64,000 bases of DNA from Desulfobacula sp. Lineage in GTDB: Bacteria; Desulfobacterota; Desulfobacteria; Desulfobacterales; Desulfobacteraceae. The stretch is taken from the NCBI RefSeq assembly GCF_030145145.1, contig NZ_JAQYWD010000014.1:1-64000 (forward strand), read 5' to 3'. Every line of letters starts with the position of its first letter. Positions within the stretch are counted from its first letter, which is position 1. Shown here in pieces: positions 1 through 64,000 of this stretch. The position numbers and the translations under genes were made by a program. The notes under the pieces were generated by a model, which saw only the letters and a list, made by a program, of their open reading frames with translations, was not told where the DNA came from and did not search any database.

Positions 1-535
1 TCACTGATCTGTCCGGTTGCCGAGATGGATACCGTTCCGGTGTCTGCATCATCGTTGGTTGTCCACTGGTAGGTTCCGTCACTTTGAATTGTCAGGGTTC
101 CTGCTTCAGCGCCATAGTTGCCGGTCAGTTCTTCCGGGGTGGCATTGATAGACGGGGTTCGGGCTCCCACAGAATACCAGGTGCCGGTCAAGTCGGAAGG
201 GGAATAAGTGTCAGCCGCTTTTACCAGGACAATGGTGCCCTGCTCATGATGACGGGTGTTATGAAAAACAAGGGTCATCACGTCTTTTTCTGCACTCATA
301 TACCAGCCGAGAATGTCATCGGCACCTGTATCACTGATCTGTCCGGTTGCCGAGATGGATACCGTTCCGGTGTCTGCATCATCGTTGGTTGTCCACTGGT
401 AGGTTCCGTCACTTTGAATTGTCAGGGTTCCTGCTTCAGCGCCATAGTTGCCGGTCAAGTCTTCGGCTGTGGCATTGATAGACGGGGTTCGGGTTCCCAC
501 AGAATACCAGGTGCCGGTCAAGTCGGAAGGGGAAT
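1..535 (-). repeat. Coding tandem repeat, period 330 bp
   Basis: Bases 1-205 match 331-535 almost perfectly, with differences confined mainly to a short block near 147-160. The period of exactly 330 bp keeps the frame, giving 110-residue protein repeats. One full unit (206-535) and one partial unit (1-205) are visible; more may lie beyond the edge. Confidence 0.9.
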
Positions 536-737
536 AGGAGACTGCCGTTTTTATTTTTGAGGCTACCTGAAGATCGTAAATAATATCATTGAAGCTCAGC
601 TTATCATTCTTATCACTATCGTACAGCATCGGGTGGGCGGTTTCAGCAATTGTCGGTGTAAAAGTAGTAAAGATGAATAAAAGTAAAACAATTAGGGCCA
701 TGAAAAAGCGATGGGGTATTGGAAAACTCGGGTGCAT
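1..737 (-). CDS. Secreted EF-hand/tandem-repeat protein, 3' end outside window
   Basis: Read on the minus strand, an uninterrupted frame runs off the window edge. The start at 737 is preceded by AAGGA five bases upstream; an ATG at 767 is possible but has no clear site. Residues 1 to about 33 form a signal peptide (basic start, then MALIVLLLFIFTTF, cleavage near TIAE). Next comes an EF-hand or dockerin-like loop, DSDKNDKLSFND, then tandem units of 110 residues that begin SPSDLTGTWYSVG. The units are rich in Thr, Gly and Asp and look like beta-sheet modules. It is probably exported and calcium binding; ligand and function are unknown. It is divergent from proA. Confidence 0.75.
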   Translation of the reverse strand, partial: MHPSFPIPHRFFMALIVLLLFIFTTFTPTIAETAHPMLYDSDKNDKLSFNDIIYDLQVASKIKTAVSYSPSDLTGTWYSVGTRTPSINATAEDLTGNYGAEAGTLTIQSDGTYQWTTNDDADTGTVSISATGQISDTGADDILGWYMSAEKDVMTLVFHNTRHHEQGTIVLVKAADTYSPSDLTGTWYSVGARTPSINATPEELTGNYGAEAGTLTIQSDGTYQWTTNDDADTGTVSISATGQIS

Positions 738-1005
738 AGGGTTCCTTTTCGATGAGCGGTTCAGCATATAAAAAAAGTTGAGTTATTAAAATTGAACCTT
801 ATAGAGGAATGTTTCCAACAAATCAATACAAAAGCACTTAACCGCAGACAGACAGCAACCGCACCGGTTATGTTCACACCGCATTTATTCTCATGCAAAT
901 ACCTTGCTCGGGGGTGGTTTTTACCCTTGACAGAAAAACGAATTTAATGGTTGAATAGCGATTTGACTATAAGAATTGAAAGCGTTAACGTTTAAGGATA
1001 AAAGA

Positions 1006-2301
1006 ATGGATATTCATGCACTCGCCGCTCAATGTAAAAGCGCTGCCATCTCGATGTCAGCCCTTTCAAAAGATATAAAAGACGTTGCTCTGCAGCAGAT
1101 TATCATGGCATTAGAAGACAATCGGGACCGTATTGTTGATGCCAATCAAACCGATCTTGACCAGGCGCAAAAAGATCAATTGGATGCCCCGTTGATGAAG
1201 CGGTTGAAATTTGATGATGCCAAATTATCCGAAGCCCGGGAAGGAATTGCCAGTCTGATAAAACTGGAAGATCCGGTGGGAAAGACGTTGACGGCCACAG
1301 AACTGGACAAAGGGCTTACCCTGTTTAAAGTGAGCCGGCCCATTGGCGTGATCGGGGTGATTTTTGAATCCCGCCCGGATGCCCTGGTACAGATTGCCGC
1401 GCTCTGCCTGAAAAGCGGGAATGCCGTCTTGCTCAAAGGCGGCAGTGAAGCTTCAACCACCAACCAGGTGTTGGCAGATATTATTTCCAGGGCTGGTGTT
1501 GATTCAGGGTTGCCCGAAGGATGGTTGGGGCTGTTGGAAACCCGTAGTGATGTGGATCAGATGTTGAGGCTGGACCGCTATGTGGATTTGATTATCCCCC
1601 GGGGCAGTAATGCATTTGTGCGCTATATCATGGACCATACGGTTATTCCTGTGCTGGGACATGCAGACGGGATTTGTCACCTGTATATTGATCGGGATGC
1701 CGATCCCAAAATGGCCGTGGATCTGTCCGTGGACAGCAAATGCCAGTATGTGGCCGTATGTAATGCCGCAGAAACCATCCTGGTGCATGAATCCCTGGCC
1801 CCTGAGATTCTTCCGGTTTTAAAAAAGGAACTGGAAGCCCAAGGGGTTAAAATTTATGGGTGCCTTCGCACAATTGCCGTCATAGATGTCGAAACAGCCA
1901 CGGAGAAAGACTGGCAAACCGAATATCTTGACCTGATGGTTTCCATTAAGGTTGTCCCGTCGTTGAAAGATGCTGTTGCCCATATTAACCGGTATGGATC
2001 AGGTCACACCGATGTGATTGTCACCGGTGATAAGAACCGGGCAATATATTTTATGGATCATACGGATACTGCAGACGCGTTCTGGAATTGCAGCAGCCGA
2101 TTCGCCGACGGGTTCAGGTTCGGCCTGGGCGCTGAAGTGGGGATCAGCACCAATAAGATCCATGCAAGAGGACCTGTGGGACTTGAAGGACTCATGATTT
2201 ACCAGTGGCGGATGATCGGGGACGGGCACATGGTAAAGGATTATACCGGCGATGGGGCAAAACCCTTCACCCATAAACCGTTAAACAAAAACTTCAGTTA
2301 G
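1006..2301 (+). CDS. proA: Gamma-glutamyl phosphate reductase
   Basis: ProA reduces gamma-glutamyl phosphate to glutamate semialdehyde with NADPH, the second step of proline synthesis. The 431-residue product has the usual family length. It shows the aldehyde-dehydrogenase fold, with SRPIGVIGVIFESRPD, a glycine-rich LKGGSEA segment and the catalytic Cys region DSKCQYVAVCNAAET. A TTG start at 976 would add ten residues; the ATG at 1006 is preferred because AAGGA lies seven bases upstream. It is followed after nine bases by proB, so the two form one operon in the order proA-proB. Confidence 0.95.
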   Translation: MDIHALAAQCKSAAISMSALSKDIKDVALQQIIMALEDNRDRIVDANQTDLDQAQKDQLDAPLMKRLKFDDAKLSEAREGIASLIKLEDPVGKTLTATELDKGLTLFKVSRPIGVIGVIFESRPDALVQIAALCLKSGNAVLLKGGSEASTTNQVLADIISRAGVDSGLPEGWLGLLETRSDVDQMLRLDRYVDLIIPRGSNAFVRYIMDHTVIPVLGHADGICHLYIDRDADPKMAVDLSVDSKCQYVAVCNAAETILVHESLAPEILPVLKKELEAQGVKIYGCLRTIAVIDVETATEKDWQTEYLDLMVSIKVVPSLKDAVAHINRYGSGHTDVIVTGDKNRAIYFMDHTDTADAFWNCSSRFADGFRFGLGAEVGISTNKIHARGPVGLEGLMIYQWRMIGDGHMVKDYTGDGAKPFTHKPLNKNFS

Positions 2302-2310
2302 AGGCGGGGT

Positions 2311-3441
2311 ATGCCAAAACAACGTTTGATCACAGCCAGACGAGTGGTCGTAAAATTGGGCAGTAATGTGATCACTGCAAAGAACAGTTTGAATCTGGAA
2401 GTGATCGAATCCATCTCCCGGCAGATCGGCTGCTTGATGGACAGGGGCATTGAGGTGATCCTGGTCTCTTCCGGTGCCATGGCAGCCGGGCTCCGAAAAA
2501 TGGGACTGACCCGGCGCCCGGTTGAGATCCCCAAACGCCAGGCTGTTTCAGCACTTGGTCAGAGCGGACTGATGAATGCCTATGAAAAAACCTTTGCCGA
2601 CTGTGATAAAAAAGTGGCCCAGATTCTGTTGACCGGGGAAGATTTAAACAATCGGAAGCGCTATCTGAATGCAAGAAATACCCTTCGTACCCTCATTGAA
2701 TGGCATGTGGTCCCCATCATTAATGAAAACGATACCATCATGGTGGAAGAAATTAAGCTGGGGGATAATGACAATCTTGCCGCCATGATCACCCTATTGA
2801 TGGATGCTGATTTTTTGTTCATTTTAACCGATATTGACGGGTTGTATAATAAAGACCCGAGACGTTTTACCGATGCACGGCTGATTCCCAAGGTTGCCAC
2901 CTTTAAAAAAGAAATTGAAGACTTTGCCAGCCATATTCCCGGAACACTGGGCACCGGGGGAATGCTCAGTAAAATTCAGGCGGCTCAAAAAGTGACATCC
3001 GCCGGAATTCCCATGATTGTGGCCCGGGGCAATACGGAAAATGTCCTGTTGCGGCTGTTTGAAGGTGAGAGCCTGGGCACCTACTTTGTTCCAAGAAAAG
3101 AACGAATGGCCAGCCGGAAATGCTGGATTGCCTATACCCTTGACACCAAAGGCAGCCTTGTGATTGACGACGGGGCCGTTCGAGCGGTCCGGCAGAATGG
3201 GAAAAGTCTGCTGCCCATAGGGGTTGTCGCAGTGGAAGGGGATTTTGAAGAAGGGGCTGCGGTCTGCTTTAAAACGTCTGACAATGAAATCATCGGTACC
3301 GGCTTGGTCAACTACCGGTCTGTGGACATTAACTTGATAAAAGGATTAAAAACGTATCAGATAGAAGCCTGCCTTGGTGATAAACATTATGATGAAATCA
3401 TTCATCGGGACAATCTGGTGTTGAAAGATTGTTGTGGGTGA
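2311..3441 (+). CDS. proB: Glutamate 5-kinase with PUA domain
   Basis: ProB phosphorylates L-glutamate with ATP, the committed and normally proline-inhibited step of proline synthesis. The 376-residue protein has an amino-acid-kinase domain at about 1-255 (VVVKLGSNVI, VSSGAMAAG, NENDTI, GTGGMLSKIQAA) and a C-terminal PUA domain (about 280-370), as in Escherichia coli ProB. The start has GAGGCGGGG just upstream. It sits directly downstream of proA. Confidence 0.95.
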   Translation: MPKQRLITARRVVVKLGSNVITAKNSLNLEVIESISRQIGCLMDRGIEVILVSSGAMAAGLRKMGLTRRPVEIPKRQAVSALGQSGLMNAYEKTFADCDKKVAQILLTGEDLNNRKRYLNARNTLRTLIEWHVVPIINENDTIMVEEIKLGDNDNLAAMITLLMDADFLFILTDIDGLYNKDPRRFTDARLIPKVATFKKEIEDFASHIPGTLGTGGMLSKIQAAQKVTSAGIPMIVARGNTENVLLRLFEGESLGTYFVPRKERMASRKCWIAYTLDTKGSLVIDDGAVRAVRQNGKSLLPIGVVAVEGDFEEGAAVCFKTSDNEIIGTGLVNYRSVDINLIKGLKTYQIEACLGDKHYDEIIHRDNLVLKDCCG

Positions 3442-3463
3442 TGAGGACTTCTAAAATTCTCTA

Positions 3464-3485
3464 AAATTAGAAATATTTCTAATTT
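3464..3485. promoter_or_regulatory. Perfect 22-bp AT-rich palindrome
   Basis: The 22 bases reading AAATTAGAAATATTTCTAATTT are their own reverse complement. They lie 23 bp after the proB stop and about 160 bp before the response-regulator gene, preceded by a direct repeat of CTAAAATT. This could be a regulator-binding site or a weak hairpin; no T-run follows the right arm closely enough to call a terminator. Confidence 0.45.
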
Positions 3486-3642
3486 ATTTTCTAATTTTTG
3501 ATAACTATGGTATGGTCTAATGAAAGTGCCCAACTGAGAGATTTATAACTATTTGATTTTATATATTTAATTTATTAATTTGGATTCTGGCATGGTTTCT
3601 GCTTTCACGATGTTAGTATTTAATCATTTAATTTTGGATATA

Positions 3643-4020
3643 ATGGATCAACAACCTAAAAAATCACCTCAGATCATGTTTGTCGATGATGATGATCATG
3701 TTCGGGATTCCTTAAAAGTCTTCTTTGACAGCACTCAGATGAAAATTTTGATATTTAAATCCGCATCTGAAGGGTTGAATTCTCTCAAATACCAGAAAAT
3801 TGATATGGTGATTTCAGATTATTTTTTGCCGGATATGAACGGTGTTGAATTTCTAAATCAAGTGGCCATTGGTAATCCGGATATCATTAGAATTTTAATG
3901 GCAACGATTGTCAATGATGAGTTAAAGCTTGACATACTCAAAGCCGGAATAGATCGATTCATAGAAAAGCCGCTGACCGTAGCATCTTTGGATACAATTA
4001 TTAACGAATTAAAAAGTTAA
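3643..4020 (+). CDS. Single-domain response regulator upstream of tmc
   Basis: A stand-alone receiver domain of about 125 residues with no output domain. Visible receiver features are the acidic cluster FVDDDD, the phospho-acceptor Asp in MVISDYFLPDMNG, a Thr/Ser position in ILMATIV and the Lys in FIEKPLT. The frame stays open upstream (TTG at 3580, ATG at 3592), but the domain starts at the ATG at 3643, so that start is preferred. It lies 31 bp before tmcD in the same direction. Receivers next to tmc genes are known in Desulfovibrio, which suggests a role in controlling this locus, but the target cannot be read from the sequence. Confidence 0.8.
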   Translation: MDQQPKKSPQIMFVDDDDHVRDSLKVFFDSTQMKILIFKSASEGLNSLKYQKIDMVISDYFLPDMNGVEFLNQVAIGNPDIIRILMATIVNDELKLDILKAGIDRFIEKPLTVASLDTIINELKS

Positions 4021-4051
4021 TGCACGTTTACTAGGACATTCGGAGATAAAA

Positions 4052-5308
4052 ATGGAAGAGAGCAAATCTTTTGACTGGAGTACGGATTTAAAGGAAGTGC
4101 CTGTCCGGGAATGGAAAGACCGGTTCGTCTGGGTGGAGGAACCCTATGTCAGTCAGGACGGGGAGACCATTGCCAGCATTGTAAATGTTGAGGAAGCCGT
4201 GTTCACTGTCTGTGAAAACGGTAAAACCTGGGACAGCGAGTATGAAAAGGCCTGGTGTTTAAGGCCAATTCCGGACGGTCAATTTGCCGCGTGTGTCAGC
4301 AGTGATGAGGAATGGACAGTGAGCATCAGCGGCAATGAATGGGAGAACCGGTTTGATTTTATCTGGAATTTCCAGATGAATCATGATGGCACCCATATCA
4401 GCCTGGCCGTTCAGAAGGATTCAGAATACGGAATGGTGGTCAATGATGACCCCTGGGACCGGATGTATGAAAACATTAATGAAATGGTCTTAAGTGATAC
4501 CGGGAACTCTGCGGCTGTCGTACAGGTATCCTCAATGGCAGCTGCAGATATAGAAGCGTTTAAACAGGGAGTTTTTTCCTGTGCCGTCAATGGAAAAGCC
4601 ATTGAAAAAAACTTTTTAAATATCTGGGATATCAGCTTTGATACATCCGGTGAAAACGTGGCCTATGGGGTGAGAACGGATCGAACCAGCTACAGCATTG
4701 CGGTCAACGATAGTCCTTGGGACACGTCGTTTCAATCGGTTTGGAAACCCCTGTTTTTACCCGGGGACACCTCGGTCATCGCACCGGTTAAAACCGGTGG
4801 TAAATGGATGCTTTACAAAGATAACCAACCGTTCTGGAAAACCCCGTATAACCAATTGTGGAAACTGGCGATTTCCCCGGAAACCGGAAAAATTGCGGCC
4901 ATTGTCTCAAATGATTTTGGTAAATGGACGGTTGCAGAAAATGATGTTTCCTGGGACCTGAGCATTGATCAGATGATCTTCGATATTGTTTATTCAGCGG
5001 ATGGGTCAACTCTGGTGGCTGTTTTCAAGGATAAAGAGTGCTGGACACTAGCAGTGAATCAAAAAAAATGGGATCTTGCGGCGGATAAGGTGTTTGATCC
5101 GTGTGTCAGCCCGGATGGCAGCATTGTTTGTGTTGTGATTGAAAAAAAAGGTCAATATTTTTTGGTGGTAAACAACCATATCATCCCCACTGGGTTTGAT
5201 TTCATGACAACCCCAGTGATCAGCCCCGATAGCACTAAAATTTTACAAAAGGCAGTAAAAAACGGTGTGTATCAGCGACAGATACTTTCACTGGACAAGA
5301 TTTTATAA
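4052..5308 (+). CDS. tmcD: TmcD-like tryptophan-rich repeat protein of the Tmc complex
   Basis: A 418-residue soluble protein with no signal peptide. It is built of about nine repeats of 40-45 residues, each centred on a motif such as VNDDPWDRMYENI or AVNDSPWDTSFQSVW and followed by a segment like SPDGSIVCVV. The pattern suggests a beta-propeller and makes the protein very Trp-rich. In Desulfovibrio the Tmc complex includes a Trp-rich cytoplasmic subunit, TmcD; the identification rests on that property plus its place directly before tmcC, tmcB and tmcA. The start has GGAG ten bases upstream. Gene order is inverted relative to the Desulfovibrio order tmcABCD. Confidence 0.8.
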   Translation: MEESKSFDWSTDLKEVPVREWKDRFVWVEEPYVSQDGETIASIVNVEEAVFTVCENGKTWDSEYEKAWCLRPIPDGQFAACVSSDEEWTVSISGNEWENRFDFIWNFQMNHDGTHISLAVQKDSEYGMVVNDDPWDRMYENINEMVLSDTGNSAAVVQVSSMAAADIEAFKQGVFSCAVNGKAIEKNFLNIWDISFDTSGENVAYGVRTDRTSYSIAVNDSPWDTSFQSVWKPLFLPGDTSVIAPVKTGGKWMLYKDNQPFWKTPYNQLWKLAISPETGKIAAIVSNDFGKWTVAENDVSWDLSIDQMIFDIVYSADGSTLVAVFKDKECWTLAVNQKKWDLAADKVFDPCVSPDGSIVCVVIEKKGQYFLVVNNHIIPTGFDFMTTPVISPDSTKILQKAVKNGVYQRQILSLDKIL

Positions 5309-5335
5309 AAGGATATTTCACCAAAGGAGATGAAT

Positions 5336-5995
5336 ATGAATGCCTTTATAGCGTTTATTATGGGACCCATGGTCTGGATTGCTTTTTTGATTTTCATCCT
5401 CGGTCTGATCTTTAAACTGGTTGTCATTATCAAAGATGTGAATGCCAGAGAGTCCTATGTTTATTCGTATTTAAGTGTAAAATACAGTCTGAGATCCATC
5501 TTTGCCTGGTTAATTCCATTTTTTCCCCAAAGTACGAGACAAAGCCCGGTATTTTATGCCATATCGTATATCTTTCATCTGCTGTTGTTCATTGTGCCTG
5601 TTTTTTTGATGTCCCACATTGTTTTGGTCAATGAGGCGTTCCAATTGTCCTGGTTTGCATTGGACGACACCCTGGCCGATATATTAACGGTTATAGTGGT
5701 TCTTGCCCTGGTGTTTTTTGCCGTCCGAAGACAAACGGTTCCGGAAGTAAAGTATTTAACGTCCTTTAATGATTATGTGTTACTTATAATTGTTGCATTG
5801 CCTTTTATCACGGGATTTCTGGCATATCATCAGTTTTTTTTCTATCGACAGATGGTCATCGCCCATGTGATTTCGGGCGAGCTGGTCCTTATTCTCATTC
5901 CGTTTTCAAAATTTTCCCATATGGTGATGGCGCCGCTGACAAGGGCTTACATGGGATCTGAATTCGGAAATGTCAGACATGCAAAAGATTGGTAA
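5336..5995 (+). CDS. tmcC: TmcC, membrane cytochrome b subunit
   Basis: A 219-residue integral membrane protein with five to six hydrophobic spans, of the NarI/DsrM/HdrE-like b-type cytochrome class. Histidines within or near spans (FHLLLFIVP, LMSHIVLV, MVIAHVISGE, KFSHMVMAP) are candidate heme b ligands. In the Tmc complex this subunit links the periplasmic cytochrome TmcA to the cytoplasmic TmcB and to menaquinone or proton transfer. The start at 5336 is preferred over 5330 because GGAG (5326-5329) then has a normal spacing of six. The frame ends just before the tmcB start. Confidence 0.85.
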   Translation: MNAFIAFIMGPMVWIAFLIFILGLIFKLVVIIKDVNARESYVYSYLSVKYSLRSIFAWLIPFFPQSTRQSPVFYAISYIFHLLLFIVPVFLMSHIVLVNEAFQLSWFALDDTLADILTVIVVLALVFFAVRRQTVPEVKYLTSFNDYVLLIIVALPFITGFLAYHQFFFYRQMVIAHVISGELVLILIPFSKFSHMVMAPLTRAYMGSEFGNVRHAKDW

Positions 5996-6014
5996 TCAGC
6001 CAAAGGAGATTGTC

Positions 6015-7370
6015 ATGCCAAAGGAAACAACAACGGAGGACGTACCCATTGTGAAACAAAAGAATACGGATGAAGCGGTTGAAGCCGGCCTGGCCAGACT
6101 GACACCGGAACGAATAAAAACCACCATCAACCAGGTGCTTGAAAATGAGACCGGGCCCAAATTTAAAGCCTATGTCGAAACCTGTATGCACTGCGGTTTA
6201 TGTGCCGAAGCCTGCCTCTATTTCCTGTCAAATGATCGTGATCCCAGCTATTCTCCGGCAGGTAAGGTAAAACAGACCATCTGGGAAATGTTGGAAAAAA
6301 AAGGTGATGTATCAACGGATTTCCTGAGACGGGCCGTTCATATCGCCCATACGGAATGCAATGTCTGTAAGCGCTGCTCCATGTACTGTCCGTTTGGGAT
6401 TGATATTGCCTATTTGATGTTGATGGTTCGCAGAATCTGTCATAAGCTTGAAATCACCCCTTTATATATCCAGGATACCGTGAACAGCCATTCCGCCACC
6501 ATGAACCAGATGTGGGTCAAGGAAGATGAATGGATTGACACCCTTCAATGGCAGGAAGAGGATGCCAGGGAAGAGTTTGAGAATTTAAGAATTCCCCTGG
6601 ATAAAGTGGGGGCGGATATCATGTATTCGGTTATCGCGCCTGAACCGAAATTTCAGGCCGGTTTAATCTACCAGGCCGCCACGATTATGCATGCCGCAGG
6701 GATTGACTGGACCATGCCTTCAAGTCCCGGGTGGGACAATAGTAATATGGCCATGTTTACAGGGGACAATGAAATTTCCGGCCGTATTGCCCGGGCATTT
6801 TACGAAACTGCGGCAAGGCTGAAGGTAAAGCGTATTGTCATGGGGGAGTGCGGTCATGCCTTCCGGTCCATTTATGATGTGGGAAATCGGTGGGTGGGAT
6901 GGGCCATGCCGCCCTTTGAAGTGGTGCATGCCATTGAGTTCTATCATCAACTGCTGACATCCGGCCGGATTACCATTGCGGATAAATATAAAAAAACCGT
7001 TACACTTCATGATCCCTGCAACGTTTCCAGGGGAAGGGGATTGCACGATATGGCAAGGGAAGTGACAAATATGGTGTGTGACTCCTTTATTGAAATGACC
7101 CCCAACCGGGAACATAATTATTGCTGCGGTGCCGGCGGCGGTGTGATCAATTGCGGCCCTCCTTATAAAGGCGAGCGGATGATCAACAACCGCGTAAAGG
7201 CTGAACAATTAAAGGCAACCGGCGCTGAAGTGTTGATTGCGCCCTGTCATAATTGTCACAGCGGACTTGAAGACATTGTTCATCACTATGATTTGAATAT
7301 GGAAGTGAAGTTTTTAGGGGATATTATTTTTGAAACCATGGAAAAGAAAATCTTTAACCCGGGAGATTAA
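6015..7370 (+). CDS. tmcB: TmcB, HdrD-like iron-sulfur subunit
   Basis: A 451-residue cytoplasmic iron-sulfur protein. Residues about 50-130 carry two 4Fe-4S motifs, CMHCGLCAEAC and CNVCKRCSMYCPFGID. The C-terminal half carries a CCG (cysteine-rich) domain, seen as HDPCNVSRG, NYCCGAGGG and APCHNCHSG, typical of heterodisulfide-reductase HdrD subunits, where it can bind a special 4Fe-4S cluster. The first half of the CCG duplication lacks the cysteine signature. The ATG at 6015 with AAAGGAG seven bases upstream is chosen over an ATG at 5970 that would overlap tmcC. TmcB is thought to exchange electrons with cytoplasmic redox partners. Confidence 0.88.
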   Translation: MPKETTTEDVPIVKQKNTDEAVEAGLARLTPERIKTTINQVLENETGPKFKAYVETCMHCGLCAEACLYFLSNDRDPSYSPAGKVKQTIWEMLEKKGDVSTDFLRRAVHIAHTECNVCKRCSMYCPFGIDIAYLMLMVRRICHKLEITPLYIQDTVNSHSATMNQMWVKEDEWIDTLQWQEEDAREEFENLRIPLDKVGADIMYSVIAPEPKFQAGLIYQAATIMHAAGIDWTMPSSPGWDNSNMAMFTGDNEISGRIARAFYETAARLKVKRIVMGECGHAFRSIYDVGNRWVGWAMPPFEVVHAIEFYHQLLTSGRITIADKYKKTVTLHDPCNVSRGRGLHDMAREVTNMVCDSFIEMTPNREHNYCCGAGGGVINCGPPYKGERMINNRVKAEQLKATGAEVLIAPCHNCHSGLEDIVHHYDLNMEVKFLGDIIFETMEKKIFNPGD

Positions 7371-7371
7371 G

Positions 7372-7764
7372 ATGACACGAACGCTTGTTTTTATGGGTTT
7401 CATATTGTTTTTATTCACGGCTGTTGTGGCGTTTTCCAATACTGAGCCCGGAACAGATGAATTAGAAAGACTGGATACTTCAGCATTTGAAAAGCCCCAG
7501 AGACCGGGGGCTGTTTTTGGGCATGACGATCATAATGAAATGGCCGGCATAGAGGACTGTGATGTTTGTCACCATGTGTATGATGGTAAAAACAGGGTTG
7601 AGGGGGAATCCAGTGAAGACAGCCCCTGCTCTGAATGTCATTCGTTAAAGGCCAACCCGGAAAATTTGATATCCCTTTCGGTGGCCTATCATAAACGATG
7701 CAGAAACTGCCATTTTGAGACAAATAAAGGGCCGGTTCTTTGCGGTGAATGTCATATCAAATAG
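7372..7764 (+). CDS. tmcA: TmcA, periplasmic tetraheme cytochrome c3
   Basis: A 130-residue protein with an N-terminal signal peptide (hydrophobic LVFMGFILFLFTAVVAF). It has four CXXCH heme c motifs: CDVCH, CSECH, CRNCH and CGECH. Additional histidines (FGHDDHNEM, AYHKRC) can supply sixth ligands. The composition is acidic, as reported for type II cytochrome c3 (TmcA) of Desulfovibrio, which takes electrons from periplasmic hydrogenase/formate dehydrogenase cytochromes and passes them to TmcBCD. The ATG at 7372 follows GGGAG and starts one base after the tmcB stop, so translation is probably coupled. Confidence 0.92.
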   Translation: MTRTLVFMGFILFLFTAVVAFSNTEPGTDELERLDTSAFEKPQRPGAVFGHDDHNEMAGIEDCDVCHHVYDGKNRVEGESSEDSPCSECHSLKANPENLISLSVAYHKRCRNCHFETNKGPVLCGECHIK

Positions 7765-7778
7765 TCAGGAGGGACAGG

Positions 7779-8129
7779 ATGAGTAAAAAAATTATGATCG
7801 TGGATGATGATCCGGCCATAACAAAATATCTGGAAGCACTTTTTACTGACAATGGGTATGACACCTGTATTGCAGTGGATGGTAAGAAAGCCGAGGCAGT
7901 GTATGCGGCTGAAAAACCGGATTTGATCACACTTGATCTTGAAATGCCGGAAGAATGGGGTCCCCGATTTTTTAGAAAAATCAGCAAGTCAAAGGCGTTT
8001 AATACGCCTGTCATCGTTATCAGTGGGTTGTCCAGCACCCAGTATTCGATTCCAAAGGCAGCTGCCATTTTCGGCAAACCCTTTGATGCCCAGAAGCTGG
8101 TGGAAAAAGTATCTGATTTGTTGAGCTGA
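7779..8129 (+). CDS. Single-domain response regulator downstream of tmcA
   Basis: A 116-residue receiver-only protein. It shows the acidic pair in KIMIVDDDP, the acceptor Asp in LITLDLEMPEEWG, a Ser in VIVISGLSS and the Lys in IFGKPFD. The start at 7779 has a strong AGGAGG site at 7767-7772. It is 14 bp after tmcA and so probably part of the tmc transcript. The alpha4/beta4 region is slightly unusual (EEWGPRFF replaces the usual MDGLE). Its kinase is unknown; the orphan kinases at 29486 and 31561 are candidates only by proximity. Confidence 0.88.
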   Translation: MSKKIMIVDDDPAITKYLEALFTDNGYDTCIAVDGKKAEAVYAAEKPDLITLDLEMPEEWGPRFFRKISKSKAFNTPVIVISGLSSTQYSIPKAAAIFGKPFDAQKLVEKVSDLLS

Positions 8130-8215
8130 GACCCTTATTCGCCAAGGGCATTTGTAAAATAGCAGGTCAATGACAAAAGGAGTGCCCTGACACGGGTCAG
8201 CCCTTTGAGGTCGTT

Positions 8216-9124
8216 ATGTTTAAAAAAATATTATGTGCTACTGATACGTCTACTGCCTGTGATTTGGCAGTCAAAACTGCTTTTGAATTGTCGCATAAAT
8301 ATAGTTCTGAGCTCATCCTGCTTCGCGTTGATCCGGAGGTTTCAAGTGAAAGCTGCCGGTTTGTTCCGGATATGCCGGCATCAAACAAGACAAGTCCTGG
8401 GCCGGATTATCTTGCATGGGTCAAAAAAAAATGCATGAAAACGGGTGATGGGGACCTGGATATAAAATCGCCAGCACCCTTATACACGGTGCTGGAAGGG
8501 GAGCCTTCCGAAGAAATTCTTAAGGTCGCATCCGTAAACAACGTGGATTGCATTATCATGGGCGCCCATGGTCGGGAAAACGATCTTGCCGGGACAGACG
8601 TCAGGCGAACTGTGGGTAAGACCCTTCAAACGGTTGCACAAAAAGCCCGGTGCCCGGTATTGAGTATTGCAAGATCTTGTGAAACCAGCTTCTGGTATTT
8701 TAACCAGATTGTTTTTGGAACGGATTTTTCAACAGCGTCCATGTCTGCCTTTCAATACGCCTATAAACTGGCAGATTATATCGGGTGTAAACTGCATATC
8801 TTTCATGCCCTGGCGTTAGGTCCATCTCATACAAAAGCCATTCCCAGCCAACGACAGATTGAAGACCAAATAGATGAGGCAAAAGTCAGAATAGAAGAAC
8901 AATATGTTTCTCAAATGCACAATTTTGATAATTATACCATCGCTGTATGGGAAGGCCGTCCCTCGGTGGAGATATTAAAATTTGCCAGGGAAACATCCGG
9001 TGACCTTATTGTAATGGCCCATCACAGCAGGGCGTATACGTCTGATGCCATTGCTTTCGGTCATACCATCGAGCAGGTGGTGCTTCGATCCGCCTGCCCC
9101 GTGATCAGTGTGAACTGCCATTGA
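8216..9124 (+). CDS. Tandem universal stress protein
   Basis: A 302-residue protein made of two UspA-like domains (about 1-147 and 160-302). Domain 1 keeps an ATP-loop-like pattern (IIMGAHGREND, then DVRRTVG and CPVLSIA). Domain 2 has DLIVMAHHSRA and ends CPVISV but lacks the canonical GS of the ATP loop. USPs in this arrangement are usually cytoplasmic stress or energy-state proteins. It is 86 bp after the tmc-linked receiver gene in the same direction; a USP next to tmc and receiver genes also occurs in Desulfovibrio, so a functional link is plausible. The start has GAGG upstream. Confidence 0.88.
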   Translation: MFKKILCATDTSTACDLAVKTAFELSHKYSSELILLRVDPEVSSESCRFVPDMPASNKTSPGPDYLAWVKKKCMKTGDGDLDIKSPAPLYTVLEGEPSEEILKVASVNNVDCIIMGAHGRENDLAGTDVRRTVGKTLQTVAQKARCPVLSIARSCETSFWYFNQIVFGTDFSTASMSAFQYAYKLADYIGCKLHIFHALALGPSHTKAIPSQRQIEDQIDEAKVRIEEQYVSQMHNFDNYTIAVWEGRPSVEILKFARETSGDLIVMAHHSRAYTSDAIAFGHTIEQVVLRSACPVISVNCH

Positions 9125-9211
9125 TAGAGATGTCCTCCAGCTTTTGGCAGGAAGGATCTTTTATTCCCCATACCTGTTTTTTCAGATTTAAAAAATTAAC
9201 GCCATGCCATA

Positions 9212-9240
9212 TTGACAAAGATTAACTCTTAATTTATTTT
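9212..9240 (+). promoter_or_regulatory. Sigma-70-type promoter
   Basis: TTGACA at 9212-9217 is separated by 17 bases from TATTTT at 9235-9240. It lies 42 bp before the start of the acidic-protein gene at 9282. Confidence 0.6.
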
Positions 9241-9281
9241 CCATAATTTAAGGTATGAACTTTTGGTGTGAGGTGTGGCAG

Positions 9282-9653
9282 ATGACAAAAAGACTGACGA
9301 TACAGATGGCTGTTGATGAATTCGATTGCTATGATCTGTATAAAGAGATTATCGAATCATATGGCGAAGACCTGGAAGACCCCAGTCTTATCTCAGACCT
9401 CTATGATTTAATTGATGAGTATGATGAAGAATTTGACTTTTGGCCGGATTTGGAAGGGGATTTTTCAGAGAGTTTTGAAAGAAATCTAAAAGATGCCATC
9501 ACAACCCTTGTTGAGGAGAATGATGACCTGTCATTTGTTGATGCTGATTATTCAGGGGAGGGTGACATTCCTGATATATTTGATAAAGACTTTGATGATA
9601 CTGATGCAGATATGGATATTGGTCTTGATGACGAGGAGGACCTGGAATATTAA
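9282..9653 (+). CDS. Very acidic hypothetical protein
   Basis: A 123-residue protein of unknown function that I do not recognise. It is extremely rich in Asp and Glu, with runs such as DEYDEEFDFWPDLEGD and ending DIGLDDEEDLEY. No signal peptide, membrane span or known motif is visible. The N-terminal part (KRLTIQMAVDEFDCYDLYK) could fold as a helix pair. The ATG at 9282 preceded by GAGGTG is preferred to the ATG at 9255, whose AAGG is only two bases away. It has its own promoter and stands alone between the USP and hydrolase genes. Confidence 0.7.
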   Translation: MTKRLTIQMAVDEFDCYDLYKEIIESYGEDLEDPSLISDLYDLIDEYDEEFDFWPDLEGDFSESFERNLKDAITTLVEENDDLSFVDADYSGEGDIPDIFDKDFDDTDADMDIGLDDEEDLEY

Positions 9654-9727
9654 GGGTAATACCGCTTTTAATTTTATGATAAATCTTGTAAAAGCAGGTT
9701 CTAAATCAGCTCGACAATTCAGTTAAA

Positions 9728-9745
9728 AATGATATTCGTATCATT
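9728..9745. other. Hairpin with UUCG-type loop
   Basis: AATGATA, loop TTCG, TATCATT forms a perfect seven-pair stem with a stabilising tetraloop, 75 bp after the acidic-protein stop. The stem is AT-rich and no T-run follows directly, so termination is only a possibility. Confidence 0.35.
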
Positions 9746-9803
9746 CAGTTTGATTTTATATGATTTTAATGCGCTAATTTTAATGTACTAAAGTGAGGTT
9801 TTT

Positions 9804-10502
9804 GTGTTTGTTAAACAATTTAAATATTCCGCCGATAACCTGGGATATCTGGTATTTTCAACAAGTGAAGGGATTGCCATTGATGCCGGGGGCGTGGACG
9901 ATATGCTGGCATTTGCTGAGAAAAATGCACTTCACATCAAATATGTCATCAACACCCATTCTCATCATGATCATACCCAGGGGAATGCAGCCATCCTTGA
10001 GCGAACGAATGCTCAATTTATTGACTGTAAACAGATTCGATCCGATCAGACCCTGATGCTTGACAAGGAGAGCCTGGAAGTGTTTTGCACCCCCGGTCAT
10101 ACAGATGATTCCGTGACATTCAAGGGCGATGACTTTTTGATCACAGGGGATACCTTGTTCAATGGGACCGTCGGCAATTGTTTCACCGGTGATCTTCATG
10201 CTTTTTTTCTTTCCTTGAAACGCCTGATGTCGTTGTCGGGACATTTCAAGATTTATGGGGGGCATGATTATGTGATCGAATCCATGGAAATGGCAAAAAC
10301 CATTGAAAAAGAAAACCCGCATATAGAAGCATACCTTAAAAAATATACTCCCGGGTTAGTTGTCTCCACTTTGGCGGATGAATTAAGGGTAAATCCATAC
10401 ATCCGGTTTAATGCTCCGCCAATGATAAAAAATTTACAGAAGCGGAACATGCCTGTGGATACTGAGTTTGATAGATTTAATGGCATAATGGAAATCTATT
10501 GA
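9804..10502 (+). CDS. Metallo-beta-lactamase-fold hydrolase (glyoxalase II-like)
   Basis: A 232-residue protein with the metal-binding set of the metallo-beta-lactamase fold: HSHHDH near residue 52, the later His in CTPGHTDDS, the Asp in LITGDTLF and the His in YGGHDY. This matches the glyoxalase II (hydroxyacylglutathione hydrolase) group, but the substrate is not determined and these anaerobes may use other thioesters. It begins with GTG at 9804, with GAGG five bases upstream. It lies 144 bp before speD and may or may not share a transcript with it. Confidence 0.85.
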   Translation: MFVKQFKYSADNLGYLVFSTSEGIAIDAGGVDDMLAFAEKNALHIKYVINTHSHHDHTQGNAAILERTNAQFIDCKQIRSDQTLMLDKESLEVFCTPGHTDDSVTFKGDDFLITGDTLFNGTVGNCFTGDLHAFFLSLKRLMSLSGHFKIYGGHDYVIESMEMAKTIEKENPHIEAYLKKYTPGLVVSTLADELRVNPYIRFNAPPMIKNLQKRNMPVDTEFDRFNGIMEIY

Positions 10503-10549
10503 TTGTTATTTTTCCCTGGTTTGATGCCCTTGATCATTCAGTATTCACG

Positions 10550-10622
10550 CCTTATTATAAGGGGCAACGTACGTCGATATTTAGGGGGCCTGCTATTTCG
10601 CAGGACCATAACAGGTGGTTAT
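10550..10622 (+). promoter_or_regulatory. Three short hairpins in the speD leader
   Basis: Three perfect five-pair stems lie in the 144 bp before speD: CCTTA/TAAGG (10550-10562), CCTGC/GCAGG (10589-10604) and ATAAC/GTTAT (10608-10622). A direct repeat ATTCAGTATT flanks the set on both sides. This could be a structured leader controlling polyamine synthesis, but stems of this length can occur by chance. Confidence 0.3.
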
Positions 10623-10646
10623 TATTCAGTATTGGAGAGAGCATTA

Positions 10647-11483
10647 ATGCTTGATAAAAATATTAAGGTTTTCGATGATTCCCAGGCGGACGCTTGTTTT
10701 GCCCTGGGAAGACAATTGACCATTGAGTATTATGAATGCGGCGCAAATGTCCTTTTAGACGAGGGTGTGGTGGAAAAGATTTTGTTAAAAGCGGCTAAAG
10801 AAAGTGGTGCCACTATTATCAGTTCTTCGTTTCATAAATTTGATCCCCAGGGCGTCAGTGGTGTTGTCATTATAGCAGAGTCTCATTTTACCGTGCATGC
10901 ATGGCCGGAACATGATTATGCTGCAGTGGACATATTCACCTGCGGAGACAATATTGACCTGGAAATTGCCATCAATTCCATGAAAGCGTCTTTTAAATCT
11001 GAAAATGTGGTTGTGTCTTCTGATCAAAACAGGGGGATTATTGCCAAGCCGTTTGAGCAAAAGAAAATGGGTCAAATGGTTAACAATTCAAAAATCTATC
11101 CGATTTCCTGGAAAAAAGAGGTTGAACGGAAAAATCCCTGGGGCGTTTTAACCTCTGTGGACATTTATGAGAGTGACCCGCAGATTATCCGGGATGCGAA
11201 CAGCATTGAGCGGTTTGTATATGAACTGTGCGATCTTATCGATATGAAGCGATTTGGGGAGTGTCAGGTCGTCCATTTCGGAGAAGATGAAAAAGTAGCG
11301 GGGTTCAGCATGACCCAACTTATTGAAACCTCCTTGATTTCAGGTCATTTTGCCAATGCATCAAACAGGGTTTACCTGGATGTTTTTAGTTGCAAATATT
11401 ATGAACCCCGGGAAGTTGCAGAATTTGCCATGTCATTTTTTAAAGGCAGGCATTATAAAATGCAGATCGCTCTAAGACAATAA
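10647..11483 (+). CDS. speD: S-adenosylmethionine decarboxylase with a second, degenerate SpeD-like domain
   Basis: SpeD makes decarboxylated S-adenosylmethionine, the aminopropyl donor for spermidine. It is a pyruvoyl enzyme formed by self-cleavage before a serine. The N-terminal domain (about 1-130) has the bacterial cleavage signature, here IIAESHFTVHAWPE, with Ser as pyruvoyl precursor. The protein is 278 residues, about twice the usual bacterial size. The C-terminal half (about 165-278) looks like a second copy (VAGFSMTQLIETSLISGHF, then YLDVFSCKYY aligned with AVDIFTCG) but lacks the ESH signature. Start ATG at 10647 with GGAGAG upstream; an upstream in-frame extension to 10503 has no support. 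Next gene is speE. Confidence 0.88.
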   Translation: MLDKNIKVFDDSQADACFALGRQLTIEYYECGANVLLDEGVVEKILLKAAKESGATIISSSFHKFDPQGVSGVVIIAESHFTVHAWPEHDYAAVDIFTCGDNIDLEIAINSMKASFKSENVVVSSDQNRGIIAKPFEQKKMGQMVNNSKIYPISWKKEVERKNPWGVLTSVDIYESDPQIIRDANSIERFVYELCDLIDMKRFGECQVVHFGEDEKVAGFSMTQLIETSLISGHFANASNRVYLDVFSCKYYEPREVAEFAMSFFKGRHYKMQIALRQ

Positions 11484-11559
11484 TTCAATCCAATTGGAAT
11501 TGCCCTGAAAGTGAAGGTGCTTTTAATTCTTGGGTAGATGGGGTATATACTGTATTAAA

Positions 11560-12426
11560 ATGAAAAATTATAGCAAAATAAACGACGGCTGGTTTTCAGA
11601 AATATGTCCCATGTGGCCCGGGATATCATTATCCCTTGAGATCGAAGCAATCCTCTATAGTAAAAAAAGCCCCTATCAGCAGATTGACCTTTACCAGACC
11701 CGCAACCACGGGAAAATGCTTGTTTTGGATGGCATTATTCAATTGACGGAATCAGATGAATTCGCGTATCAGGAAATGCTGGCCCATGTTCCTTTGTTTG
11801 CCCATCCCCACCCGGAAACGGTTCTGGTCATTGGTGGCGGTGATGGGGGGGTTTTAAGGGAAGTGGGTCGCCATGACGGTGTGAAAATTATTGATTTTTG
11901 TGAAATTGATGAAGCCGTCATTGACGTGTCAAAAGAATTTTTGCCGGATATGGCCTGTGGGTTTGACGATCCCAGGGTTCGGGTTCATATTGGAGATGGC
12001 AATGCATATATCCATGGCCACAAAAATAAGTATGATGTAATTATCGTGGATTCCTCGGATCCCATCGGCCCGGGGGAGATTTTGTTTGAACAACCGTTTT
12101 ATGAAGGGTTAAAATCCGCTTTAAAACACAATGGGGTGATTGCCACCCAGGGCGAATCATTTTTTATGCACAAGGAGTGTGTCGCCAACCTGGTAAAAAT
12201 CACAAAAGAGTTGTTTGTGGTACAGGGATATTCATCTATTCTGGTACCCACGTATCCTGGCGGTCATATCGGTATCTGCCTGGGATCTTTAGGGCCGGAA
12301 GTAAAAAAACCGTGTCGCTCCCTGTCTGAATCGTTTCAACAGCAATTGAAATATTATACCCCCCAAATCCATGAAGCCTCTTTTGTTCTACCGTATTTTG
12401 CCAAAACCCTTTTTGACTCCATATAA
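11560..12426 (+). CDS. speE: Spermidine synthase
   Basis: SpeE transfers the aminopropyl group from decarboxylated S-adenosylmethionine to putrescine. The 288-residue protein has the family signatures GNMLVLDG-like GKMLVLDGIIQLTE, the nucleotide loop VIGGGDGGVLREV, the acidic CEIDEAVIDVSKEF, and the catalytic VDSSDPIGP. Its length is normal. The ATG at 11560 gives an N-terminus typical of the family (KINDGWFSE); the ribosome-binding site is weak. It follows speD by 76 bp and precedes a GNAT gene, making a polyamine operon. Confidence 0.95.
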   Translation: MKNYSKINDGWFSEICPMWPGISLSLEIEAILYSKKSPYQQIDLYQTRNHGKMLVLDGIIQLTESDEFAYQEMLAHVPLFAHPHPETVLVIGGGDGGVLREVGRHDGVKIIDFCEIDEAVIDVSKEFLPDMACGFDDPRVRVHIGDGNAYIHGHKNKYDVIIVDSSDPIGPGEILFEQPFYEGLKSALKHNGVIATQGESFFMHKECVANLVKITKELFVVQGYSSILVPTYPGGHIGICLGSLGPEVKKPCRSLSESFQQQLKYYTPQIHEASFVLPYFAKTLFDSI

Positions 12427-12446
12427 ATGAATAAAAGAGAGTCAAA
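12412..12446 (+). other. Hairpin across the speE stop and the next ribosome-binding site
   Basis: TTTGACTC (12412-12419) and GAGTCAAA (12439-12446) can pair, enclosing the speE stop codon and placing the purine-rich site of the GNAT gene in the right arm. It could couple or damp translation of the next gene. Evidence is pairing potential only. Confidence 0.3.
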
Positions 12447-12448
12447 TA

Positions 12449-12880
12449 ATGTCAGATGACCCTTTAGCGGAACTGATTATAACGCCCATTAAATCCGCTT
12501 CACAACAGGAATTGATGCGCCTTTACAAGGAGGCTGGATGGTGGGAGCCTTCCTATGAAAAACATCCTGAATTTTTAACCGGCATTGTGAAAGATTCAGC
12601 CCTTTTTGTGGGGGTTTTTTGGGGGGAAAGGCTCATTGGAATGGGGCGTGCCCTTTCCGATCTTGCAAGTGATGCTTATATTCAGGATGTTACGGTGTTA
12701 AAAGAATTCAGGGGCAAGGGGATTGGTAAGAAAATTATTCAAACGTTAATCAAAATTTTAAAGGAAAGCGGTGTTGACTGGATCGGCCTTGTTGCCCAGC
12801 CAGGAACCGCTTCCTTTTATACGAAACTTGGTTTTGAAGTTCTCAAAGGCCATGTTCCGTTTAAATATAAGGATAAATAA
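12449..12880 (+). CDS. GNAT family N-acetyltransferase
   Basis: A 143-residue GNAT protein. The acetyl-CoA loop is visible as VLKEFRGKGIGKKIIQTLI (the R-G-x-G-x-G/A pattern), preceded by the beta strand AYIQDVTV and followed by the C-terminal ASFYTKLGFEVL. The substrate cannot be read from the sequence. Position between speE and a DUF2156 gene raises polyamine acetylation as one option, but the same family acts on many amines. It begins 22 bp after speE and ends one base before the next start, so the genes are likely co-translated. Confidence 0.88.
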   Translation: MSDDPLAELIITPIKSASQQELMRLYKEAGWWEPSYEKHPEFLTGIVKDSALFVGVFWGERLIGMGRALSDLASDAYIQDVTVLKEFRGKGIGKKIIQTLIKILKESGVDWIGLVAQPGTASFYTKLGFEVLKGHVPFKYKDK

Positions 12881-12881
12881 A

Positions 12882-13820
12882 ATGGTTACGGCGGAAGCGG
12901 TGTTAGATATACCTCAGAAAAAAAGAATAAGATCTCAACAGTTGAATCGATTTGCGTTAAAAGACCGGCAACTGATTCAAGCCTATATTGAAACCTTCAC
13001 CCCCTTGTCCTGTGAGTATAATTTTTCAAATCTTTTTGCCTGGCAGGATGCGTATCACCTCACCTGGACCATTTACCAGGAACGACTTTTGATTTATGAT
13101 GGTATCTCTCAATGTGGATTCATGCCATTGGGTGAAGATTTATATCCCGAAGAACTGGTCATTTTGTCATTAAATTTAAAAAATTTGGGTCTGGCACCAA
13201 ATTTCTGTCTTGTCACATCTGACTATCTGGAAAAATTTCCTGAGATTGAAAATTATTATGTTGTTAAAGAAGAGCGGGATTATGCAGAATACATCTATGA
13301 TGTTGACAACCTGTGTGACCTAAACGGTGTAAAACTCCACAAAAAAAGAAATTTGATCTCACAGTTCAAGCGTGCCTTTCCTGATTTTGAAGTCCACCGG
13401 TTAACAGCAGCAAACAAAGATAAAGCGCTGGGGCTCGCCCAGCAATTGATGAACCGGCGCAAACGGCGGTCAAGAGATCTTGATCAGGAGTATTCTGCCC
13501 TAAAGACATCCTTTGACTATTTTGAGCAACTGGGTTTAGACGGGCTTGTCATAACACTGGGAACTCAAGTAATTGCTTTTTCTGTTTTCAGTTCATTGTC
13601 CCAATCAACCTATGATATTCAGTTTGAAAAATCGGATATGGATTTTAAAGGGGCGGCCCAGATGATCAACCATGAAACCGCACAATATCTGAGAAATAAG
13701 TGTGACTACCTGAACCGGGAGCAGGATCTGGGTATTAAGGGGCTTCGCCAGGCAAAACTTTCCTATGATCCTGTACATTTGATTACGCCTTACAGCCTCA
13801 CGCTTTCCCCTTTGAATTAA
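12882..13820 (+). CDS. DUF2156 / phosphatidylglycerol lysyltransferase C-terminal-like protein
   Basis: A 312-residue protein of the DUF2156 group, which has a double GNAT fold related to the MprF and FemX aminoacyl transferases. The N-terminal segment FTPLSCEYNFSNLFAWQDAY is typical of this group, as are the central GVKLHKKRNLISQFKRAFP and the C-terminal YLNREQDLGIKGLRQAKLSY. It has no membrane domain, unlike MprF. The donor and acceptor are unknown. The start follows AAGGA by eight bases and lies one base after the upstream GNAT stop. It is probably the last gene of the speD-speE operon. Confidence 0.82.
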   Translation: MVTAEAVLDIPQKKRIRSQQLNRFALKDRQLIQAYIETFTPLSCEYNFSNLFAWQDAYHLTWTIYQERLLIYDGISQCGFMPLGEDLYPEELVILSLNLKNLGLAPNFCLVTSDYLEKFPEIENYYVVKEERDYAEYIYDVDNLCDLNGVKLHKKRNLISQFKRAFPDFEVHRLTAANKDKALGLAQQLMNRRKRRSRDLDQEYSALKTSFDYFEQLGLDGLVITLGTQVIAFSVFSSLSQSTYDIQFEKSDMDFKGAAQMINHETAQYLRNKCDYLNREQDLGIKGLRQAKLSYDPVHLITPYSLTLSPLN

Positions 13821-13888
13821 CGCAAGTTTCGGGGGGGTACTTTAATCTGTTGACATCACGTTAAGAAGCGGCAGGATGGAGTCGGTTT

Positions 13889-16627
13889 ATGGGGTTTGCA
13901 AAATTAAAGTTTAGAAACAAGCTGCTCTTCGCCTTTTTGATAGGGTTTATTCCATTTATTTTAATGGGCAGCATCCTTGCGTACTACCAGGTTAAAAAAA
14001 CAATTCAAACCAGTATTGAAAATGAGCTTCAGAGTACAAACGATGCGTTAACCAACTTGATAAAAACATCTGCATCCGTGTCCATTAAAAACCGATTGCA
14101 TGCTATTGCTGAAAAAAATCTGGAGATTGCCTCGTATTACTATAATAAATATCAATCCGGACTTATAGGGCGGGCGGAAGCGATCCAAATAATCGAAGAA
14201 ATATTTTTACACCAGTCCGTGGGCATCAGTGGGTATATCTACTGTCTGAACAGTAAGGGCATCGTGACATTTCACCCCAATGACACCTTATTGAATACAG
14301 ACGTGTCCGAATTTGATTTTGTCAGGCAGCAAATGGAAATAAAAGATGGATACCTGGAATATGAGTGGAAAAATCCAGGTGAATCCCATGAACGGGCAAA
14401 AGCCCTTTATATGGTGTATTTTAAACCGCTTGATTGGATTATTTCCGTGTCTTCTTATCGAGACGAGTTCAACTATCTGGTGGATATGGATGATTTCAGG
14501 GACAGTATCCTTTCCTACAAATCAGGAAAAACAGGTTATGCTTATGTCCTGGATGAAGCCGGTACAATTTTGGTCCATCAGTATCTCCAGGGGCTAAACC
14601 TGTTTGCACAGTCAGACCAGCCCATTGAATTTTTAAAGCAAATACTTGAACAGAAAAATGGAACTATCAAATATTTCTGGAAAAACCCCCGTGAATCAAC
14701 ACCCCGGGAAAAGATCGTTTTGTTCAAACACTTACCGGAATACAAATGGATTGTTGCCTCTTCAAGCTATATAGCAGAGGTCTTTTTACCCCTGGACACT
14801 TTCAGAAATTTATTAATTGCCGGGTTGATGTTCGTCCTTTTATTCTGTGTCGGGATCACTTATTTTATCAGCAGATCCATAACAAAACCCCTTACATCGC
14901 TAATGGAAAAATTCGAAGAAGCAAAGCATGGTGATTTTTCCGTTCGTATGGGAGAAGGTTCCCCGGATGAGTTTGGCAGACTGGCCCAACACTTTAACGC
15001 GTTTATGGACCGGTTGAAACAAAACAATAAAAAGATTGCTGCTGAAATTCAAAAAAACAGGGACGTCCAGGCAGCACTTGTAGCAAAGGACCTGAAGCTT
15101 CGCAGCCTGTTTGATCATTCTTTTCAGCTCACAGGAATATTATCTCCTTCGGGGATCATTGAAGAGGTGAACCGGACCGGGCTTGAATTTGCCGGATGCA
15201 CAACTGAGGATGTCGTGCATCGGCCGTTGTGGCAAACACCTTGGTGGCAGCATGATTCAAAGACTCAACACCAGTTGAGAACATCCATTAAAAAGGCCGG
15301 CCGGGGTGAATTCGTGCGATATGAAACCACCAATATTTCAAAAGAAGGTCAAATCAGAAGTATTGATTTTTCAATAAAACCCATTTTTAATGCAGGGGGT
15401 GAGGTGGCATTTCTTCTTGTCGAAGGAAGGGATATCACCGCTTATAAACTGGCTGCCCGGGAAAGGAAAAATTTAGCCGTGCAATTGGAAAAATCCCAGA
15501 AAATGGAGGCCATTGGAACCTTATCCGGCGGAATTGCCCATGATTTTAATAATATTCTGTCAGGGATCCTTGGATATGCACAATTGGCAGAGCTGGACCT
15601 GGATGATCCCATAAAAGCCAGGGAAAATATTGCACAGATTATCAAAGGTACCAAAAGAGCCGCCAAGCTGACCCGGCAGATCCTGACCTTCAGCCGCCAG
15701 ACCGGATATGAAAAACACCCGTTCAGTCTGTGTCTCGTGGTAAAGGAAGCCCTTAAATTATTACGGTCATCAATTCCCACCACCATTGAGATCAGTGAAA
15801 ATATCGTTTCAACGGCAATGGTTCTGGCGGATCCTACCCAGATTCATCAGGTGATGATGAACCTTTGTACCAATGCTTACCATGCCATGGAAAAAACAGG
15901 CGGCATCCTGACCATAAGAGTTCGAGAACGTGAAATTCTAAATACTACAGATATTTTCAGTCATGTGATACCCCCTGGAAGATATCTTGAACTTGAGATC
16001 ATTGATACGGGTATCGGTATGGACGAAGAGACCCTGTCAAAAGCGTTTGACCCCTATTTTACAACCAAGGCGGCCGGAAAAGGGACCGGGTTAGGCCTGT
16101 CCCTGGTTCATGCCATTGTCAAGGCACACGGTGGGTATATCAAAGCCAGCAGCGCGGTGGGGCAGGGCACCTGTTTTTCAGTCTACCTGCCCGTGGTGGA
16201 TCAGGAGACCCATTTTAATCCCCGGGTAAAACAAGAAAAAAGATCGAAACATGGGGCTGAAAAAATCATGGTTGTAGATGATGAAAAAAATATTCGTTGG
16301 GTTATTCAGGCGTATTTAGCCCGCTATGGTTATTCGATATCCACCTTTGAAAATGGGGCTGAAGCCTTTGAAGCCTTTGAACGAGCCCCGGATCAATTTG
16401 ATCTGATTATTACGGATATGACCATGCCCCGGATGACGGGTGAAGAACTTGCTAAAAATGTGCTCCGTCTTCGTAAGGGCATGCCGGTCATCTTGTGCAC
16501 GGGTTACAGCGAAACTATTTCAGAGGCAAAAGCCCTTGAAATGGGGATCCGAAAATATGTTCAAAAACCGGTCTCCAATGAAGAACTGGTCATGCTGGTC
16601 CGGGAGATACTGGATCAACCGGTCTAA
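13889..16627 (+). CDS. Hybrid sensor histidine kinase, two Cache modules-HAMP-PAS-HisKA-HATPase-REC
   Basis: A 912-residue membrane sensor. Membrane spans at about 12-33 and 307-330 bracket a periplasmic sensor with two similar Cache-like modules (each ending WIISVSSY or WIVASSSY). HAMP follows at about 330-385, then PAS (about 400-525). HisKA has its phospho-His in GGIAHDFNN (about 551). HATPase shows MMNLCTNAYHAM, DTGIGMD and GKGTGLGLS. A C-terminal receiver (about 793-910) has VVDDE, acceptor Asp in IITDMTMPRMTG and Lys in YVQKPV. It stands alone on the plus strand; its stop overlaps the convergent CBS gene by a few bases. The ligand is unknown; Cache domains often bind small organic molecules. 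Confidence 0.92.
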   Translation: MGFAKLKFRNKLLFAFLIGFIPFILMGSILAYYQVKKTIQTSIENELQSTNDALTNLIKTSASVSIKNRLHAIAEKNLEIASYYYNKYQSGLIGRAEAIQIIEEIFLHQSVGISGYIYCLNSKGIVTFHPNDTLLNTDVSEFDFVRQQMEIKDGYLEYEWKNPGESHERAKALYMVYFKPLDWIISVSSYRDEFNYLVDMDDFRDSILSYKSGKTGYAYVLDEAGTILVHQYLQGLNLFAQSDQPIEFLKQILEQKNGTIKYFWKNPRESTPREKIVLFKHLPEYKWIVASSSYIAEVFLPLDTFRNLLIAGLMFVLLFCVGITYFISRSITKPLTSLMEKFEEAKHGDFSVRMGEGSPDEFGRLAQHFNAFMDRLKQNNKKIAAEIQKNRDVQAALVAKDLKLRSLFDHSFQLTGILSPSGIIEEVNRTGLEFAGCTTEDVVHRPLWQTPWWQHDSKTQHQLRTSIKKAGRGEFVRYETTNISKEGQIRSIDFSIKPIFNAGGEVAFLLVEGRDITAYKLAARERKNLAVQLEKSQKMEAIGTLSGGIAHDFNNILSGILGYAQLAELDLDDPIKARENIAQIIKGTKRAAKLTRQILTFSRQTGYEKHPFSLCLVVKEALKLLRSSIPTTIEISENIVSTAMVLADPTQIHQVMMNLCTNAYHAMEKTGGILTIRVREREILNTTDIFSHVIPPGRYLELEIIDTGIGMDEETLSKAFDPYFTTKAAGKGTGLGLSLVHAIVKAHGGYIKASSAVGQGTCFSVYLPVVDQETHFNPRVKQEKRSKHGAEKIMVVDDEKNIRWVIQAYLARYGYSISTFENGAEAFEAFERAPDQFDLIITDMTMPRMTGEELAKNVLRLRKGMPVILCTGYSETISEAKALEMGIRKYVQKPVSNEELVMLVREILDQPV

Positions 16628-17088
16628 TTTCCTTTATCCCGGGCAACTAAAAGTTTTAAAATATTTTCTTTTCCGATAATGCCCACAAGTTTATTATTCT
16701 CCACCACGGGAATGGTATGAAAATGCTTTTCAACCATCAGGCTTGCGATTTCGGAAATCGGCATATCCGGATGGGCAGACACGGGGTTTTTTACCATGGC
16801 CTGCCCCACGGTGGTGGCTGAAATCTTCTTGAGCTCCGCATTCAGTCTTTTAGATGATGACAAGGGGAAAATCCCGTCAAGAAGGACGAAAATGGGGGGT
16901 ATGGGGATGTCTTTTTGGGCAAAAATCAGGTCGCTCTGGCATAAAAGTCCCTGAAGGATTCCATTCTCATCAACTACGGGAACCCCATTGATATGATTGT
17001 TCAAAAGAAGTTCAACTGCTTTGGCAATCTCTGTGTCAGGGGAAATGGATATCACATTTTTTTCCATAATATCCTTGGCTGTTATCAT
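16624..17088 (-). CDS. Two-CBS-domain protein
   Basis: A 154-residue protein of two CBS domains (about 1-60 and 85-150), a module that usually binds adenine nucleotides. Domain 1 begins DIMEKNVISISPDTEIAKA and includes INGVPVVDENG; domain 2 shows MVKNPVSAHPDMPISEIA and FHTIPVVENNKLVGIIG. A 25-residue basic linker separates them. It starts with AAAGGAG seven bases upstream and follows a tandem USP gene by 28 bp on the same strand, suggesting a shared energy-sensing role. Its last bases overlap the end of the convergent kinase gene. Confidence 0.88.
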   Translation of the reverse strand: MITAKDIMEKNVISISPDTEIAKAVELLLNNHINGVPVVDENGILQGLLCQSDLIFAQKDIPIPPIFVLLDGIFPLSSSKRLNAELKKISATTVGQAMVKNPVSAHPDMPISEIASLMVEKHFHTIPVVENNKLVGIIGKENILKLLVARDKGN

Positions 17089-17116
17089 GGGATGTCTCCT
17101 TTAGTATCTGTGAATT

Positions 17117-18091
17117 TCAGACGATATGGCGGACCGCTAGAACCGAACAGCCAGCCCTGCTGATGACCCGATCTGTTGTGGAACCCACCAGAAATTGTTC
17201 CAAAAGACTGTAACCGTGTACCCCAAGAATGATCATGTCTATTTTCTCTTTTTCAGCATAGGTGATCAGTTCTTTGTAAGGTTCACCTTCCAGCAGGATG
17301 GTAATGGGCGTACACCAATTCCGGCTATCTTCCGGGACCATGTGGGTCAGCTTATCTTCAAGGCTTTTTAACAGCGCATCTCTGGCTTTTTTATTGTCAG
17401 AGAGTTCTTTTTTCGACAGTCCCGGATATTCAGCCCGGGCCCAGCTGACCTGGTCCCCCCCCGGCACATAGTCAGCCGTAGGGATTGGAATGGATTTTGG
17501 CTTCATCACATGAGCCAGGTAAAGCTGTGTCTGAAATTCCTGGGCCAGACTCAGGGCATAGTCGAAAGCAAGCTGGGAGTCCGGTGAAAAATCACATCCC
17601 ACAAGAATGCGGTTTAACTTTATACTGCCCTCAATCGGGGAATCCAGATGTTTTTCCTTTGCATGCAGCACCAGAAGCGGGCATGACAATATTTTGACCA
17701 GCCGGTTGGTGACCGAACCGATTAAAAACCGTTTGATACCGGATCCGCCATGGGTTGCGGCAATAACCATATTGATATTGTTTTCCCGGGTTATCTGTTC
17801 GATCTCTTCGGCGGGTTGACCGGTTGAGACCCGGATTTCACATTGCATATCCATTTTTTCCGCTATTCGTTCAAGTTTGTCCTGGGCATTCTGGATGCGC
17901 TCACTCTCAATGCCGGCATAGTCAAGATAGGGCGGCATGTGGCTTGAAACCATAAGGGGGCCCGATACAATATGGCACAGGCAAAGTGTGGCATCAAATT
18001 CTGAAGCCAGTGATTTGCCATAGGATAGGATGAGATTGGTAAAGTCTGAAAAATCGATGGCACACATTATTTTTTTGGGTTCTATCCTCAT
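17117..18091 (-). CDS. Tandem universal stress protein
   Basis: A 324-residue protein with two UspA domains (about 1-147, 158-324). Both keep the ATP-binding pattern G-x2-G-x9-G-S: domain 1 has AATHGGSGIKRFLIGSV, domain 2 has LGVHGYSLLEQFLVGST. That suggests real nucleotide binding, unlike the tmc-linked USP. A linker insertion in domain 2 (PTADYVPGGDQVSWARAEYP) is unusual. AGGAGG precedes the start. It forms a two-gene unit with the CBS gene and is divergent from the OYE-USP gene. Confidence 0.9.
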   Translation of the reverse strand: MRIEPKKIMCAIDFSDFTNLILSYGKSLASEFDATLCLCHIVSGPLMVSSHMPPYLDYAGIESERIQNAQDKLERIAEKMDMQCEIRVSTGQPAEEIEQITRENNINMVIAATHGGSGIKRFLIGSVTNRLVKILSCPLLVLHAKEKHLDSPIEGSIKLNRILVGCDFSPDSQLAFDYALSLAQEFQTQLYLAHVMKPKSIPIPTADYVPGGDQVSWARAEYPGLSKKELSDNKKARDALLKSLEDKLTHMVPEDSRNWCTPITILLEGEPYKELITYAEKEKIDMIILGVHGYSLLEQFLVGSTTDRVISRAGCSVLAVRHIV

Positions 18092-18326
18092 AATTCTCCT
18101 CCTTTCTTATCATTGGTGATGGCGTCAAAAACCCTGGAGGGTCTCTTTTTCCATTGGGGTCGCTTTATTCGAACAATCGCCTGCATGGCTGAAGTACGAA
18201 AACCGGTAAAAAGAAGAGGGATGCCAATAACCGATCCGTTTACCTGTATTGTAATCTTCTTCGGCCGGGAACGTCAAGAAAAAATTCAATATATCCGTAA
18301 GGGGCTATTTGCCGTTGGGCAATCTA

Positions 18327-18335
18327 TGATATACT
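18327..18335 (+). promoter_or_regulatory. Extended -10 promoter element
   Basis: TGATATACT (TGn plus TATACT) lies 36 bp before the start at 18371. No good -35 box is visible at normal spacing, which is usual for extended -10 promoters. A short TTGCC/GGCAA hairpin sits just upstream. Confidence 0.45.
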
Positions 18336-18370
18336 GGTTTTAAACACGGATATAAAGGTTGAAATTCATC

Positions 18371-20389
18371 ATGAATCAGTCTGAGAAACAAGATATTACC
18401 GGCTATCCATTCCTTTTCAGCCCACTGAAAATGGGCGGGTTTCAAATGAAAAACCGGCTGGTGGCGTTGCCCGTTCATACCGGGTTTGCCTATCCCGACG
18501 GTGGTGTCAGTGTATGGATGAATGAGTTTTATGCCCGGTTGGCTGGTTCTGGTGTGGCCATGGTGGTTGTCGCAAATGCGGCGGTTTCCAGTGACGGTGT
18601 TGTTTCTAAGTTCAACCTGAGAGTTGATAAGGATACATTTATACCTGCCCTGGCCAAACTCGCAGCAACGATAAAAAAAAGGGGAGCCCTTGCCTGCCTT
18701 CAATTGAATCATGCCGGGCGGTTTGCCAAAACCGCCCGGCCACTGTTACCCTCTCCTGTGACCAGTGAAAATTTATCCTTTAATGTGGAATCTTTAAAGG
18801 ATTTTATGGAATTTTTTCCTTTGGAAAAAAGATTCAGTCTTACCCGATACCTTCTGGGTCAGCTGAATAAATGGCGACAGGCCATGACATCCGATGACCG
18901 GAACAGGGTGATTGAGGCCTTTGGCATGTCCGCTGCCAGGGCCTGTGAGGCCGGTTTTGATATGGTTGAACTCCATGGGGCCAGCGGCTATCTCTTATGC
19001 CAGTATTTGTCGTCTTTTACGAACAAAATAGAGGGTGATTTCGGGGGGACATTCCAGGGTCGGACCACATTTCCCCTTGCCGTCATACAGGAAGTAAAAA
19101 AATGTGTCCCCACTGCATTCCCTGTGGGATTCCGGATTATCCTCAGGGAATGGGTGCCGGACGGCATTGATCTGCCTGAGGCCCTGGCGTTTGCCCAGGT
19201 GCTTGAAAAAAAGGGGATTGCCTATCTTTCTGCCTCTGCAGGGACCTATAATTCCATCTTTTCCCCTGGTGCATTAAAATGGATGGGCAAAGCAGCCTAC
19301 CTGTCAAAAGATATGGCCAAATTGACGGCCAGGGTCAGGATTCCCACCATCACATCCGGAAGGATCATCACCCCTTCCATGGCCGATAAATTAATTGGGG
19401 ATGGTGTTGCGGATTTAATCGGCCTTGGTCGCTCTTTGAGGGCTGACCCCCAATGGGTGGCAAAGGCCATGTCCAGGGATAAAACCCGTCATATAGCCAC
19501 CTGTAAGAATTGTAACTGGTGTCTGAAACGGGTGGTATTGGAACAGGGATTTAACTGCAGCCGCTGGCCAGAAGTCTTCCGGGAACGAACCGCACTGGAG
19601 CATCAGTTGATGACACGCAATTATAAACCCCTATGGGTGATTGCGGACACCCGGGATATTCAAATTTTTAAACAGTCTCTACCGATTCTTCTCCAGGGCA
19701 AACAGCAGACGTTTATCCCGGCGGTTTTGATTCTTAAATCCCTTGTGCCGGATCAAGCGTTTGATCTGGCACAAAAAAAGTTTGTCAAATGGATGGAAAA
19801 TATTTTCGATCCACTCAGATCCAGTCAAGAAAAAGTACATTGGGTTGTGAGAGAACATAAGGGGAACCGGGAAAAAATCGTACAGGATGAAATCGGTCTG
19901 GGGGATTATGGACGGATTTTTATCGGTTCAAACCCAACTGAACCCTGGCGGGATCGACTATTGTATGAACAGCGGGGAAAGGTGATGGTACGCCTTTGCG
20001 CGAACAATCGTCAGGACAAGGTGATGGTGCCGGTTGATCTGTCTCCTGCGACCCTGCTGGTCATGATATTCCTGCGAAAAACCTTGATGCAGGAACAAGG
20101 TTTTTGCCTTCATTTTGTCCATGTCCTGACCGGTAAATCAGACCCGGTTGAACGTCAGTGGGCGAAAATGAAAAAAATTACCGATTTTGACCTCAACACT
20201 CAGCTGGTGTTTGTCCGGCCAAAGACAACCGTGGTCTCGACGCTGGTGGCGGCCATGGCAACCCATAAATATGGGACAGTCATCATGGGAAAACGGGGTC
20301 TTTCCGGGATCAAACGCTGGTTGCTGGGCAGTGTTTCCGCAGGCGTTCTTCGCCATCTTACAGATCAGACCCTGTTTTTAATTGATTGA
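18371..20389 (+). CDS. Old-yellow-enzyme-type flavin oxidoreductase fused to a USP domain
   Basis: A 672-residue fusion. Residues about 10-385 form an FMN-binding TIM barrel of the OYE/2,4-dienoyl-CoA reductase group: LFSPLKMGGFQMKNRLV, CLQLNHAGRF, the substrate-site region DMVELHGASGYL, and the FMN phosphate region around GLGRSLRADPQWV. A cysteine cluster (CKNCNWC and a Cys twelve residues later) fits the 4Fe-4S site of the dienoyl-CoA reductase group. The NAD(P) domain usual there is missing. Instead, residues about 410-672 end in a USP-like ATP loop, MGKRGLSGIKRWLLGSVSAG. Its 3' end overlaps the convergent gene by 25 bp. Substrate unknown. Confidence 0.85.
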   Translation: MNQSEKQDITGYPFLFSPLKMGGFQMKNRLVALPVHTGFAYPDGGVSVWMNEFYARLAGSGVAMVVVANAAVSSDGVVSKFNLRVDKDTFIPALAKLAATIKKRGALACLQLNHAGRFAKTARPLLPSPVTSENLSFNVESLKDFMEFFPLEKRFSLTRYLLGQLNKWRQAMTSDDRNRVIEAFGMSAARACEAGFDMVELHGASGYLLCQYLSSFTNKIEGDFGGTFQGRTTFPLAVIQEVKKCVPTAFPVGFRIILREWVPDGIDLPEALAFAQVLEKKGIAYLSASAGTYNSIFSPGALKWMGKAAYLSKDMAKLTARVRIPTITSGRIITPSMADKLIGDGVADLIGLGRSLRADPQWVAKAMSRDKTRHIATCKNCNWCLKRVVLEQGFNCSRWPEVFRERTALEHQLMTRNYKPLWVIADTRDIQIFKQSLPILLQGKQQTFIPAVLILKSLVPDQAFDLAQKKFVKWMENIFDPLRSSQEKVHWVVREHKGNREKIVQDEIGLGDYGRIFIGSNPTEPWRDRLLYEQRGKVMVRLCANNRQDKVMVPVDLSPATLLVMIFLRKTLMQEQGFCLHFVHVLTGKSDPVERQWAKMKKITDFDLNTQLVFVRPKTTVVSTLVAAMATHKYGTVIMGKRGLSGIKRWLLGSVSAGVLRHLTDQTLFLID

Positions 20390-22416
20390 TCTGTGCAGTG
20401 TTCCGCCTGGGCCTTGATACAGCAGATGGCATGATTCCATACCACGTCATGGGCATAGGCAGGGAACAGGTGTTTGAACAGTTTCCAGAAACTTTGCCGG
20501 ATGATGCCCCGGCCTTTTTTAAAGTTAAACGCAGTGTAAATGACCAAACGATTATTGCCATCTTTCGTGGGCGTGATATCAAACAGCAGTTTTCCCTGGC
20601 GTGTAAACAGTTCCTGGGGGGCATACACCAGTGCTTTGTTCGGAATGCACCGGGCAAGGCGGATATCCATGGAAATCGGCAGGGCTTTTAATTTGTACCG
20701 GATAATGGACCCCACATGGTTTGGCAATCCTGAGATCCTTCGGACATCTACAAATCTGAGCCTGAGAAATCCGGCCGTGTCATCTCCGAATTTCCCCAAC
20801 TCTTTAAATATGGTATGGGATGTCGCCCGGATCTTTATGGAATACATTCGTTCCATTTCAGGCATGGTGTCAAGGGTTATCCCCAGGGGGGCAGATATGG
20901 ACTGCTTGATGTAATCGCGTTTTTCCCTGAGAATGACCGTTGGATACCGGCCATAGGCTCCCCAGTTTAACCCGAAGAAAATTTCCGTGAGAACATTTCG
21001 CAGGGTCTTGACGACCCCTATCAGAAGCGAATAAAAAACAGGGAGACAAAGAAGATCCCGACAGATTTTTCCATAATCCGCTCCCCCGCTGCCAATCTGC
21101 CATAAAACCTTTCCCAGGGGCCATTTGTTCATCCCTTTGAATTTCATTTCAGTGGCAAAGGTCTGGTAGAGAATGCGGCTCAGGATCTCAGATTTTAAGA
21201 TCACCTGTATCAAGCCGAAGATCACCTTTCCATAGCGGTTATCTTTTTTAAGCCAGTGCATCACCCAGCGATTTTCCCGGGCCAGGCTTTTTTTATCCAG
21301 CCCCGTATGGATGACGGTTCGTGCCAGGCTTTTTGCACTTATAAACGCTGAGTAGAGGCCATCCCTGTAGAGCCGTGCCCCCATGGCATCGCCCACCATT
21401 GAAATCCTGTCTTCAAATGGGGACACGGATGGGGTTACCACCATATTGGGGCAGCAGGAGCATTTAATGGGGGTGGTCTCCAGGGTTATAAGCGGTAAAA
21501 TGGCCTGAACGTGGGGAAGCGATAGAAATTGTCGGATAATTTTTTCTGTGTCGTCAGGAAAGGATGCCGTGTCAATACTTTTTCCGGAAAGGGCGATGGT
21601 GAGGTACTCTCGTTTGGGTACAAGGACAATATGATCCAGACGCAACCTTTTTGAACCAGAGACAATCAGGTATAATTCTTTGTTCATATATTTTTTAAGA
21701 TAGGCCCGACCCGGCTTGAGCTCAACCACCAGGGCGGGTCTGACACCGGGGGGGGTGAACCGGGGATTCAGGGTTTGGTAGGACGTCAGAAACCGGTTTA
21801 AGGTATGGGGGGGGGCTGCCGGGGCATTCATTCCTGTGGCGATACAGACAAAATCCGATTTGATGGAGAGCGGCTTTCCCAAAGGGGTTTTTATGGTCAA
21901 AAGCGGGGTTCGGGTGCCGGTGTAACCGATGGTTTCGACGATTCCGGTGATAACGGATGCACCCTTTTCAACGGCTTTTTCTAAAAGAAAATTATCAAAT
22001 CCATCGCCCCGGCATTTCCGGTCCAGGGGCAGGACACCCCGGAAAATCGAATACAGCTTTTGGGGGGAAGGCACTTTCAGGGGAAAATTTTTCCAGAGCC
22101 CATGGATCCATATGTGGGAGAATTCTGTGCCCACTACCTTCCGGGGCAGTTTGAGGTTGCTTTTTGCCATTGCATTGTACAGCCGGGGGGAAATAACCCC
22201 TGCACAGGAATTACACCCCTTCAGGCGCCATTCACCGCCAGGGAATTCCCGGGTCACCCGTTTGTCAATGAGGGTGACCTGAATCGTCTTTCCGGCTATT
22301 TTTGCCTCCCGGAGAAGATGGAGTGCAAAAAAAGATCCTGCCGGCCCGCAACCAATGACAAGAACCCGGCTCTTGTCTTTTAATCCGGTTGCGGTCTGGG
22401 AGTGTCTGCTAGTCAC
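20365..22416 (-). CDS. FAD-dependent oxidoreductase (geranylgeranyl-reductase-like) with SRPBCC-like C-terminus
   Basis: A 683-residue protein. The N-terminal part has the FAD dinucleotide fold VLVIGCGPAGSFFALHLL and a late SMVGDAMGARLYRDGL segment, as in the geranylgeranyl-reductase and related flavoprotein family. Cysteines LKGCNSCAG and KCSCCPN may bind metal or form disulfides. The last 160 residues (from about MERMYSIKIRATSHTIFKEL) resemble an SRPBCC/polyketide-cyclase-like ligand-binding domain. A hydrophobic stretch joins the two. It begins with GTG overlapping the upstream kinase stop (GTGACTAG), so translation is coupled to that kinase. It may reduce a lipid or quinone; the substrate is not known. 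Confidence 0.75.
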   Translation of the reverse strand: MTSRHSQTATGLKDKSRVLVIGCGPAGSFFALHLLREAKIAGKTIQVTLIDKRVTREFPGGEWRLKGCNSCAGVISPRLYNAMAKSNLKLPRKVVGTEFSHIWIHGLWKNFPLKVPSPQKLYSIFRGVLPLDRKCRGDGFDNFLLEKAVEKGASVITGIVETIGYTGTRTPLLTIKTPLGKPLSIKSDFVCIATGMNAPAAPPHTLNRFLTSYQTLNPRFTPPGVRPALVVELKPGRAYLKKYMNKELYLIVSGSKRLRLDHIVLVPKREYLTIALSGKSIDTASFPDDTEKIIRQFLSLPHVQAILPLITLETTPIKCSCCPNMVVTPSVSPFEDRISMVGDAMGARLYRDGLYSAFISAKSLARTVIHTGLDKKSLARENRWVMHWLKKDNRYGKVIFGLIQVILKSEILSRILYQTFATEMKFKGMNKWPLGKVLWQIGSGGADYGKICRDLLCLPVFYSLLIGVVKTLRNVLTEIFFGLNWGAYGRYPTVILREKRDYIKQSISAPLGITLDTMPEMERMYSIKIRATSHTIFKELGKFGDDTAGFLRLRFVDVRRISGLPNHVGSIIRYKLKALPISMDIRLARCIPNKALVYAPQELFTRQGKLLFDITPTKDGNNRLVIYTAFNFKKGRGIIRQSFWKLFKHLFPAYAHDVVWNHAICCIKAQAEHCTDQSIKNRV

Positions 22417-23911
22417 TTTGGGCTACACCCCGGGGATTTCTGGCGGTTTGAGGGACGGTTCGCGGTATTTTAATGATAAAACAGGTCCCTTTGGTTGGTG
22501 TGGATTTTACCTTGATGTCTCCCCGGTGTTGCTGGATGACCTTGTTGGTGATGAACAGTCCCAGGCCTGTTCCTTTGTTGCCTTTGGAGGAAAAGAAAAT
22601 CGTAAAAACCTTTTTCAAAGCGGATGGCTCCATTCCAAGACCCGTGTCCTGAATGCGGAACAGGACTTTTTCCCGATCTATCCGTGCTCTAAAGGAAATG
22701 GTATGGGTTTTTTTTGACGGATTATCGATACAGGCTTCAATGCCGTTTTCAAGTATATTGATCATGGCAGCCTGGAGACTTTTTTCATCAATTTCAAACA
22801 AATCATCATCGGTCAATATGTCCAGGGAGTGGTCGATGGTGATATTATTTTTTCGGGCATTCGTGGTAACAATGCTGATGGTGTCTTCCATGAATTGTTT
22901 GACAGACAGTTTGTTCCACTCCATCTGACGGGTTTTGGTATAGTAAAGAATATCCAGCACCAGCTTTTTTATACGGGAGGTCATCTGCCGGGATAATTCA
23001 AGCCCTTGTTTGGTTTTTCCCCGGTCATTGGTCTTGAATCCCGTATCCATCATGTAAATCCCTCCATCCAGGCTGGTGAGCAGCCCTTTGATGCCATGGG
23101 ATATGGAACCGATCATAAATCCCAGGGACGTTAAATGGTCTTCAAGTCTCCGGGCCTCAGTGATATCTGTGAGCAAGACAAGGGCATGGGTCATCTCGCC
23201 GTTATTGTCCTTTATGGGAGCTGTCCAGCTGAGCACAATATGTTTGACCCCGTCTGAGGAAATAATTTCCATTTCAGAAGCGTGATTATTCCCGTCTTTA
23301 AACGTTTGTTCCACCGGACATTTTGTGCAGGGCTCATCCCTGTTTTTACAGATACCAAAACAGTATTCTCCTGTATGGTGACCGAAATATTCTTTAAATT
23401 TGCGGTTGGAATCCGTGATCTGGTAATCCCGGTCCCGAACATAGATAAAACAGGGGACTTCGTTAAACAATTGTTTGTAATTTTTTTCCGATCGGGCAAA
23501 TCTGCTTTTATAACAGCTTTCATTAAAACAAAGGTGTTTATGAAGATAGCGGTGCTCCAGAGACCGGTTGATATAAAAATCAAATATCTGCTGGGTTGTG
23601 GGCAGGGTGAAAAAATCAGATACACCCCGTTGAAGTGCCCTTACCCCGGTCTCGGGATGGTTCTTATGAACCGCGGCAAGGATTTCCATATGGATGAATG
23701 GTTTCGTAATTGTGGCGACCTTTTCAAGGCATCCCGGGTTTCCCTCGGGGATAAAAATAACCAGGATATCCGGGAATGGTTTTGAGGCGGGAAAATAAAG
23801 GTCCTTGTCAAGGGCAATTGTTTTAAATTCCATCCGGTCATAAAATTTAGATTTTTCAAGATCCAAAATCGAATTTTCAATATAATTTATCAGTAAAATA
23901 GTGGGTTTCAT
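22409..23911 (-). CDS. Sensor histidine kinase, pseudo-receiver-PAS-HisKA-HATPase
   Basis: A 500-residue soluble kinase. Residues 1 to about 120 look like a receiver fold but lack the acidic pair (LLINYIEN), the acceptor Asp (ILVIFIPEGN) and the Lys (FFTLPTT), so it is probably a pseudo-receiver. A PAS domain (about 140-270) holds a four-Cys cluster CFGICKNRDEPCTKCPV that could bind metal or iron-sulfur. The kinase core has the phospho-His in SISHGIKGLLTS, then INILENGIEAC, DTGLGME and KGTGLGLFI. The start at 23911 follows AGGT; the frame extends further upstream without a better start. It is co-translated with the FAD oxidoreductase gene, pointing to redox sensing. Confidence 0.85.
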   Translation of the reverse strand: MKPTILLINYIENSILDLEKSKFYDRMEFKTIALDKDLYFPASKPFPDILVIFIPEGNPGCLEKVATITKPFIHMEILAAVHKNHPETGVRALQRGVSDFFTLPTTQQIFDFYINRSLEHRYLHKHLCFNESCYKSRFARSEKNYKQLFNEVPCFIYVRDRDYQITDSNRKFKEYFGHHTGEYCFGICKNRDEPCTKCPVEQTFKDGNNHASEMEIISSDGVKHIVLSWTAPIKDNNGEMTHALVLLTDITEARRLEDHLTSLGFMIGSISHGIKGLLTSLDGGIYMMDTGFKTNDRGKTKQGLELSRQMTSRIKKLVLDILYYTKTRQMEWNKLSVKQFMEDTISIVTTNARKNNITIDHSLDILTDDDLFEIDEKSLQAAMINILENGIEACIDNPSKKTHTISFRARIDREKVLFRIQDTGLGMEPSALKKVFTIFFSSKGNKGTGLGLFITNKVIQQHRGDIKVKSTPTKGTCFIIKIPRTVPQTARNPRGVAQSD

Positions 23912-24249
23912 TGTTGACCTGTTTGAAGTTGGCAGTGTAAATGTCGGTGACCTTTTTGGGGGCCGGTAACGCGATGGCCGTTGCAGTCGTTTTGACTGTC
24001 TGGCAATGATATCAAAGGCTAAAAAGGTTATCAATTGTTTAATTGCAAAAGCGTGTGGAAATAAATCGGTTTGTTACCAGTGACTGCTTTACCGGTCGTG
24101 ACCTGCCGGGCGCATGAAGGGTATTGTTTTTGTCCCAAGAATTTAGTATGACTCTTCTTTCATGGTTTCAGGAAGGCCTTTTTGGGGGCATTGTGGGGGG
24201 ATTTCAGCAGAATGATATCCTGGCATACGGATATGGAAACAGGTTAAAA

Positions 24250-25452
24250 ATGAAACATAACATTTCAGGCATTTCAGATATACCGGACAAAGACTCTCTC
24301 CAGGCACAATTGTTGCCTTTGTTTTTTTTGACGTCTATTTTTTTCTTGAATTTTATCATCCGGATCATCATTTCACCCCTGCTGCCAACCATATTGGCCG
24401 ATATGCACCTGACCCGGGATCAGGCCGGTTCTTTTTTTCTGGTATCGGCTTCCGGGTATTTTATTTCATTATTATGTTCAGGATTTGTTTCTTCACGGCT
24501 CCAGCACAAACGAACAATTGTTTTTTCAGCAATGGCCACCGGCATTGCATTTATCGCCACAGGGTTCTGCCAGAGCCTGTTGACAATGCGGTTAGGGCTG
24601 TTTGTTGTCGGGATGACATCTGCCTTGTATATTCCTTCAGGCATTGCCATGCTTACAGCATCCATCAGCAGTCGGAACTGGGGAAAGGCCATCGGTATTC
24701 ATGAAATGGCCCCAAATTTAGGATTTCTACTGGCCCCTATCATCAGTGAAGGGCTGCTGTTGTGGCTTTCATGGAGAAGTGTTTTGATGGTGATCGGTGG
24801 CGCCTCCATTTTGACCGGTATTACTTTTTTAAAGTTTTCCAATGTCGTGGATTTTCCTGGAGAATCCCCCAGACTCAAATCCATTTTACCCCTTGTAAAA
24901 ACCCCCTCTTTCTGGATGATGATGACATTGTTCAGTTTAGGCGTAGCCGGAACCATGGGGATTTATTCCATGCTGCCCTTATATCTTGTTAACGAGCACG
25001 GCATGCTTCAGTCCCAGGCCAATACACTGATTACCCTGTCCAGGATTTTAACATTGCCCATTGCACTATTGGTCGGCTGGCTGTCAGATCGTTTCGGGTT
25101 GAAACAGACGCTGGCAGCCGTCCTTTTATTAACCGGTATTTCAACCCTGTTGATCGGCCTGTTATCCGGCTGGCCCATGACGGCTGTTATTTTTTGCCAG
25201 CCAGTGCTTGCGGTCTGTTTTTTCCCGCCTGCATTTGCCGCCCTGTCCCATATCGGGTCTAAAGAAACCCGCAATATTGCCGTTTCCTTTACCATTCCCT
25301 TTGCCTTTCTGGTGGGCGGGGGCGTTGTTCCAAGTGTCATCGGGATTTTGGGGGAAAAAGGATCTTTTTCCATGGGTTTTGTGGTGGTCGGTATTTTTAT
25401 TTTTTTCGGTGCTGTGGTCCCCTTTTTCCTTAAACTTCAGGAAAACAATTAA
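24250..25452 (+). CDS. Major facilitator superfamily transporter
   Basis: A 400-residue protein with about twelve hydrophobic spans after a short cytoplasmic N-terminus. The loop 2-3 region (CSGFVSSRLQHKRTIVF) and its repeat in the second half (LLVGWLSDRFGLKQTL) match the MFS signature G-x3-D-R/K-x-G-x-R/K. A few residues upstream are also open but the ATG at 24250 starts just before the first soluble segment. The class is uncertain (organic anion or drug/metabolite); no substrate can be assigned. It is a single gene, convergent with the HDOD-GGDEF gene with only five bases between stops. Confidence 0.85.
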   Translation: MKHNISGISDIPDKDSLQAQLLPLFFLTSIFFLNFIIRIIISPLLPTILADMHLTRDQAGSFFLVSASGYFISLLCSGFVSSRLQHKRTIVFSAMATGIAFIATGFCQSLLTMRLGLFVVGMTSALYIPSGIAMLTASISSRNWGKAIGIHEMAPNLGFLLAPIISEGLLLWLSWRSVLMVIGGASILTGITFLKFSNVVDFPGESPRLKSILPLVKTPSFWMMMTLFSLGVAGTMGIYSMLPLYLVNEHGMLQSQANTLITLSRILTLPIALLVGWLSDRFGLKQTLAAVLLLTGISTLLIGLLSGWPMTAVIFCQPVLAVCFFPPAFAALSHIGSKETRNIAVSFTIPFAFLVGGGVVPSVIGILGEKGSFSMGFVVVGIFIFFGAVVPFFLKLQENN

Positions 25453-25457
25453 CCCGC

Positions 25458-27446
25458 TTAACCGGAGGCCACCTTGTTTCTACCGGTTTCTTTTGCCTGG
25501 TAAAGTGCTGTATCGGCCGTTTTGATAAGATCGTCCCGTGTTTTGATATGCGTTTGATATTCACTGACACCAGCGCTCACGGTGAGGGAAAGGCCCGGGA
25601 ACCGGTTCGCCAGGAGTCTGCCCAACTGCTCTATCTCTCTTCGGATCCTTTCGGCATAGACCAGGGCATTTGACAAATTAGTATTGTTCAGGATGATAAT
25701 AAATTCTTCGCCGCCATACCGACCCACATGGTCAAAGGGCCTGGACAGCTTTTTCAGGGTGGTGGCGATCAGTTTAAGGATATTGTCTCCAGCCTGGTGC
25801 CCGAAGGTATCATTGAATTTTTTAAAATAATCCACATCAACCATCACAAGGCAGAGTTTGTTCTTTCCTTCCACAGCTTTTCTGAATGATTTTGCCAGCA
25901 GCTCGTCAATGGCCAGACGGTTCAAAAGGCCTGTGAGACCGTCTTTGAGGGAAATGGCTTTTGCCTCTTTGTAGGTGATGGCATTTTCCATGGCAATGCC
26001 AAGTTCATTGGCCACAATGGCAATGGAGGAGACCACATCCGGTAGAATTGCTTTTTCTGAAGCAATATTGTCCATGCCCAGGATTCCCATGACCTTGTTA
26101 TGACTGCAGAAAGGTACGATGACCATTTCCTTTATATTAAATTCCATCAGGGTCTTTTGTTCCCCTGACGTTCTGCCGGTAATCATCACAGGGACTTTGT
26201 CTCTCAGGCAGTCAACAAACCCACCGGCAGTTTTATCGATGGAAATTTCAATGGACTTGAGGTCCATTCCAGTATCTGAAGCATCAAAAAATTCAATGAC
26301 TTTAAGACTTCTCAGGTTCTTTACTACCTTCATGACATACAGCCGGTTGAACTTGAAATCCTTATAGATGGCCTTCAGTGTCGCCGTGATAATTGCTTTG
26401 GGGTCAAGACTGCGATGGGGTGAGGTGATACTTTCCTTTATCTTCGATACCTCAACGGGTTTGGCCTGCCGGGTCTCTGGATAATAATAGGTCGTATTGA
26501 TGGTGCATAACTGGAGGTTTGCCCTGAGCAGGTTTTCCCGGAACTGGCTGGCGGAAGGAAATGTAAATCCATAAAACCTTGACGTGTTTTCCATTTCCCT
26601 GTCCAACCGGTGGATGATTTTTTTGAAATCAATTGTGGTTAAATCAATATTTTTTTCAACTTCAGGCTGAAGAATCGGTGGCCTGATGATATCAATAGAT
26701 CCCATGCCCTGGGTCCAGGACAGAAAATTTGCAAGGGAAACAATGGATATCAGCAGGGCCTCTTTCTGGGAAAGATCCAGGTGTCCATATCTCCGGTGGT
26801 GGTGGCTTATGGTCAGGGCAAGGGGGGCAGGCAGGTCCCACAGAGAACTGTAATAGGCCCCCAGGTCATCGTGTCCCATGCCCATGAGTTCCCTTTCTTC
26901 CGTTATCAACGGACCTGTATGCTTTGTTACCGTGGCAATGAAATCACCATAATTGACGCGGCCTTGAAGATCAAATAAAATTTTCCCCAAATCATGCAAA
27001 AGCCCGCAGGTATATGCCTCTCCCGGATTTGGATATCCAAGTCCTTCGGCAATGGCCATGCTCAGGGTGGCCACACAAAGGCAGTGTCGCCAGAAAAAGC
27101 GTCTGTCAAATGGCGTTCGGCTTTTTGATTTAACCATTTTTTCAAAAACGGTTATCCCTAAGGAGATTTTTTTCACTTCGTCAAACCCGAGATGGATGGC
27201 AGCTTCAGAAACCGCTGTTATTTTTTTGTTCAGGCCATACAATGAAGCGTTTGCCAGGCCCAGGACCCTGGTTGAAATTCCCGGATCTGTTTCCACGAGT
27301 TTGGAAAGGTCTTCCATGTCGGCATCCGCGTCACTGAAGATTTTCAGTAGTTTGGCCATCACTGGGGGGAAGCTGGGGATCTCTTTGATCTCAAGATTTA
27401 AAACCCGTTTGATGTCAGATTCCAGGGGCAGCATGAGGTTTAGCAT
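25458..27446 (-). CDS. HDOD-GAF-GGDEF signalling protein, probable diguanylate cyclase
   Basis: A 662-residue cytoplasmic protein. Residues about 12-210 are an HDOD domain (EIPSFPPVMAKLLKIFSD, GLLHDLGKILFD, ISHHHRRYGHLDLSQKEA). A GAF-like domain spans about 335-490. The C-terminal GGDEF domain (about 505-660) starts DGLTGLLNRLAIDE and keeps an intact catalytic motif, YGGEEF, so it probably makes cyclic di-GMP. No I-site RxxD is visible at the usual place. The start at 27446 follows AAGGGA; the frame is open further upstream to 27584. Next to the MFS gene but convergent. The ligand of the GAF domain is unknown. Confidence 0.88.
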   Translation of the reverse strand: MLNLMLPLESDIKRVLNLEIKEIPSFPPVMAKLLKIFSDADADMEDLSKLVETDPGISTRVLGLANASLYGLNKKITAVSEAAIHLGFDEVKKISLGITVFEKMVKSKSRTPFDRRFFWRHCLCVATLSMAIAEGLGYPNPGEAYTCGLLHDLGKILFDLQGRVNYGDFIATVTKHTGPLITEERELMGMGHDDLGAYYSSLWDLPAPLALTISHHHRRYGHLDLSQKEALLISIVSLANFLSWTQGMGSIDIIRPPILQPEVEKNIDLTTIDFKKIIHRLDREMENTSRFYGFTFPSASQFRENLLRANLQLCTINTTYYYPETRQAKPVEVSKIKESITSPHRSLDPKAIITATLKAIYKDFKFNRLYVMKVVKNLRSLKVIEFFDASDTGMDLKSIEISIDKTAGGFVDCLRDKVPVMITGRTSGEQKTLMEFNIKEMVIVPFCSHNKVMGILGMDNIASEKAILPDVVSSIAIVANELGIAMENAITYKEAKAISLKDGLTGLLNRLAIDELLAKSFRKAVEGKNKLCLVMVDVDYFKKFNDTFGHQAGDNILKLIATTLKKLSRPFDHVGRYGGEEFIIILNNTNLSNALVYAERIRREIEQLGRLLANRFPGLSLTVSAGVSEYQTHIKTRDDLIKTADTALYQAKETGRNKVASG

Positions 27447-27924
27447 GAGGTTTCCCTTTATTATCGTAACGCCAAAACAATCCATCATGTTCCGGTTAAA
27501 ATATTTGCCAGTTAAAAACTTTTTAAAGTTTAGCATGAACCCTGTCAAATATGCAAGGGGCCTTTTGTTTTCAGCAACGCTCATTATGATTATAACTATC
27601 TTTTTTTATTTGATTTTTTATCACAGCCTGAATATTTAAGGGCAGAAGCCAGCCAAAGTGTCAATACGGCAAGGCCCATTCTCCTAATGAGGTAACTGGT
27701 TTTTTTTTTCGTGATTTTAATGTTTCCATTGCCCATTAAATCTCTTTTTCGCCTTGACTTTCGATATCAAATAAAATAGTCCAATGGGTATGTTTTACTT
27801 TAAAAAATTGCGATATTTTAAAGTAAAAGTCATTGCACAAGTAAAATTGTAAATCAACATCAATTGCCCAAATAAAGATTCAAAGGTTGCGTTACACCCA
27901 ATATAAGCAGGAGGAAACGGATCG
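27447..27924. other. Intergenic region between divergent HDOD-GGDEF and antiporter genes
   Basis: About 480 bp with no convincing gene. It is AT-rich and holds the 13-bp inverted repeat described separately. Promoters for both flanking genes must lie here but no strong sigma-70 or sigma-54 match is clear. AGGAGG at 27909-27914 is the ribosome-binding site of the antiporter. Confidence 0.6.
27793..27828. promoter_or_regulatory. 13-bp perfect inverted repeat upstream of antiporter gene
   Basis: TTTTACTTTAAAA (27793-27805) and TTTTAAAGTAAAA (27816-27828) are exact reverse complements with a 10-bp spacer. It lies 97 bp before the antiporter start. The lack of a trailing T-run and the length of the arms suggest a regulator-binding site rather than a terminator. 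Confidence 0.5.
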
Positions 27925-29436
27925 ATGAAATTGGACAGGTTGGCAGTGCTAATATTCCTAATGGCTTTTCTCGTTTTTTATACACCCGCTGTTGCAAAAG
28001 ACCATTCTGATGGACCCACTCATGACACCATTGAAGCGGCGGGCCATGCTGAAAATGTTTCAAGTCGCACACAGGAAGAGGCCGGTCACGCTCATGTGAA
28101 CCTGGGGGAAAAACTGCCGCTGTACAGTTGTATTCCCTTTGCCGGTATGCTGTTGTCCATTGCCCTGTTACCGTTGATTGCCGGTACTTTCTGGCACCAT
28201 CATTTTGGGAAGATTTCTGCCTTCTGGGCCGCCTGTCTTGCCCTGCCGTTTATCATTGCGTATAAAGGCCTTGCCGTTTATGAAATTTTTCACATTATCC
28301 TGGCAGACTATGTCCCCTTTATTATCCTGCTATGGGCCTTGTTTACCATTTCCGGCGGTATCTTGCTCAAGGGGACATTGAGGGGGACACCCGTTGTGAA
28401 CACAGGGATTATCCTGATCGGTACGATTCTGGCTTCGTGGATGGGCACGACAGGGGCTGCCATGCTTATGATCCGGCCCTTTCTGCGGGCCAATGACTAT
28501 CGAAAGAATAAAACCTTTATGGTCGTATTTTTTATTTTCCTGGTGGCAAATATCGGTGGTGCGCTGACACCGCTGGGTGATCCGCCGTTGTTTCTGGGAT
28601 TTCTTCACGGGGTCAGTTTTTTCTGGACCTTTAAAATTATGCCCCATATGATTACGGCCACCCTTATTCTTTTGATCCTTTATTTTTTGATGGACCTGTA
28701 TCATTACAAAAAGGAAGGGGCCACAGTTCCGGATGATGGCGAGAAAAAACCGCTGAGGCTGGTGGGCACCTACAACTTCTTTTTCCTTGCCGGTGTTGTG
28801 GGAGCTGTTTTGATGAGCGGTCTCCTGGACCTGGGAGAAGTGTCCACCCTGGGGGTTCACAGGGCGGTCCAGGATTGGTTGAGGGATGGCCTTCTCATTG
28901 TTTTTGGGATTTGTTCCCTCTGGGCGACCCCAACGGTTCTTCGAGAGGAAAACGAATTTTCATGGTTTCCCATCATTGAGGTTGCCTATCTGTTTATCGG
29001 TATTTTTATTACCATGATTCCCTGCCTTTTATTGTTGAAAGCAGGACCAGATGGTGAATTCGCATTTCTTATCAACGCAGTAAAAGAACCGGTTCACTAT
29101 TTTTGGGTGACGGGAATGTTATCGGCTTTTCTGGACAATGCGCCCACCTATCTGACCTTTTTCAACACAGCCCTGGGCGGTTTTTATTCCGGCCTTGCAG
29201 AAAGTGATGCCGTTCCCCTGCTGATGACTGAAAATGCGGTTTATCTCCAGGCAATTTCATCTGGGGCTGTCTTTTTTGGTGCCTGCAGTTATATAGGAAA
29301 TGCGCCCAATTTTATGGTGCGATCCATTGCCGCGGAGTCAGGAATTCAAATGCCCAGCTTTTTTGGGTATATCCTGAAGTATTCTTTAATCTTTTTAATC
29401 CCAACCTTTGTTATTGTAACCTTTATTTTCTTTTAA
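27925..29436 (+). CDS. NhaD/CitMHS-type sodium:proton antiporter with His-rich N-terminus
   Basis: A 503-residue transporter of the ion-transporter superfamily, similar to proteins annotated as sodium:proton antiporters or CitMHS_2. It begins with a cleavable-looking hydrophobic segment (LAVLIFLMAFLVFYTPAVA), then a periplasmic stretch rich in His, Asp and Glu (DHSDGPTHDTIEAAGHAE and GHAHV), and then about eleven spans. Family-like motifs are GTTGAAMLMIRP, GGALTPLGDPPLFLG, LSAFLDNAPTYLTFFN and CSYIGNAPNFMV. The His-rich arm might bind metal ions. AGGAGG precedes the start. The following kinase gene starts 50 bp later. The substrate (Na+/H+ or an organic anion) is inferred. Confidence 0.8.
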   Translation: MKLDRLAVLIFLMAFLVFYTPAVAKDHSDGPTHDTIEAAGHAENVSSRTQEEAGHAHVNLGEKLPLYSCIPFAGMLLSIALLPLIAGTFWHHHFGKISAFWAACLALPFIIAYKGLAVYEIFHIILADYVPFIILLWALFTISGGILLKGTLRGTPVVNTGIILIGTILASWMGTTGAAMLMIRPFLRANDYRKNKTFMVVFFIFLVANIGGALTPLGDPPLFLGFLHGVSFFWTFKIMPHMITATLILLILYFLMDLYHYKKEGATVPDDGEKKPLRLVGTYNFFFLAGVVGAVLMSGLLDLGEVSTLGVHRAVQDWLRDGLLIVFGICSLWATPTVLREENEFSWFPIIEVAYLFIGIFITMIPCLLLLKAGPDGEFAFLINAVKEPVHYFWVTGMLSAFLDNAPTYLTFFNTALGGFYSGLAESDAVPLLMTENAVYLQAISSGAVFFGACSYIGNAPNFMVRSIAAESGIQMPSFFGYILKYSLIFLIPTFVIVTFIFF

Positions 29437-29485
29437 TATACTGGTTTCAGAGGAATTAACCCCTTGAAAAGGAGTCACGCAGTCA

Positions 29486-31564
29486 ATGAACATCAATCTT
29501 AAAGGATTAAAGATCGCCATAATCGGAGGAAACAGCCCGTGCAAGGAAATTCTTGAAATTTTACTGGGGCCGGATTTAAAAGAATTGGCTCCCCAGGTCC
29601 TGGTGGTTGCAGATACCCTGACCCAGGCCGAAGGGATCAAATATGCCAATAAATTAGGGGTCCCGACCACCACGGATTATGGTGAAGTGTGCAAGCTTGA
29701 GGGGATTGATGTTATTTTAAAATTAAAGAATGATGAAATGTTGAGCTGTATACTGGAAAAGGTCAATACAGAGCGCGTCAGTATTATTGATCTTGGCACC
29801 TATCGCGCCATGGTCTTTTTGAATTTTTTAAAGGCAGAAGAAGAAAAAAATAGGATTAAAAGACGAATTCAGTCAGAAGAGATCGATAAACAGGAAGTGT
29901 CACACTTGTTTGATCAGTTTTCAACAAAAATTCAAGAGAATGCCGAGGAGGAGAACCAGTACCTGAAGCTTGAAAGAGAAGACCTGCTTGAGATGGAAAA
30001 AGAGATGTCCCAGATCATTCAGGGCAGTATGATTCCAACGTTCATCATCAGCAACGAACATATTATTACGCATTGGAACAGGGCCTGTGAAGAACTGACC
30101 GGACACAATGCCTATGAATTGGTGGGAACGGATCGGCAGTGGGTCCCGTTCAGGTCTGCCAAGAGACCGACCATGGCAGATGTGATTGTGGGCGGAATGT
30201 CAGAACAAGAGGTGTCAAAATATTATGGTTCCGCGTGGAGAAAATCGGGATTGATAAAAGAGGCATATGAAGCCGAAGAGTTTTTCCCGCATCTCGGGGA
30301 AGATGGTAAATGGATTTTTTTTACTGCTGCCCCCATAAAGTCACCGGATGGCAAGGTGATTGGGGCCATAGAGACCTTAAAAGATATTACCGAAGATAAA
30401 AAAGCCCAGGAAGAACTGGAACTGCAGGACCAGGAGCTTTCCACACTCTATGAAAAATATAAAAAATCAGAAGAAAAATATCGGTCTCTGTTTAACAACA
30501 ACCCAAACCCCATCTTTATTATCGACCGCCAGACACTTGAGATTCTGGATGTGAATCATCGTGTGGAAGAAGATTATGGGTATGTGAAAACAGAACTTTT
30601 AGGGACCCCTTTTCTGGACATGGGTGACAGGTCCGATGAAACCATCAAAGAAGGTCTTGAGACACTTTCTGAAAAAAAATACATTCTGTTTACCAAAAAA
30701 AAGCATTTCAAGAAAAATAAGACCTCCTTTTTTGTGAATGTCAAGGTTGTGAATGCGACTTACAGTCATCGGGATGTTTTAATCGCATCAGCAACAGATA
30801 TCACCGAGAGTGTTGAAAAAGAAACCCAGCTGATCCAGGCAGGGAAACTGGCGACCCTGGGCACCATGGCCGCCGGCATGGCCCATGAGATCAACCAGCC
30901 GCTGAATGTGATACAGATTTGTTCTGATCTGATCTTGAAAATGATTAAAAAAGGACTGACCATACCTGAGGATGAACTGGTGATGATGGCCAATGATATT
31001 ATTGATAATGTTGCCCGGGCATCCGGAGTTATAAAGCATGTCAGGGATTTTGCAAGGCAGTCTGAAAGGGATCTTAAAAAAATGATCATCAATGATCCCA
31101 TCAATGATGTGTTCAAAATACTGGGACATCAATTGACCGTTCATTCCATTAAAGTCAAGCTTGAACTGGATCCTGAAATTCCTGAAATTCGTGCAGAGCA
31201 TAATCGTCTGGAACAGGTGTTTATTAATCTGGTGACCAATGCCATTGATTCCATGGATGAAAAAGCAGAAAAAGCAGGTGCCCCAGTGGAAAAAATACTT
31301 GAGATCAAAACCTATGCTGAAGACAGCTGGGTTATCACCAAGGTGTCTGATACCGGTATCGGCATGACCGATGACGTGAAAAGAAAGATATTTGAACCCT
31401 TTTTCACGACAAAAGAGACAGGTAAGGGAACCGGCCTTGGAACCAGCATCAGTTTTGGAATTATAAAAGATTATAATGGAACCATTGATATACAGAGCGA
31501 ATTGGGTAAAGGAGCCACATTTATAGTCAAACTTCCGGCGATTGAACAAGGGAATCCGTTATGA
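29486..31564 (+). CDS. Histidine kinase with Rossmann-like N-terminus and two PAS domains
   Basis: A 692-residue soluble kinase. Residues about 1-110 (LKIAIIGGNSPCKEILEILL through SIIDLGTYRAMVF) look like a Rossmann or nucleotide-binding fold in place of a usual sensor. A coiled coil (110-170) leads to PAS1 (about 172-310) and PAS2 (about 330-445). The kinase core has the phospho-His in GMAHEINQPLNVIQ, then the N box INLVTNAIDSM, DTGIGMT and GKGTGLGTSI. The start has AAAGGAG 10 bases upstream. Its end overlaps the next gene by four bases (ATGA). It forms an operon with a REC-PAS kinase, a receiver and a tandem USP. Confidence 0.88.
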   Translation: MNINLKGLKIAIIGGNSPCKEILEILLGPDLKELAPQVLVVADTLTQAEGIKYANKLGVPTTTDYGEVCKLEGIDVILKLKNDEMLSCILEKVNTERVSIIDLGTYRAMVFLNFLKAEEEKNRIKRRIQSEEIDKQEVSHLFDQFSTKIQENAEEENQYLKLEREDLLEMEKEMSQIIQGSMIPTFIISNEHIITHWNRACEELTGHNAYELVGTDRQWVPFRSAKRPTMADVIVGGMSEQEVSKYYGSAWRKSGLIKEAYEAEEFFPHLGEDGKWIFFTAAPIKSPDGKVIGAIETLKDITEDKKAQEELELQDQELSTLYEKYKKSEEKYRSLFNNNPNPIFIIDRQTLEILDVNHRVEEDYGYVKTELLGTPFLDMGDRSDETIKEGLETLSEKKYILFTKKKHFKKNKTSFFVNVKVVNATYSHRDVLIASATDITESVEKETQLIQAGKLATLGTMAAGMAHEINQPLNVIQICSDLILKMIKKGLTIPEDELVMMANDIIDNVARASGVIKHVRDFARQSERDLKKMIINDPINDVFKILGHQLTVHSIKVKLELDPEIPEIRAEHNRLEQVFINLVTNAIDSMDEKAEKAGAPVEKILEIKTYAEDSWVITKVSDTGIGMTDDVKRKIFEPFFTTKETGKGTGLGTSISFGIIKDYNGTIDIQSELGKGATFIVKLPAIEQGNPL

Positions 31565-33096
31565 CAGCCAATAAAATATTAATTGTTGATGATGAAGAGA
31601 TCATTGTCCGCTTACTCTCCATGTCCCTTCGAAGTGATGGGTATGAAACGGTTACAGCCAATAGTGGCGAGCAGGGACTGGCAGTTTTTAAATCTGAATC
31701 GCCTGATATCGTGGTCACGGATATAAAAATGCCGGGTATGGATGGGCTTGAGTTGTTAAAGCAGATTAAGGAAATTGATCCTGAAAAAGAAGTGATCATT
31801 GTAACCGGGCATGGTGATATTGATTCAACCATCACGGCACTTCAGCGGGGGGCCAGCGATTTTATCAATAAACCGGTGCGGGATGAGGCGCTTGCCATTG
31901 CCCTTGAACGGGCAAAAGCAAAGATTGCCATTCGAAAAAAGCTGGAAGAATATACTGAAAATCTTGAAATTAAAATTGCGGAGGCCACCGAGGAAATCCG
32001 GCGAAAATCAAATTTTCAGCGGCTGTTAATTAAAAGCTCCAACGATGCCATTGTTGCCTTTAACCATGACTGGAAGGTGGTTGTTTTCAATCCGGCAGCC
32101 GCAAGAATGTTTGGCGAAACAGCAAAAGACGTCAGGAACAAGATGACCATTGATGACCTTTATTCGCCTGAAATCGTAAAAATTTTTAAACATCAGGCAA
32201 CAACTGAGATAGAGCGGGGTACATTTCCATGGAAAGAACATATCCTGCACACTAAGGACGACCGGCAAATTCCCATTCGGTATGCCAGCAATGTGCTCCA
32301 TGAACAAGGTGAATTTATGGGAACCGTTACTTTTTTCCAGGATTTGACGGAAATTAAACGCCTGGAAAAGGAACTGGTACAGTCGGAACGCCTGGCTGCT
32401 GTTGGACAGACCGTAAGTGGTCTTGCTCACTATGTAAAAAATATTCTCATTGGGCTTAAAGGCGGCAGTTATGTGGTTGATGTGGGAATTCAAAAAAATA
32501 ATACAGAGAAATTTAAAACCGGTTGGGAAACCATCAAGAGAAATATCAAGAGAGTGGGGGACCTGACCCAGGATCTGTTAACGTATTCCAAAGAGAGGGA
32601 ACCGGAATTTGAAGTGTGTTCACCCAATGATATTGTGGAAGAAGTCATTGATCTGGTCATAGATATGGCTGGATTAAAGGGCATCCTTGTTTCAAAAGAA
32701 CTGGACCCTGACATTGGTGACATTATAGCGGATTTTCAAACCATTCACCGCTCTTTGCTTAACTTAGTAACGAATGCCATTGATGCGTGTCTTGAAGATG
32801 AAGATACGTCCAAAAAGCATGAAATAAAGATTAAAACTTACAAAGATAAAAATGATTACGTTTGTTTTGAAGTGAAAGACAATGGCTGTGGCATGGACAA
32901 AAAAACACAACGGCAGTTGTTTAACCCCATGTTCAGTTCTAAAGGGGGAAAGGGAACAGGACTGGGGCTCCTTGTTACGGGAAAGCTCATAGAAGAGCAC
33001 AAAGGCATAATAGAAACCCAAACCAGTCCGGGAGATGGCAGTACGTTTACGATTAAACTTCCCTATGAACGATCAAACACGGTTGAAATAAATTGA
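31561..33096 (+). CDS. REC-PAS histidine kinase
   Basis: A 511-residue soluble protein with an N-terminal receiver (1-120; IVDDEE, acceptor Asp in VVTDIKMPGMDG near 53, VTGHGD, Lys in FINKPV), a short coiled coil, PAS (about 155-270) and a kinase core. The phospho-His is in VSGLAHYVKNILIG, near 288; HATPase shows LNLVTNAIDAC, DNGCGMD and GKGTGLGLL. Such proteins can be phosphorylated by an upstream kinase, here probably the overlapping upstream gene product, and pass the signal on. Overlap ATGA with the upstream gene. Next comes the receiver at 33113, 16 bp away. Confidence 0.9.
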   Translation: MTANKILIVDDEEIIVRLLSMSLRSDGYETVTANSGEQGLAVFKSESPDIVVTDIKMPGMDGLELLKQIKEIDPEKEVIIVTGHGDIDSTITALQRGASDFINKPVRDEALAIALERAKAKIAIRKKLEEYTENLEIKIAEATEEIRRKSNFQRLLIKSSNDAIVAFNHDWKVVVFNPAAARMFGETAKDVRNKMTIDDLYSPEIVKIFKHQATTEIERGTFPWKEHILHTKDDRQIPIRYASNVLHEQGEFMGTVTFFQDLTEIKRLEKELVQSERLAAVGQTVSGLAHYVKNILIGLKGGSYVVDVGIQKNNTEKFKTGWETIKRNIKRVGDLTQDLLTYSKEREPEFEVCSPNDIVEEVIDLVIDMAGLKGILVSKELDPDIGDIIADFQTIHRSLLNLVTNAIDACLEDEDTSKKHEIKIKTYKDKNDYVCFEVKDNGCGMDKKTQRQLFNPMFSSKGGKGTGLGLLVTGKLIEEHKGIIETQTSPGDGSTFTIKLPYERSNTVEIN

Positions 33097-33112
33097 CCAA
33101 GGAGGATACATT

Positions 33113-33505
33113 ATGAGTAAAAAGGTTCTTGTGGTGGATGATGATCCGGATGTCCGATCATTTGTTGTCACAGTTCTGGAAGAAAATCAGTATATACCTT
33201 TGGTCGCTCAAGATGGTGTAGAAGGTTTTGAAATGATCGAAAAACAAAAGCCGGACCTGGTGATCCTGGATGTGCTGATGCCCAGGGGAAGCGGGATTCG
33301 ATTATATCGTAAGCTGAAAACAGATGAGACTCTTAACCAGATTCCCATTATCATGTTCACAGGGATCGCTCTTCGATCGTTCCTGAAATCCCAAAAAGCA
33401 TTGGATGAATTTAATGGCGGCGAGATTCCCAGACCTGATATCTATCTGGAAAAGCCGGTTGAACCAGAAGAGTTGGTTGCGGCAATCAAAAAAAAACTGG
33501 GATAA
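33113..33505 (+). CDS. Single-domain response regulator
   Basis: A 130-residue receiver. It has VVDDDPD, acceptor Asp in LVILDVLMPRGSG, the Thr in MFTGIA and the Lys in YLEKPVEP. There is a longer than normal beta4-alpha4 loop (SFLKSQKALDEFNGGEIPRPD), as in a receiver class common in sulfate reducers. No output domain. AAGGAGG lies nine bases before the start. It is the third gene of the kinase-kinase-receiver-USP operon. Confidence 0.9.
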   Translation: MSKKVLVVDDDPDVRSFVVTVLEENQYIPLVAQDGVEGFEMIEKQKPDLVILDVLMPRGSGIRLYRKLKTDETLNQIPIIMFTGIALRSFLKSQKALDEFNGGEIPRPDIYLEKPVEPEELVAAIKKKLG

Positions 33506-33538
33506 TCAATTAACATAACCATTGAAAGTGGAGACAGT

Positions 33539-34420
33539 ATGGAGATAAAAAAGTTACTTTTTGTGACGAAGTTTGAGGACCTTTGTTATAGTGCGCTGAA
33601 TTCTTTATTGGCCCTCAGAAGAGCCGCACTGGAGCACGTTATTTTTTTAAATGTCATTGAAAGAGACAAAGTGGCGATGAAAAGAGGGGTCGGATACCTT
33701 AAAGAAGAGGAGGTCAAGTTAAAGGAAACAGCCAATATCCGGTTTATTGACTGGGCCGAGAATTTGTTTGAAATGGGCCTGGAAGTGGGTGCGTACATGG
33801 AAGTTTCCAGCCTTATCCCTGAAATTCTTCGGGTGGTTGAAATAGAAACCCCTGACCTGATTGTCATCGGGCATTCCCACAAAGGTCCCCTGGAACAATT
33901 GTATGCCGGTTCTGATGTCACGGAATTAATCCGGCGGACCCAAGTGCCGATTCTTGTCTTCAAACACATGATGGAAGATAATATTGTGCCTGAAAAATTG
34001 TTTGATCGGCTGTTGTTTGCTACCAATTGGTCTGACACCTGTCCCAAGGCGGTTGACTATATAAAAGGCATGAAAAATGCCATTGGTGAACTCCATATCA
34101 TGCATGTGGTAAAGGATAGTGCCCTGAAAAGCAGGGATACCCACGAAGTTCAGAAAGTCAGGAAGGCGGAACGGAAAAAACTGGATGATCTGTGTGATGA
34201 ACTGGAAGAATCGGGCATCAATGCCAGGGCCCATGTATATGTCGGTGATCCTCAACGGGAAATTGAAAAAGCGGCCAAAGAATACCAGGCCAGTATGATT
34301 ATCCTGGGTTCCAGTGAGAAAGCGGCTGTCCTGGAGCGATGGGTGGGGTCCATTTCAAAAAATATTGCCGATAAATCCATTTTTCCCTGCCTCCTTATTC
34401 CTGGTGAAAAAAATATTTAA
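33539..34420 (+). CDS. Tandem universal stress protein
   Basis: A 293-residue protein with two UspA domains. Domain 1 (about 1-142) has IVIGHSHKGPLEQLYAGSD and domain 2 (about 155-293) has IILGSSEKAAVLERWVGSI. Both carry the G-x-S/H loop and a following GS, so nucleotide binding is possible. Unlike typical USPs, the beginning reads KKLLFVTKFEDLCYSALNSL rather than VDFS, a mild divergence. It starts with GGAG upstream and lies 33 bp after the receiver, closing the kinase operon. Confidence 0.85.
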   Translation: MEIKKLLFVTKFEDLCYSALNSLLALRRAALEHVIFLNVIERDKVAMKRGVGYLKEEEVKLKETANIRFIDWAENLFEMGLEVGAYMEVSSLIPEILRVVEIETPDLIVIGHSHKGPLEQLYAGSDVTELIRRTQVPILVFKHMMEDNIVPEKLFDRLLFATNWSDTCPKAVDYIKGMKNAIGELHIMHVVKDSALKSRDTHEVQKVRKAERKKLDDLCDELEESGINARAHVYVGDPQREIEKAAKEYQASMIILGSSEKAAVLERWVGSISKNIADKSIFPCLLIPGEKNI

Positions 34421-34471
34421 CCATTGTCTGTTCGAAAAATACACGTACAATTTAAATAAAACCCTGACCTG

Positions 34472-34496
34472 ACTATTCCACTGAATGTGGAATAGT
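34472..34496. promoter_or_regulatory. 10-bp perfect inverted repeat before response regulator
   Basis: ACTATTCCAC (34472-34481), spacer TGAAT, GTGGAATAGT (34487-34496). A related half-site TATTCCACA follows at about 34519. It is between the USP and the receiver/Mrp operon. No T-run follows, so an operator is favoured over a terminator. Confidence 0.5.
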
Positions 34497-34573
34497 TATT
34501 GACTCAGAATCATAGTTTTGATATTCCACAAACTGGTTTGGAATTAGAAGCATAACTTATTTAAGGATAAATT

Positions 34574-35047
34574 ATGAAACTCCTATTCATAGATGATGAA
34601 CAAACTTTTCTAAAGTATCTCGCCAAGCGGCTTGCTCTTGATGGATTCACCGTTAAAACAACTTTCTCCGGGGAAGAAGGCGTTGAAGTGGCTTCAAAGG
34701 AGGATTTCGATGTGGCTGTTGTGGATTTGCAGATGCCGGGCATTGATGGGATCGAAGTCCAGAAACACCTCAAGGATCTACAGCCGGATTTGCCCTGCAT
34801 CGTTCTGACCGGGCATGGAAGCGTTGAAAACGCCCTGGAAAGCGGTAAATATAATGCATTTAAATTTTTATCAAAGCCCGTGGATATGGATACCCTCATT
34901 GAAACCATAAATGCGGCATATGATTTCAGAGTCCAGAAGGAAAGACTCACTTCCGGGGCGGATGGCTCCCAGACAGGAAAAAAGAAGGATGGGGCATTAA
35001 GTAAACTGTATGGAAAGTTCCGCAAGTTGTATGGCGTTGAAAAATAG
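34574..35047 (+). CDS. Response regulator with basic C-terminal tail, upstream of Mrp genes
   Basis: A 157-residue protein. Residues 1-120 are a receiver: LFIDDEQ, acceptor Asp in VAVVDLQMPGIDG, LTGHGSV, Lys in FLSKPVD. The last 35 residues are a basic tail (SQTGKKKDGALSKLYGKFRKLYG), which is not a known DNA-binding domain. AAGGA is ten bases upstream of the start. It lies 50 bp before mnhE, in the same direction. The basic tail could bind membrane or nucleic acid; this is inference. Confidence 0.85.
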   Translation: MKLLFIDDEQTFLKYLAKRLALDGFTVKTTFSGEEGVEVASKEDFDVAVVDLQMPGIDGIEVQKHLKDLQPDLPCIVLTGHGSVENALESGKYNAFKFLSKPVDMDTLIETINAAYDFRVQKERLTSGADGSQTGKKKDGALSKLYGKFRKLYGVEK

Positions 35048-35097
35048 GGTGTTTTAAAGCATTTCATTTCAATTTTTTTTGGAAGGAGGTTCATTCT

Positions 35098-35649
35098 TTG
35101 ACTGTTTCCAGTAACGGTGGTGTCAAAAAAGGCAGCACCCCCCCCCGCACCTGGTTTAAGGCTTTTTTTTCTTTTCTGCTGACCTTTGTTTTTATGTTTT
35201 TATGCTGGATTGTGCTCTCTGGAAAGTTTGACCCTCTGCTGCTATGGCTGGGGGGGATTTCCAGTTTTTTTGTGGCATACAATTTTTATGATTTGCTGTT
35301 TCCGGCATTGGGACGGCGTTATTTTATTATTTTTTTAAAGTTCTCAGCATATGTTCCCTGGGTGATCTGGGAAATCATTAAAGCCAATTTTCATCTGCTG
35401 TATCTGGCCTTTCACCCGCGGCTCAAAGAGATGATAGATCCCCAGATTATCACGTTTGAAACCCATTTAAAATCTGATATTGCCATCGCCACTCTGGCGA
35501 ATTCCATTACACTGACCCCCGGTACCATCACTGTATCTGCAAACAGTGACGGTGTATTCAAGGTTCATGCCATTGATAGTCAATCGGCTGACGCCTTACC
35601 TGGTATCATGTTAACAAAGGTTGCACAGATATTTGGAGAAACCATATGA
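35098..35649 (+). CDS. mnhE: Mrp antiporter subunit E
   Basis: A 183-residue membrane protein of the MnhE/MrpE family, with an N-terminal pair of spans (FFSFLLTFVFMFLCWIVLSG, then LLLWLGGISSFFVAY), a third span (YVPWVIWEIIKANFHLLYLA) and a conserved cytoplasmic tail with NSITLTPGTITV. Starts with TTG at 35098; AAGGAGGT is seven bases upstream. It overlaps mnhF by four bases. It is the first gene of the Mrp operon. Confidence 0.9.
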   Translation: MTVSSNGGVKKGSTPPRTWFKAFFSFLLTFVFMFLCWIVLSGKFDPLLLWLGGISSFFVAYNFYDLLFPALGRRYFIIFLKFSAYVPWVIWEIIKANFHLLYLAFHPRLKEMIDPQIITFETHLKSDIAIATLANSITLTPGTITVSANSDGVFKVHAIDSQSADALPGIMLTKVAQIFGETI

Positions 35650-35933
35650 CCACTTTCTTTCTGAGCGTTGCATTGGGGCTGTGTTTTCTGATGCTGTTTT
35701 CTTTGTACCGGGTCTTGTTCGGACCCACTGTTCTGGATCGGCTCGTTGGCGTGAATGCCATCGGCAGTAAAACGGTTGTGCTGTTATTGCTCATCGGTTT
35801 TCTCTATGAGCGCATTGACATGTTTGTGGATATCGCGCTGGCCTATGCGTTTCTAAATTTTGTGGCGGTGCTGGCAGCATCACGCTATTTCCATAAACGA
35901 AAAGGACTGTACGAAGAATCCTTCCTGGAATAA
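35646..35933 (+). CDS. mnhF: Mrp antiporter subunit F
   Basis: A 95-residue protein with three spans, typical MnhF length. Visible family features are RVLFGPTVLDRLVGVNAIG and the Asp-containing IDMFVDIALAYAFLNFVA. ATGA overlap with mnhE. It is followed 20 bp later by mnhG. Confidence 0.9.
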   Translation: MTTFFLSVALGLCFLMLFSLYRVLFGPTVLDRLVGVNAIGSKTVVLLLLIGFLYERIDMFVDIALAYAFLNFVAVLAASRYFHKRKGLYEESFLE

Positions 35934-35953
35934 TTCTTACATTTGGAGTGATC

Positions 35954-36277
35954 ATGAACTTACTTGTTGTGCTGTTTTTGCTTGTCGGTGTGTTCTTTTT
36001 TCTGGGTGGCGCCATTGGTATTATCCGGATGCCCGGGTTTTACACCCGGCTTCATCCGGCCGGAATACTGGATACCATGGGAATTTTGTTAATGGTGACG
36101 GGGATCGCCCTGTATAACCTGATCCCTTTTTCCTTTGACTCCCTCCTGCTTTCCATCAAAATTTTTCTGATTGTATTTTTTGTGTTTCTTTCCAGCCCCA
36201 CTGCCACCCATTCCATTGTGGATGCCGGTATGCGCGCCGGGTTAAGACACTGGACCAATAAAAAACGAAGGGGTTAA
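35954..36277 (+). CDS. mnhG: Mrp antiporter subunit G
   Basis: A 107-residue, three-span MnhG protein: FFFLGGAIGIIRMPGFYTRL, HPAGILDTMGILL, and the C-terminal SSPTATHSIVDAGMRAG. The ATG at 35954 with GGAG five bases upstream is better than the GTG at 35948. It ends two bases before the next start. Confidence 0.92.
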   Translation: MNLLVVLFLLVGVFFFLGGAIGIIRMPGFYTRLHPAGILDTMGILLMVTGIALYNLIPFSFDSLLLSIKIFLIVFFVFLSSPTATHSIVDAGMRAGLRHWTNKKRRG

Positions 36278-36279
36278 TC

Positions 36280-36525
36280 ATGCACTGGCCCATTGATATG
36301 ATTGTATTAACCTTTATCATTTTCTGCGCAATTGCTGCCATCTCTGTCAAAGATCTGCTCGCAACAGCCATTTTATTTGGCGCTTATTCGTTTATGATGT
36401 GTTTGCTCTGGGCGGTTATGGGGGCAGTTGACGTCGCGTTCACCGAAGCATCCGTTGGTGCCGGCGTCAGTACGGTTTTCTTTGTTGCAGCTGTTTTCAG
36501 GACTAGCAGGAGGACAAAAGATTGA
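36280..36525 (+). CDS. DUF4040 / MbhD-like antiporter subunit (MnhA C-terminal module)
   Basis: An 81-residue protein with two to three spans and the conserved segment DVAFTEASVGAGVSTVFFVA. It corresponds to a C-terminal module of the large MnhA subunit that stands alone in archaeal and many anaerobe Mrp/Mbh-type clusters (MbhD). Starts two bases after mnhG and overlaps the next gene by four bases. Confidence 0.88.
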   Translation: MHWPIDMIVLTFIIFCAIAAISVKDLLATAILFGAYSFMMCLLWAVMGAVDVAFTEASVGAGVSTVFFVAAVFRTSRRTKD

Positions 36526-37346
36526 AATTTTTAGGATTTATTGTTGTCTGTCTGACCGGGGCTTTGTTGCTGTATGGGACAGGAGATTTTTCCAATTGGG
36601 GGGACCCCAATTCCCCGGCATCCCTTCACCTTTCCAATGAATATATTGAACGGGCACTTGAGGAAACACAGGTTCCCAACCTGGTAACAGCCGTACTGGC
36701 AGACTATCGTGGATTTGACACCATGTTTGAAACGGCCGTTATTTTTTGCGCCGGACTCGCCTGTTTTCTTTTACTACGAGATTTTAGAGAGAAAAAACAA
36801 CGGTTTTATCGCCACATCCCCACCGGGGTTATTCTCCATGTGAAAAACAGTAAAAAAGTGCTGCCGGTGGGACGGGAATTTGAGCACATTGACAAAGACT
36901 GGGTACCATCGGATCTGATTATTAAAACAGTCTGCCGGATTTTAGTGCCCTTTATCCAGATTTATGCCATGTATGTTGTCGCCCATGGTGACTTTTCTCC
37001 TGGTGGTGGATTCCAGGGCGGCGTTATTTTTGGTTCCAGCCTTATTCTTATCGCCATTTCTTATGATCTTAAAATCCTTGTGCGGCGAATTAAAGAAAAA
37101 GTTTTCGGGATTTTTGCGGCCGTGGGGGTGCTGATTTATGTTGGAATTGCCGCCCTCTGCATGCCCATGGGGGGAAATTTTCTGGACTATTCAAAACTGG
37201 CACCTTTACTACCGGGGGATCCCCATCATGTAAGGGCCCTGGGCATGTTGGGAGTTGAAATCGGTGTGGGTATCGCGGTTACGGCTGTAATGGTCATCAT
37301 TTATATTAATATTGTTTCTGAAGGCAGACTTGAGGAAGGACTATAG
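36522..37346 (+). CDS. mnhB: Fused MbhE-like and MnhB antiporter subunit
   Basis: A 274-residue protein. The first about 110 residues (LLLYGTGDFSNWGDPNSPAS, DYRGFDTMFETAVIFCAGLA) match MbhE-like modules, again part of the MnhA C-terminus. The second part (ILVPFIQIYAMYVVAHGDFS, PGGGFQGGVIFGSSLIL) is a full MnhB. It starts with TTG at 36522 after AGGAGG and overlaps the upstream stop. The A-type modules are therefore spread over two genes. Confidence 0.88.
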   Translation: MKFLGFIVVCLTGALLLYGTGDFSNWGDPNSPASLHLSNEYIERALEETQVPNLVTAVLADYRGFDTMFETAVIFCAGLACFLLLRDFREKKQRFYRHIPTGVILHVKNSKKVLPVGREFEHIDKDWVPSDLIIKTVCRILVPFIQIYAMYVVAHGDFSPGGGFQGGVIFGSSLILIAISYDLKILVRRIKEKVFGIFAAVGVLIYVGIAALCMPMGGNFLDYSKLAPLLPGDPHHVRALGMLGVEIGVGIAVTAVMVIIYINIVSEGRLEEGL

Positions 37347-37354
37347 GTAACTCT

Positions 37355-37759
37355 ATGACGGATTCGTTACCCTATATCGTGGCAAAATACAACTATTGGC
37401 TGTATGTGATCTTAATGATGATCGGCCTTTATGCCATGATTGCAAAAAACAATTTGATCAAAAAACTGGTGGGGATGAATATCTTCCAAACCGCCATTAT
37501 CCTGTTTTATGTTTCCATTGGATACAAGACAGATGCCACCATACCGATTATTCAAAATGCCCATGGCGGACATGATGCCCATGCAGCTGTTATCCATGCT
37601 GCTGATTATATTAACCCGTTGCCCCATGTCCTCATGCTGACGGCTATTGTTGTGTCTGTTGCAACCTTTGGCGTTGCCATGGCCCTGGCTGTCAGAATAT
37701 ACCAGCGGTACCAGACCCTGGAAGAAGATGAACTCAGGATGCGTATATCGGAAGAATAA
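37355..37759 (+). CDS. mnhC: Mrp antiporter subunit C
   Basis: A 134-residue NuoK-like protein with three spans (YWLYVILMMIGLYAMI, LVGMNIFQTAIILFYVSIGY, HVLMLTAIVVSVATFGVAMALA). A His-rich loop between spans two and three (NAHGGHDAHAAVIHAAD) is longer than in common MnhC. Spacing of eight bases from mnhB and three bases to the following D subunit. Confidence 0.92.
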   Translation: MTDSLPYIVAKYNYWLYVILMMIGLYAMIAKNNLIKKLVGMNIFQTAIILFYVSIGYKTDATIPIIQNAHGGHDAHAAVIHAADYINPLPHVLMLTAIVVSVATFGVAMALAVRIYQRYQTLEEDELRMRISEE

Positions 37760-37762
37760 ATT

Positions 37763-39241
37763 ATGGATAATTACCCTGCACTCATTGTTGTTACACCACT
37801 TTTAGCTGCCCTTTTAGCCGGACTTGCCGCATGGATCGAAGACCGATTATCATATCCCATTGCCCTGATGGGCCTTGCCCTTTCAACGTTTTTTGCATTT
37901 AAGGTATTGATGCAGGTCATCGGTTCCGGGACCATCCATTACCGAATGGCCGGCTGGGCCCCCCCCATGGGTATTGAATACACCATTGACCTGTTAAATG
38001 CCCTGGTACTGCTGCTGGTATCCGGTATTGCCTTTTTGAACCTGATCGCCAGTTATCCGAGTGTGAACCAGGAGACAAATGACAGGGCCGCATCATTTTA
38101 CACCATTTATCTTTTGTTTGTGACAGGGCTCCTGGGCGTTACTGCCACAGGTGATCTGTTTAACCTCTATGTCCTCATTGAAATTACCTCTTTAACCAGC
38201 TATGCCATGGTCGCTTTAGGCGACAGGGACCGTGGGCCCATAGCCAGTTTGAACTATGTGTTCATCGGGGTGATTGGTGCCAGTTTCTATCTTCTGGGTG
38301 TGGGGTATCTGTATCTTAAAACCGGGTCACTTAATATGGCAGATGTGGCCCATATTTTGTCGGGTATCCAAGGCTCATCCACCGTATTGGTGGGATTTAT
38401 TTTATGCATGCTCGGTATCTGGATTAAAATGGCACTGTTTCCCATGCATGTCTGGCTGCCCAATGCCTACACATATTCACCCGTGGCATTTTCAAGGGTG
38501 GTAGCGCCCTTAATGACCAAGGTCATGGTCTATGTGATGATCCGATTGATGGTAACGGTATTTGGGCTGGACTATATTTTTAACACCCTTCACCTTGCGG
38601 ATGCGGCTGTCTGGCTGGCAACCATTGCCATACTGGCAGGCGGTGTGATGGCGCTGGCCCAGAAAAACTTAAAAAAAATGCTCACCTATATTATTGTCTG
38701 TGAGATCGGTTATATGGTGGGGGGCGCCTGGATGGGTAACCAGCTGGGGATGACCGGCGCTATTTTACATATTGTCAATGATGCCCTGATGACCTTTGCC
38801 CTTTTTCTGGCTGTTGGGAATATGGTTTATAAACTTAAAACTATTGATTTGCCGGATCTTAAAGGGTTGTTCGGTAAAATGCCCTGGACCATGGCAGGGT
38901 TTGTGCTGGCAGCATTGAGCATTATCGGGGTGCCGCCAACCTGTGGATTTTTCAGCAAATGGTATTTGCTTCTGGGCGCACTGGAGGCGGGGGCGTATCA
39001 TTTTGCCGCAGCCTTGATCATTTCCAGCCTGATTTGTGCTATTTTGTTTTTTAAGGTTTTTGAAATCTGTTTTTTCGAATCCCTGGCCGGAGGGCATGAA
39101 ACTGCCCATGGAGTGGTGGAAATTGAAGAAGCACCGGTATCAATGTTGATTGTCTCCGGGCTGGTCAGCCTTTCCATAATTGTTGTGGGTCTGTACTCGG
39201 GAACTATTGTGAATTCGATCATTCTTCCTTTTTTAAAGTGA
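37763..39241 (+). CDS. mnhD: Mrp antiporter D-type subunit 1
   Basis: A 492-residue, roughly fourteen-span protein of the NuoL/M/N family, which moves ions through conserved Glu and Lys residues. Motifs: LLFVTGLLGVTATGDLFNLY with the Glu in VLIEITSLTSY, and the Lys helix LGIWIKMALFPMHVWLPNAY. Lys also in MTKVMVYVMI and QKNLKKMLTYI. It is the first of three such subunits in the operon. Confidence 0.9.
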   Translation: MDNYPALIVVTPLLAALLAGLAAWIEDRLSYPIALMGLALSTFFAFKVLMQVIGSGTIHYRMAGWAPPMGIEYTIDLLNALVLLLVSGIAFLNLIASYPSVNQETNDRAASFYTIYLLFVTGLLGVTATGDLFNLYVLIEITSLTSYAMVALGDRDRGPIASLNYVFIGVIGASFYLLGVGYLYLKTGSLNMADVAHILSGIQGSSTVLVGFILCMLGIWIKMALFPMHVWLPNAYTYSPVAFSRVVAPLMTKVMVYVMIRLMVTVFGLDYIFNTLHLADAAVWLATIAILAGGVMALAQKNLKKMLTYIIVCEIGYMVGGAWMGNQLGMTGAILHIVNDALMTFALFLAVGNMVYKLKTIDLPDLKGLFGKMPWTMAGFVLAALSIIGVPPTCGFFSKWYLLLGALEAGAYHFAAALIISSLICAILFFKVFEICFFESLAGGHETAHGVVEIEEAPVSMLIVSGLVSLSIIVVGLYSGTIVNSIILPFLK

Positions 39242-39278
39242 GAATGACCTAAGATTATAATGAAAAGGTAAGCTCTAA

Positions 39279-40757
39279 ATGGAAACCATTGTCTCAGTTA
39301 AACCTCTTTTGGCCGTTTTAGTCACGCTCTTTGTCATTCCGGTGCTGGTTTCTTCTTCCGGCAAACCCAATGCAAGGGAATCATGGATTTTTATTGCAGG
39401 AACCATAAAGCTTGTTCTTATCCTTTCCATGCTTCCCGTCATCCTTGAGGGAAAACAAATTGTTTTAACCTTATTTGAAATCGCCCCCGGGGCTTCCATT
39501 GCCTTTCGGGTGGACGGACTTGGGATGCTGTTTGCCATTGTGGCGGCAAGCCTTTATATCGTGACATCCATTTATTCCATCGGCTATATGAGAGGGCTTA
39601 ACGAACACGGTCAGACCCGGTTTGTTTCTTTTTTTGCCCTGGCTATTTCCGCCACCATAGGTGCGGCATTTTCCGCTAATTTATTAACGTTATATCTTTT
39701 TTATGAAATTTTATCGTTGGCCACATATCCCCTTGTTACCCATCATCAGGATGCCACCTCTAAAATTTCCGGCCGACGGTATTTAATTTTTATTCTGGGA
39801 ACGTCCATCGGGCTTGTTCTACCGGCCATGATCTATTGCTATCATGTTACCGGAACCCTTGAATTTACCACTGCCGGTATTTTTGCCGATCAATTGTCCA
39901 AGCCTGGAGCAACCGTTCTTCTCTTGATGTTTGTATTCGGGTTTGCCAAGGCAGGGATCATGCCGTTTCACACCTGGCTTCCGGCAGCCATGGTGGCGCC
40001 GACCCCTGTCAGCGCGCTTTTACATGCTGTGGCCGTTGTAAAAGTAGGCGTCTTTTCCATAGTGCGGGTGCTCACCGGTATTTTTGGAGTCCAGCTTTTG
40101 GGGGACTTTAACCTGGGAGTCGTGGTCATGACCATTGCATCCGTCACCATTCTTCTGGCCTCGTGTATTGCCCTTTCCCAGGATGAATTAAAACGCAGGC
40201 TGGCGTATTCCACCATCAGCCAGTTGTCCTATATTATCTTTGGTGTGGCACTCCTTTCTCCCCAGGGTCTCCTGGGCGGGGTGATCCACATTGCCATGCA
40301 TGCCTTTGGCAAGATCACCCTGTTTTTCTGTGCCGGTGCCATATTTGTGGCCACGGGAAAGAAATACATCAGCCAGATGAGCGGCCTTGGCAGGCGAATG
40401 CCCTTCACCTTTGCTGCCTTTTTTATCGGTGCATTAGGGGTTATCGGGCTTCCGCCCACCGGCGGGTTCTACAGCAAATGGAACCTTATTTTAGGAACCC
40501 TTGAAGCCCAGCAGACCCTCTTCATGCTGGTCCTGCTGGTGTCATCATTCCTGAACGCATTCTATTTTCTACCCATTGTGTATAAAGGGTTCTTCGGGAA
40601 AAGCCCGGACGAGGATGACACGACACCGGTTAAAATCAAGGAGGCAAATCTGTGTTGCGTTATCCCGTTGATGATTACGGCTGTTATTTCAATTGGTCTA
40701 TTCTTTTACCCAACCATTTTTGTCAACCTGATAAAAGTCGGTCTGGCCATAAAATAA
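39279..40757 (+). CDS. mnhD: Mrp antiporter D-type subunit 2
   Basis: A 492-residue NuoL/M/N-type protein with about fourteen spans. Conserved elements: LLTLYLFYEILSLATYPLVT (Glu), FGFAKAGIMPFHTWLPAAMV (Lys), PVSALLHAVAVVKVGVFSIV and DELKRRLAYSTISQLSYI. The sequence differs clearly from D-type subunits 1 and 3, so the three are not recent copies. AAGG is 10 bases upstream. Confidence 0.9.
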   Translation: METIVSVKPLLAVLVTLFVIPVLVSSSGKPNARESWIFIAGTIKLVLILSMLPVILEGKQIVLTLFEIAPGASIAFRVDGLGMLFAIVAASLYIVTSIYSIGYMRGLNEHGQTRFVSFFALAISATIGAAFSANLLTLYLFYEILSLATYPLVTHHQDATSKISGRRYLIFILGTSIGLVLPAMIYCYHVTGTLEFTTAGIFADQLSKPGATVLLLMFVFGFAKAGIMPFHTWLPAAMVAPTPVSALLHAVAVVKVGVFSIVRVLTGIFGVQLLGDFNLGVVVMTIASVTILLASCIALSQDELKRRLAYSTISQLSYIIFGVALLSPQGLLGGVIHIAMHAFGKITLFFCAGAIFVATGKKYISQMSGLGRRMPFTFAAFFIGALGVIGLPPTGGFYSKWNLILGTLEAQQTLFMLVLLVSSFLNAFYFLPIVYKGFFGKSPDEDDTTPVKIKEANLCCVIPLMITAVISIGLFFYPTIFVNLIKVGLAIK

Positions 40758-40789
40758 AATCAAGGAACAAAAGTAAAGGAATCCTTTAA

Positions 40790-40936
40790 ATGGGAATACA
40801 AAAGAAAAAATTTAATGGCGAAGAATTTGAAATCCTGGACCATGCTGAGAAGCCCGGATTCAGACGAGCATTTCACATCATCATCTGTGCGGCCGTGATT
40901 TATTTTATTTATATTTTTTCCCATGTGGCACACTGA
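40790..40936 (+). CDS. Small single-span membrane protein in Mrp operon
   Basis: A 48-residue frame running MGIQKKKFNGEEFEIL to YFIYIFSHVAH. It has a charged N-terminal half and one C-terminal hydrophobic span (about 29-46). AAAGGA lies nine bases before the ATG. It sits between D-type subunits 2 and 3 with normal intergenic spacing on both sides. No family is recognised; it may be a small accessory subunit. Its start, ribosome-binding site and hydrophobic span support a real gene. Confidence 0.6.
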   Translation: MGIQKKKFNGEEFEILDHAEKPGFRRAFHIIICAAVIYFIYIFSHVAH

Positions 40937-40987
40937 ACGCAGACTTTTTTAAGATGATATGAAAATTTATGGAATGAAGGAAAATAA

Positions 40988-41233
40988 ATGAAAAAAGAAT
41001 TAACCATTTTTGATAATCCTAAAAATGTTAAGCGGCTTCGCATGGGATTTTTTGTGGCCCTGGTAATGCTCTTGATCGCTGAAAGCTTTGTGGAGATGCA
41101 CGGTTATTTTTCAGTGGAACATTTTTACGGGTTTTATGCGGTTTACGGATTCATTTCTTATGTCCTTTTGATATTTGCTGCCAAGGTTTTAAGAAAAATC
41201 ATCATGCGCAAAGAGGATTATTATGATCATTAA
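40988..41233 (+). CDS. Small two-span membrane protein in Mrp operon
   Basis: An 81-residue protein with two hydrophobic spans (GFFVALVMLLIAESFVEMHG; FYGFYAVYGFISYVLLIFAA) and a basic-acidic tail. GAAGGA is seven bases upstream. Its 3' end overlaps the following D-type subunit gene by 11 bp, suggesting coupling. I do not recognise the family beyond its position in Mrp-like clusters; it may be an assembly or structural subunit. Confidence 0.8.
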   Translation: MKKELTIFDNPKNVKRLRMGFFVALVMLLIAESFVEMHGYFSVEHFYGFYAVYGFISYVLLIFAAKVLRKIIMRKEDYYDH

Positions 41234-42995
41234 CATGCCCCCCCCTGCACTCGTATTCATATTAGGCGCTGTTCTGATCCCCTTTATCCGGGGTAAGGCG
41301 AAAGCCGTTTACATGCTGGCAATACCGGTCGTGGTATTTATCACATTGTTGAACCTACCCATGGGAAATGCCTGGATTGTTGAATTCTGGGGCTATGAGT
41401 TGATCATGGGGCGGGTGGACAAACTGTCCCTTGTTTTTGCCTATGTGTTTACCATTATGGCCTTCCTGGGTGTTTTATTTGCCCTGCATGTTAAGGACAA
41501 TCTTCAGCATGTGTCAGGACTTGTCTATGTCGGATCAACCCTGGGCGTTGTCCTGGCAGGTGATTTTTTGTCCCTGTATCTGTTCTGGGAAATCATGGCG
41601 GTTGCTTCCACGTTCCTGATCATTGCATCCAGGACCCGGGCATCACGGGAAGCAGGGTTTCGATATATCCTGGTTCATCTCATTGGCGGGCTTTTTTTGT
41701 TGGCCGGGATTGTCCTCTACATTCAGAAAACCGGGACCATTGCCTTTGATTATATCGGGCTGACAGGCGTTGAATCCTACCTGATTTTTATTGGTATTGC
41801 CCTGAATGCCGCAGCCATCCCACTCCATGCATGGCTGCCGGATGCATACCCCATGGGAACACCGACCAGTACGGTTTTTTTAAGCGCATTTACCACCAAA
41901 TCAGCAGTTTATCTGTTGATCCGGACCTTTCCCGGGGCGGATATTTTATTGGTTATCGGCGCATTGATGGTGTCGCTGCCCATATTTTATGCAGTCCTTG
42001 AAAATGATATTCGAAGGGTATTGTCCTATAGCCTGATGAACCAGGTCGGATTTATGCTGGTGGGGATCGGCATTGGAACTGAACTTGCATTGAACGGAGC
42101 GGTTGCCCATGCCTTCTGCCATATTATTTATAAGGCGCTCCTTTTTATGGCAGCCGGCTCTGTCCTTCAAATGACCGGGAAAATAAAGTGTACGGAAATT
42201 GGTGGGCTCTACAAGACCATGCCGTTGACCTGTCTGTTTTGCATGGTGGGGGCAGCGAGCATCTCCGCATTTCCCTTATTCTCCGGATTTGTTTCCAAAT
42301 CCATGATCATTAGTGCCTCCGGTCATGAACAAATCTTTTTAATCTGGCTGGTATTGCAGTTTGCCTCAACCGGTGTGGTGGATCATGCCGGCATTAAGGT
42401 TCCGTTTTTTACCTTTTTTGGTCATGACTCGGGTATCCGCGCCAAAGAGCCACCCCTGAACATGCTGCTGGCCATGGGGATTGCAGCGGCGCTTTGTGTG
42501 GGCTTGGGTGTCTTCTATCAACCGCTGTACAACCTGCTGCCATTTCCGGTTCATTATGAACCCTATACCGGCGCCCATGTAATCGGCCAGCTGCAGCTGC
42601 TCATGTTCGGGGCCCTGGCATTCACACTTCTGATTTTATCCGGCTATTATGTTCCGGAAGTCAGAAGCAGAAATCTTGATGCAGACTGGACCTATCGGAA
42701 GTTTGGACGATTTGCATACAAAATTGCCGACAGGGGGTTGAATGCATTGAACCGTGTGTCGGAACGTATCCTGATGAGGATTATCAAAGGGATTGTTAGT
42801 TTTTTTAAAACCATGGCTGCAAACCTTGCCCTGTTCGTATCGGTGAATGTCTGGCTGGTTCTGGGTTACCGGGGGAAACGCCTTGAACTTAAAAAAGCCA
42901 GACTTTATGATGATATTTTTCAAGGGACCTTACCCATTGGTATTGGCGCTGCCGTGACCATCACCTTTGTTCTTCTGATGTATGTATTAACTTAG
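41223..42995 (+). CDS. mnhD: Mrp antiporter D-type subunit 3, extended
   Basis: A 590-residue NuoL/M/N-type protein. Core motifs: LSLYLFWEIMAVASTFLIIA (Glu), LNAAAIPLHAWLPDAYPMG, STVFLSAFTTKSAVYLLIR, ENDIRRVLSYSLMNQVGFM. In the Lys helix seen as WIKMALF or FAKAGIM in the other two, this protein reads ALNAAAIP, so the usual lysine is missing. It has a C-terminal extension of about 100 residues with one further span pair. Overlaps the upstream small gene. It may be MnhA-like in role. The last true Mrp gene. Confidence 0.88.
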   Translation: MIINMPPPALVFILGAVLIPFIRGKAKAVYMLAIPVVVFITLLNLPMGNAWIVEFWGYELIMGRVDKLSLVFAYVFTIMAFLGVLFALHVKDNLQHVSGLVYVGSTLGVVLAGDFLSLYLFWEIMAVASTFLIIASRTRASREAGFRYILVHLIGGLFLLAGIVLYIQKTGTIAFDYIGLTGVESYLIFIGIALNAAAIPLHAWLPDAYPMGTPTSTVFLSAFTTKSAVYLLIRTFPGADILLVIGALMVSLPIFYAVLENDIRRVLSYSLMNQVGFMLVGIGIGTELALNGAVAHAFCHIIYKALLFMAAGSVLQMTGKIKCTEIGGLYKTMPLTCLFCMVGAASISAFPLFSGFVSKSMIISASGHEQIFLIWLVLQFASTGVVDHAGIKVPFFTFFGHDSGIRAKEPPLNMLLAMGIAAALCVGLGVFYQPLYNLLPFPVHYEPYTGAHVIGQLQLLMFGALAFTLLILSGYYVPEVRSRNLDADWTYRKFGRFAYKIADRGLNALNRVSERILMRIIKGIVSFFKTMAANLALFVSVNVWLVLGYRGKRLELKKARLYDDIFQGTLPIGIGAAVTITFVLLMYVLT

Positions 42996-43011
42996 CACAC
43001 GAGGCTTAAAC

Positions 43012-43518
43012 ATGGTAAAAATAGAAGATTTAAAGCGGATTAGCCTGTTCAAGAATGTTCCGGTTCATTTGCTTGAGATTATAGCCCGGGAGTCGCAGTT
43101 GAAAATTTTCGGGACCGATACCCAGTTGGCGACCATCAATGAACGACTGGATACGTTTTATATGTTGATCATGGGGCAGGTGGCTGTCATAAAAGAATTG
43201 ACACCTGAGATTGATGTGATTATCGATTATGTACAGTCCGGGTCTTGCTTTGGTATATCTTCCATCCTTGAAGGATCAAAATCCTTTTATACGGCCATTT
43301 GTCAGGAACCCTGTGAGGTGATTACCCTTTCCAGCCAGCGAATGATTCAATTGTTTGAGGAAAATCATGAACTGGCCTATTACATGATGCTGGATGTTTC
43401 AAAGCAGTATAAACGCTACATGGATATACGGGCTCAGATGATCCTGAAGACCCTTGATAAGAATCGAGAATACAAAGAGAAGATGTCTGTGATGTTGAAA
43501 TCATCTTCTATTGATTAA
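43012..43518 (+). CDS. Cyclic-nucleotide-binding-domain protein without DNA-binding domain
   Basis: A 168-residue protein with a CRP-type cNMP-binding fold (KRISLFKNVPVHLLEIIARE, YMLIMGQVAVIK, GSCFGISSILEGSKSF, EVITLSSQRM) and a helical C-terminus in place of a helix-turn-helix. The FGE signature and its Arg are not conserved, so cNMP binding is doubtful. It starts 16 bp after the last Mrp gene. With its neighbour, it may sense some state for the antiporter. Confidence 0.8.
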   Translation: MVKIEDLKRISLFKNVPVHLLEIIARESQLKIFGTDTQLATINERLDTFYMLIMGQVAVIKELTPEIDVIIDYVQSGSCFGISSILEGSKSFYTAICQEPCEVITLSSQRMIQLFEENHELAYYMMLDVSKQYKRYMDIRAQMILKTLDKNREYKEKMSVMLKSSSID

Positions 43519-43558
43519 TTGGATACATTTGCCATACTTTTAACTGGGATCCCTAATA

Positions 43559-44041
43559 ATGGTTGATAAAGACACGCTGAAAAAAATATTTCTTCTCAAC
43601 GATTTGCCTGACCCGATACTTGAAAAATTAGGTTCAATCGCAAATCTTGAAACATTTGATGAACGAACGGTTCTGTTTGAAAAAAATCAGAAACTGAAGT
43701 CTTTATATATGGTGGTTTCCGGCAAAGTCCGGTTAAGCATCACAACAGCTGCCGGGGAGTCTGTGATCCTGGATGAGGTATTTGCGGGAAGAATATTCGG
43801 GGTGGCCGCTTTAATGGAGGAGTCATCCAGTTCGTTTGATGCCATGTGTGCTGAACCCAGCTCAATTATCATTGTTTCAGCTAAAAAAATGCATCAATTG
43901 TTTGTAGAGGATTTCAAAATCGGACACATTTTAATGCTGAAAATGGTGAAGCTGTTTAAATTCAGGATGGAACGGCATACCCGTCAGTTTTTACAATCTC
44001 TGGTAAACCATCCGGATATCAAAAAACTTCAAACAAAATAG
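43559..44041 (+). CDS. Second cyclic-nucleotide-binding-like protein
   Basis: A 160-residue paralogue of the previous gene, with the same fold: KIFLLNDLPDPILEKLGSI, LYMVVSGKVRLSI, EVFAGRIFGVAALMEESSS, IIIVSAKKM. It also lacks a helix-turn-helix. The two products share a layout but differ in sequence. It ends 14 bp from the convergent trkH stop. No ligand can be assigned. Confidence 0.8.
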   Translation: MVDKDTLKKIFLLNDLPDPILEKLGSIANLETFDERTVLFEKNQKLKSLYMVVSGKVRLSITTAAGESVILDEVFAGRIFGVAALMEESSSSFDAMCAEPSSIIIVSAKKMHQLFVEDFKIGHILMLKMVKLFKFRMERHTRQFLQSLVNHPDIKKLQTK

Positions 44042-44055
44042 CGCGGCCAATCATT

Positions 44056-45507
44056 TTATGTTTTCCAGAATTCCGGAACAAATAAAATAATGACCGTATA
44101 TATTTCCAGTCTGCCCAACAGCATGCACCAGGCCAGCAGCCATTTGCCCATCATGGGCAGATGGGCAAAATTTTCAGTGGGACCCACGGTTCCAAATCCA
44201 GGTCCAATATTTCCAATGCAGGCGGCAACCGCACCAAAAGCCGTCATCATGTCAACGCCCATGCAGGCAAGCAGAATGCTGGACAGAATAAAGAGCCCGA
44301 TATAGAGGGCTAAAAATCCCATGATGGTTCGAAGCACTTCATCCGGGATAACCGTATTATTGACTTTTACATGGCTGATGCTTCTTCGATGGATGATTTT
44401 AAATAATTCCCTGTAACAATATTTAAAACAGACAATTATCCGGGCACATTTCATTCCACCACCGGTTGATCCGGCAGATGCACCCACGAACATGCAGATA
44501 AACAAAAGCACCTGACTCATCCCCGGAAAGTGTTCATAATCAGCCGTTGCAAATCCCGTGGTGGTGATAATGGAGGTGACCTGAAAGCTGGCAAACCGGA
44601 AGGCCTCTTTAAAGGAAGGGTATACAGATCCCTGGATATCCCAGGTAATTAAGAGGGTCACCCCCAGGGTGAGGCCAAGAAAGACCCTGCATTCCGTGTC
44701 TTCCCAGAAGACCAGGGGTTTGCCCCGGAGCATCTGGTAATGAAGGGAAAAATTGATGCCGGCCAACACCATGAAGACGACAATGACATAATCAAAAAAA
44801 GCACTGTCATAATGGGCAATGGAGGCATTCTTTATTGAAAATCCACCGGTGGGCAGGGTGGTCAATGCGTGACAGGACGCCTCGAACAATGTCATGCCGC
44901 CACCGAGCAAAAAGATAATTTCAATCACTGTAATACCCGCATACACCATCCATAGAATTTTAGCTGAATCACTCAGTCGAGGTGTCAGTTTGTCGGGCAC
45001 CGGGCTTGGTACCTCAGCCTTGTACAACTGAATGCCGCCGACGCCTAAAAATGGTAGTATGGCCAGGGACAAAACGATAATTCCCATGCCGCCCAGCCAT
45101 TGAATCAAACTCCGCCAGAAAAGAAGGCTTTTGCTTGCCCCTTCAATATGGGTCATCACGGATGATCCGGTTGTGGTAAATCCGGAAACAGACTCAAAAA
45201 AGGCATCGGTAAAAGTTGTAAATTCCGGGCAAAGATAAAAGGGCAGGGCACCGAAAAAACTGATGGCTGCCCAGGCCAGTGCAACAGTTGCCATCCCTTC
45301 TTTTTGATTGATATAATCGTCTCTGCCATGGCCTTTCGACAGAAAGATCAGGAGAATACCTGCCACCAGGGTAATGCCGATGGTGCGAATAAAACTGTCC
45401 CGGGCCAGGTCATGATAATACAAACTCACCAGTAAGGGCGCCATCATGGAAAGACCCAGAAATACCAGAAGGATACCGATAATATGGGCGATAAACGGCC
45501 AGCGCAT
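44056..45507 (-). CDS. trkH: TrkH potassium uptake channel subunit (copy 1)
   Basis: A 483-residue membrane protein with four pore-loop units. Filter segments: GFTTTGSSVM, LPTGGFSIKN, TTTGFATADY and IGPGFGTVGP, matching TrkH. Starts with an ATG that overlaps the trkA stop (TAATG), so the pair is translationally coupled. Imports K+ under control of TrkA nucleotide binding. Stop is 14 bp from the convergent cNMP-type gene. Confidence 0.93.
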   Translation of the reverse strand: MRWPFIAHIIGILLVFLGLSMMAPLLVSLYYHDLARDSFIRTIGITLVAGILLIFLSKGHGRDDYINQKEGMATVALAWAAISFFGALPFYLCPEFTTFTDAFFESVSGFTTTGSSVMTHIEGASKSLLFWRSLIQWLGGMGIIVLSLAILPFLGVGGIQLYKAEVPSPVPDKLTPRLSDSAKILWMVYAGITVIEIIFLLGGGMTLFEASCHALTTLPTGGFSIKNASIAHYDSAFFDYVIVVFMVLAGINFSLHYQMLRGKPLVFWEDTECRVFLGLTLGVTLLITWDIQGSVYPSFKEAFRFASFQVTSIITTTGFATADYEHFPGMSQVLLFICMFVGASAGSTGGGMKCARIIVCFKYCYRELFKIIHRRSISHVKVNNTVIPDEVLRTIMGFLALYIGLFILSSILLACMGVDMMTAFGAVAACIGNIGPGFGTVGPTENFAHLPMMGKWLLAWCMLLGRLEIYTVIILFVPEFWKT

Positions 45508-46871
45508 TAGAAAAAATCCAGTTTAACGGTCAACAGTTTTTCAAGTTTTTTTACGGATTGTTTGACCGCAAACAGGATGATCCGGTCGCCGGGTTTGACA
45601 ACACTCTCGCCCGACGGGATCATGATGTTTCCGTCCCGGATGATGCAGACCAGTATAGATCCTTTGGGGAAAGAGATTTTTTTTAATGGTTTGTTCGTAA
45701 TGCCGGAGGTTTCAAGGGCAATGGCCTCAATAAACTCCCCCCGTTCCCCAAAAATGGAAATATCAGACAGGACCTTTCCTTTTCTGACATATTGCAGGAT
45801 AGAGCTGACGGCTGACAACCTGGGGCTGACCACTTTTTCAATACCAATGGTGGTCAGCAGGGGTAAATAACTTAATTTTCCGATTCTGGTGATGGTATTG
45901 TGAACACCTAAATTTTTTGCCAGCAGGGAAACAAGGATATTGGTTTCATCATCATCGGTAACCGAAACGATGACATCGCTCTGACCGGCGTTTTCTTCAA
46001 GAAAGACTCGCTGGTCAGATCCGTCGCCATGCAGAATAACGGTTTTGCCCATTTGTTCTGACAGATAATGACACCGGTCAATGTCGGATTCAATGATTTT
46101 TGTTTTAATATTATCGGCTTCAAGTATCTTGGCCAGCCGTTCACCGATTCGTCCACCACCGATAATCAAGGCGCTTTGAATGGGTTGCTTTTTTTTTCCA
46201 AAAATTTTGAGTGATTTTTCAAGCTTCGTGGTTTCACAGACAAAATAGATCAGATCTCCGGCCTTCATTTTATTGCTGCCGATGGGGACAATAACGGTAT
46301 TGTTTCTGATGATGGCGGCAATCAATGGCCGGTCTTCACCGAATTTGTCTGGAAAATTAACCAGCTGCATTCCCACAAGGGGAGAATGCTTTTCAAGCTG
46401 GATGCCAATATATTTTACCTGACCATCAATAAAATCACCCACATCAACGGCCCCCGGCACATCCATCAGTTTCCGGATGGTATCAACGACCTCGATCTCA
46501 GGATTGATCACCGTATCAATATATGGGGGCTCATTTTTGAAACGGTCATGATAGGGATCAAAGTCAGCATTTCTGATCCGGGCCAGTTTTTTGGTGGTGG
46601 GGGATATCAGGTTCGTTACCATGCAGGCAACAAGATTTGTTTCATCACTGTCGGTAACGGCCAGGAGGATATCCGTCTCATTGATGCCGGCATCAATGAG
46701 AACCTTTGGAGAACTTCCGGATGCGGTAATTGCCTGGATATCAAGGTTTTCAGAAAGACGACGAATAGCAAACGGGTCTTTGTCAATGACCACGACCCGT
46801 TTGTTTTCAGAAGCGAGTCGGCTGGCAATATTGTACCCGACTTCTCCTGCACCCACAATAATGATTTTCAA
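45507..46871 (-). CDS. trkA: TrkA potassium uptake regulatory subunit (copy 1)
   Basis: A 454-residue cytoplasmic protein with two RCK units. Each has a Rossmann nucleotide fold (MKIIIVGAGEVGYNIASRLA; SALIIGGGRIGERLAKILEA) followed by a TrkA-C domain. It gates TrkH in response to NAD(H) or ATP. The upstream site AGGAG is about 13 bases before the start, longer than usual. Overlaps trkH by one base. Confidence 0.93.
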   Translation of the reverse strand: MKIIIVGAGEVGYNIASRLASENKRVVVIDKDPFAIRRLSENLDIQAITASGSSPKVLIDAGINETDILLAVTDSDETNLVACMVTNLISPTTKKLARIRNADFDPYHDRFKNEPPYIDTVINPEIEVVDTIRKLMDVPGAVDVGDFIDGQVKYIGIQLEKHSPLVGMQLVNFPDKFGEDRPLIAAIIRNNTVIVPIGSNKMKAGDLIYFVCETTKLEKSLKIFGKKKQPIQSALIIGGGRIGERLAKILEADNIKTKIIESDIDRCHYLSEQMGKTVILHGDGSDQRVFLEENAGQSDVIVSVTDDDETNILVSLLAKNLGVHNTITRIGKLSYLPLLTTIGIEKVVSPRLSAVSSILQYVRKGKVLSDISIFGERGEFIEAIALETSGITNKPLKKISFPKGSILVCIIRDGNIMIPSGESVVKPGDRIILFAVKQSVKKLEKLLTVKLDFF

Positions 46872-47191
46872 AAACGATCTCCTGTTACAATTAGAAAAAT
46901 TTGGTCACAACTTACTAAATCAGGGAATGGGTGTCAATCGTTTGAGGCTGCCAGACGTAGGGAAACCCGAAATGATCAGGCGGTTATATCAAAGAATTTT
47001 AAATGCGGGGTATGAATTGGGTTGATTCGATTCCCAGGTGGGTATAGGGTAATGAAGCTTTGGGGGTCAGGCCGTGTTTAATTTGATATTATAGGAATTT
47101 GCATTTAGCCGTTGGCTTTTAGGTTTTTAGCGAACAGCTAATGGCTAAATGCTTGCGCGATAGCGCGCTAAGTTCAATTATTTGGGTACCT
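46872..47191. other. Intergenic region between divergent trkA1 and trkH2
   Basis: 320 bp without a convincing gene. It holds the palindromic repeat element at 47091-47176, which ends just 15 bp before the trkH start. No clear promoter consensus was found. Confidence 0.6.
47091..47176 (+). repeat. Dispersed palindromic repeat element, copy A
   Basis: An 86-bp element closely matching 54730-54822. It begins ATAGGAATTT, contains GCATTTAGCC paired with GGCTAAATGC, and ends with GCGCG-ATAG-CGCGC and TAAGTTCA. It has no coding potential and is found only upstream of trkH2 and upstream of the receiver at 54838. It may be a REP/MITE-like element; other genomic copies would be needed to say. Confidence 0.75.
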
Positions 47192-48646
47192 ATGAATTAC
47201 ACCACTATCGCAAATGTCCTGGGAAAATTATTGATCGTTACTGGTGGCTCCATGGTATTTCCATTGATCTGCTCACTTTATTATAGAGAAGATGACCTGC
47301 CTGCCATTGCCATTACCGGGATCATCACCATGGGTCTGGGGTACCCCTTGTGGTGGTTCTTCCGACGGTATCGGGAGTTGAACATAAAGGACGGCTTTTT
47401 TATTGCTTTTTTTGGATGGGTCCTGATTTCAGCCGTTTCCGGTCTGCCTTTCATGATCCATGGAACGATTCCCTCTTTTACTGACGCTTTTTTCGAGATG
47501 ATGTCCGGCTATACCACAACCGGTGCAACCATACTGACGGATATTGAAGTGGTTCCCCACGGATTATTGTTCTGGCGCAGCCAGACCCATTTGCTCGGGG
47601 GGATGGGGTTTTTAACGTTGACCATTATATTTTTGCCCCATGGCATGGGGGGGGTGCGGATATTCCGGGCCGAGTCAAGTCCTGGTCAGGTCATTACCCG
47701 GGAAAAATTTATTCCCCGCAACCGGGATACAATGGTCTGGCTCTGGGGAATTTATGTCGGGCTGAATCTGGCGGAGACCATGATGCTGTGTCTGGGTGGC
47801 ATGTCTATTTTCGATGCCTTGTGTCATTCGTTCGGAACAGTGTCAACTTCGGGCTACTCTCCGTGGAATGAGAGCATCGGGCACTATAATAATGCCTACT
47901 TTGACTGGGTGATCATTGTTTTTATGTTCCTGGGTGGCATGACGTTTATGCTCTTTTACCACATGGCCCAGGGAAACTGGCATGTCATAAAAATCAATAC
48001 CGAACTTCGATGGTATGTGGGCGCTATGCTTTTTTTCTGCGGAATGGTCTCGTGGATACTGTGGAAGGAAAACACCTATGATCTCATGAATTCGATCCGG
48101 TATGCCACTTTCCAGGTCACCTCTATTTTGACAACCACCGGGTTCACAACAGCAGATTATGAGCAATGGCCCCAGGCAGCACAGATGTTCCTCTATATGG
48201 TGTGCTTTATCGGTGCCTGCGCAGGCTCGACCACCAGTGGCATTAAAATTGTTCATTATATCCTGATATGGAAATTCGGGGTTCTGGCCATCAAGCGCAT
48301 CTTTTTACAACCCATGGCAGTGGTATCGGTCCGTTTGAATCAGCGTCCAGTGGACGTTCAAATTATTCATCTGGCGATTTGTTATTTTATTGTCAATATT
48401 TTTCTGGTGCTGGCCGGGGGGTGTTTCATGACCCTGGTGGATCAAATGGATTATACGACTGCCATGAGTTCGGTGATCGCAACACTGATGAACATCGGCC
48501 CGGGATTTGGCGGGGTGGGCCCAACAGAAAACTATGCCTTTATTTCGGATGCGGGCAAATGGTTTTTATCCTGGAATATGCTGGTCGGCAGGCTGGAAAT
48601 GTTTTCGGCCCTGGTCATCTTTTATCCGTCTTTCTGGCACCAATAA
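47192..48646 (+). CDS. trkH: TrkH potassium uptake channel subunit (copy 2)
   Basis: A 484-residue TrkH-family channel with pore segments GYTTTGATIL, GTVSTSGYSP, TTTGFTTADY and IGPGFGGVGP. Sequence differs clearly from the copy at 44056. The ATG at 47192 is chosen; an in-frame extension to 47141 would start inside the dispersed repeat element and is unlikely. The ribosome-binding site is weak (GGGTACC). Convergent with the trkA gene downstream, with six bases between stops. Confidence 0.92.
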   Translation: MNYTTIANVLGKLLIVTGGSMVFPLICSLYYREDDLPAIAITGIITMGLGYPLWWFFRRYRELNIKDGFFIAFFGWVLISAVSGLPFMIHGTIPSFTDAFFEMMSGYTTTGATILTDIEVVPHGLLFWRSQTHLLGGMGFLTLTIIFLPHGMGGVRIFRAESSPGQVITREKFIPRNRDTMVWLWGIYVGLNLAETMMLCLGGMSIFDALCHSFGTVSTSGYSPWNESIGHYNNAYFDWVIIVFMFLGGMTFMLFYHMAQGNWHVIKINTELRWYVGAMLFFCGMVSWILWKENTYDLMNSIRYATFQVTSILTTTGFTTADYEQWPQAAQMFLYMVCFIGACAGSTTSGIKIVHYILIWKFGVLAIKRIFLQPMAVVSVRLNQRPVDVQIIHLAICYFIVNIFLVLAGGCFMTLVDQMDYTTAMSSVIATLMNIGPGFGGVGPTENYAFISDAGKWFLSWNMLVGRLEMFSALVIFYPSFWHQ

Positions 48647-48652
48647 ATGGTT

Positions 48653-50059
48653 TCAGGCCAGGAATAATTTTTGAACATCTTTCAAGTGCTGGGACATACA
48701 CACGACGATGGCCCGCTCATTGCCTTGAATGTGGGTGTCTCCCACGGCAACCTGCCATATCCCGTCTCTATGGATGCTCCCGATCATTATTTTCCCATTG
48801 TAATACGGATTCAGTTTGAAAAGGGGCTTGCGGGTAATGGGGGAATTAGGGGCGGCAACGATTTCCACCATTTCGGCATCAAAACCATGCAGATGTGCCA
48901 CCGAAAGCAGCTCTCCCCGGCGAATGAATTTTAGAATCTTGTTACCGGCCAGGATTTTTTTGTTCAACGCCAGATCGGATCCCATTGTGGCTGCCAACAC
49001 CACATAATCTTCTTTGTTAACCAGTGCAATACATTTTGCCTGCTTGTTGTGTTTCAGGTTACGATGCGAGGTCATCAGGTGTTTGGCCATTACGCAGCTC
49101 ATGATATTGGTTTCGTTTTCACCCGTGGCGGTGATAAATGTATCCATTTCCAAAAGGCCGGCTGAAACCAGCACATCTGAATCCGATCCATCACCGTGTA
49201 AGATTTCTGTGTTTTTCAATGCAAAAGAGAGTTCTTGAGCCACGGTTTCATCTTTTTCGATGAGTTTGACTTTGACGGTTTTGTCTAATAGCTCCGCCAG
49301 ACGGCATCCCACGAGTCCTCCTCCGATAATCATGACCCGGTGGTGTTTTTGCCGTTCAACCCCTGTCAGCGTCATCAATTGGGTGAGGTTCTCGTTATCC
49401 GCCATAAAAAAGGCTTGATCCTGGGGCAACAGTTCATCCTCTCCGTTTGGGATCAGCGTGGTGATCCCCCGGGCAATGGCAACGATTCGGAAGGGGAATT
49501 CATTGTACGCCTGGGAAATATCCTTGAGCTTTCTGTGGGCCAGGGGGGATTCATCGGGAATCCGGGTGGCCATGGCCAGTATTTGACCCCTGGCGACCTC
49601 AATGATATCGTTTCCGGCCCGGAGTTTAATCAGTCTGAAAATTTCCTGTGCTGCCAGCTCTTCCGGATGGATAATCAGGTCAATTTTAAGGTCCCTGGCA
49701 TTCAGGATGGAATCTTCTCTCCCGAACTCGGTGAAGCGCACCCGGGCGATTTTCCGAGGAATGCCAAAGCGATCGCCAATCAGGCAACTCATCATATTCA
49801 CGGCATCATTGTTGGTCACTGAAATGAGATAATCCATGTTTCCGGCACCGGCTTCCCGCCAGCATTCGAGGCTCATGGCATTGCCCTGGATCAAGCGGGC
49901 ATCTATATTCCCGTCGGCGTGGCGAAGCAATGCGGCATCCTGCTCAATGACGGTGATGGCATAGCCTTCGTGAACAAGGCGCTTGGCCAGGTAATACCCT
50001 ACCCCTCCCAACCCCAGAATAAGGATGCTGGTTGATTTTGCCGGTTTATTTCCATACAT
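48653..50059 (-). CDS. trkA: TrkA potassium uptake regulatory subunit (copy 2)
   Basis: A 468-residue TrkA with two RCK units (SILILGLGGVGYYLAKRLV; HHRVMIIGGGLVGCRLAELL). Starts are uncertain: ATG at 50059 is taken, but TTG codons at 50071 and 50068 are closer to a purine-rich GTGGAAG. Paired convergently with trkH2, an unusual arrangement compared with the overlapping trkA-trkH of copy 1. Confidence 0.9.
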   Translation of the reverse strand: MYGNKPAKSTSILILGLGGVGYYLAKRLVHEGYAITVIEQDAALLRHADGNIDARLIQGNAMSLECWREAGAGNMDYLISVTNNDAVNMMSCLIGDRFGIPRKIARVRFTEFGREDSILNARDLKIDLIIHPEELAAQEIFRLIKLRAGNDIIEVARGQILAMATRIPDESPLAHRKLKDISQAYNEFPFRIVAIARGITTLIPNGEDELLPQDQAFFMADNENLTQLMTLTGVERQKHHRVMIIGGGLVGCRLAELLDKTVKVKLIEKDETVAQELSFALKNTEILHGDGSDSDVLVSAGLLEMDTFITATGENETNIMSCVMAKHLMTSHRNLKHNKQAKCIALVNKEDYVVLAATMGSDLALNKKILAGNKILKFIRRGELLSVAHLHGFDAEMVEIVAAPNSPITRKPLFKLNPYYNGKIMIGSIHRDGIWQVAVGDTHIQGNERAIVVCMSQHLKDVQKLFLA

Positions 50060-50356
50060 GGTATTCAACAACTTCCACTTTAAAAAAACGATAACCAGAA
50101 AATGGACAGCAGATCCGAAAAGCCTGTTTTAACGTTTTTAAGGATAATAGAGGGGAGCATTATTTTCTAAAAAAAGCCCCTTTGTAAAAAAATATATAAA
50201 AGATGCGCTTGTTTTTGTCAAGAAATATGCCTTTTCCCCGGACAATCGCATGAAACTTTCACACGCGGTTGCCAAGATAGGGTGAAATGGTGGTCTCCCC
50301 CGGGAAGCAATCGGGTAAATTACAAACTGGGTATGGGGTCGCATATGGTTTTCCTG

Positions 50357-50377
50357 TTTTTTACAATTTGTAAAAAA
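50357..50377. promoter_or_regulatory. Inverted repeat, candidate enhancer site
   Basis: TTTTTTACA, ATT, TGTAAAAAA is a perfect nine-pair inverted repeat about 100 bp before a sigma-54 promoter. The core TTTACAATTTG also occurs upstream of the module-2 sigma-54 promoter (55604). The spacing fits an NtrC-type activator site. Confidence 0.5.
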
Positions 50378-50479
50378 TGCCGACACAAGTCCTTCTTTAT
50401 TTGAGCAGCAGCTTTTTTTTTGAATTAATTTAATTTTAAATTTCAGATGGTTAATACATTTTGAGGGCGAATTTTAATT

Positions 50480-50495
50480 TGGCATAAAGATTGCT
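50480..50495 (+). promoter_or_regulatory. Sigma-54 promoter, module 1
   Basis: TGGCATAAAGATTGCT has the -24 GG and -12 GC exactly ten bases apart, matching TGGCAC-N5-TTGCW except at one base. It is 57 bp before the start of the kinase gene. A run TTTTAAT leads into it. Confidence 0.72.
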
Positions 50496-50551
50496 CTTTT
50501 GGAATGTGGTTAAAGAGCCAAATTATATTTTGCTGATGACTGGAAGGGAAA

Positions 50552-52597
50552 ATGGAAAATATCAACATACTGCTGGTGGATGATGAAGAAAGATTTCTTT
50601 CTACTACCCAAAAGCTGTTGGAAAGAAAAGGCTATACTGTTCATACTGCCCCAAATGGCATGGCCGCCTTTGAACGACTGAAAAATCATCATATTCAGGT
50701 GGCTATTTTAGATGTCAAACTGCCGGGCATGGACGGCATTGCCATCTTAAAGAAAATCAAACGGGATTTTCCCTTGATTGAAGTCATTATGCTCACCGGC
50801 CATGGTACAGTGGAATCCGCAGTAGAGGGGGTTAAATTAGGGGCGGCAAATTATCTGATAAAGCCGGCGGATATTGATGATATCTCAGAAAAGATTCAAG
50901 AAGCCCTGGAAAAAAGACAAACCATCAGCGCACAAAGCGATAAACGGAAAGCCTATTTTAAAAAACTGAAATTTCGACTGGGGGTTGGACTCCTGGCCGC
51001 TTTTATGCTGCCCTATGCCGCATTTTTTGCCTATTTTCAATTTCAGTTCACGGCAACACTGAAAAATACCGGACGACTCAATCTGGAAGCGCTTTCAAAC
51101 AGCCAGAAAAATACGGTTGATCTTTTTCTACAGGAACGGGTGGTCAATATTTTCAGCCTTTTCCACAGCATTGATTTCAGTCTTAACCCCTCCCAGAATA
51201 ACATGCAAAACTACTACCAGGATTTACGACAGGTGAGTGACGCCTTCATCGATGTCGGCTTCCTGAATACAAAGGGTATTCAGATAGGATATGCCGGGTC
51301 CTTCCCCTACCTCAAGGGAAAAGATTACAGCAATGAAAACTGGTTTAAAACATTGCTGAATCAGGAGCGGCATTATTATATCAGCAATATTTATCTTGGA
51401 TTCAGGGAAAAAGCACACTTTACCATTGCCGTCCGGCAGATCATTGATGGGAACCCTTATATTATGCGGTCCACCCTTGACCCGGACAAATTTTATATGT
51501 TTTTGAGATCCATTAGCCGGGGAAAAGAGGTTGAATCCGCCTTGATCAATAAAGAAGGACACTATCAAATCGTCGATCCGGACAGGGGTGAGTTGCTTGG
51601 CAAGAGCGAGTATATCCCGCCGGAAAATATTGAATCGGGCGTAACGGAAATTAACCGAAACGGTGATGCCATCCTCATTGGCTATGCATGGTTGAAAGAA
51701 ACGCCCTGGGCATTGATTGTCCGGCAGCCGCTGAATATTGCCCACGCAGGGATGTACCAGAGCCGGCGGTTCATGAGCATTATCCTTGCGGTTATCTTTT
51801 TGGGGATTGCAGCCGGGATATGGTTTGCCAATGGCAGGCTCATAAACCATGCCCAGGGTGCTGCCGAAAAAAGTGATGAGCTTCGGCACCAGCTTTTCCA
51901 TGCATCAAAGCTTGCCTCTGTCGGTGAACTGGCAACCGGGGTGGCCCATGAAATTAACAATCCCCTGGCGATTATCGTAGCAACCAGCGGGGTGATCCGT
52001 GATTTGCTGGATCCTGAATTTAATCTTCATCCAACCCCTGAAGATATCATAAAAGAGATTGATACCATTGATTCTGCAGCGTTCAGGGCCAGAACCATCA
52101 CCAAGCAGCTGCTGGCCTTTGGCCGTAAGAATGAGCCAAAGCTGCTGCCCTGTGATGTGAACCAGGTTCTGGATGACGTCATAAGCGGGTTCAAAGAACG
52201 GGAGTTCAAGGTGGCGGATATTGAAATTATTCGTGATTATGACCCCGGCCTGCCGGAAATCATGCTGGATCATGACCAGATTCGACAGGTTTTTTTAAAT
52301 CTCATCAATAATGCAGGGGATGCGATTTCAGGCCCGGGGAAAATCACCGTGTCCACCCATAGAAAGGATCAGGACATCCATATCATGATTAAAGATACGG
52401 GGAAAGGAATGTCTGCCGAACAACTCAGTGAGGTGTTTAACCCGTTTTTCACTACAAAGGAAGTCGGAAAAGGCACCGGACTTGGCCTGAGTGTTTCTTT
52501 GAACATTGTGGAAGCCCTGGGGGGGACCATTGATGTTCAGTCTTTAGAGGGCGCGGGAAGTTCCTTTACAATATCGTTTCCCATTCACAGAGCGTAA
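50552..52597 (+). CDS. Membrane histidine kinase with N-terminal receiver and Cache sensor (module 1)
   Basis: A 681-residue protein. An N-terminal receiver (1-120: LLVDDEE, acceptor Asp in VAILDVKLPGMDG near 53, MLTGHGTV, IKPADID) precedes the first membrane span (about 147-172). The periplasmic sensor (about 175-400) is Cache-like (NENWFKTLL, YYISNIYLGF, TIAVRQII). After the second span come HisKA with GVAHEINNPLAII (near 465) and HATPase (LNLINNAGDAI, DTGKGMS, GKGTGLGLSV). It is a paralogue of the kinase at 55808, which lacks the receiver. Starts after GGAAGGG; 47 bp before the REC-transporter gene. Confidence 0.92.
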   Translation: MENINILLVDDEERFLSTTQKLLERKGYTVHTAPNGMAAFERLKNHHIQVAILDVKLPGMDGIAILKKIKRDFPLIEVIMLTGHGTVESAVEGVKLGAANYLIKPADIDDISEKIQEALEKRQTISAQSDKRKAYFKKLKFRLGVGLLAAFMLPYAAFFAYFQFQFTATLKNTGRLNLEALSNSQKNTVDLFLQERVVNIFSLFHSIDFSLNPSQNNMQNYYQDLRQVSDAFIDVGFLNTKGIQIGYAGSFPYLKGKDYSNENWFKTLLNQERHYYISNIYLGFREKAHFTIAVRQIIDGNPYIMRSTLDPDKFYMFLRSISRGKEVESALINKEGHYQIVDPDRGELLGKSEYIPPENIESGVTEINRNGDAILIGYAWLKETPWALIVRQPLNIAHAGMYQSRRFMSIILAVIFLGIAAGIWFANGRLINHAQGAAEKSDELRHQLFHASKLASVGELATGVAHEINNPLAIIVATSGVIRDLLDPEFNLHPTPEDIIKEIDTIDSAAFRARTITKQLLAFGRKNEPKLLPCDVNQVLDDVISGFKEREFKVADIEIIRDYDPGLPEIMLDHDQIRQVFLNLINNAGDAISGPGKITVSTHRKDQDIHIMIKDTGKGMSAEQLSEVFNPFFTTKEVGKGTGLGLSVSLNIVEALGGTIDVQSLEGAGSSFTISFPIHRA

Positions 52598-52644
52598 TGA
52601 AACAAACCATAAATTTATTCACATTTTAATCAAAAGGAAGGGCT

Positions 52645-54720
52645 ATGGAAGAGCAAAAAATAGCAAATGGCAATAATGAAAAACGAACAGTATTGCTGGT
52701 CGATGATGAAGATCGGTTTCGGGAGAACCTGGCAAAGCAGTTATCCCATAGGGGGTTTCATGTCCTTGCTGCAAGCAACGGTGAAGACGCTATAAAAATA
52801 GTCCGTCACAATAATCCGGAAGTGATCATTCTTGACCAGAAAATGCCCGGTATGGATGGTATTCAGACGTTAAAAGAAATTAAAAAAATCAGGCCTGAAG
52901 TCCAGGTCATCATGCATACCGGCCATGGCAGCATCGAATCGGCCCGGGTTACCGGGAAATTCGATGTATTTTCCTATCTGGAAAAGCCTTGTGCCATTGA
53001 TGAGTTAACCAAAGAGATCATGGCAGCCAGTAAGGAACGCGTTTATGCAATGGCCCGGAATGAAATCCCCGACGTCCAGGGAACCAGTCTTAAGAATTGG
53101 CTGGTCGGGGTGCAAAACGCCCGTCCCGGAGTGATTATTTTGGGCGCGATTCTTTTTATGGCCATGGTGTTTATCCCCACCCCCCAGACATTGACGGGCT
53201 TTTTGTCTGTAAAAAAAACCGGCAATCTCAGTGAAAGTATTGCCGGATATTCAGACTATCGAAAAATGGAAAAAGGCCAGACAATTGTCGAGTATTATGG
53301 GAAAACCGCAAATTTGTATACGCAAACAAAAAATTCAGACGGGACCGTCATCAAAACAGCTCCCGGGGTGGACAAGGTCGCGTTCAGGGCCAAAGTCATG
53401 ATCGGCGTCCTGATCGTCGCTGCCCTGTTCTGGGCCACCGGCGCCGTGCCCATCGGTATTACCGCTCTTCTTGTGGGCGTGTTGATGTATTTTTTCGGAA
53501 TTTTTCCCCCCAGCATGGTGGCAAAAGCCTATGCAAAAGATTCGGTTATTTTTATTTTCGGTGTTCTTGCATTTGCTGCAGCCATCAGTAAAACCGGTCT
53601 GGATCGACGGATCGGCATTCTTCTGCTGGGCACCAGCACCTCCCTTCGTAAATTTGCCCTTATCTTTGCACCGCTTCTGGCGGTGACCGCAGCTTTCCTT
53701 TCCGAGCATGCACTGGTGGCATTTATTGCGCCGATTTTAATGCTGGTATATATGGGAACCATTAAAACAGCCGGTATCAAAAAGGATAAGGGGTTGATCG
53801 TAATGCTCCTTTTAATGCTGACATTCTGTGCAAATATCGGCGGTCCGGGATCACCTGCTGCCGGCGGTCGTAATGCCGTGATGCTGGGGATTTTTTCAGA
53901 CTATGGGATCAGCATCTCCTTTGGTCAGTGGGTCAAGATGGGTCTTCCCTTTGTTCCGGTCATGGCCCTGGCCATTGCAGCATATTTTCTTATCGTTTTC
54001 CGGAAAAAGATTACGGTTAAAAATGTCAATATTGCAGCAGCAGTCAAACGGGAAGGAGAAAAAATCGGTAAAATGACACCGGATGAATATAAGGCTGCCG
54101 GTGTTTTGATCCTGGTGATTGTTTTGTGGGTTACCTTTTCCAGCAAGGTGGGGATGGGCGGACCGGTTATTTTATGTCTGGTCCTGTTAAATATCCTGGG
54201 CATCCTTCGCTGGAAAGACATCAACAGTATCCATTGGGATGTTGTGGCGCTTTACGCTGCCGCCAGTGCCATGGGCGTCGGCCTGGCCTCCACCGGGGCT
54301 GCGCTCTGGCTTGCCAACAGTTTTATTTCCATCCTCCCGGATGCATTAACCCGGGGAACCGGACTGTGCATGTCCACCAGCTTTATCACCGGCATTCTCA
54401 CCAATTTTATGAGCGACGGTGCCACGGTGGCTGCTGTCGGACCCATCACCGTACCCATGGCCACGCTTTCAGGAACACCGCCGCTGATGGTAGGCCTTGC
54501 CACTGCATTTGCCTCTTCTTTTGCCCACATGCTGATCATTGGTACCCCCAATAATGCCATTGTATACAGTATTGCCAGGGATCCTGAAACAGGTGAGCAG
54601 CTGGTGACAATGAAGGATTTTTTAATTCATGGGTCTGCTGTTTTTTTGATCAGTATGGCAGTGCTGTGGGTATGGGTATTTTTCGGTTACTGGCAATGGC
54701 TTGGCATCGGCAGTATGTAA
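52645..54720 (+). CDS. Receiver-domain fusion to SLC13/DASS-family anion transporter (module 1)
   Basis: A 691-residue fusion. Residues about 14-125 form a complete receiver: LLVDDED, acceptor Asp in IILDQKMPGMDG near 63, HTGHGSI, Lys in YLEKPC. A span (about 150-170), a 75-residue extracytoplasmic loop and about ten further spans follow, of the SLC13/DASS class. Divergent signature motifs are NIGGPGSPAAGGRN and NFMSDGATVAAVGP, matching the second transporter at 58016. No DNA-binding domain is present. It probably imports a divalent anion, with sulfate a candidate in a sulfate reducer. Direct phospho-control of transport is a hypothesis from the fusion. AAGGAAGG precedes the start. Confidence 0.9.
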   Translation: MEEQKIANGNNEKRTVLLVDDEDRFRENLAKQLSHRGFHVLAASNGEDAIKIVRHNNPEVIILDQKMPGMDGIQTLKEIKKIRPEVQVIMHTGHGSIESARVTGKFDVFSYLEKPCAIDELTKEIMAASKERVYAMARNEIPDVQGTSLKNWLVGVQNARPGVIILGAILFMAMVFIPTPQTLTGFLSVKKTGNLSESIAGYSDYRKMEKGQTIVEYYGKTANLYTQTKNSDGTVIKTAPGVDKVAFRAKVMIGVLIVAALFWATGAVPIGITALLVGVLMYFFGIFPPSMVAKAYAKDSVIFIFGVLAFAAAISKTGLDRRIGILLLGTSTSLRKFALIFAPLLAVTAAFLSEHALVAFIAPILMLVYMGTIKTAGIKKDKGLIVMLLLMLTFCANIGGPGSPAAGGRNAVMLGIFSDYGISISFGQWVKMGLPFVPVMALAIAAYFLIVFRKKITVKNVNIAAAVKREGEKIGKMTPDEYKAAGVLILVIVLWVTFSSKVGMGGPVILCLVLLNILGILRWKDINSIHWDVVALYAAASAMGVGLASTGAALWLANSFISILPDALTRGTGLCMSTSFITGILTNFMSDGATVAAVGPITVPMATLSGTPPLMVGLATAFASSFAHMLIIGTPNNAIVYSIARDPETGEQLVTMKDFLIHGSAVFLISMAVLWVWVFFGYWQWLGIGSM

Positions 54721-54729
54721 TTTAATCGT

Positions 54730-54822
54730 ATAGGAATTTGCATTTAGCCGTTAGGTTTTAGGTTTTTAGCGAACCGCTAATGGCTAAATGCTAAAAGCTC
54801 GCGCGATAGCGCGCTAAGTTCA
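54730..54822 (+). repeat. Dispersed palindromic repeat element, copy B
   Basis: A 93-bp element nearly identical to 47091-47176, with a few extra bases (CTAAAAGCTC region). It starts ten bases after the transporter stop and ends just before the AAAGGA ribosome-binding site of the receiver gene at 54838. Arms GCATTTAGCCGTTAG and CTAATGGCTAAATGC pair at 14 of 15 positions, with inner stems TTAGCG/CGCTAA and GCGCG/CGCGC. The stems could attenuate transcription into the receiver gene. Confidence 0.75.
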
Positions 54823-54837
54823 GAAAGGAATAATATC

Positions 54838-55326
54838 ATGGGAAAAAAGCGAATAAACCTTCTCATCGTGGATGATGAAGAACAGTTTTTGGGATCCATC
54901 AGCAAAAGTCTGGAATTAAGAGATTTTAATGTGATTGCCGTGAATAGAGGTGAAAAGGCCATTGAGGCGGCCAAAAAAAATGCCATTGATATCGCCCTTG
55001 TGGACCTGAAAATGCCGGGGATATCCGGCGAAGAAACGTTAAAACGCCTTAAACAGGAACATCAATGGATGGAAGTGGTTATCCTTACGGGTCACGGTGC
55101 CATTGATTCTGCTGTTGAGTGCACCAAAAGCGGTGCCTATTCTTATCTTCAAAAACCCTGCGGCCTGGACGAACTGCTTGAAACCCTGCAGGCTGCCTAT
55201 AAAAAGAAAGTCATGAACAAGCAGCAGATTGAAGAAAAAAAGATGAACGAATTGTTAAATATCTCCATCTCCAGCAGCCCCCGGGAGATTCTTCGCAAGT
55301 TAAGAGATATGGACAAAGAGGGCTGA
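54838..55326 (+). CDS. Stand-alone receiver with SPREIL tail (module 2, first)
   Basis: A 162-residue receiver: LLIVDDEE, acceptor Asp in IALVDLKMPGISG, LTGHGAI, Lys in YLQKPCGLDEL. It most resembles the receiver fused to the transporter at 52645 (shared KPC-x-x-DEL). The tail (about 125-162) contains SSPREILRKLRD, a motif also in the receiver at 57539. AAAGGA is at 54824, directly after the repeat element. No DNA-binding domain, so it may act on a protein, perhaps the transporter. Confidence 0.88.
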   Translation: MGKKRINLLIVDDEEQFLGSISKSLELRDFNVIAVNRGEKAIEAAKKNAIDIALVDLKMPGISGEETLKRLKQEHQWMEVVILTGHGAIDSAVECTKSGAYSYLQKPCGLDELLETLQAAYKKKVMNKQQIEEKKMNELLNISISSSPREILRKLRDMDKEG

Positions 55327-55552
55327 TTTCAGTTCACAACAGGTATGGGTGTTTCTCTGGCAGGTCTGTCAAAGAAACGCCGTATCTGTAGCTAAATACG
55401 GATGGTCAAGCACCTTGATATCCTCCCAGATGCCTTCCCACAGATGATTCCCCAGACACACAGTTTTCCCGGCACTTTCTTTTCAGATATTTTTTTGGCG
55501 TAACAGGGGACATGATTTGTCGGTCACTTCTAACAATTATTTCCTGTCGCCG

Positions 55553-55594
55553 CAACTTTCGGGGTTGGCCATTAAAGCTGGAGACCGAAAGTTG
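55553..55594. promoter_or_regulatory. Inverted repeat CAACTTTCGG
   Basis: CAACTTTCGG (55553-55562) and CCGAAAGTTG (55585-55594) are exact reverse complements with a 22-bp spacer, 134 bp before the sigma-54 promoter. It could be an activator site or a hairpin ending the receiver transcript. Confidence 0.45.
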
Positions 55595-55603
55595 GGCTGT
55601 TGA

Positions 55604-55623
55604 TTTACAATTTGAAAAAAAAA
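55604..55623. promoter_or_regulatory. TTTACAATTTG motif, candidate enhancer site
   Basis: TTTACAATTTGAAAAAAAAA shares its first 11 bases with the inverted repeat at 50357-50377; a shortened copy (TTTACAATTAAAAAAAG) follows at about 55656. All lie 70-130 bp upstream of a sigma-54 promoter, as the module-1 copy does. Confidence 0.45.
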
Positions 55624-55727
55624 CTGACATGTGCTGACCCTTGTCCGTTTTTCCATTTACAATTAAAAAAAGAAAAAATCGTCTATATTTCGGTAAGTTA
55701 AAATTTTTTATGCCCTGAGCATCAAAT

Positions 55728-55743
55728 CGGCATCATAGTTGCT
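55728..55743 (+). promoter_or_regulatory. Sigma-54 promoter, module 2
   Basis: CGGCATCATAGTTGCT has GG and GC ten bases apart and a perfect TTGCT; the first T of the consensus is a C. It is 65 bp before the chosen kinase start and only 20 bp before an alternative TTG. Confidence 0.68.
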
Positions 55744-55807
55744 CTTAGGGGATTAAAGAGGTTTGGATGAGGTATCGTGTCAAAATAACCATAAAATTGA
55801 TGAGCGC

Positions 55808-57517
55808 ATGATGAATGGAAATAATCAAAACCATAAGAAAAAAGAACCCCGGGTTAAACGATCCATTTTAACCAATATGATCATTGTCCCCTTTATTCCA
55901 TTTTTATTGGCCATTGGGGTCAGTTTTTATTTTTTCACCACAGCACTTGAAAACAAAACAGTCAACACGTTAAAACGAATCGTCCAGGATCATTGCGATA
56001 TGATTGAGTCTTTCCTGGTAGAACGCACGGCAGATCTTGAACTGATTACCAACACCTATAGTTTTGAAGACATTAACGCCACTGAAGCCATTCATACCAT
56101 ATTTAAAAATTTAAAAGACCGGTCAAGCGCGTTTGTTGACCTGGGACTCTTTGACTCCCAGGGGATTCACATAAGGTATACCGGTAAGTACCCGTTGAAA
56201 GGAAAAGCGTATAAGAACGAAGTATGGTTTAAAAAAGTCATGCAGACCGGTTATTATATCAGTGATGTCTTTTTAGGGTATAGAAACGTTCCTCATTTTA
56301 TTATTGCGGTGCGGCAGGATAGAGGGAGTACCCCCTGGGTGCTCCGGGCAACCATTGACACGCTGTTTTTTGATACCCTGGTATCAAAAGTGAGAATCGG
56401 AAAGACCGGGGAAGCGTATATTTTAAATAAAACCGGAATTGCCCAAACCCTCAGGCGGTCTGGGGGCATTGGGCTTCTGGAAAAAGATCATGAATTTTCC
56501 GGGTTTCCCAAATTGGAAAACAGCATTCATACCTTTATTAAATCAGATGCTGCAAAGGACAAACATGTGTATGCCACCACCTGGCTTAAAAACAGGGAAT
56601 GGCTCCTGGTGGTTCGGCAGGAAAAGCGAGATGCGTATAAATATTTCTATTCAGCATTATATATCAATATACTGATCATGGTCATCGGTGGGGCGATTAT
56701 CATCATCATTGCCGTCTATACCACTGAACATATCCTTAAACGGATCGCGCAGCTGGGAATGGAAAAGGAAAGCCTTGGCAATCAGCTGATCCGGGCGACC
56801 CAATTGGCTGAAATCGGGGAGATGGCCGCTGGGTTTGCCCATGAAATCAATAATCCCCTGCAAATCATTAAAAGTGAATATACCCTGATCGAAACGCTTT
56901 TCGATGATGTCTTCAGTAAAGACGAGGCCTCAGAGAATGAAGACATAAAGGATATTGAGGAGTCATTGGACCAGATAAAACTCCAGGTGAACCGATGCTC
57001 GGAAATCACCCATGCCATTTTAAAATTCGGACGTAAAAATGAAATAAAAAAACAAGTGTTACACCCGTTTGTCATTATCCCTGAAATTATCCGGATGATA
57101 GAAAAAAAAGCAATGGTCAGTGGTATTGAAATTGTTCAACATATTTCAAAAAAGGTCCCCGGGTTTATGGGGGATCCATCCCAGTTTCAACAGGTGATCC
57201 TCAATTTGTTGAATAATGCCATGGATGCCATCCAGGAACGGCACGGTTCATCCGGGGGGCGCCTGACAATAGAGGTCTGCAGGAAAAATGAATATATAGT
57301 TGAAATCAATATCACGGATAACGGCATCGGCATCAGTCCGGAAAACATTGAAAAAATATTTTCTCCTTTTTTCACCACAAAGCCTGTGGGCAAAGGGACA
57401 GGACTTGGGCTTTCGGTTTGTTTCGGCATTATAGAAAATTTTGGTGGGACCATGGACGTAAAAAGTCAACTAAATATCGGCACGACCTTTGTTATAGGCC
57501 TGCCGGTTAACCATTAA
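55808..57517 (+). CDS. Membrane histidine kinase with Cache sensor (module 2)
   Basis: A 569-residue kinase. Spans at about 19-40 and 288-310 bound a Cache-like periplasmic sensor paralogous to that at 50552 (KNEVWFKKVM, YYISDVFLGY, IIAVRQDRG). HisKA has GFAHEINNPLQII near 343; HATPase has LNLLNNAMDAI, DNGIGIS, GKGTGLGLSV. No receiver domain. The start is uncertain: ATG at 55808 or 55811 is taken; the frame is open to TTG at 55763, where the ribosome-binding site would overlap the start. Next is a receiver 21 bp later, then a transporter. Confidence 0.88.
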   Translation: MMNGNNQNHKKKEPRVKRSILTNMIIVPFIPFLLAIGVSFYFFTTALENKTVNTLKRIVQDHCDMIESFLVERTADLELITNTYSFEDINATEAIHTIFKNLKDRSSAFVDLGLFDSQGIHIRYTGKYPLKGKAYKNEVWFKKVMQTGYYISDVFLGYRNVPHFIIAVRQDRGSTPWVLRATIDTLFFDTLVSKVRIGKTGEAYILNKTGIAQTLRRSGGIGLLEKDHEFSGFPKLENSIHTFIKSDAAKDKHVYATTWLKNREWLLVVRQEKRDAYKYFYSALYINILIMVIGGAIIIIIAVYTTEHILKRIAQLGMEKESLGNQLIRATQLAEIGEMAAGFAHEINNPLQIIKSEYTLIETLFDDVFSKDEASENEDIKDIEESLDQIKLQVNRCSEITHAILKFGRKNEIKKQVLHPFVIIPEIIRMIEKKAMVSGIEIVQHISKKVPGFMGDPSQFQQVILNLLNNAMDAIQERHGSSGGRLTIEVCRKNEYIVEINITDNGIGISPENIEKIFSPFFTTKPVGKGTGLGLSVCFGIIENFGGTMDVKSQLNIGTTFVIGLPVNH

Positions 57518-57538
57518 TAAGCATTAGGGAGATTGGGT

Positions 57539-57991
57539 ATGAGAAAAATGAAAATTATGCTGGTGGATGATGAGGTGCGTTATCTGAAAACAACCCGCAA
57601 ACTGATTGAAAAAAAAGGGGTTGAAACCATAACGGCTCAAAGCGGACGAGAGGCCCTTGAAAAACTTAAAACACAAACCGTTCATGTGGTGATTCTGGAT
57701 GTCAAAATGCCCGGGATGGATGGAAATGAGACCCTAAAGGCCATCAAGGCCCTTTATCCGCTGGTGGAAGTCATTATGTTGACCGGGCATGCCACTGTGG
57801 ATTCCGCCATTGACGGTCTGAAATCAGGGGCTTGCGACTACCTGATGAAACCCGCGGATATTGATGAAATCATTGAAAAAGCGATTGAGGCGTTTGAAAA
57901 ACGGCAACGTCTTGAGGAAAAAATCAGGATCGCACAATCTAAAAAATATATGCGATCGCCTCGTGAAATTCTCAAAGACGAAGAAGAATAG
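57539..57991 (+). CDS. Stand-alone receiver with SPREIL tail (module 2, second)
   Basis: A 150-residue receiver: MLVDDEV, acceptor Asp in VVILDVKMPGMDG, LTGHATV, Lys in MKPADIDE. It most resembles the receiver fused to the module-1 kinase (shared KPADID and VEVIMLTGH). The C-terminal tail ends RSPREILKDEEE, the same SPREIL motif as the receiver at 54838. AGGGAGAT lies eight bases before the ATG at 57539; a TTG at 57533 is not favoured. 24 bp before the transporter. Confidence 0.88.
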   Translation: MRKMKIMLVDDEVRYLKTTRKLIEKKGVETITAQSGREALEKLKTQTVHVVILDVKMPGMDGNETLKAIKALYPLVEVIMLTGHATVDSAIDGLKSGACDYLMKPADIDEIIEKAIEAFEKRQRLEEKIRIAQSKKYMRSPREILKDEEE

Positions 57992-58015
57992 ACGATTAAT
58001 AGTGGAGGTTGATGA

Positions 58016-59863
58016 ATGAAAAAAGAAAAGCAGGTCACAGGGTATGATAAATATATCAATTGGAAAATTTTTATTGTTCCGGTTGTCCTTTTGGTTGCGG
58101 TTTTATTGATGCCAACCCCTTATGGAATGAAGGATGTCGGGACTGAATTCAAGGTCGCTCCTAAGGCGGTGGTCAATCATATCACCAAAGCCTTATTTGA
58201 TGTCAGCAGTTCTGATGCGGAACAATGGCAGTTGCTCGTTGCCAAGATGATGGAACAGAACATGCGGATGGGCGCGTTGCAAAAAGAACGTTTCATGAAG
58301 CGAAATGTCAAATGGTGTAAAAAAAATAAGATTGAGGCCAGCCAGAAAAACTTTGATAAAGCCCATGACTATATCAAAATAAATGTGGACGATAATCAAT
58401 TTCTGCAGATCATGGACGCTGCGTTAACGCTCAGAAAAGAAGGCCTTAAATATGAAGACCTGACAGGAACGGATAAAAAAGCGGCGGACAAAGGGGCCTG
58501 GCATATAAAAGTGGCCATTGGCATGGGCTTGTTTGTTGTGGCCTGTTTTTTAACCGAATGTATTCCCCTTCCCGCGGTTGCATTTTGTATCGGCCTGATC
58601 CTTGTGTTCACCGGCGTGATTTCAAGACAAGAAGTGGCCATGCTCTATTGGAGTGATGCCTGCTGGTTTATCATGGGCAGCCTGATGTTTGCAGCCGCCT
58701 TTGTCAAGACAGGTGTTGACAAACGGGTCTGCATGGCCATGTTCAAAAAACTGGCTGTCCCCAATACCAAATGGATCACCCTGATTTTCTTTTTGATCAT
58801 CTCACCTTTGGCTGCATTTATATCGGATCATGCCCTGGCCGCTATGTTCCTTCCCATTGGAATGCTGCTATACCAGAACAGCCTGACCCGGGAAGTTCCC
58901 GAAGACAAGGAACTGGCAAAGCTTTTGATGATCAGTATTGCCATGGCCTGCAATATCGGTGGGCCTGGCGCACCTTCCGGCGGGGCCAGGAATGTGATTA
59001 TGATGACGTATTTGACGGATATGTTTGGGGTTGACATAGGCTATTTCCAGTGGGTGACCTATTGTTTTCCCTTTATCATCGTGATGATTCCCATTACCTG
59101 GTTTATTAGTAATCTGCGGTTCAGGCCTAAAATTGTCTCCCTGGCCCCGGCCATGGATCAATTAAAGATCGAAATTGATAAAATGGGAAAATGGAACGGA
59201 AAGCAGATATGGGCATTGGTCATATTTATCATCATGGTGTTTGGATGGTTTACGGAAAAAGCATTCTTTAATATGGGGATTTATCCCATTCGGCTGGGAA
59301 TAGGTGTCATTGCCGTGGCAGGTGCGGTGGGCTATATCCTGACCGGGGTGGTCAACTGGCGGGATTACCAGGATAAGGTGGATTGGGGGGTTGTCTGGCT
59401 GTATGCCGGTGCCATCATCTTTGGGCGGACCCTGGATCAGACCGGTGCTGCCTATTGGCTGGCGCGATCCGTCATTGAGTTTTTATCACAGTTCGGCATG
59501 GAATCCGGCCTGCCCTTGATGATCGTCAGTAATGGACTGACATCCATCCTTACAAACCTTATGGCTGATGGGCCTGCTGCCGCTTCTGTGGGACCCATTG
59601 CCCTGAACATGGCGGGTATGGTTCATCCCGGGACCAGTTATCTGCCGTTCATGGCCATGGCCACTGCCATTGCATCGTCCTTTGCCTACTGCCTGATTAT
59701 TGGCACGCCGCCCAATGCCATTGTTTACGCCAGTGGATACCTGGAGCCCAAAGATTATCTCAGGGTGGGGATTCCCATTTTTTTCGTTGCCAATATTGTG
59801 CTGCTGTTTATGACCGGTGTTTTCTGGGCCTTCAGGGGATTTGGTACAATGCCGGGATTTTAA
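58016..59863 (+). CDS. SLC13/DASS-family anion transporter with large external domain (module 2)
   Basis: A 615-residue transporter with no receiver. One span (about 14-32) is followed by a 130-residue helical extracytoplasmic segment (from GTEFKVAPKAVV to about TGTDKKAADKG) and about ten spans. Motifs NIGGPGAPSGGARN and NLMADGPAAASVGP match the transporter at 52645, placing both in one divergent SLC13 branch. DASS proteins in sulfate reducers have been proposed to import sulfate; the substrate is not fixed here. Starts after GGAGG. Probably co-transcribed with the upstream kinase and receiver. Confidence 0.9.
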   Translation: MKKEKQVTGYDKYINWKIFIVPVVLLVAVLLMPTPYGMKDVGTEFKVAPKAVVNHITKALFDVSSSDAEQWQLLVAKMMEQNMRMGALQKERFMKRNVKWCKKNKIEASQKNFDKAHDYIKINVDDNQFLQIMDAALTLRKEGLKYEDLTGTDKKAADKGAWHIKVAIGMGLFVVACFLTECIPLPAVAFCIGLILVFTGVISRQEVAMLYWSDACWFIMGSLMFAAAFVKTGVDKRVCMAMFKKLAVPNTKWITLIFFLIISPLAAFISDHALAAMFLPIGMLLYQNSLTREVPEDKELAKLLMISIAMACNIGGPGAPSGGARNVIMMTYLTDMFGVDIGYFQWVTYCFPFIIVMIPITWFISNLRFRPKIVSLAPAMDQLKIEIDKMGKWNGKQIWALVIFIIMVFGWFTEKAFFNMGIYPIRLGIGVIAVAGAVGYILTGVVNWRDYQDKVDWGVVWLYAGAIIFGRTLDQTGAAYWLARSVIEFLSQFGMESGLPLMIVSNGLTSILTNLMADGPAAASVGPIALNMAGMVHPGTSYLPFMAMATAIASSFAYCLIIGTPPNAIVYASGYLEPKDYLRVGIPIFFVANIVLLFMTGVFWAFRGFGTMPGF

Positions 59864-59884
59864 TCAATTTTTCAAACGGATGCT

Positions 59885-60040
59885 ATGATGAAGAAACAAC
59901 AAAACATTAAAAAGACAAAATCAAAAAAAATAATAATGGAAAACGGAAAATTGTTTTTCACTAAAGAAACGGAACGGAAAATCCTTTTCTTTATGACAGT
60001 CATCATGCTGTTTGTCGGCTTGGTGGTAAAACTGGTATAG
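59885..60040 (+). CDS. Small single-span membrane protein downstream of transporter
   Basis: A 51-residue frame beginning MMKKQQNIKKTKSKK and ending with one span (ILFFMTVIMLFVGLVVKLV). The N-terminal half is strongly basic. It starts 22 bp after the transporter stop, with a weak GGAT site upstream. It may be a small accessory subunit of the transporter. No family is recognised; the case rests on position, hydrophobic span and charge pattern. Confidence 0.5.
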   Translation: MMKKQQNIKKTKSKKIIMENGKLFFTKETERKILFFMTVIMLFVGLVVKLV

Positions 60041-60095
60041 CCCGGGATATGCACATGAGGGATTCAGACAAAGATATCCAAAGGAGCGTGCGATT

Positions 60096-60620
60096 ATGTT
60101 GGAATCAAATTTAAAAATCTGGCAGTTTTACTCTTATTCTCTGATTCAGCTGTTGATTGAGCCCGGTCAGTTTTTCAAGGAACTGCCAGAGAAGACAACA
60201 GTGAGAAAAACAGTGGGGTTTATGATGATTTGCTGTGTTTTTTTCACCATTGCAAGCCTTTTAACCGGGGCATATGCCAAATCCGGTTGGGTAATGGCCA
60301 TTATATTTTTTGCCAATGCCGCAGGAATGATAGTCATTTCATCGGGGTTGGGGTATATTGTCATGGTCATTATTCTGGGGAAACGCACCTCTTTTTTCGT
60401 TATTTTCAGTCTGTACGTTTTTTCATCCGGGGTAACCCTTTTTTTGTCATGGCTGCCGTTTCTCCTATGGGTTACTGAACCGTGGAAGTGGTGGTTGATA
60501 TACACAGGGTTTAAAACTGCGTGCCAATTTACCGGGAAACAGGCATTGCTGATCCTGCTGGTTTCCATGACGATTCAGTTTTTTTTACTCTATTCGGCAG
60601 CTATAGCATTCGTTAATTAA
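60096..60620 (+). CDS. Yip1-domain-like membrane protein
   Basis: A 174-residue protein with five spans. The start motif LIEPGQFFKELPEKTTVRK is typical of the bacterial Yip1 family, whose role is unknown. AAAGGAG is nine bases before the ATG. It lies 55 bp after the small membrane protein and 67 bp before the REC-CBS gene, so could belong to either unit. Confidence 0.8.
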   Translation: MLESNLKIWQFYSYSLIQLLIEPGQFFKELPEKTTVRKTVGFMMICCVFFTIASLLTGAYAKSGWVMAIIFFANAAGMIVISSGLGYIVMVIILGKRTSFFVIFSLYVFSSGVTLFLSWLPFLLWVTEPWKWWLIYTGFKTACQFTGKQALLILLVSMTIQFFLLYSAAIAFVN

Positions 60621-60687
60621 AAGGATAACACCCGATACGATTACGTAAACAGTATGAAAAATGCTGATCAATAAGGAGATAATAATA

Positions 60688-61590
60688 ATGACCCAGAAAA
60701 TAAAAGTATTAATGGTGGATGATGAAAAACGGTTCAGGGAAACGACCAAAAAAATATTGATGAAAAAAGGATTTGAAACCCTTCTTGCAGAAACGGGAGA
60801 GGAGGCCCTGGAAAAAATTGATCAGAACCCGGATGTGGTTATTCTGGATATTAAAATGCCGGGAATGGATGGTCATGAGACGCTCTCACGAATAAAAAAA
60901 ATCAAACCGGATCTACCGGTGATCATGCTGACCGGACACGGGGGGATGCCGTCGGCAAGAGAGGCCCTTGTGGAAGGGGCATTTGATTACCTGAGCAAGC
61001 CCTGTGATATTGATTTTCTATCCGATAAAATCAAAGAGGCCTGTCGCCAGCCAAACGCATCAGCTGACGTTGAAGAAAGACCGGTGATATCGGTCATGAT
61101 ACCGATCACAGAGTATTCCAGCATCAATGAAATGAAAACCATACAGGATGCCATTAACGAGTTGAAGAAATCGTTTATTACAAAAATGGCAACAACCCAA
61201 CTCATGGAAACCGGTCATCGATCGATTCTTGTGACGGGAAATAACGATGAGGTAAAAGGCATTTTAACCATTCGGGATCTGCTGGAAATGGTCATGCCGG
61301 GCTACCTTTCCGCACCCAAGCCATCCCTGGCAGACAGTATTGAATATTCCCCCATGTTCTGGAAAGGCATGTTCACCAAGGGAATTGTGGAAAAGAAAAA
61401 TATATGCATGAGTGATGTCATGAGTCCCTCTCCTGTTTCCATTGACGGCAGGTCCAACCTGATGGAAGCGGCATACCTCATGATTTATAAAAATGAGAGA
61501 CGGCTGCTGGTTACAGTATCCGACGAAATTGTGGGGGTGATAAGAGAGCAGGACCTGTTTTTTGAAATGGAAAAAATTTTAAATTCCTGA
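60688..61590 (+). CDS. Receiver fused to a CBS-domain pair
   Basis: A 300-residue protein. Receiver at 1-125: VLMVDDEK, acceptor Asp in VVILDIKMPGMDG, MLTGHGGM, Lys in YLSKPCDID. The remainder carries two CBS domains (about 140-215: MKTIQDAINELKKSF, RSILVTGNNDEVKGILTIRD; about 245-300: MSDVMSPSPVSIDGRSNLME, DEIVGVIREQDLFFEMEK). This links phosphorelay input to a nucleotide-sensing module. AAGGAGAT lies eight bases before the ATG at 60688. A strong terminator follows. Confidence 0.88.
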   Translation: MTQKIKVLMVDDEKRFRETTKKILMKKGFETLLAETGEEALEKIDQNPDVVILDIKMPGMDGHETLSRIKKIKPDLPVIMLTGHGGMPSAREALVEGAFDYLSKPCDIDFLSDKIKEACRQPNASADVEERPVISVMIPITEYSSINEMKTIQDAINELKKSFITKMATTQLMETGHRSILVTGNNDEVKGILTIRDLLEMVMPGYLSAPKPSLADSIEYSPMFWKGMFTKGIVEKKNICMSDVMSPSPVSIDGRSNLMEAAYLMIYKNERRLLVTVSDEIVGVIREQDLFFEMEKILNS

Positions 61591-61623
61591 TACGGGCACC
61601 GGTTTTATAGTAAAGCAGAAACA

Positions 61624-61667
61624 GCCTGGAAAAGAGACATGGCAGGTCCCATTTCCAGGCTTTTTTT
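61624..61667 (+). terminator. Rho-independent terminator
   Basis: GCCTGGAAA (61624-61632) pairs perfectly with TTTCCAGGC (61652-61660) and is followed at once by seven T. It ends the transcript of the REC-CBS gene, 34 bp after its stop. Confidence 0.88.
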
Positions 61668-61834
61668 GTTCTTACCCCCCCTTCTTGTTTGACGATAAAT
61701 TTCCATGGAGGGTGTCAGTTTTTTTAACAGGTTGGAAAACCGAGACCGGTATTTTATGTGAGACAGATTGTTTTTCGCCGCCCCTTAGCGCTGTGGATGT
61801 CTTTCAGCAGGGGCTTTACGCTTTTCTTCAAACA

Positions 61835-61850
61835 TGGCACGTCAATTGCT
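61835..61850 (+). promoter_or_regulatory. Consensus sigma-54 promoter
   Basis: TGGCACGTCAATTGCT matches TGGCACG-N4-TTGCW at every position, with GG and GC ten bases apart. Transcription should begin near 61861, about 50 bp before the AcuB-like gene. It probably drives the AcuB-USP-CBM48-USP operon. Confidence 0.88.
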
Positions 61851-61912
61851 ATTAAGCAAGATAACAGGCAAGGGTCTGTAATGAATGACCCGTAACCCAC
61901 AGGAGATAAAAC

Positions 61913-62596
61913 ATGCTGATAAAAGAATGGATGAGCAAATCCGTCATCACCATTGATCATAACGAGTCTTTGAATGATGCGGCGAAATTATTCCGGACAA
62001 GGGTGATTTCCATGCTGCCGGTTTTAAAAAATGGTACCCTGGCTGGTATCGTCACTGATGGTGATATTAAAAAAGCCATGCCGTCTGATGCCACAACCTT
62101 GGATAAATTTGAACTGATATCCCTGATGGATTCAGTCAGTATTGCGTCTGTCATGTCCAAGCCGGTTATCACCATTTGTTCAGATCACACAGTGGATGAG
62201 GTGGCCGGAATCATGTTGAGTCAAGGCATTTCCGGAATGCCGGTGGTGGATACGGCCGGTATATTGGAGGGAATTATTACAAAAAGTGATATTTTCCGCT
62301 GTTTTGTGTCTTTTACTGGGGTCTCAAACAAAGGCCAGGTTTTTGCATTTAATCTGCCGGACAAACCCGGCATTATCAAAAATTTAACCGATATGATCAG
62401 AAACAGCGGCGGGCGGTTGTGCAGCATCATGACCTCTTATGATGATATAGAAGAAGGACTTAGAAAGGTGTTTTTCCATACATTTGATATTGACACTGAC
62501 AACTTTGACAATTTGGTGGAAACGCTTCTCGGCGCAGGAGATCTGTTTTATGTGGCGGATTTGTCAAGGGGATTCAGGAAAATCATTAGAAGATAA
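61913..62596 (+). CDS. AcuB-like CBS-CBS-ACT protein
   Basis: A 227-residue protein. Two CBS domains (about 1-60: IKEWMSKSVITIDHNESLND; about 80-135: MSKPVITICSDHTVDEVA, ISGMPVVDTAG) precede an ACT-like domain (about 143-215: FAFNLPDKPGIIKNLTDMIR). This matches the AcuB group, linked to acetoin use in Bacillus but widespread in anaerobes with unknown role. AGGAG is nine bases upstream. It is preceded by a sigma-54 promoter and followed after 12 bases by a USP gene. Confidence 0.9.
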   Translation: MLIKEWMSKSVITIDHNESLNDAAKLFRTRVISMLPVLKNGTLAGIVTDGDIKKAMPSDATTLDKFELISLMDSVSIASVMSKPVITICSDHTVDEVAGIMLSQGISGMPVVDTAGILEGIITKSDIFRCFVSFTGVSNKGQVFAFNLPDKPGIIKNLTDMIRNSGGRLCSIMTSYDDIEEGLRKVFFHTFDIDTDNFDNLVETLLGAGDLFYVADLSRGFRKIIRR

Positions 62597-62608
62597 AGGA
62601 GTGTTGAA

Positions 62609-63100
62609 ATGAAAAAGATAAAAAAAATATTGGCCTGTGTTGATCTTTCAGACTATTCCATGATGACCCTTGAGTATGCGGTAACATTAGCAAAAGGCAA
62701 CCAGGCTGACATTATCGTTTTTACGGTGATTAATCAAAGGGATGTGAATGGCGTTGAAATGATCACCGGGTATTTCCCCGGTTATTTTGTGAATGACATG
62801 AATGCGGAAGAGTATGCCAAGGAGTTGAAAAAAGATAGAAATGAGAAAATAACAAGTTTGATAAAAGAAAATTTTCCTGATGACGAATCCATGATGACCC
62901 TGAAGATTGAAATGGGTGTCCCGTTTGAATGTATCCTGGAAGCAGTGGAAACAGAGGGTGCTGATTTGATTGTCATGGGTAACAAGGGCAGGGGAAACCT
63001 TTCCCGGGTTTTCTTTGGCAGTGTGGCTGAAAAGGTGTTTCGGCATTCCCCGGTTCCGGTTGTCAGTGTCAGGGATCAAAAAAAATTTAAAAGGGGGTAG
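62609..63100 (+). CDS. Single-domain universal stress protein
   Basis: A 163-residue UspA-type protein starting KKIKKILACVDLSDYS. It keeps the ATP loop VMGNKGRGNLSRVFFGSV (G-x2-G-x9-G-S form) and ends HSPVPVVSVRD. The central region carries an insertion (YFPGYFVNDMNAEEYAKELK). AAAGGAG is nine bases upstream. It is a close paralogue of the USP at 63493, especially in the last 160 bases. Confidence 0.92.
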   Translation: MKKIKKILACVDLSDYSMMTLEYAVTLAKGNQADIIVFTVINQRDVNGVEMITGYFPGYFVNDMNAEEYAKELKKDRNEKITSLIKENFPDDESMMTLKIEMGVPFECILEAVETEGADLIVMGNKGRGNLSRVFFGSVAEKVFRHSPVPVVSVRDQKKFKRG

Positions 63101-63141
63101 TCAATCAAACAATCAAGGGATTTTTTTTAAGGAGAAAGGCG

Positions 63142-63435
63142 ATGAAGCAGGTCCAGTCAAAACCAAAACCAAAACGTAAAAAAATAACGTTTTCTATTGA
63201 GGCGGCAGTGGCAAAAGAGGTGATTTTGATGGGAGATTTTAATCATTGGAAACCCAATCAGCACAAGATGAAAAAAGACAAACACGGATCATGGATCAAA
63301 TCCCTTATCCTTCCTCCCGGGAAATACGAGTATAAATTTTTAATTGATGGCGAGTGGAAAGAAGACCCCCAAAATCCCCAGATGTGTTCAAATTGTTTTG
63401 GGACCGTAAACAGTGTTGTTACCTTGCCTGCCTGA
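63142..63435 (+). CDS. Stand-alone CBM48/AMPK-type glycogen-binding domain protein
   Basis: A 97-residue protein comprising little more than one CBM48 domain: VILMGDFNHWKPNQHKM, SWIKSLILPPGKYEYKFLID and GEWKEDPQNP. It lacks any catalytic domain. In AMPK beta subunits and debranching enzymes this module binds alpha-glucans. Its place between two USPs and after a CBS-ACT gene is reminiscent of AMPK-like energy-sensing parts, but that is analogy only. AAGGAG lies 11 bases upstream of the start. Confidence 0.88.
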   Translation: MKQVQSKPKPKRKKITFSIEAAVAKEVILMGDFNHWKPNQHKMKKDKHGSWIKSLILPPGKYEYKFLIDGEWKEDPQNPQMCSNCFGTVNSVVTLPA

Positions 63436-63492
63436 CAGGGGAAAAGTGACTTGAATGGCGGATAATTAAGGCAATAGGAAAGGAAACGTGAA

Positions 63493-63975
63493 ATGAAAAA
63501 AATAAACAAGATATTGGCCTGTATTGATCTTTCAGACTATTCGCTGATGACACTTGAGTCTGCTGTGGAATTAGCAAAAGGACATCAGGCCGACATTATT
63601 CTTTTGAATGTCATCAATCAAAGGGATCTTCATGGCGTTGAAATGGTCAGTGGATATTATTCCAGTGAATTTACCGTGGAAGGCTATGTCAAGGAGTTGA
63701 GAAAAGAGAGGCTTGGGTTGATAAAAAACATGATAAAAGAAAATTTTTTTAATGAAAAATCAATGATGACGATAAAAATTGATTTGGGCATCCCCTTTGA
63801 ATGTATTCTGGAAGCAGTGGAAACAGAGGGGGCAGATTTGATAGTCATGGCCAATAAGGGCAGGGGAAATCTTTCCCGGGTTTTCTTTGGCAGTGTGGCC
63901 GAGAAGGTGTTTCGGCATTCCCCGGTTCCGGTTGTCAGCGTCAGGGATAAAATGAAATTCAAAAGGGGGCACTGA
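63493..63975 (+). CDS. Single-domain universal stress protein, paralogue
   Basis: A 160-residue UspA-type protein (KKINKILACIDLSDYSLMTL, ATP loop VMANKGRGNLSRVFFGSV). It is a tandem duplicate of the USP at 62609. The last 160 bases are almost identical between the copies while the central region differs. Site AAAGGAAA lies about nine bases before the start. Confidence 0.92.
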   Translation: MKKINKILACIDLSDYSLMTLESAVELAKGHQADIILLNVINQRDLHGVEMVSGYYSSEFTVEGYVKELRKERLGLIKNMIKENFFNEKSMMTIKIDLGIPFECILEAVETEGADLIVMANKGRGNLSRVFFGSVAEKVFRHSPVPVVSVRDKMKFKRGH

Positions 63976-63977
63976 AA

Positions 63978-64000
63978 ATGGGTGAATACAAACATAAAAT
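63978..64000 (+). CDS. Possible start of a further gene, truncated by the window
   Basis: ATG at 63978 begins MGEYKHK and runs off the window. AGGGGG about nine bases upstream could be its ribosome-binding site. Only seven codons are visible, so the call rests on position. Confidence 0.35.

Follow-up and report, generated by a model that had tools for sequence, protein, structure and literature searches.

What does a receiver domain do when the rest of its polypeptide is a transporter? The question is raised by an open reading frame at 52645..54720 in the 64,000-nucleotide stretch of Desulfobacula sp. DNA analysed here (positions 1 to 64,000 of contig NZ_JAQYWD010000014.1, termed the window), where the fusion gene and the cluster around it are encoded on the forward strand. 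The frame is open over 691 codons and its product is a complete receiver followed, in a single frame, by a DASS/SLC13 transporter. The receiver domain comprises residues 15–126 (52687..53022) and matches the Pfam family Response_reg (PF00072) at residues 16–125 with an E-value of 2.1e-27. The transporter core comprises residues 235–687 (53347..54705), assigned by Foldseek and by Pfam Na_sulph_symp (PF00939, E-value 4.8e-40), and is also matched in part by the CitMHS model (E-value 1.3e-36). Between them lie a linker of residues 127–160 (53023..53124), with recurrent R(N/H)EIP and NARPG motifs in an alignment of 37 fusions, and the first transmembrane helix, residues 161–176 (53125..53172), placed by AlphaFold secondary structure and a hydropathy peak at 161–179. 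Neither a third domain family nor any other output domain was detected by Pfam at an E-value of 0.001; REC and DASS are the only families present, in agreement with the initial annotation, which had described a receiver joined to a transporter with no DNA-binding or enzymatic output.

A frameshift or missed stop in 52645–54720 was considered and rejected. The initial annotation had itself named a stop or frameshift between the two halves as a finding that would speak against the fusion; instead, the frame is open, the residues of the phosphorylation site are invariant among homologues, and the same fusion is intact at 49–91% identity in other genomes, which is why we do not regard it as a frameshift artefact. 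The initial annotation had also proposed looking for the same domain pair elsewhere, and the pair was found in genome samples taken at the level of family, order, class and phylum within the host phylum, and in a scan of named genomes. At the level of the order, a near full-length fused match (E ≤1e-75; near full-length defined as query residue ≤15 through ≥686, counted by hand from the table) is present in 32 of 389 genomes, from 15 family codes, and matches in G040, G165, G355 and G390 are shortened or split over contigs. The family search gave a near full-length fusion in 6/86 genomes, with the G040 copy cut by a contig end (E ≤1e-45). Every fusion row of the class sample (389 genomes, E ≤1e-150) was already in the order set, and the phylum sample (E ≤1e-90) gave fusions in three of 395 genomes, of which one, G581 (79%), lies outside the order. 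Two matches that span the query, G356 in the order search and G536 in the phylum sample, are separate REC and DASS genes and were not counted as fusions. The named-genome scan returned 16 loci at 60–89% identity, titled Desulfobacula, Desulfosarcina, Desulfatitalea, Desulfobacteraceae, Desulfobacterales, Deltaproteobacteria and others, with one Myxococcales; REC and DASS share one ORF at all 16, one of which is cut by a contig end.

From these searches 45 REC–DASS ORFs were extracted, and removal of eight duplicates left 37 non-redundant sequences, among which one is truncated by a contig end. The loci of these eight duplicates were also dropped from the gene-order counts and from both trees. 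Apparent in-frame TAG or TAA codons in G249, G199 C553, G312, G182 and G147 were rejected, as the DNA gives intact REC–DASS ORFs (G199 C553 was read through L045, matched by isolate and contig number).

The receiver half has the receiver fold with an acidic pair, a phospho-acceptor aspartate, the Thr/Ser position and the lysine. Its modelled fold matches receivers such as PDB entry 3crn (Foldseek TMt 0.88). D20 and D21 form the acidic pair, Thr92 and Lys114 complete the phosphorylation site, and D20, D21, E22, D64, T92 and K114 are identical in 37/37 fusion ORFs of the alignment. The acidic pair, aspartate and lysine had been recognized beforehand, the last two with numbers that were one off; the residues are present, and the true positions are Asp64 (52834–52836) for the phospho-acceptor and Lys114 (52984–52986) for the lysine. 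Across the 37 fusions the mean majority-residue frequency is 0.78 in the receiver, 0.67 in the linker and 0.80 in the DASS core. The receiver dN/dS is 0.067–0.087 in the four of six pairs with unsaturated dS, values that are rough because dS in these pairs is about 0.9–1.6; the DASS half of the fusions likewise shows low dN/dS.

Fourteen receiver positions are specific to the fusions, being conserved in ≥85% of them and in ≤15% of 228 other receivers taken from the same loci. Among them are Q65, which adjoins the phosphorylation site, and the three residues T103, G104 and D107, found in 92–97% of the 37 fusions and in 0–1% of the 228 others. Three of the fourteen (T103, G104 and D107) fall in the α4 region, which belongs to the switch face of receivers; this region is our own assignment, as the modelled helix covers only residues 97–102 and residues 98–108 have low AlphaFold confidence. 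The other positions are spread over α2 (four positions), loops and elsewhere.

The AlphaFold model, built from 24 window and locus sequences (mean pLDDT 77, pTM 0.67), shows the receiver, a long α5, TM1 at residues 161–176 and the DASS core. Confidence falls below 50 at residues 139–147 and 156–158 of the linker, and the path of any coupling between the halves is modelled with low confidence there. The best Foldseek matches of the transporter half are human NaS1, a sulfate transporter (PDB entry 8y5w, E-value 1.3e-16, TMt 0.73), NaCT (8uvb, TMt 0.81), VcINDY (6okz, TMt 0.76–0.80) and NaDC. The fusion thus has the DASS fold that it shares with human NaS1 and NaCT and with VcINDY, and among family models PF00939 scores above its cut-off; TIGR00785 spans the whole DASS core but, with 177.3 bits, falls short of its 198.6-bit cut-off.

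The fusion differs from NaS1, NaCT and VcINDY in its N-terminal receiver and in the motifs of the transport site, where SEHA and SDGA stand for SNT and AGGRN for the first PPN site. In the alignment with VcINDY, the positions of the two SNT sodium-site motifs, neither of which the fusion retains, are occupied by SEH and SDG, and GGRN stands at the first PPN site. SEHA, which replaces the first SNT motif (53701..53712), is present in 36/37 fused rows and 37/38 rows of the unfused sister group; AGGRN, with Arg409 (53860..53874), in 37/37 and 35/38; SDGA, which replaces the second SNT motif (54412..54423), in 37/37 and 37/38; and GTPNN, which is TPPN in VcINDY (54541..54555), in 36/37 and 35/38 (the 37 fused rows of this comparison include one duplicate pair, L051 and L139). 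Because these motifs are as fixed in the fusions as in the unfused sister group, the transporter core looks active and unaltered by the fusion, and their identity in the two groups counts against a dead transporter. More widely, the DASS groups of these clusters carry SEHA/SDGA, SDHA/ADGP, HDAA/ANVA, AHTA/MNVA and a few other pairs instead of SNT, and nearly all of their DASS rows share an arginine at the first PPN site. SNT was absent at either place among the motif types listed for the other DASS groups, the nearest being SNSA in one row. Ion coupling in the DASS groups of these clusters may therefore differ from that of VcINDY, and with the SNT motifs replaced, both the coupling ion and the substrate of the fusion are uncertain.

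By analogy with its family context, sulfate is the likely substrate. For Desulfobacterium autotrophicum, the available text of PMC5840216 reports high expression of HRM2_38230 under 100 μM sulfate. An assignment that would equate HRM2_38230 with a 44% identical unfused relative in G057, whose gene order fits the tags HRM2_38230, 38270 and 38300, was set aside, as it is no more than a fit and this relative departs from the fusion motifs and carries SGHA, GDGV and AGGWN in place of SEHA, SDGA and AGGRN.

The fusions make up a single clade. In a tree of 116 transporter domains, they form one side of a branch with SH-aLRT 99, with one change of state; 38 unfused transporters stand next to the fusion clade, and among the 36 distinct fused rows no unfused row lies inside it and no reversal is seen. 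This tree was built by a quick method under LG+G4, with a midpoint root for drawing, and excludes rows cut by contig ends and rows shorter than 440 residues; a program warning was raised for long rows, including the fused row L111. In a tree of 137 of 265 receivers from seven context groups, which has few columns and long branches, the fused receivers need two changes. On average they are 36–46% identical to the other receivers in these loci, depending on the context group.

Gene order was compared in loci that were picked by transporter similarity, not by receiver content, and whose rows share ancestry; the upstream neighbour was readable for 34/37 fused and 71/77 unfused DASS genes. If REC alone, REC-CBS and longer regulators are all counted, 49/71 unfused DASS genes and 1/34 fusions have a receiver gene on the same strand no more than 300 bp upstream; if only receivers shorter than 200 residues are counted, the figures are 34/71 and 1/34. 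Part of the receiver–DASS adjacency is background, given the high density of receivers in these loci: a receiver gene also precedes 107/679 of the other genes found there (85/679 for receivers shorter than 200 residues). A kinase gene, by the same distance and strand, is directly upstream of 30/34 fusions as against 4/71 unfused DASS genes. Taken together, the gene order suggests a direct fusion, from [kinase][REC][DASS] to [kinase][REC-DASS].

The same adjacency is what a chance event would draw on: receiver and DASS genes are often near neighbours in unfused relatives, and loss of a stop could join two co-transcribed genes neutrally or as an artefact. A fusion present in 32/389 genomes, confined to one clade, with no reversal seen and with every site residue invariant is hard to reconcile with such an origin, which we regard as highly improbable.

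The kinase upstream in the window (50552..52597), which the initial annotation had singled out as a natural partner, ends 47 bp before the fusion gene, and the association recurs in the 30/34 fusions counted above. It has the architecture REC-TM-dCache-TM-HisKA-HATPase (Pfam) and an H-box reading HEINNP. Its dCache_1 match is just below its own cut-off (44 versus 45 bits), hydropathy peaks at residues 143–161 and 407–425 flank the Cache region, and this region gave no sequence match among solved structures at an E-value of 0.1. HEINNP is present in all 30 kinases directly upstream of fusions and is of the HExxN form, which in kinases of this class is associated with phosphatase as well as kinase activity. 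A receiver ahead of the first membrane helix (REC-TM-Cache-TM-kinase) is found in eight of these 30 kinases. In the remaining loci, the upstream gene is a non-kinase in 3/37 fusion loci and none is annotated in 4/37.

These features lead us to a reading, to which we give a probability of roughly two in three, in which the fusion is a membrane response regulator with the transporter as its output, and the adjacent kinase phosphorylates the receiver and so alters uptake. We infer the phosphotransfer, the control of transport and its sign, the substrate and the membrane sidedness of the fusion as follows. The periplasmic Cache domain of the kinase would sense a small external solute, perhaps sulfate, and the kinase would add phosphate to Asp64 or remove it through its HExxN motif. 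The N terminus of the fusion is presumably cytoplasmic, by homology to VcINDY, and the receiver would therefore be on the kinase's side of the membrane. It would hang by the conserved linker on the cytoplasmic end of TM1, and its phosphorylation would alter how fast the DASS core takes up anions, with sulfate as the most likely substrate. The natural guess for the sign is that high-affinity uptake is switched off at high sulfate, because over-accumulation must be avoided, as discussed in the available text of PMC5840216. There, sulfate reducers are said to stop high-affinity uptake at sulfate concentrations of at least 1 mM, saving energy and avoiding over-accumulation (citing Stahlmann 1991). 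Such control would suggest that cells adjust the transporter itself, beyond merely changing its amount, and the separate receiver genes beside other DASS genes would then probably act in the same way in trans.

Information could in principle flow in the opposite direction, with the conformation or flux of the transporter altering how the receiver takes up or retains phosphate, and thereby reporting to the kinase and to downstream receivers. Receiver genes within 300 bp downstream in 27/37 fusion loci would allow phosphate to be shared; in the window, a REC-only response regulator of 162 residues (54838..55326, Pfam) is directly downstream of the fusion. The conserved transport motifs fit either direction, and a receiver is usually the last phosphate acceptor of its pathway, which counts against a reporting role. 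Transporters that inform a two-component module are known from the SLC5/STAC sensor kinases CbrA and CrbS (available text of PMC7096432, PMC13022988 and PMC5715377), which like the fusion combine transporter and two-component module on a single chain, and the transporter–kinase fusion CbrA has been called a transceptor in print (PMC13022988, in the part available). In CbrA and CrbS, however, the transporter is on a kinase, as its input, whereas in the window it is on a receiver and would be the output; no kinase catalytic domain is present on the fusion chain (Pfam). We therefore consider a transceptor role unlikely.

The main reading, that of a receiver acting on a membrane protein, has a precedent in Myxococcus xanthus, where EpsW, a phosphorylated single-domain response regulator, acts directly on the membrane enzyme EpsZ (PMC12802240, in the part available). 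Unlike the fusion, which is one chain, EpsW and EpsZ are two proteins, and EpsZ is a sugar-phosphate transferase, whereas the target in the fusion would be the transporter. Phosphorylation gating transport, as the initial annotation had suggested, is from the sequence comparisons what we would take as the best-supported reading of the fusion.

The cluster at 50552–61590 contains, further downstream, a second kinase of dCache-HisKA-HATPase architecture (55763..57517, Pfam); a REC-only response regulator (57533..57991, Pfam) upstream of an unfused DASS paralogue of 615 residues (58016..59863), which is 37% identical to the fusion over the core; and a REC-CBS-CBS protein (60661..61590, Pfam). The paralogue was considered as a further fusion, in a frame of 780 residues, and rejected, as the DNA has true stops between the receiver at 57533 and the DASS gene. 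The REC-CBS-CBS protein is a second receiver with a non-DNA output, one that possibly reads the adenylate level. Receiver proteins of about 300 residues, similar in length to it, adjoin DASS genes in many related loci.

The cluster thereby comprises five receivers and two kinases, and receiver-only proteins that act as phosphate sinks are known. The receiver of the fusion might likewise drain phosphate, or hold the kinase near the transporter as a membrane anchor, and leave transport unchanged. A sink, however, has no need of a covalent link to the transporter kept through a whole clade, nor of receiver residues conserved specifically in the fusions, and we consider this account quite doubtful.

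No DNA-binding domain was detected by Pfam in eight proteins scanned between 50552 and 61590. Among ten proteins scanned from neighbouring clusters, nine have a receiver, and two of these nine are sigma-54 activators with a Fis-type HTH; promoter control therefore exists nearby. Further clusters of this kind are found in the same genome, at G000:C67:67900-83700 (L080, L081) and G000:C63:53300-62400 (L082). A receiver-only gene precedes each of their three DASS genes, and two NtrC-like sigma-54 regulators are also encoded there.

Just upstream of the cluster, within 35098–42995 and 44056–50071, the window encodes subunits of an Mrp-type Na+/H+ antiporter as well as two sets of TrkH/TrkA-like potassium-uptake proteins (Pfam assigns both TrkA proteins and one TrkH; the other TrkH was assigned by similarity). 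The Mrp, Trk and DASS genes together suggest one region for ion homeostasis and Na+-driven uptake. At 63142–63435, a stand-alone AMPK1_CBM/CBM48-like protein of 97 residues is encoded between a universal stress protein gene and its look-alike.

Related clusters have been described. According to the available text of PMC11887813, DASS sulfate-uptake clusters of Desulfobacteraceae (Dvar_38230, Dvar_38430), in 26 species, comprise Cache kinases, regulators and CBS proteins. The model proposed there leads from sulfate sensing to the formation of transporters, with regulators 'of the WalR type' and CBS proteins as a second level; the legend of its figure names promoter interaction of regulators and putative protein–protein interactions, without specifying which. 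The window locus resembles these clusters, by gene content alone, in combining DASS, Cache kinases, response regulators and CBS proteins, and differs from the model, in which regulators act mainly through expression, by having a receiver inside the transporter. The words 'fused', 'fusion' and 'receiver' are absent from the main text of PMC11887813. In PMC5840216, the available text gives protein lengths of 474–691 residues for DASS group Cii of sulfate-reducing microorganisms. The upper value is the length of the window fusion and of its G055 homologue, so the fusion may be included in that data set; 'receiver', 'response regulator' and 'fused' have no occurrence in its main text. Among the literature matches listed, supplements being outside the search, there is no receiver fused to a DASS protein or to another secondary transporter. 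Two known kinds of system are combined here, response regulators with non-DNA outputs and transporter–signalling fusions.

The fusion is a real architecture, conserved within one clade in sulfate reducers, and it puts a transporter where a response regulator has its output. With evenly balanced confidence, we propose that sulfate reducers control the uptake of their respiratory electron acceptor post-translationally, with receivers acting on DASS transporters in cis, as here, and in trans for the unfused proteins. If this is true, much of the two-component machinery in these clusters would not be fully covered by the published, expression-centred model. The fusion offers a single-protein system in which to test whether the high-sulfate switch works on the transporter itself, and its prediction extends to the more numerous DASS genes that have a receiver gene upstream.
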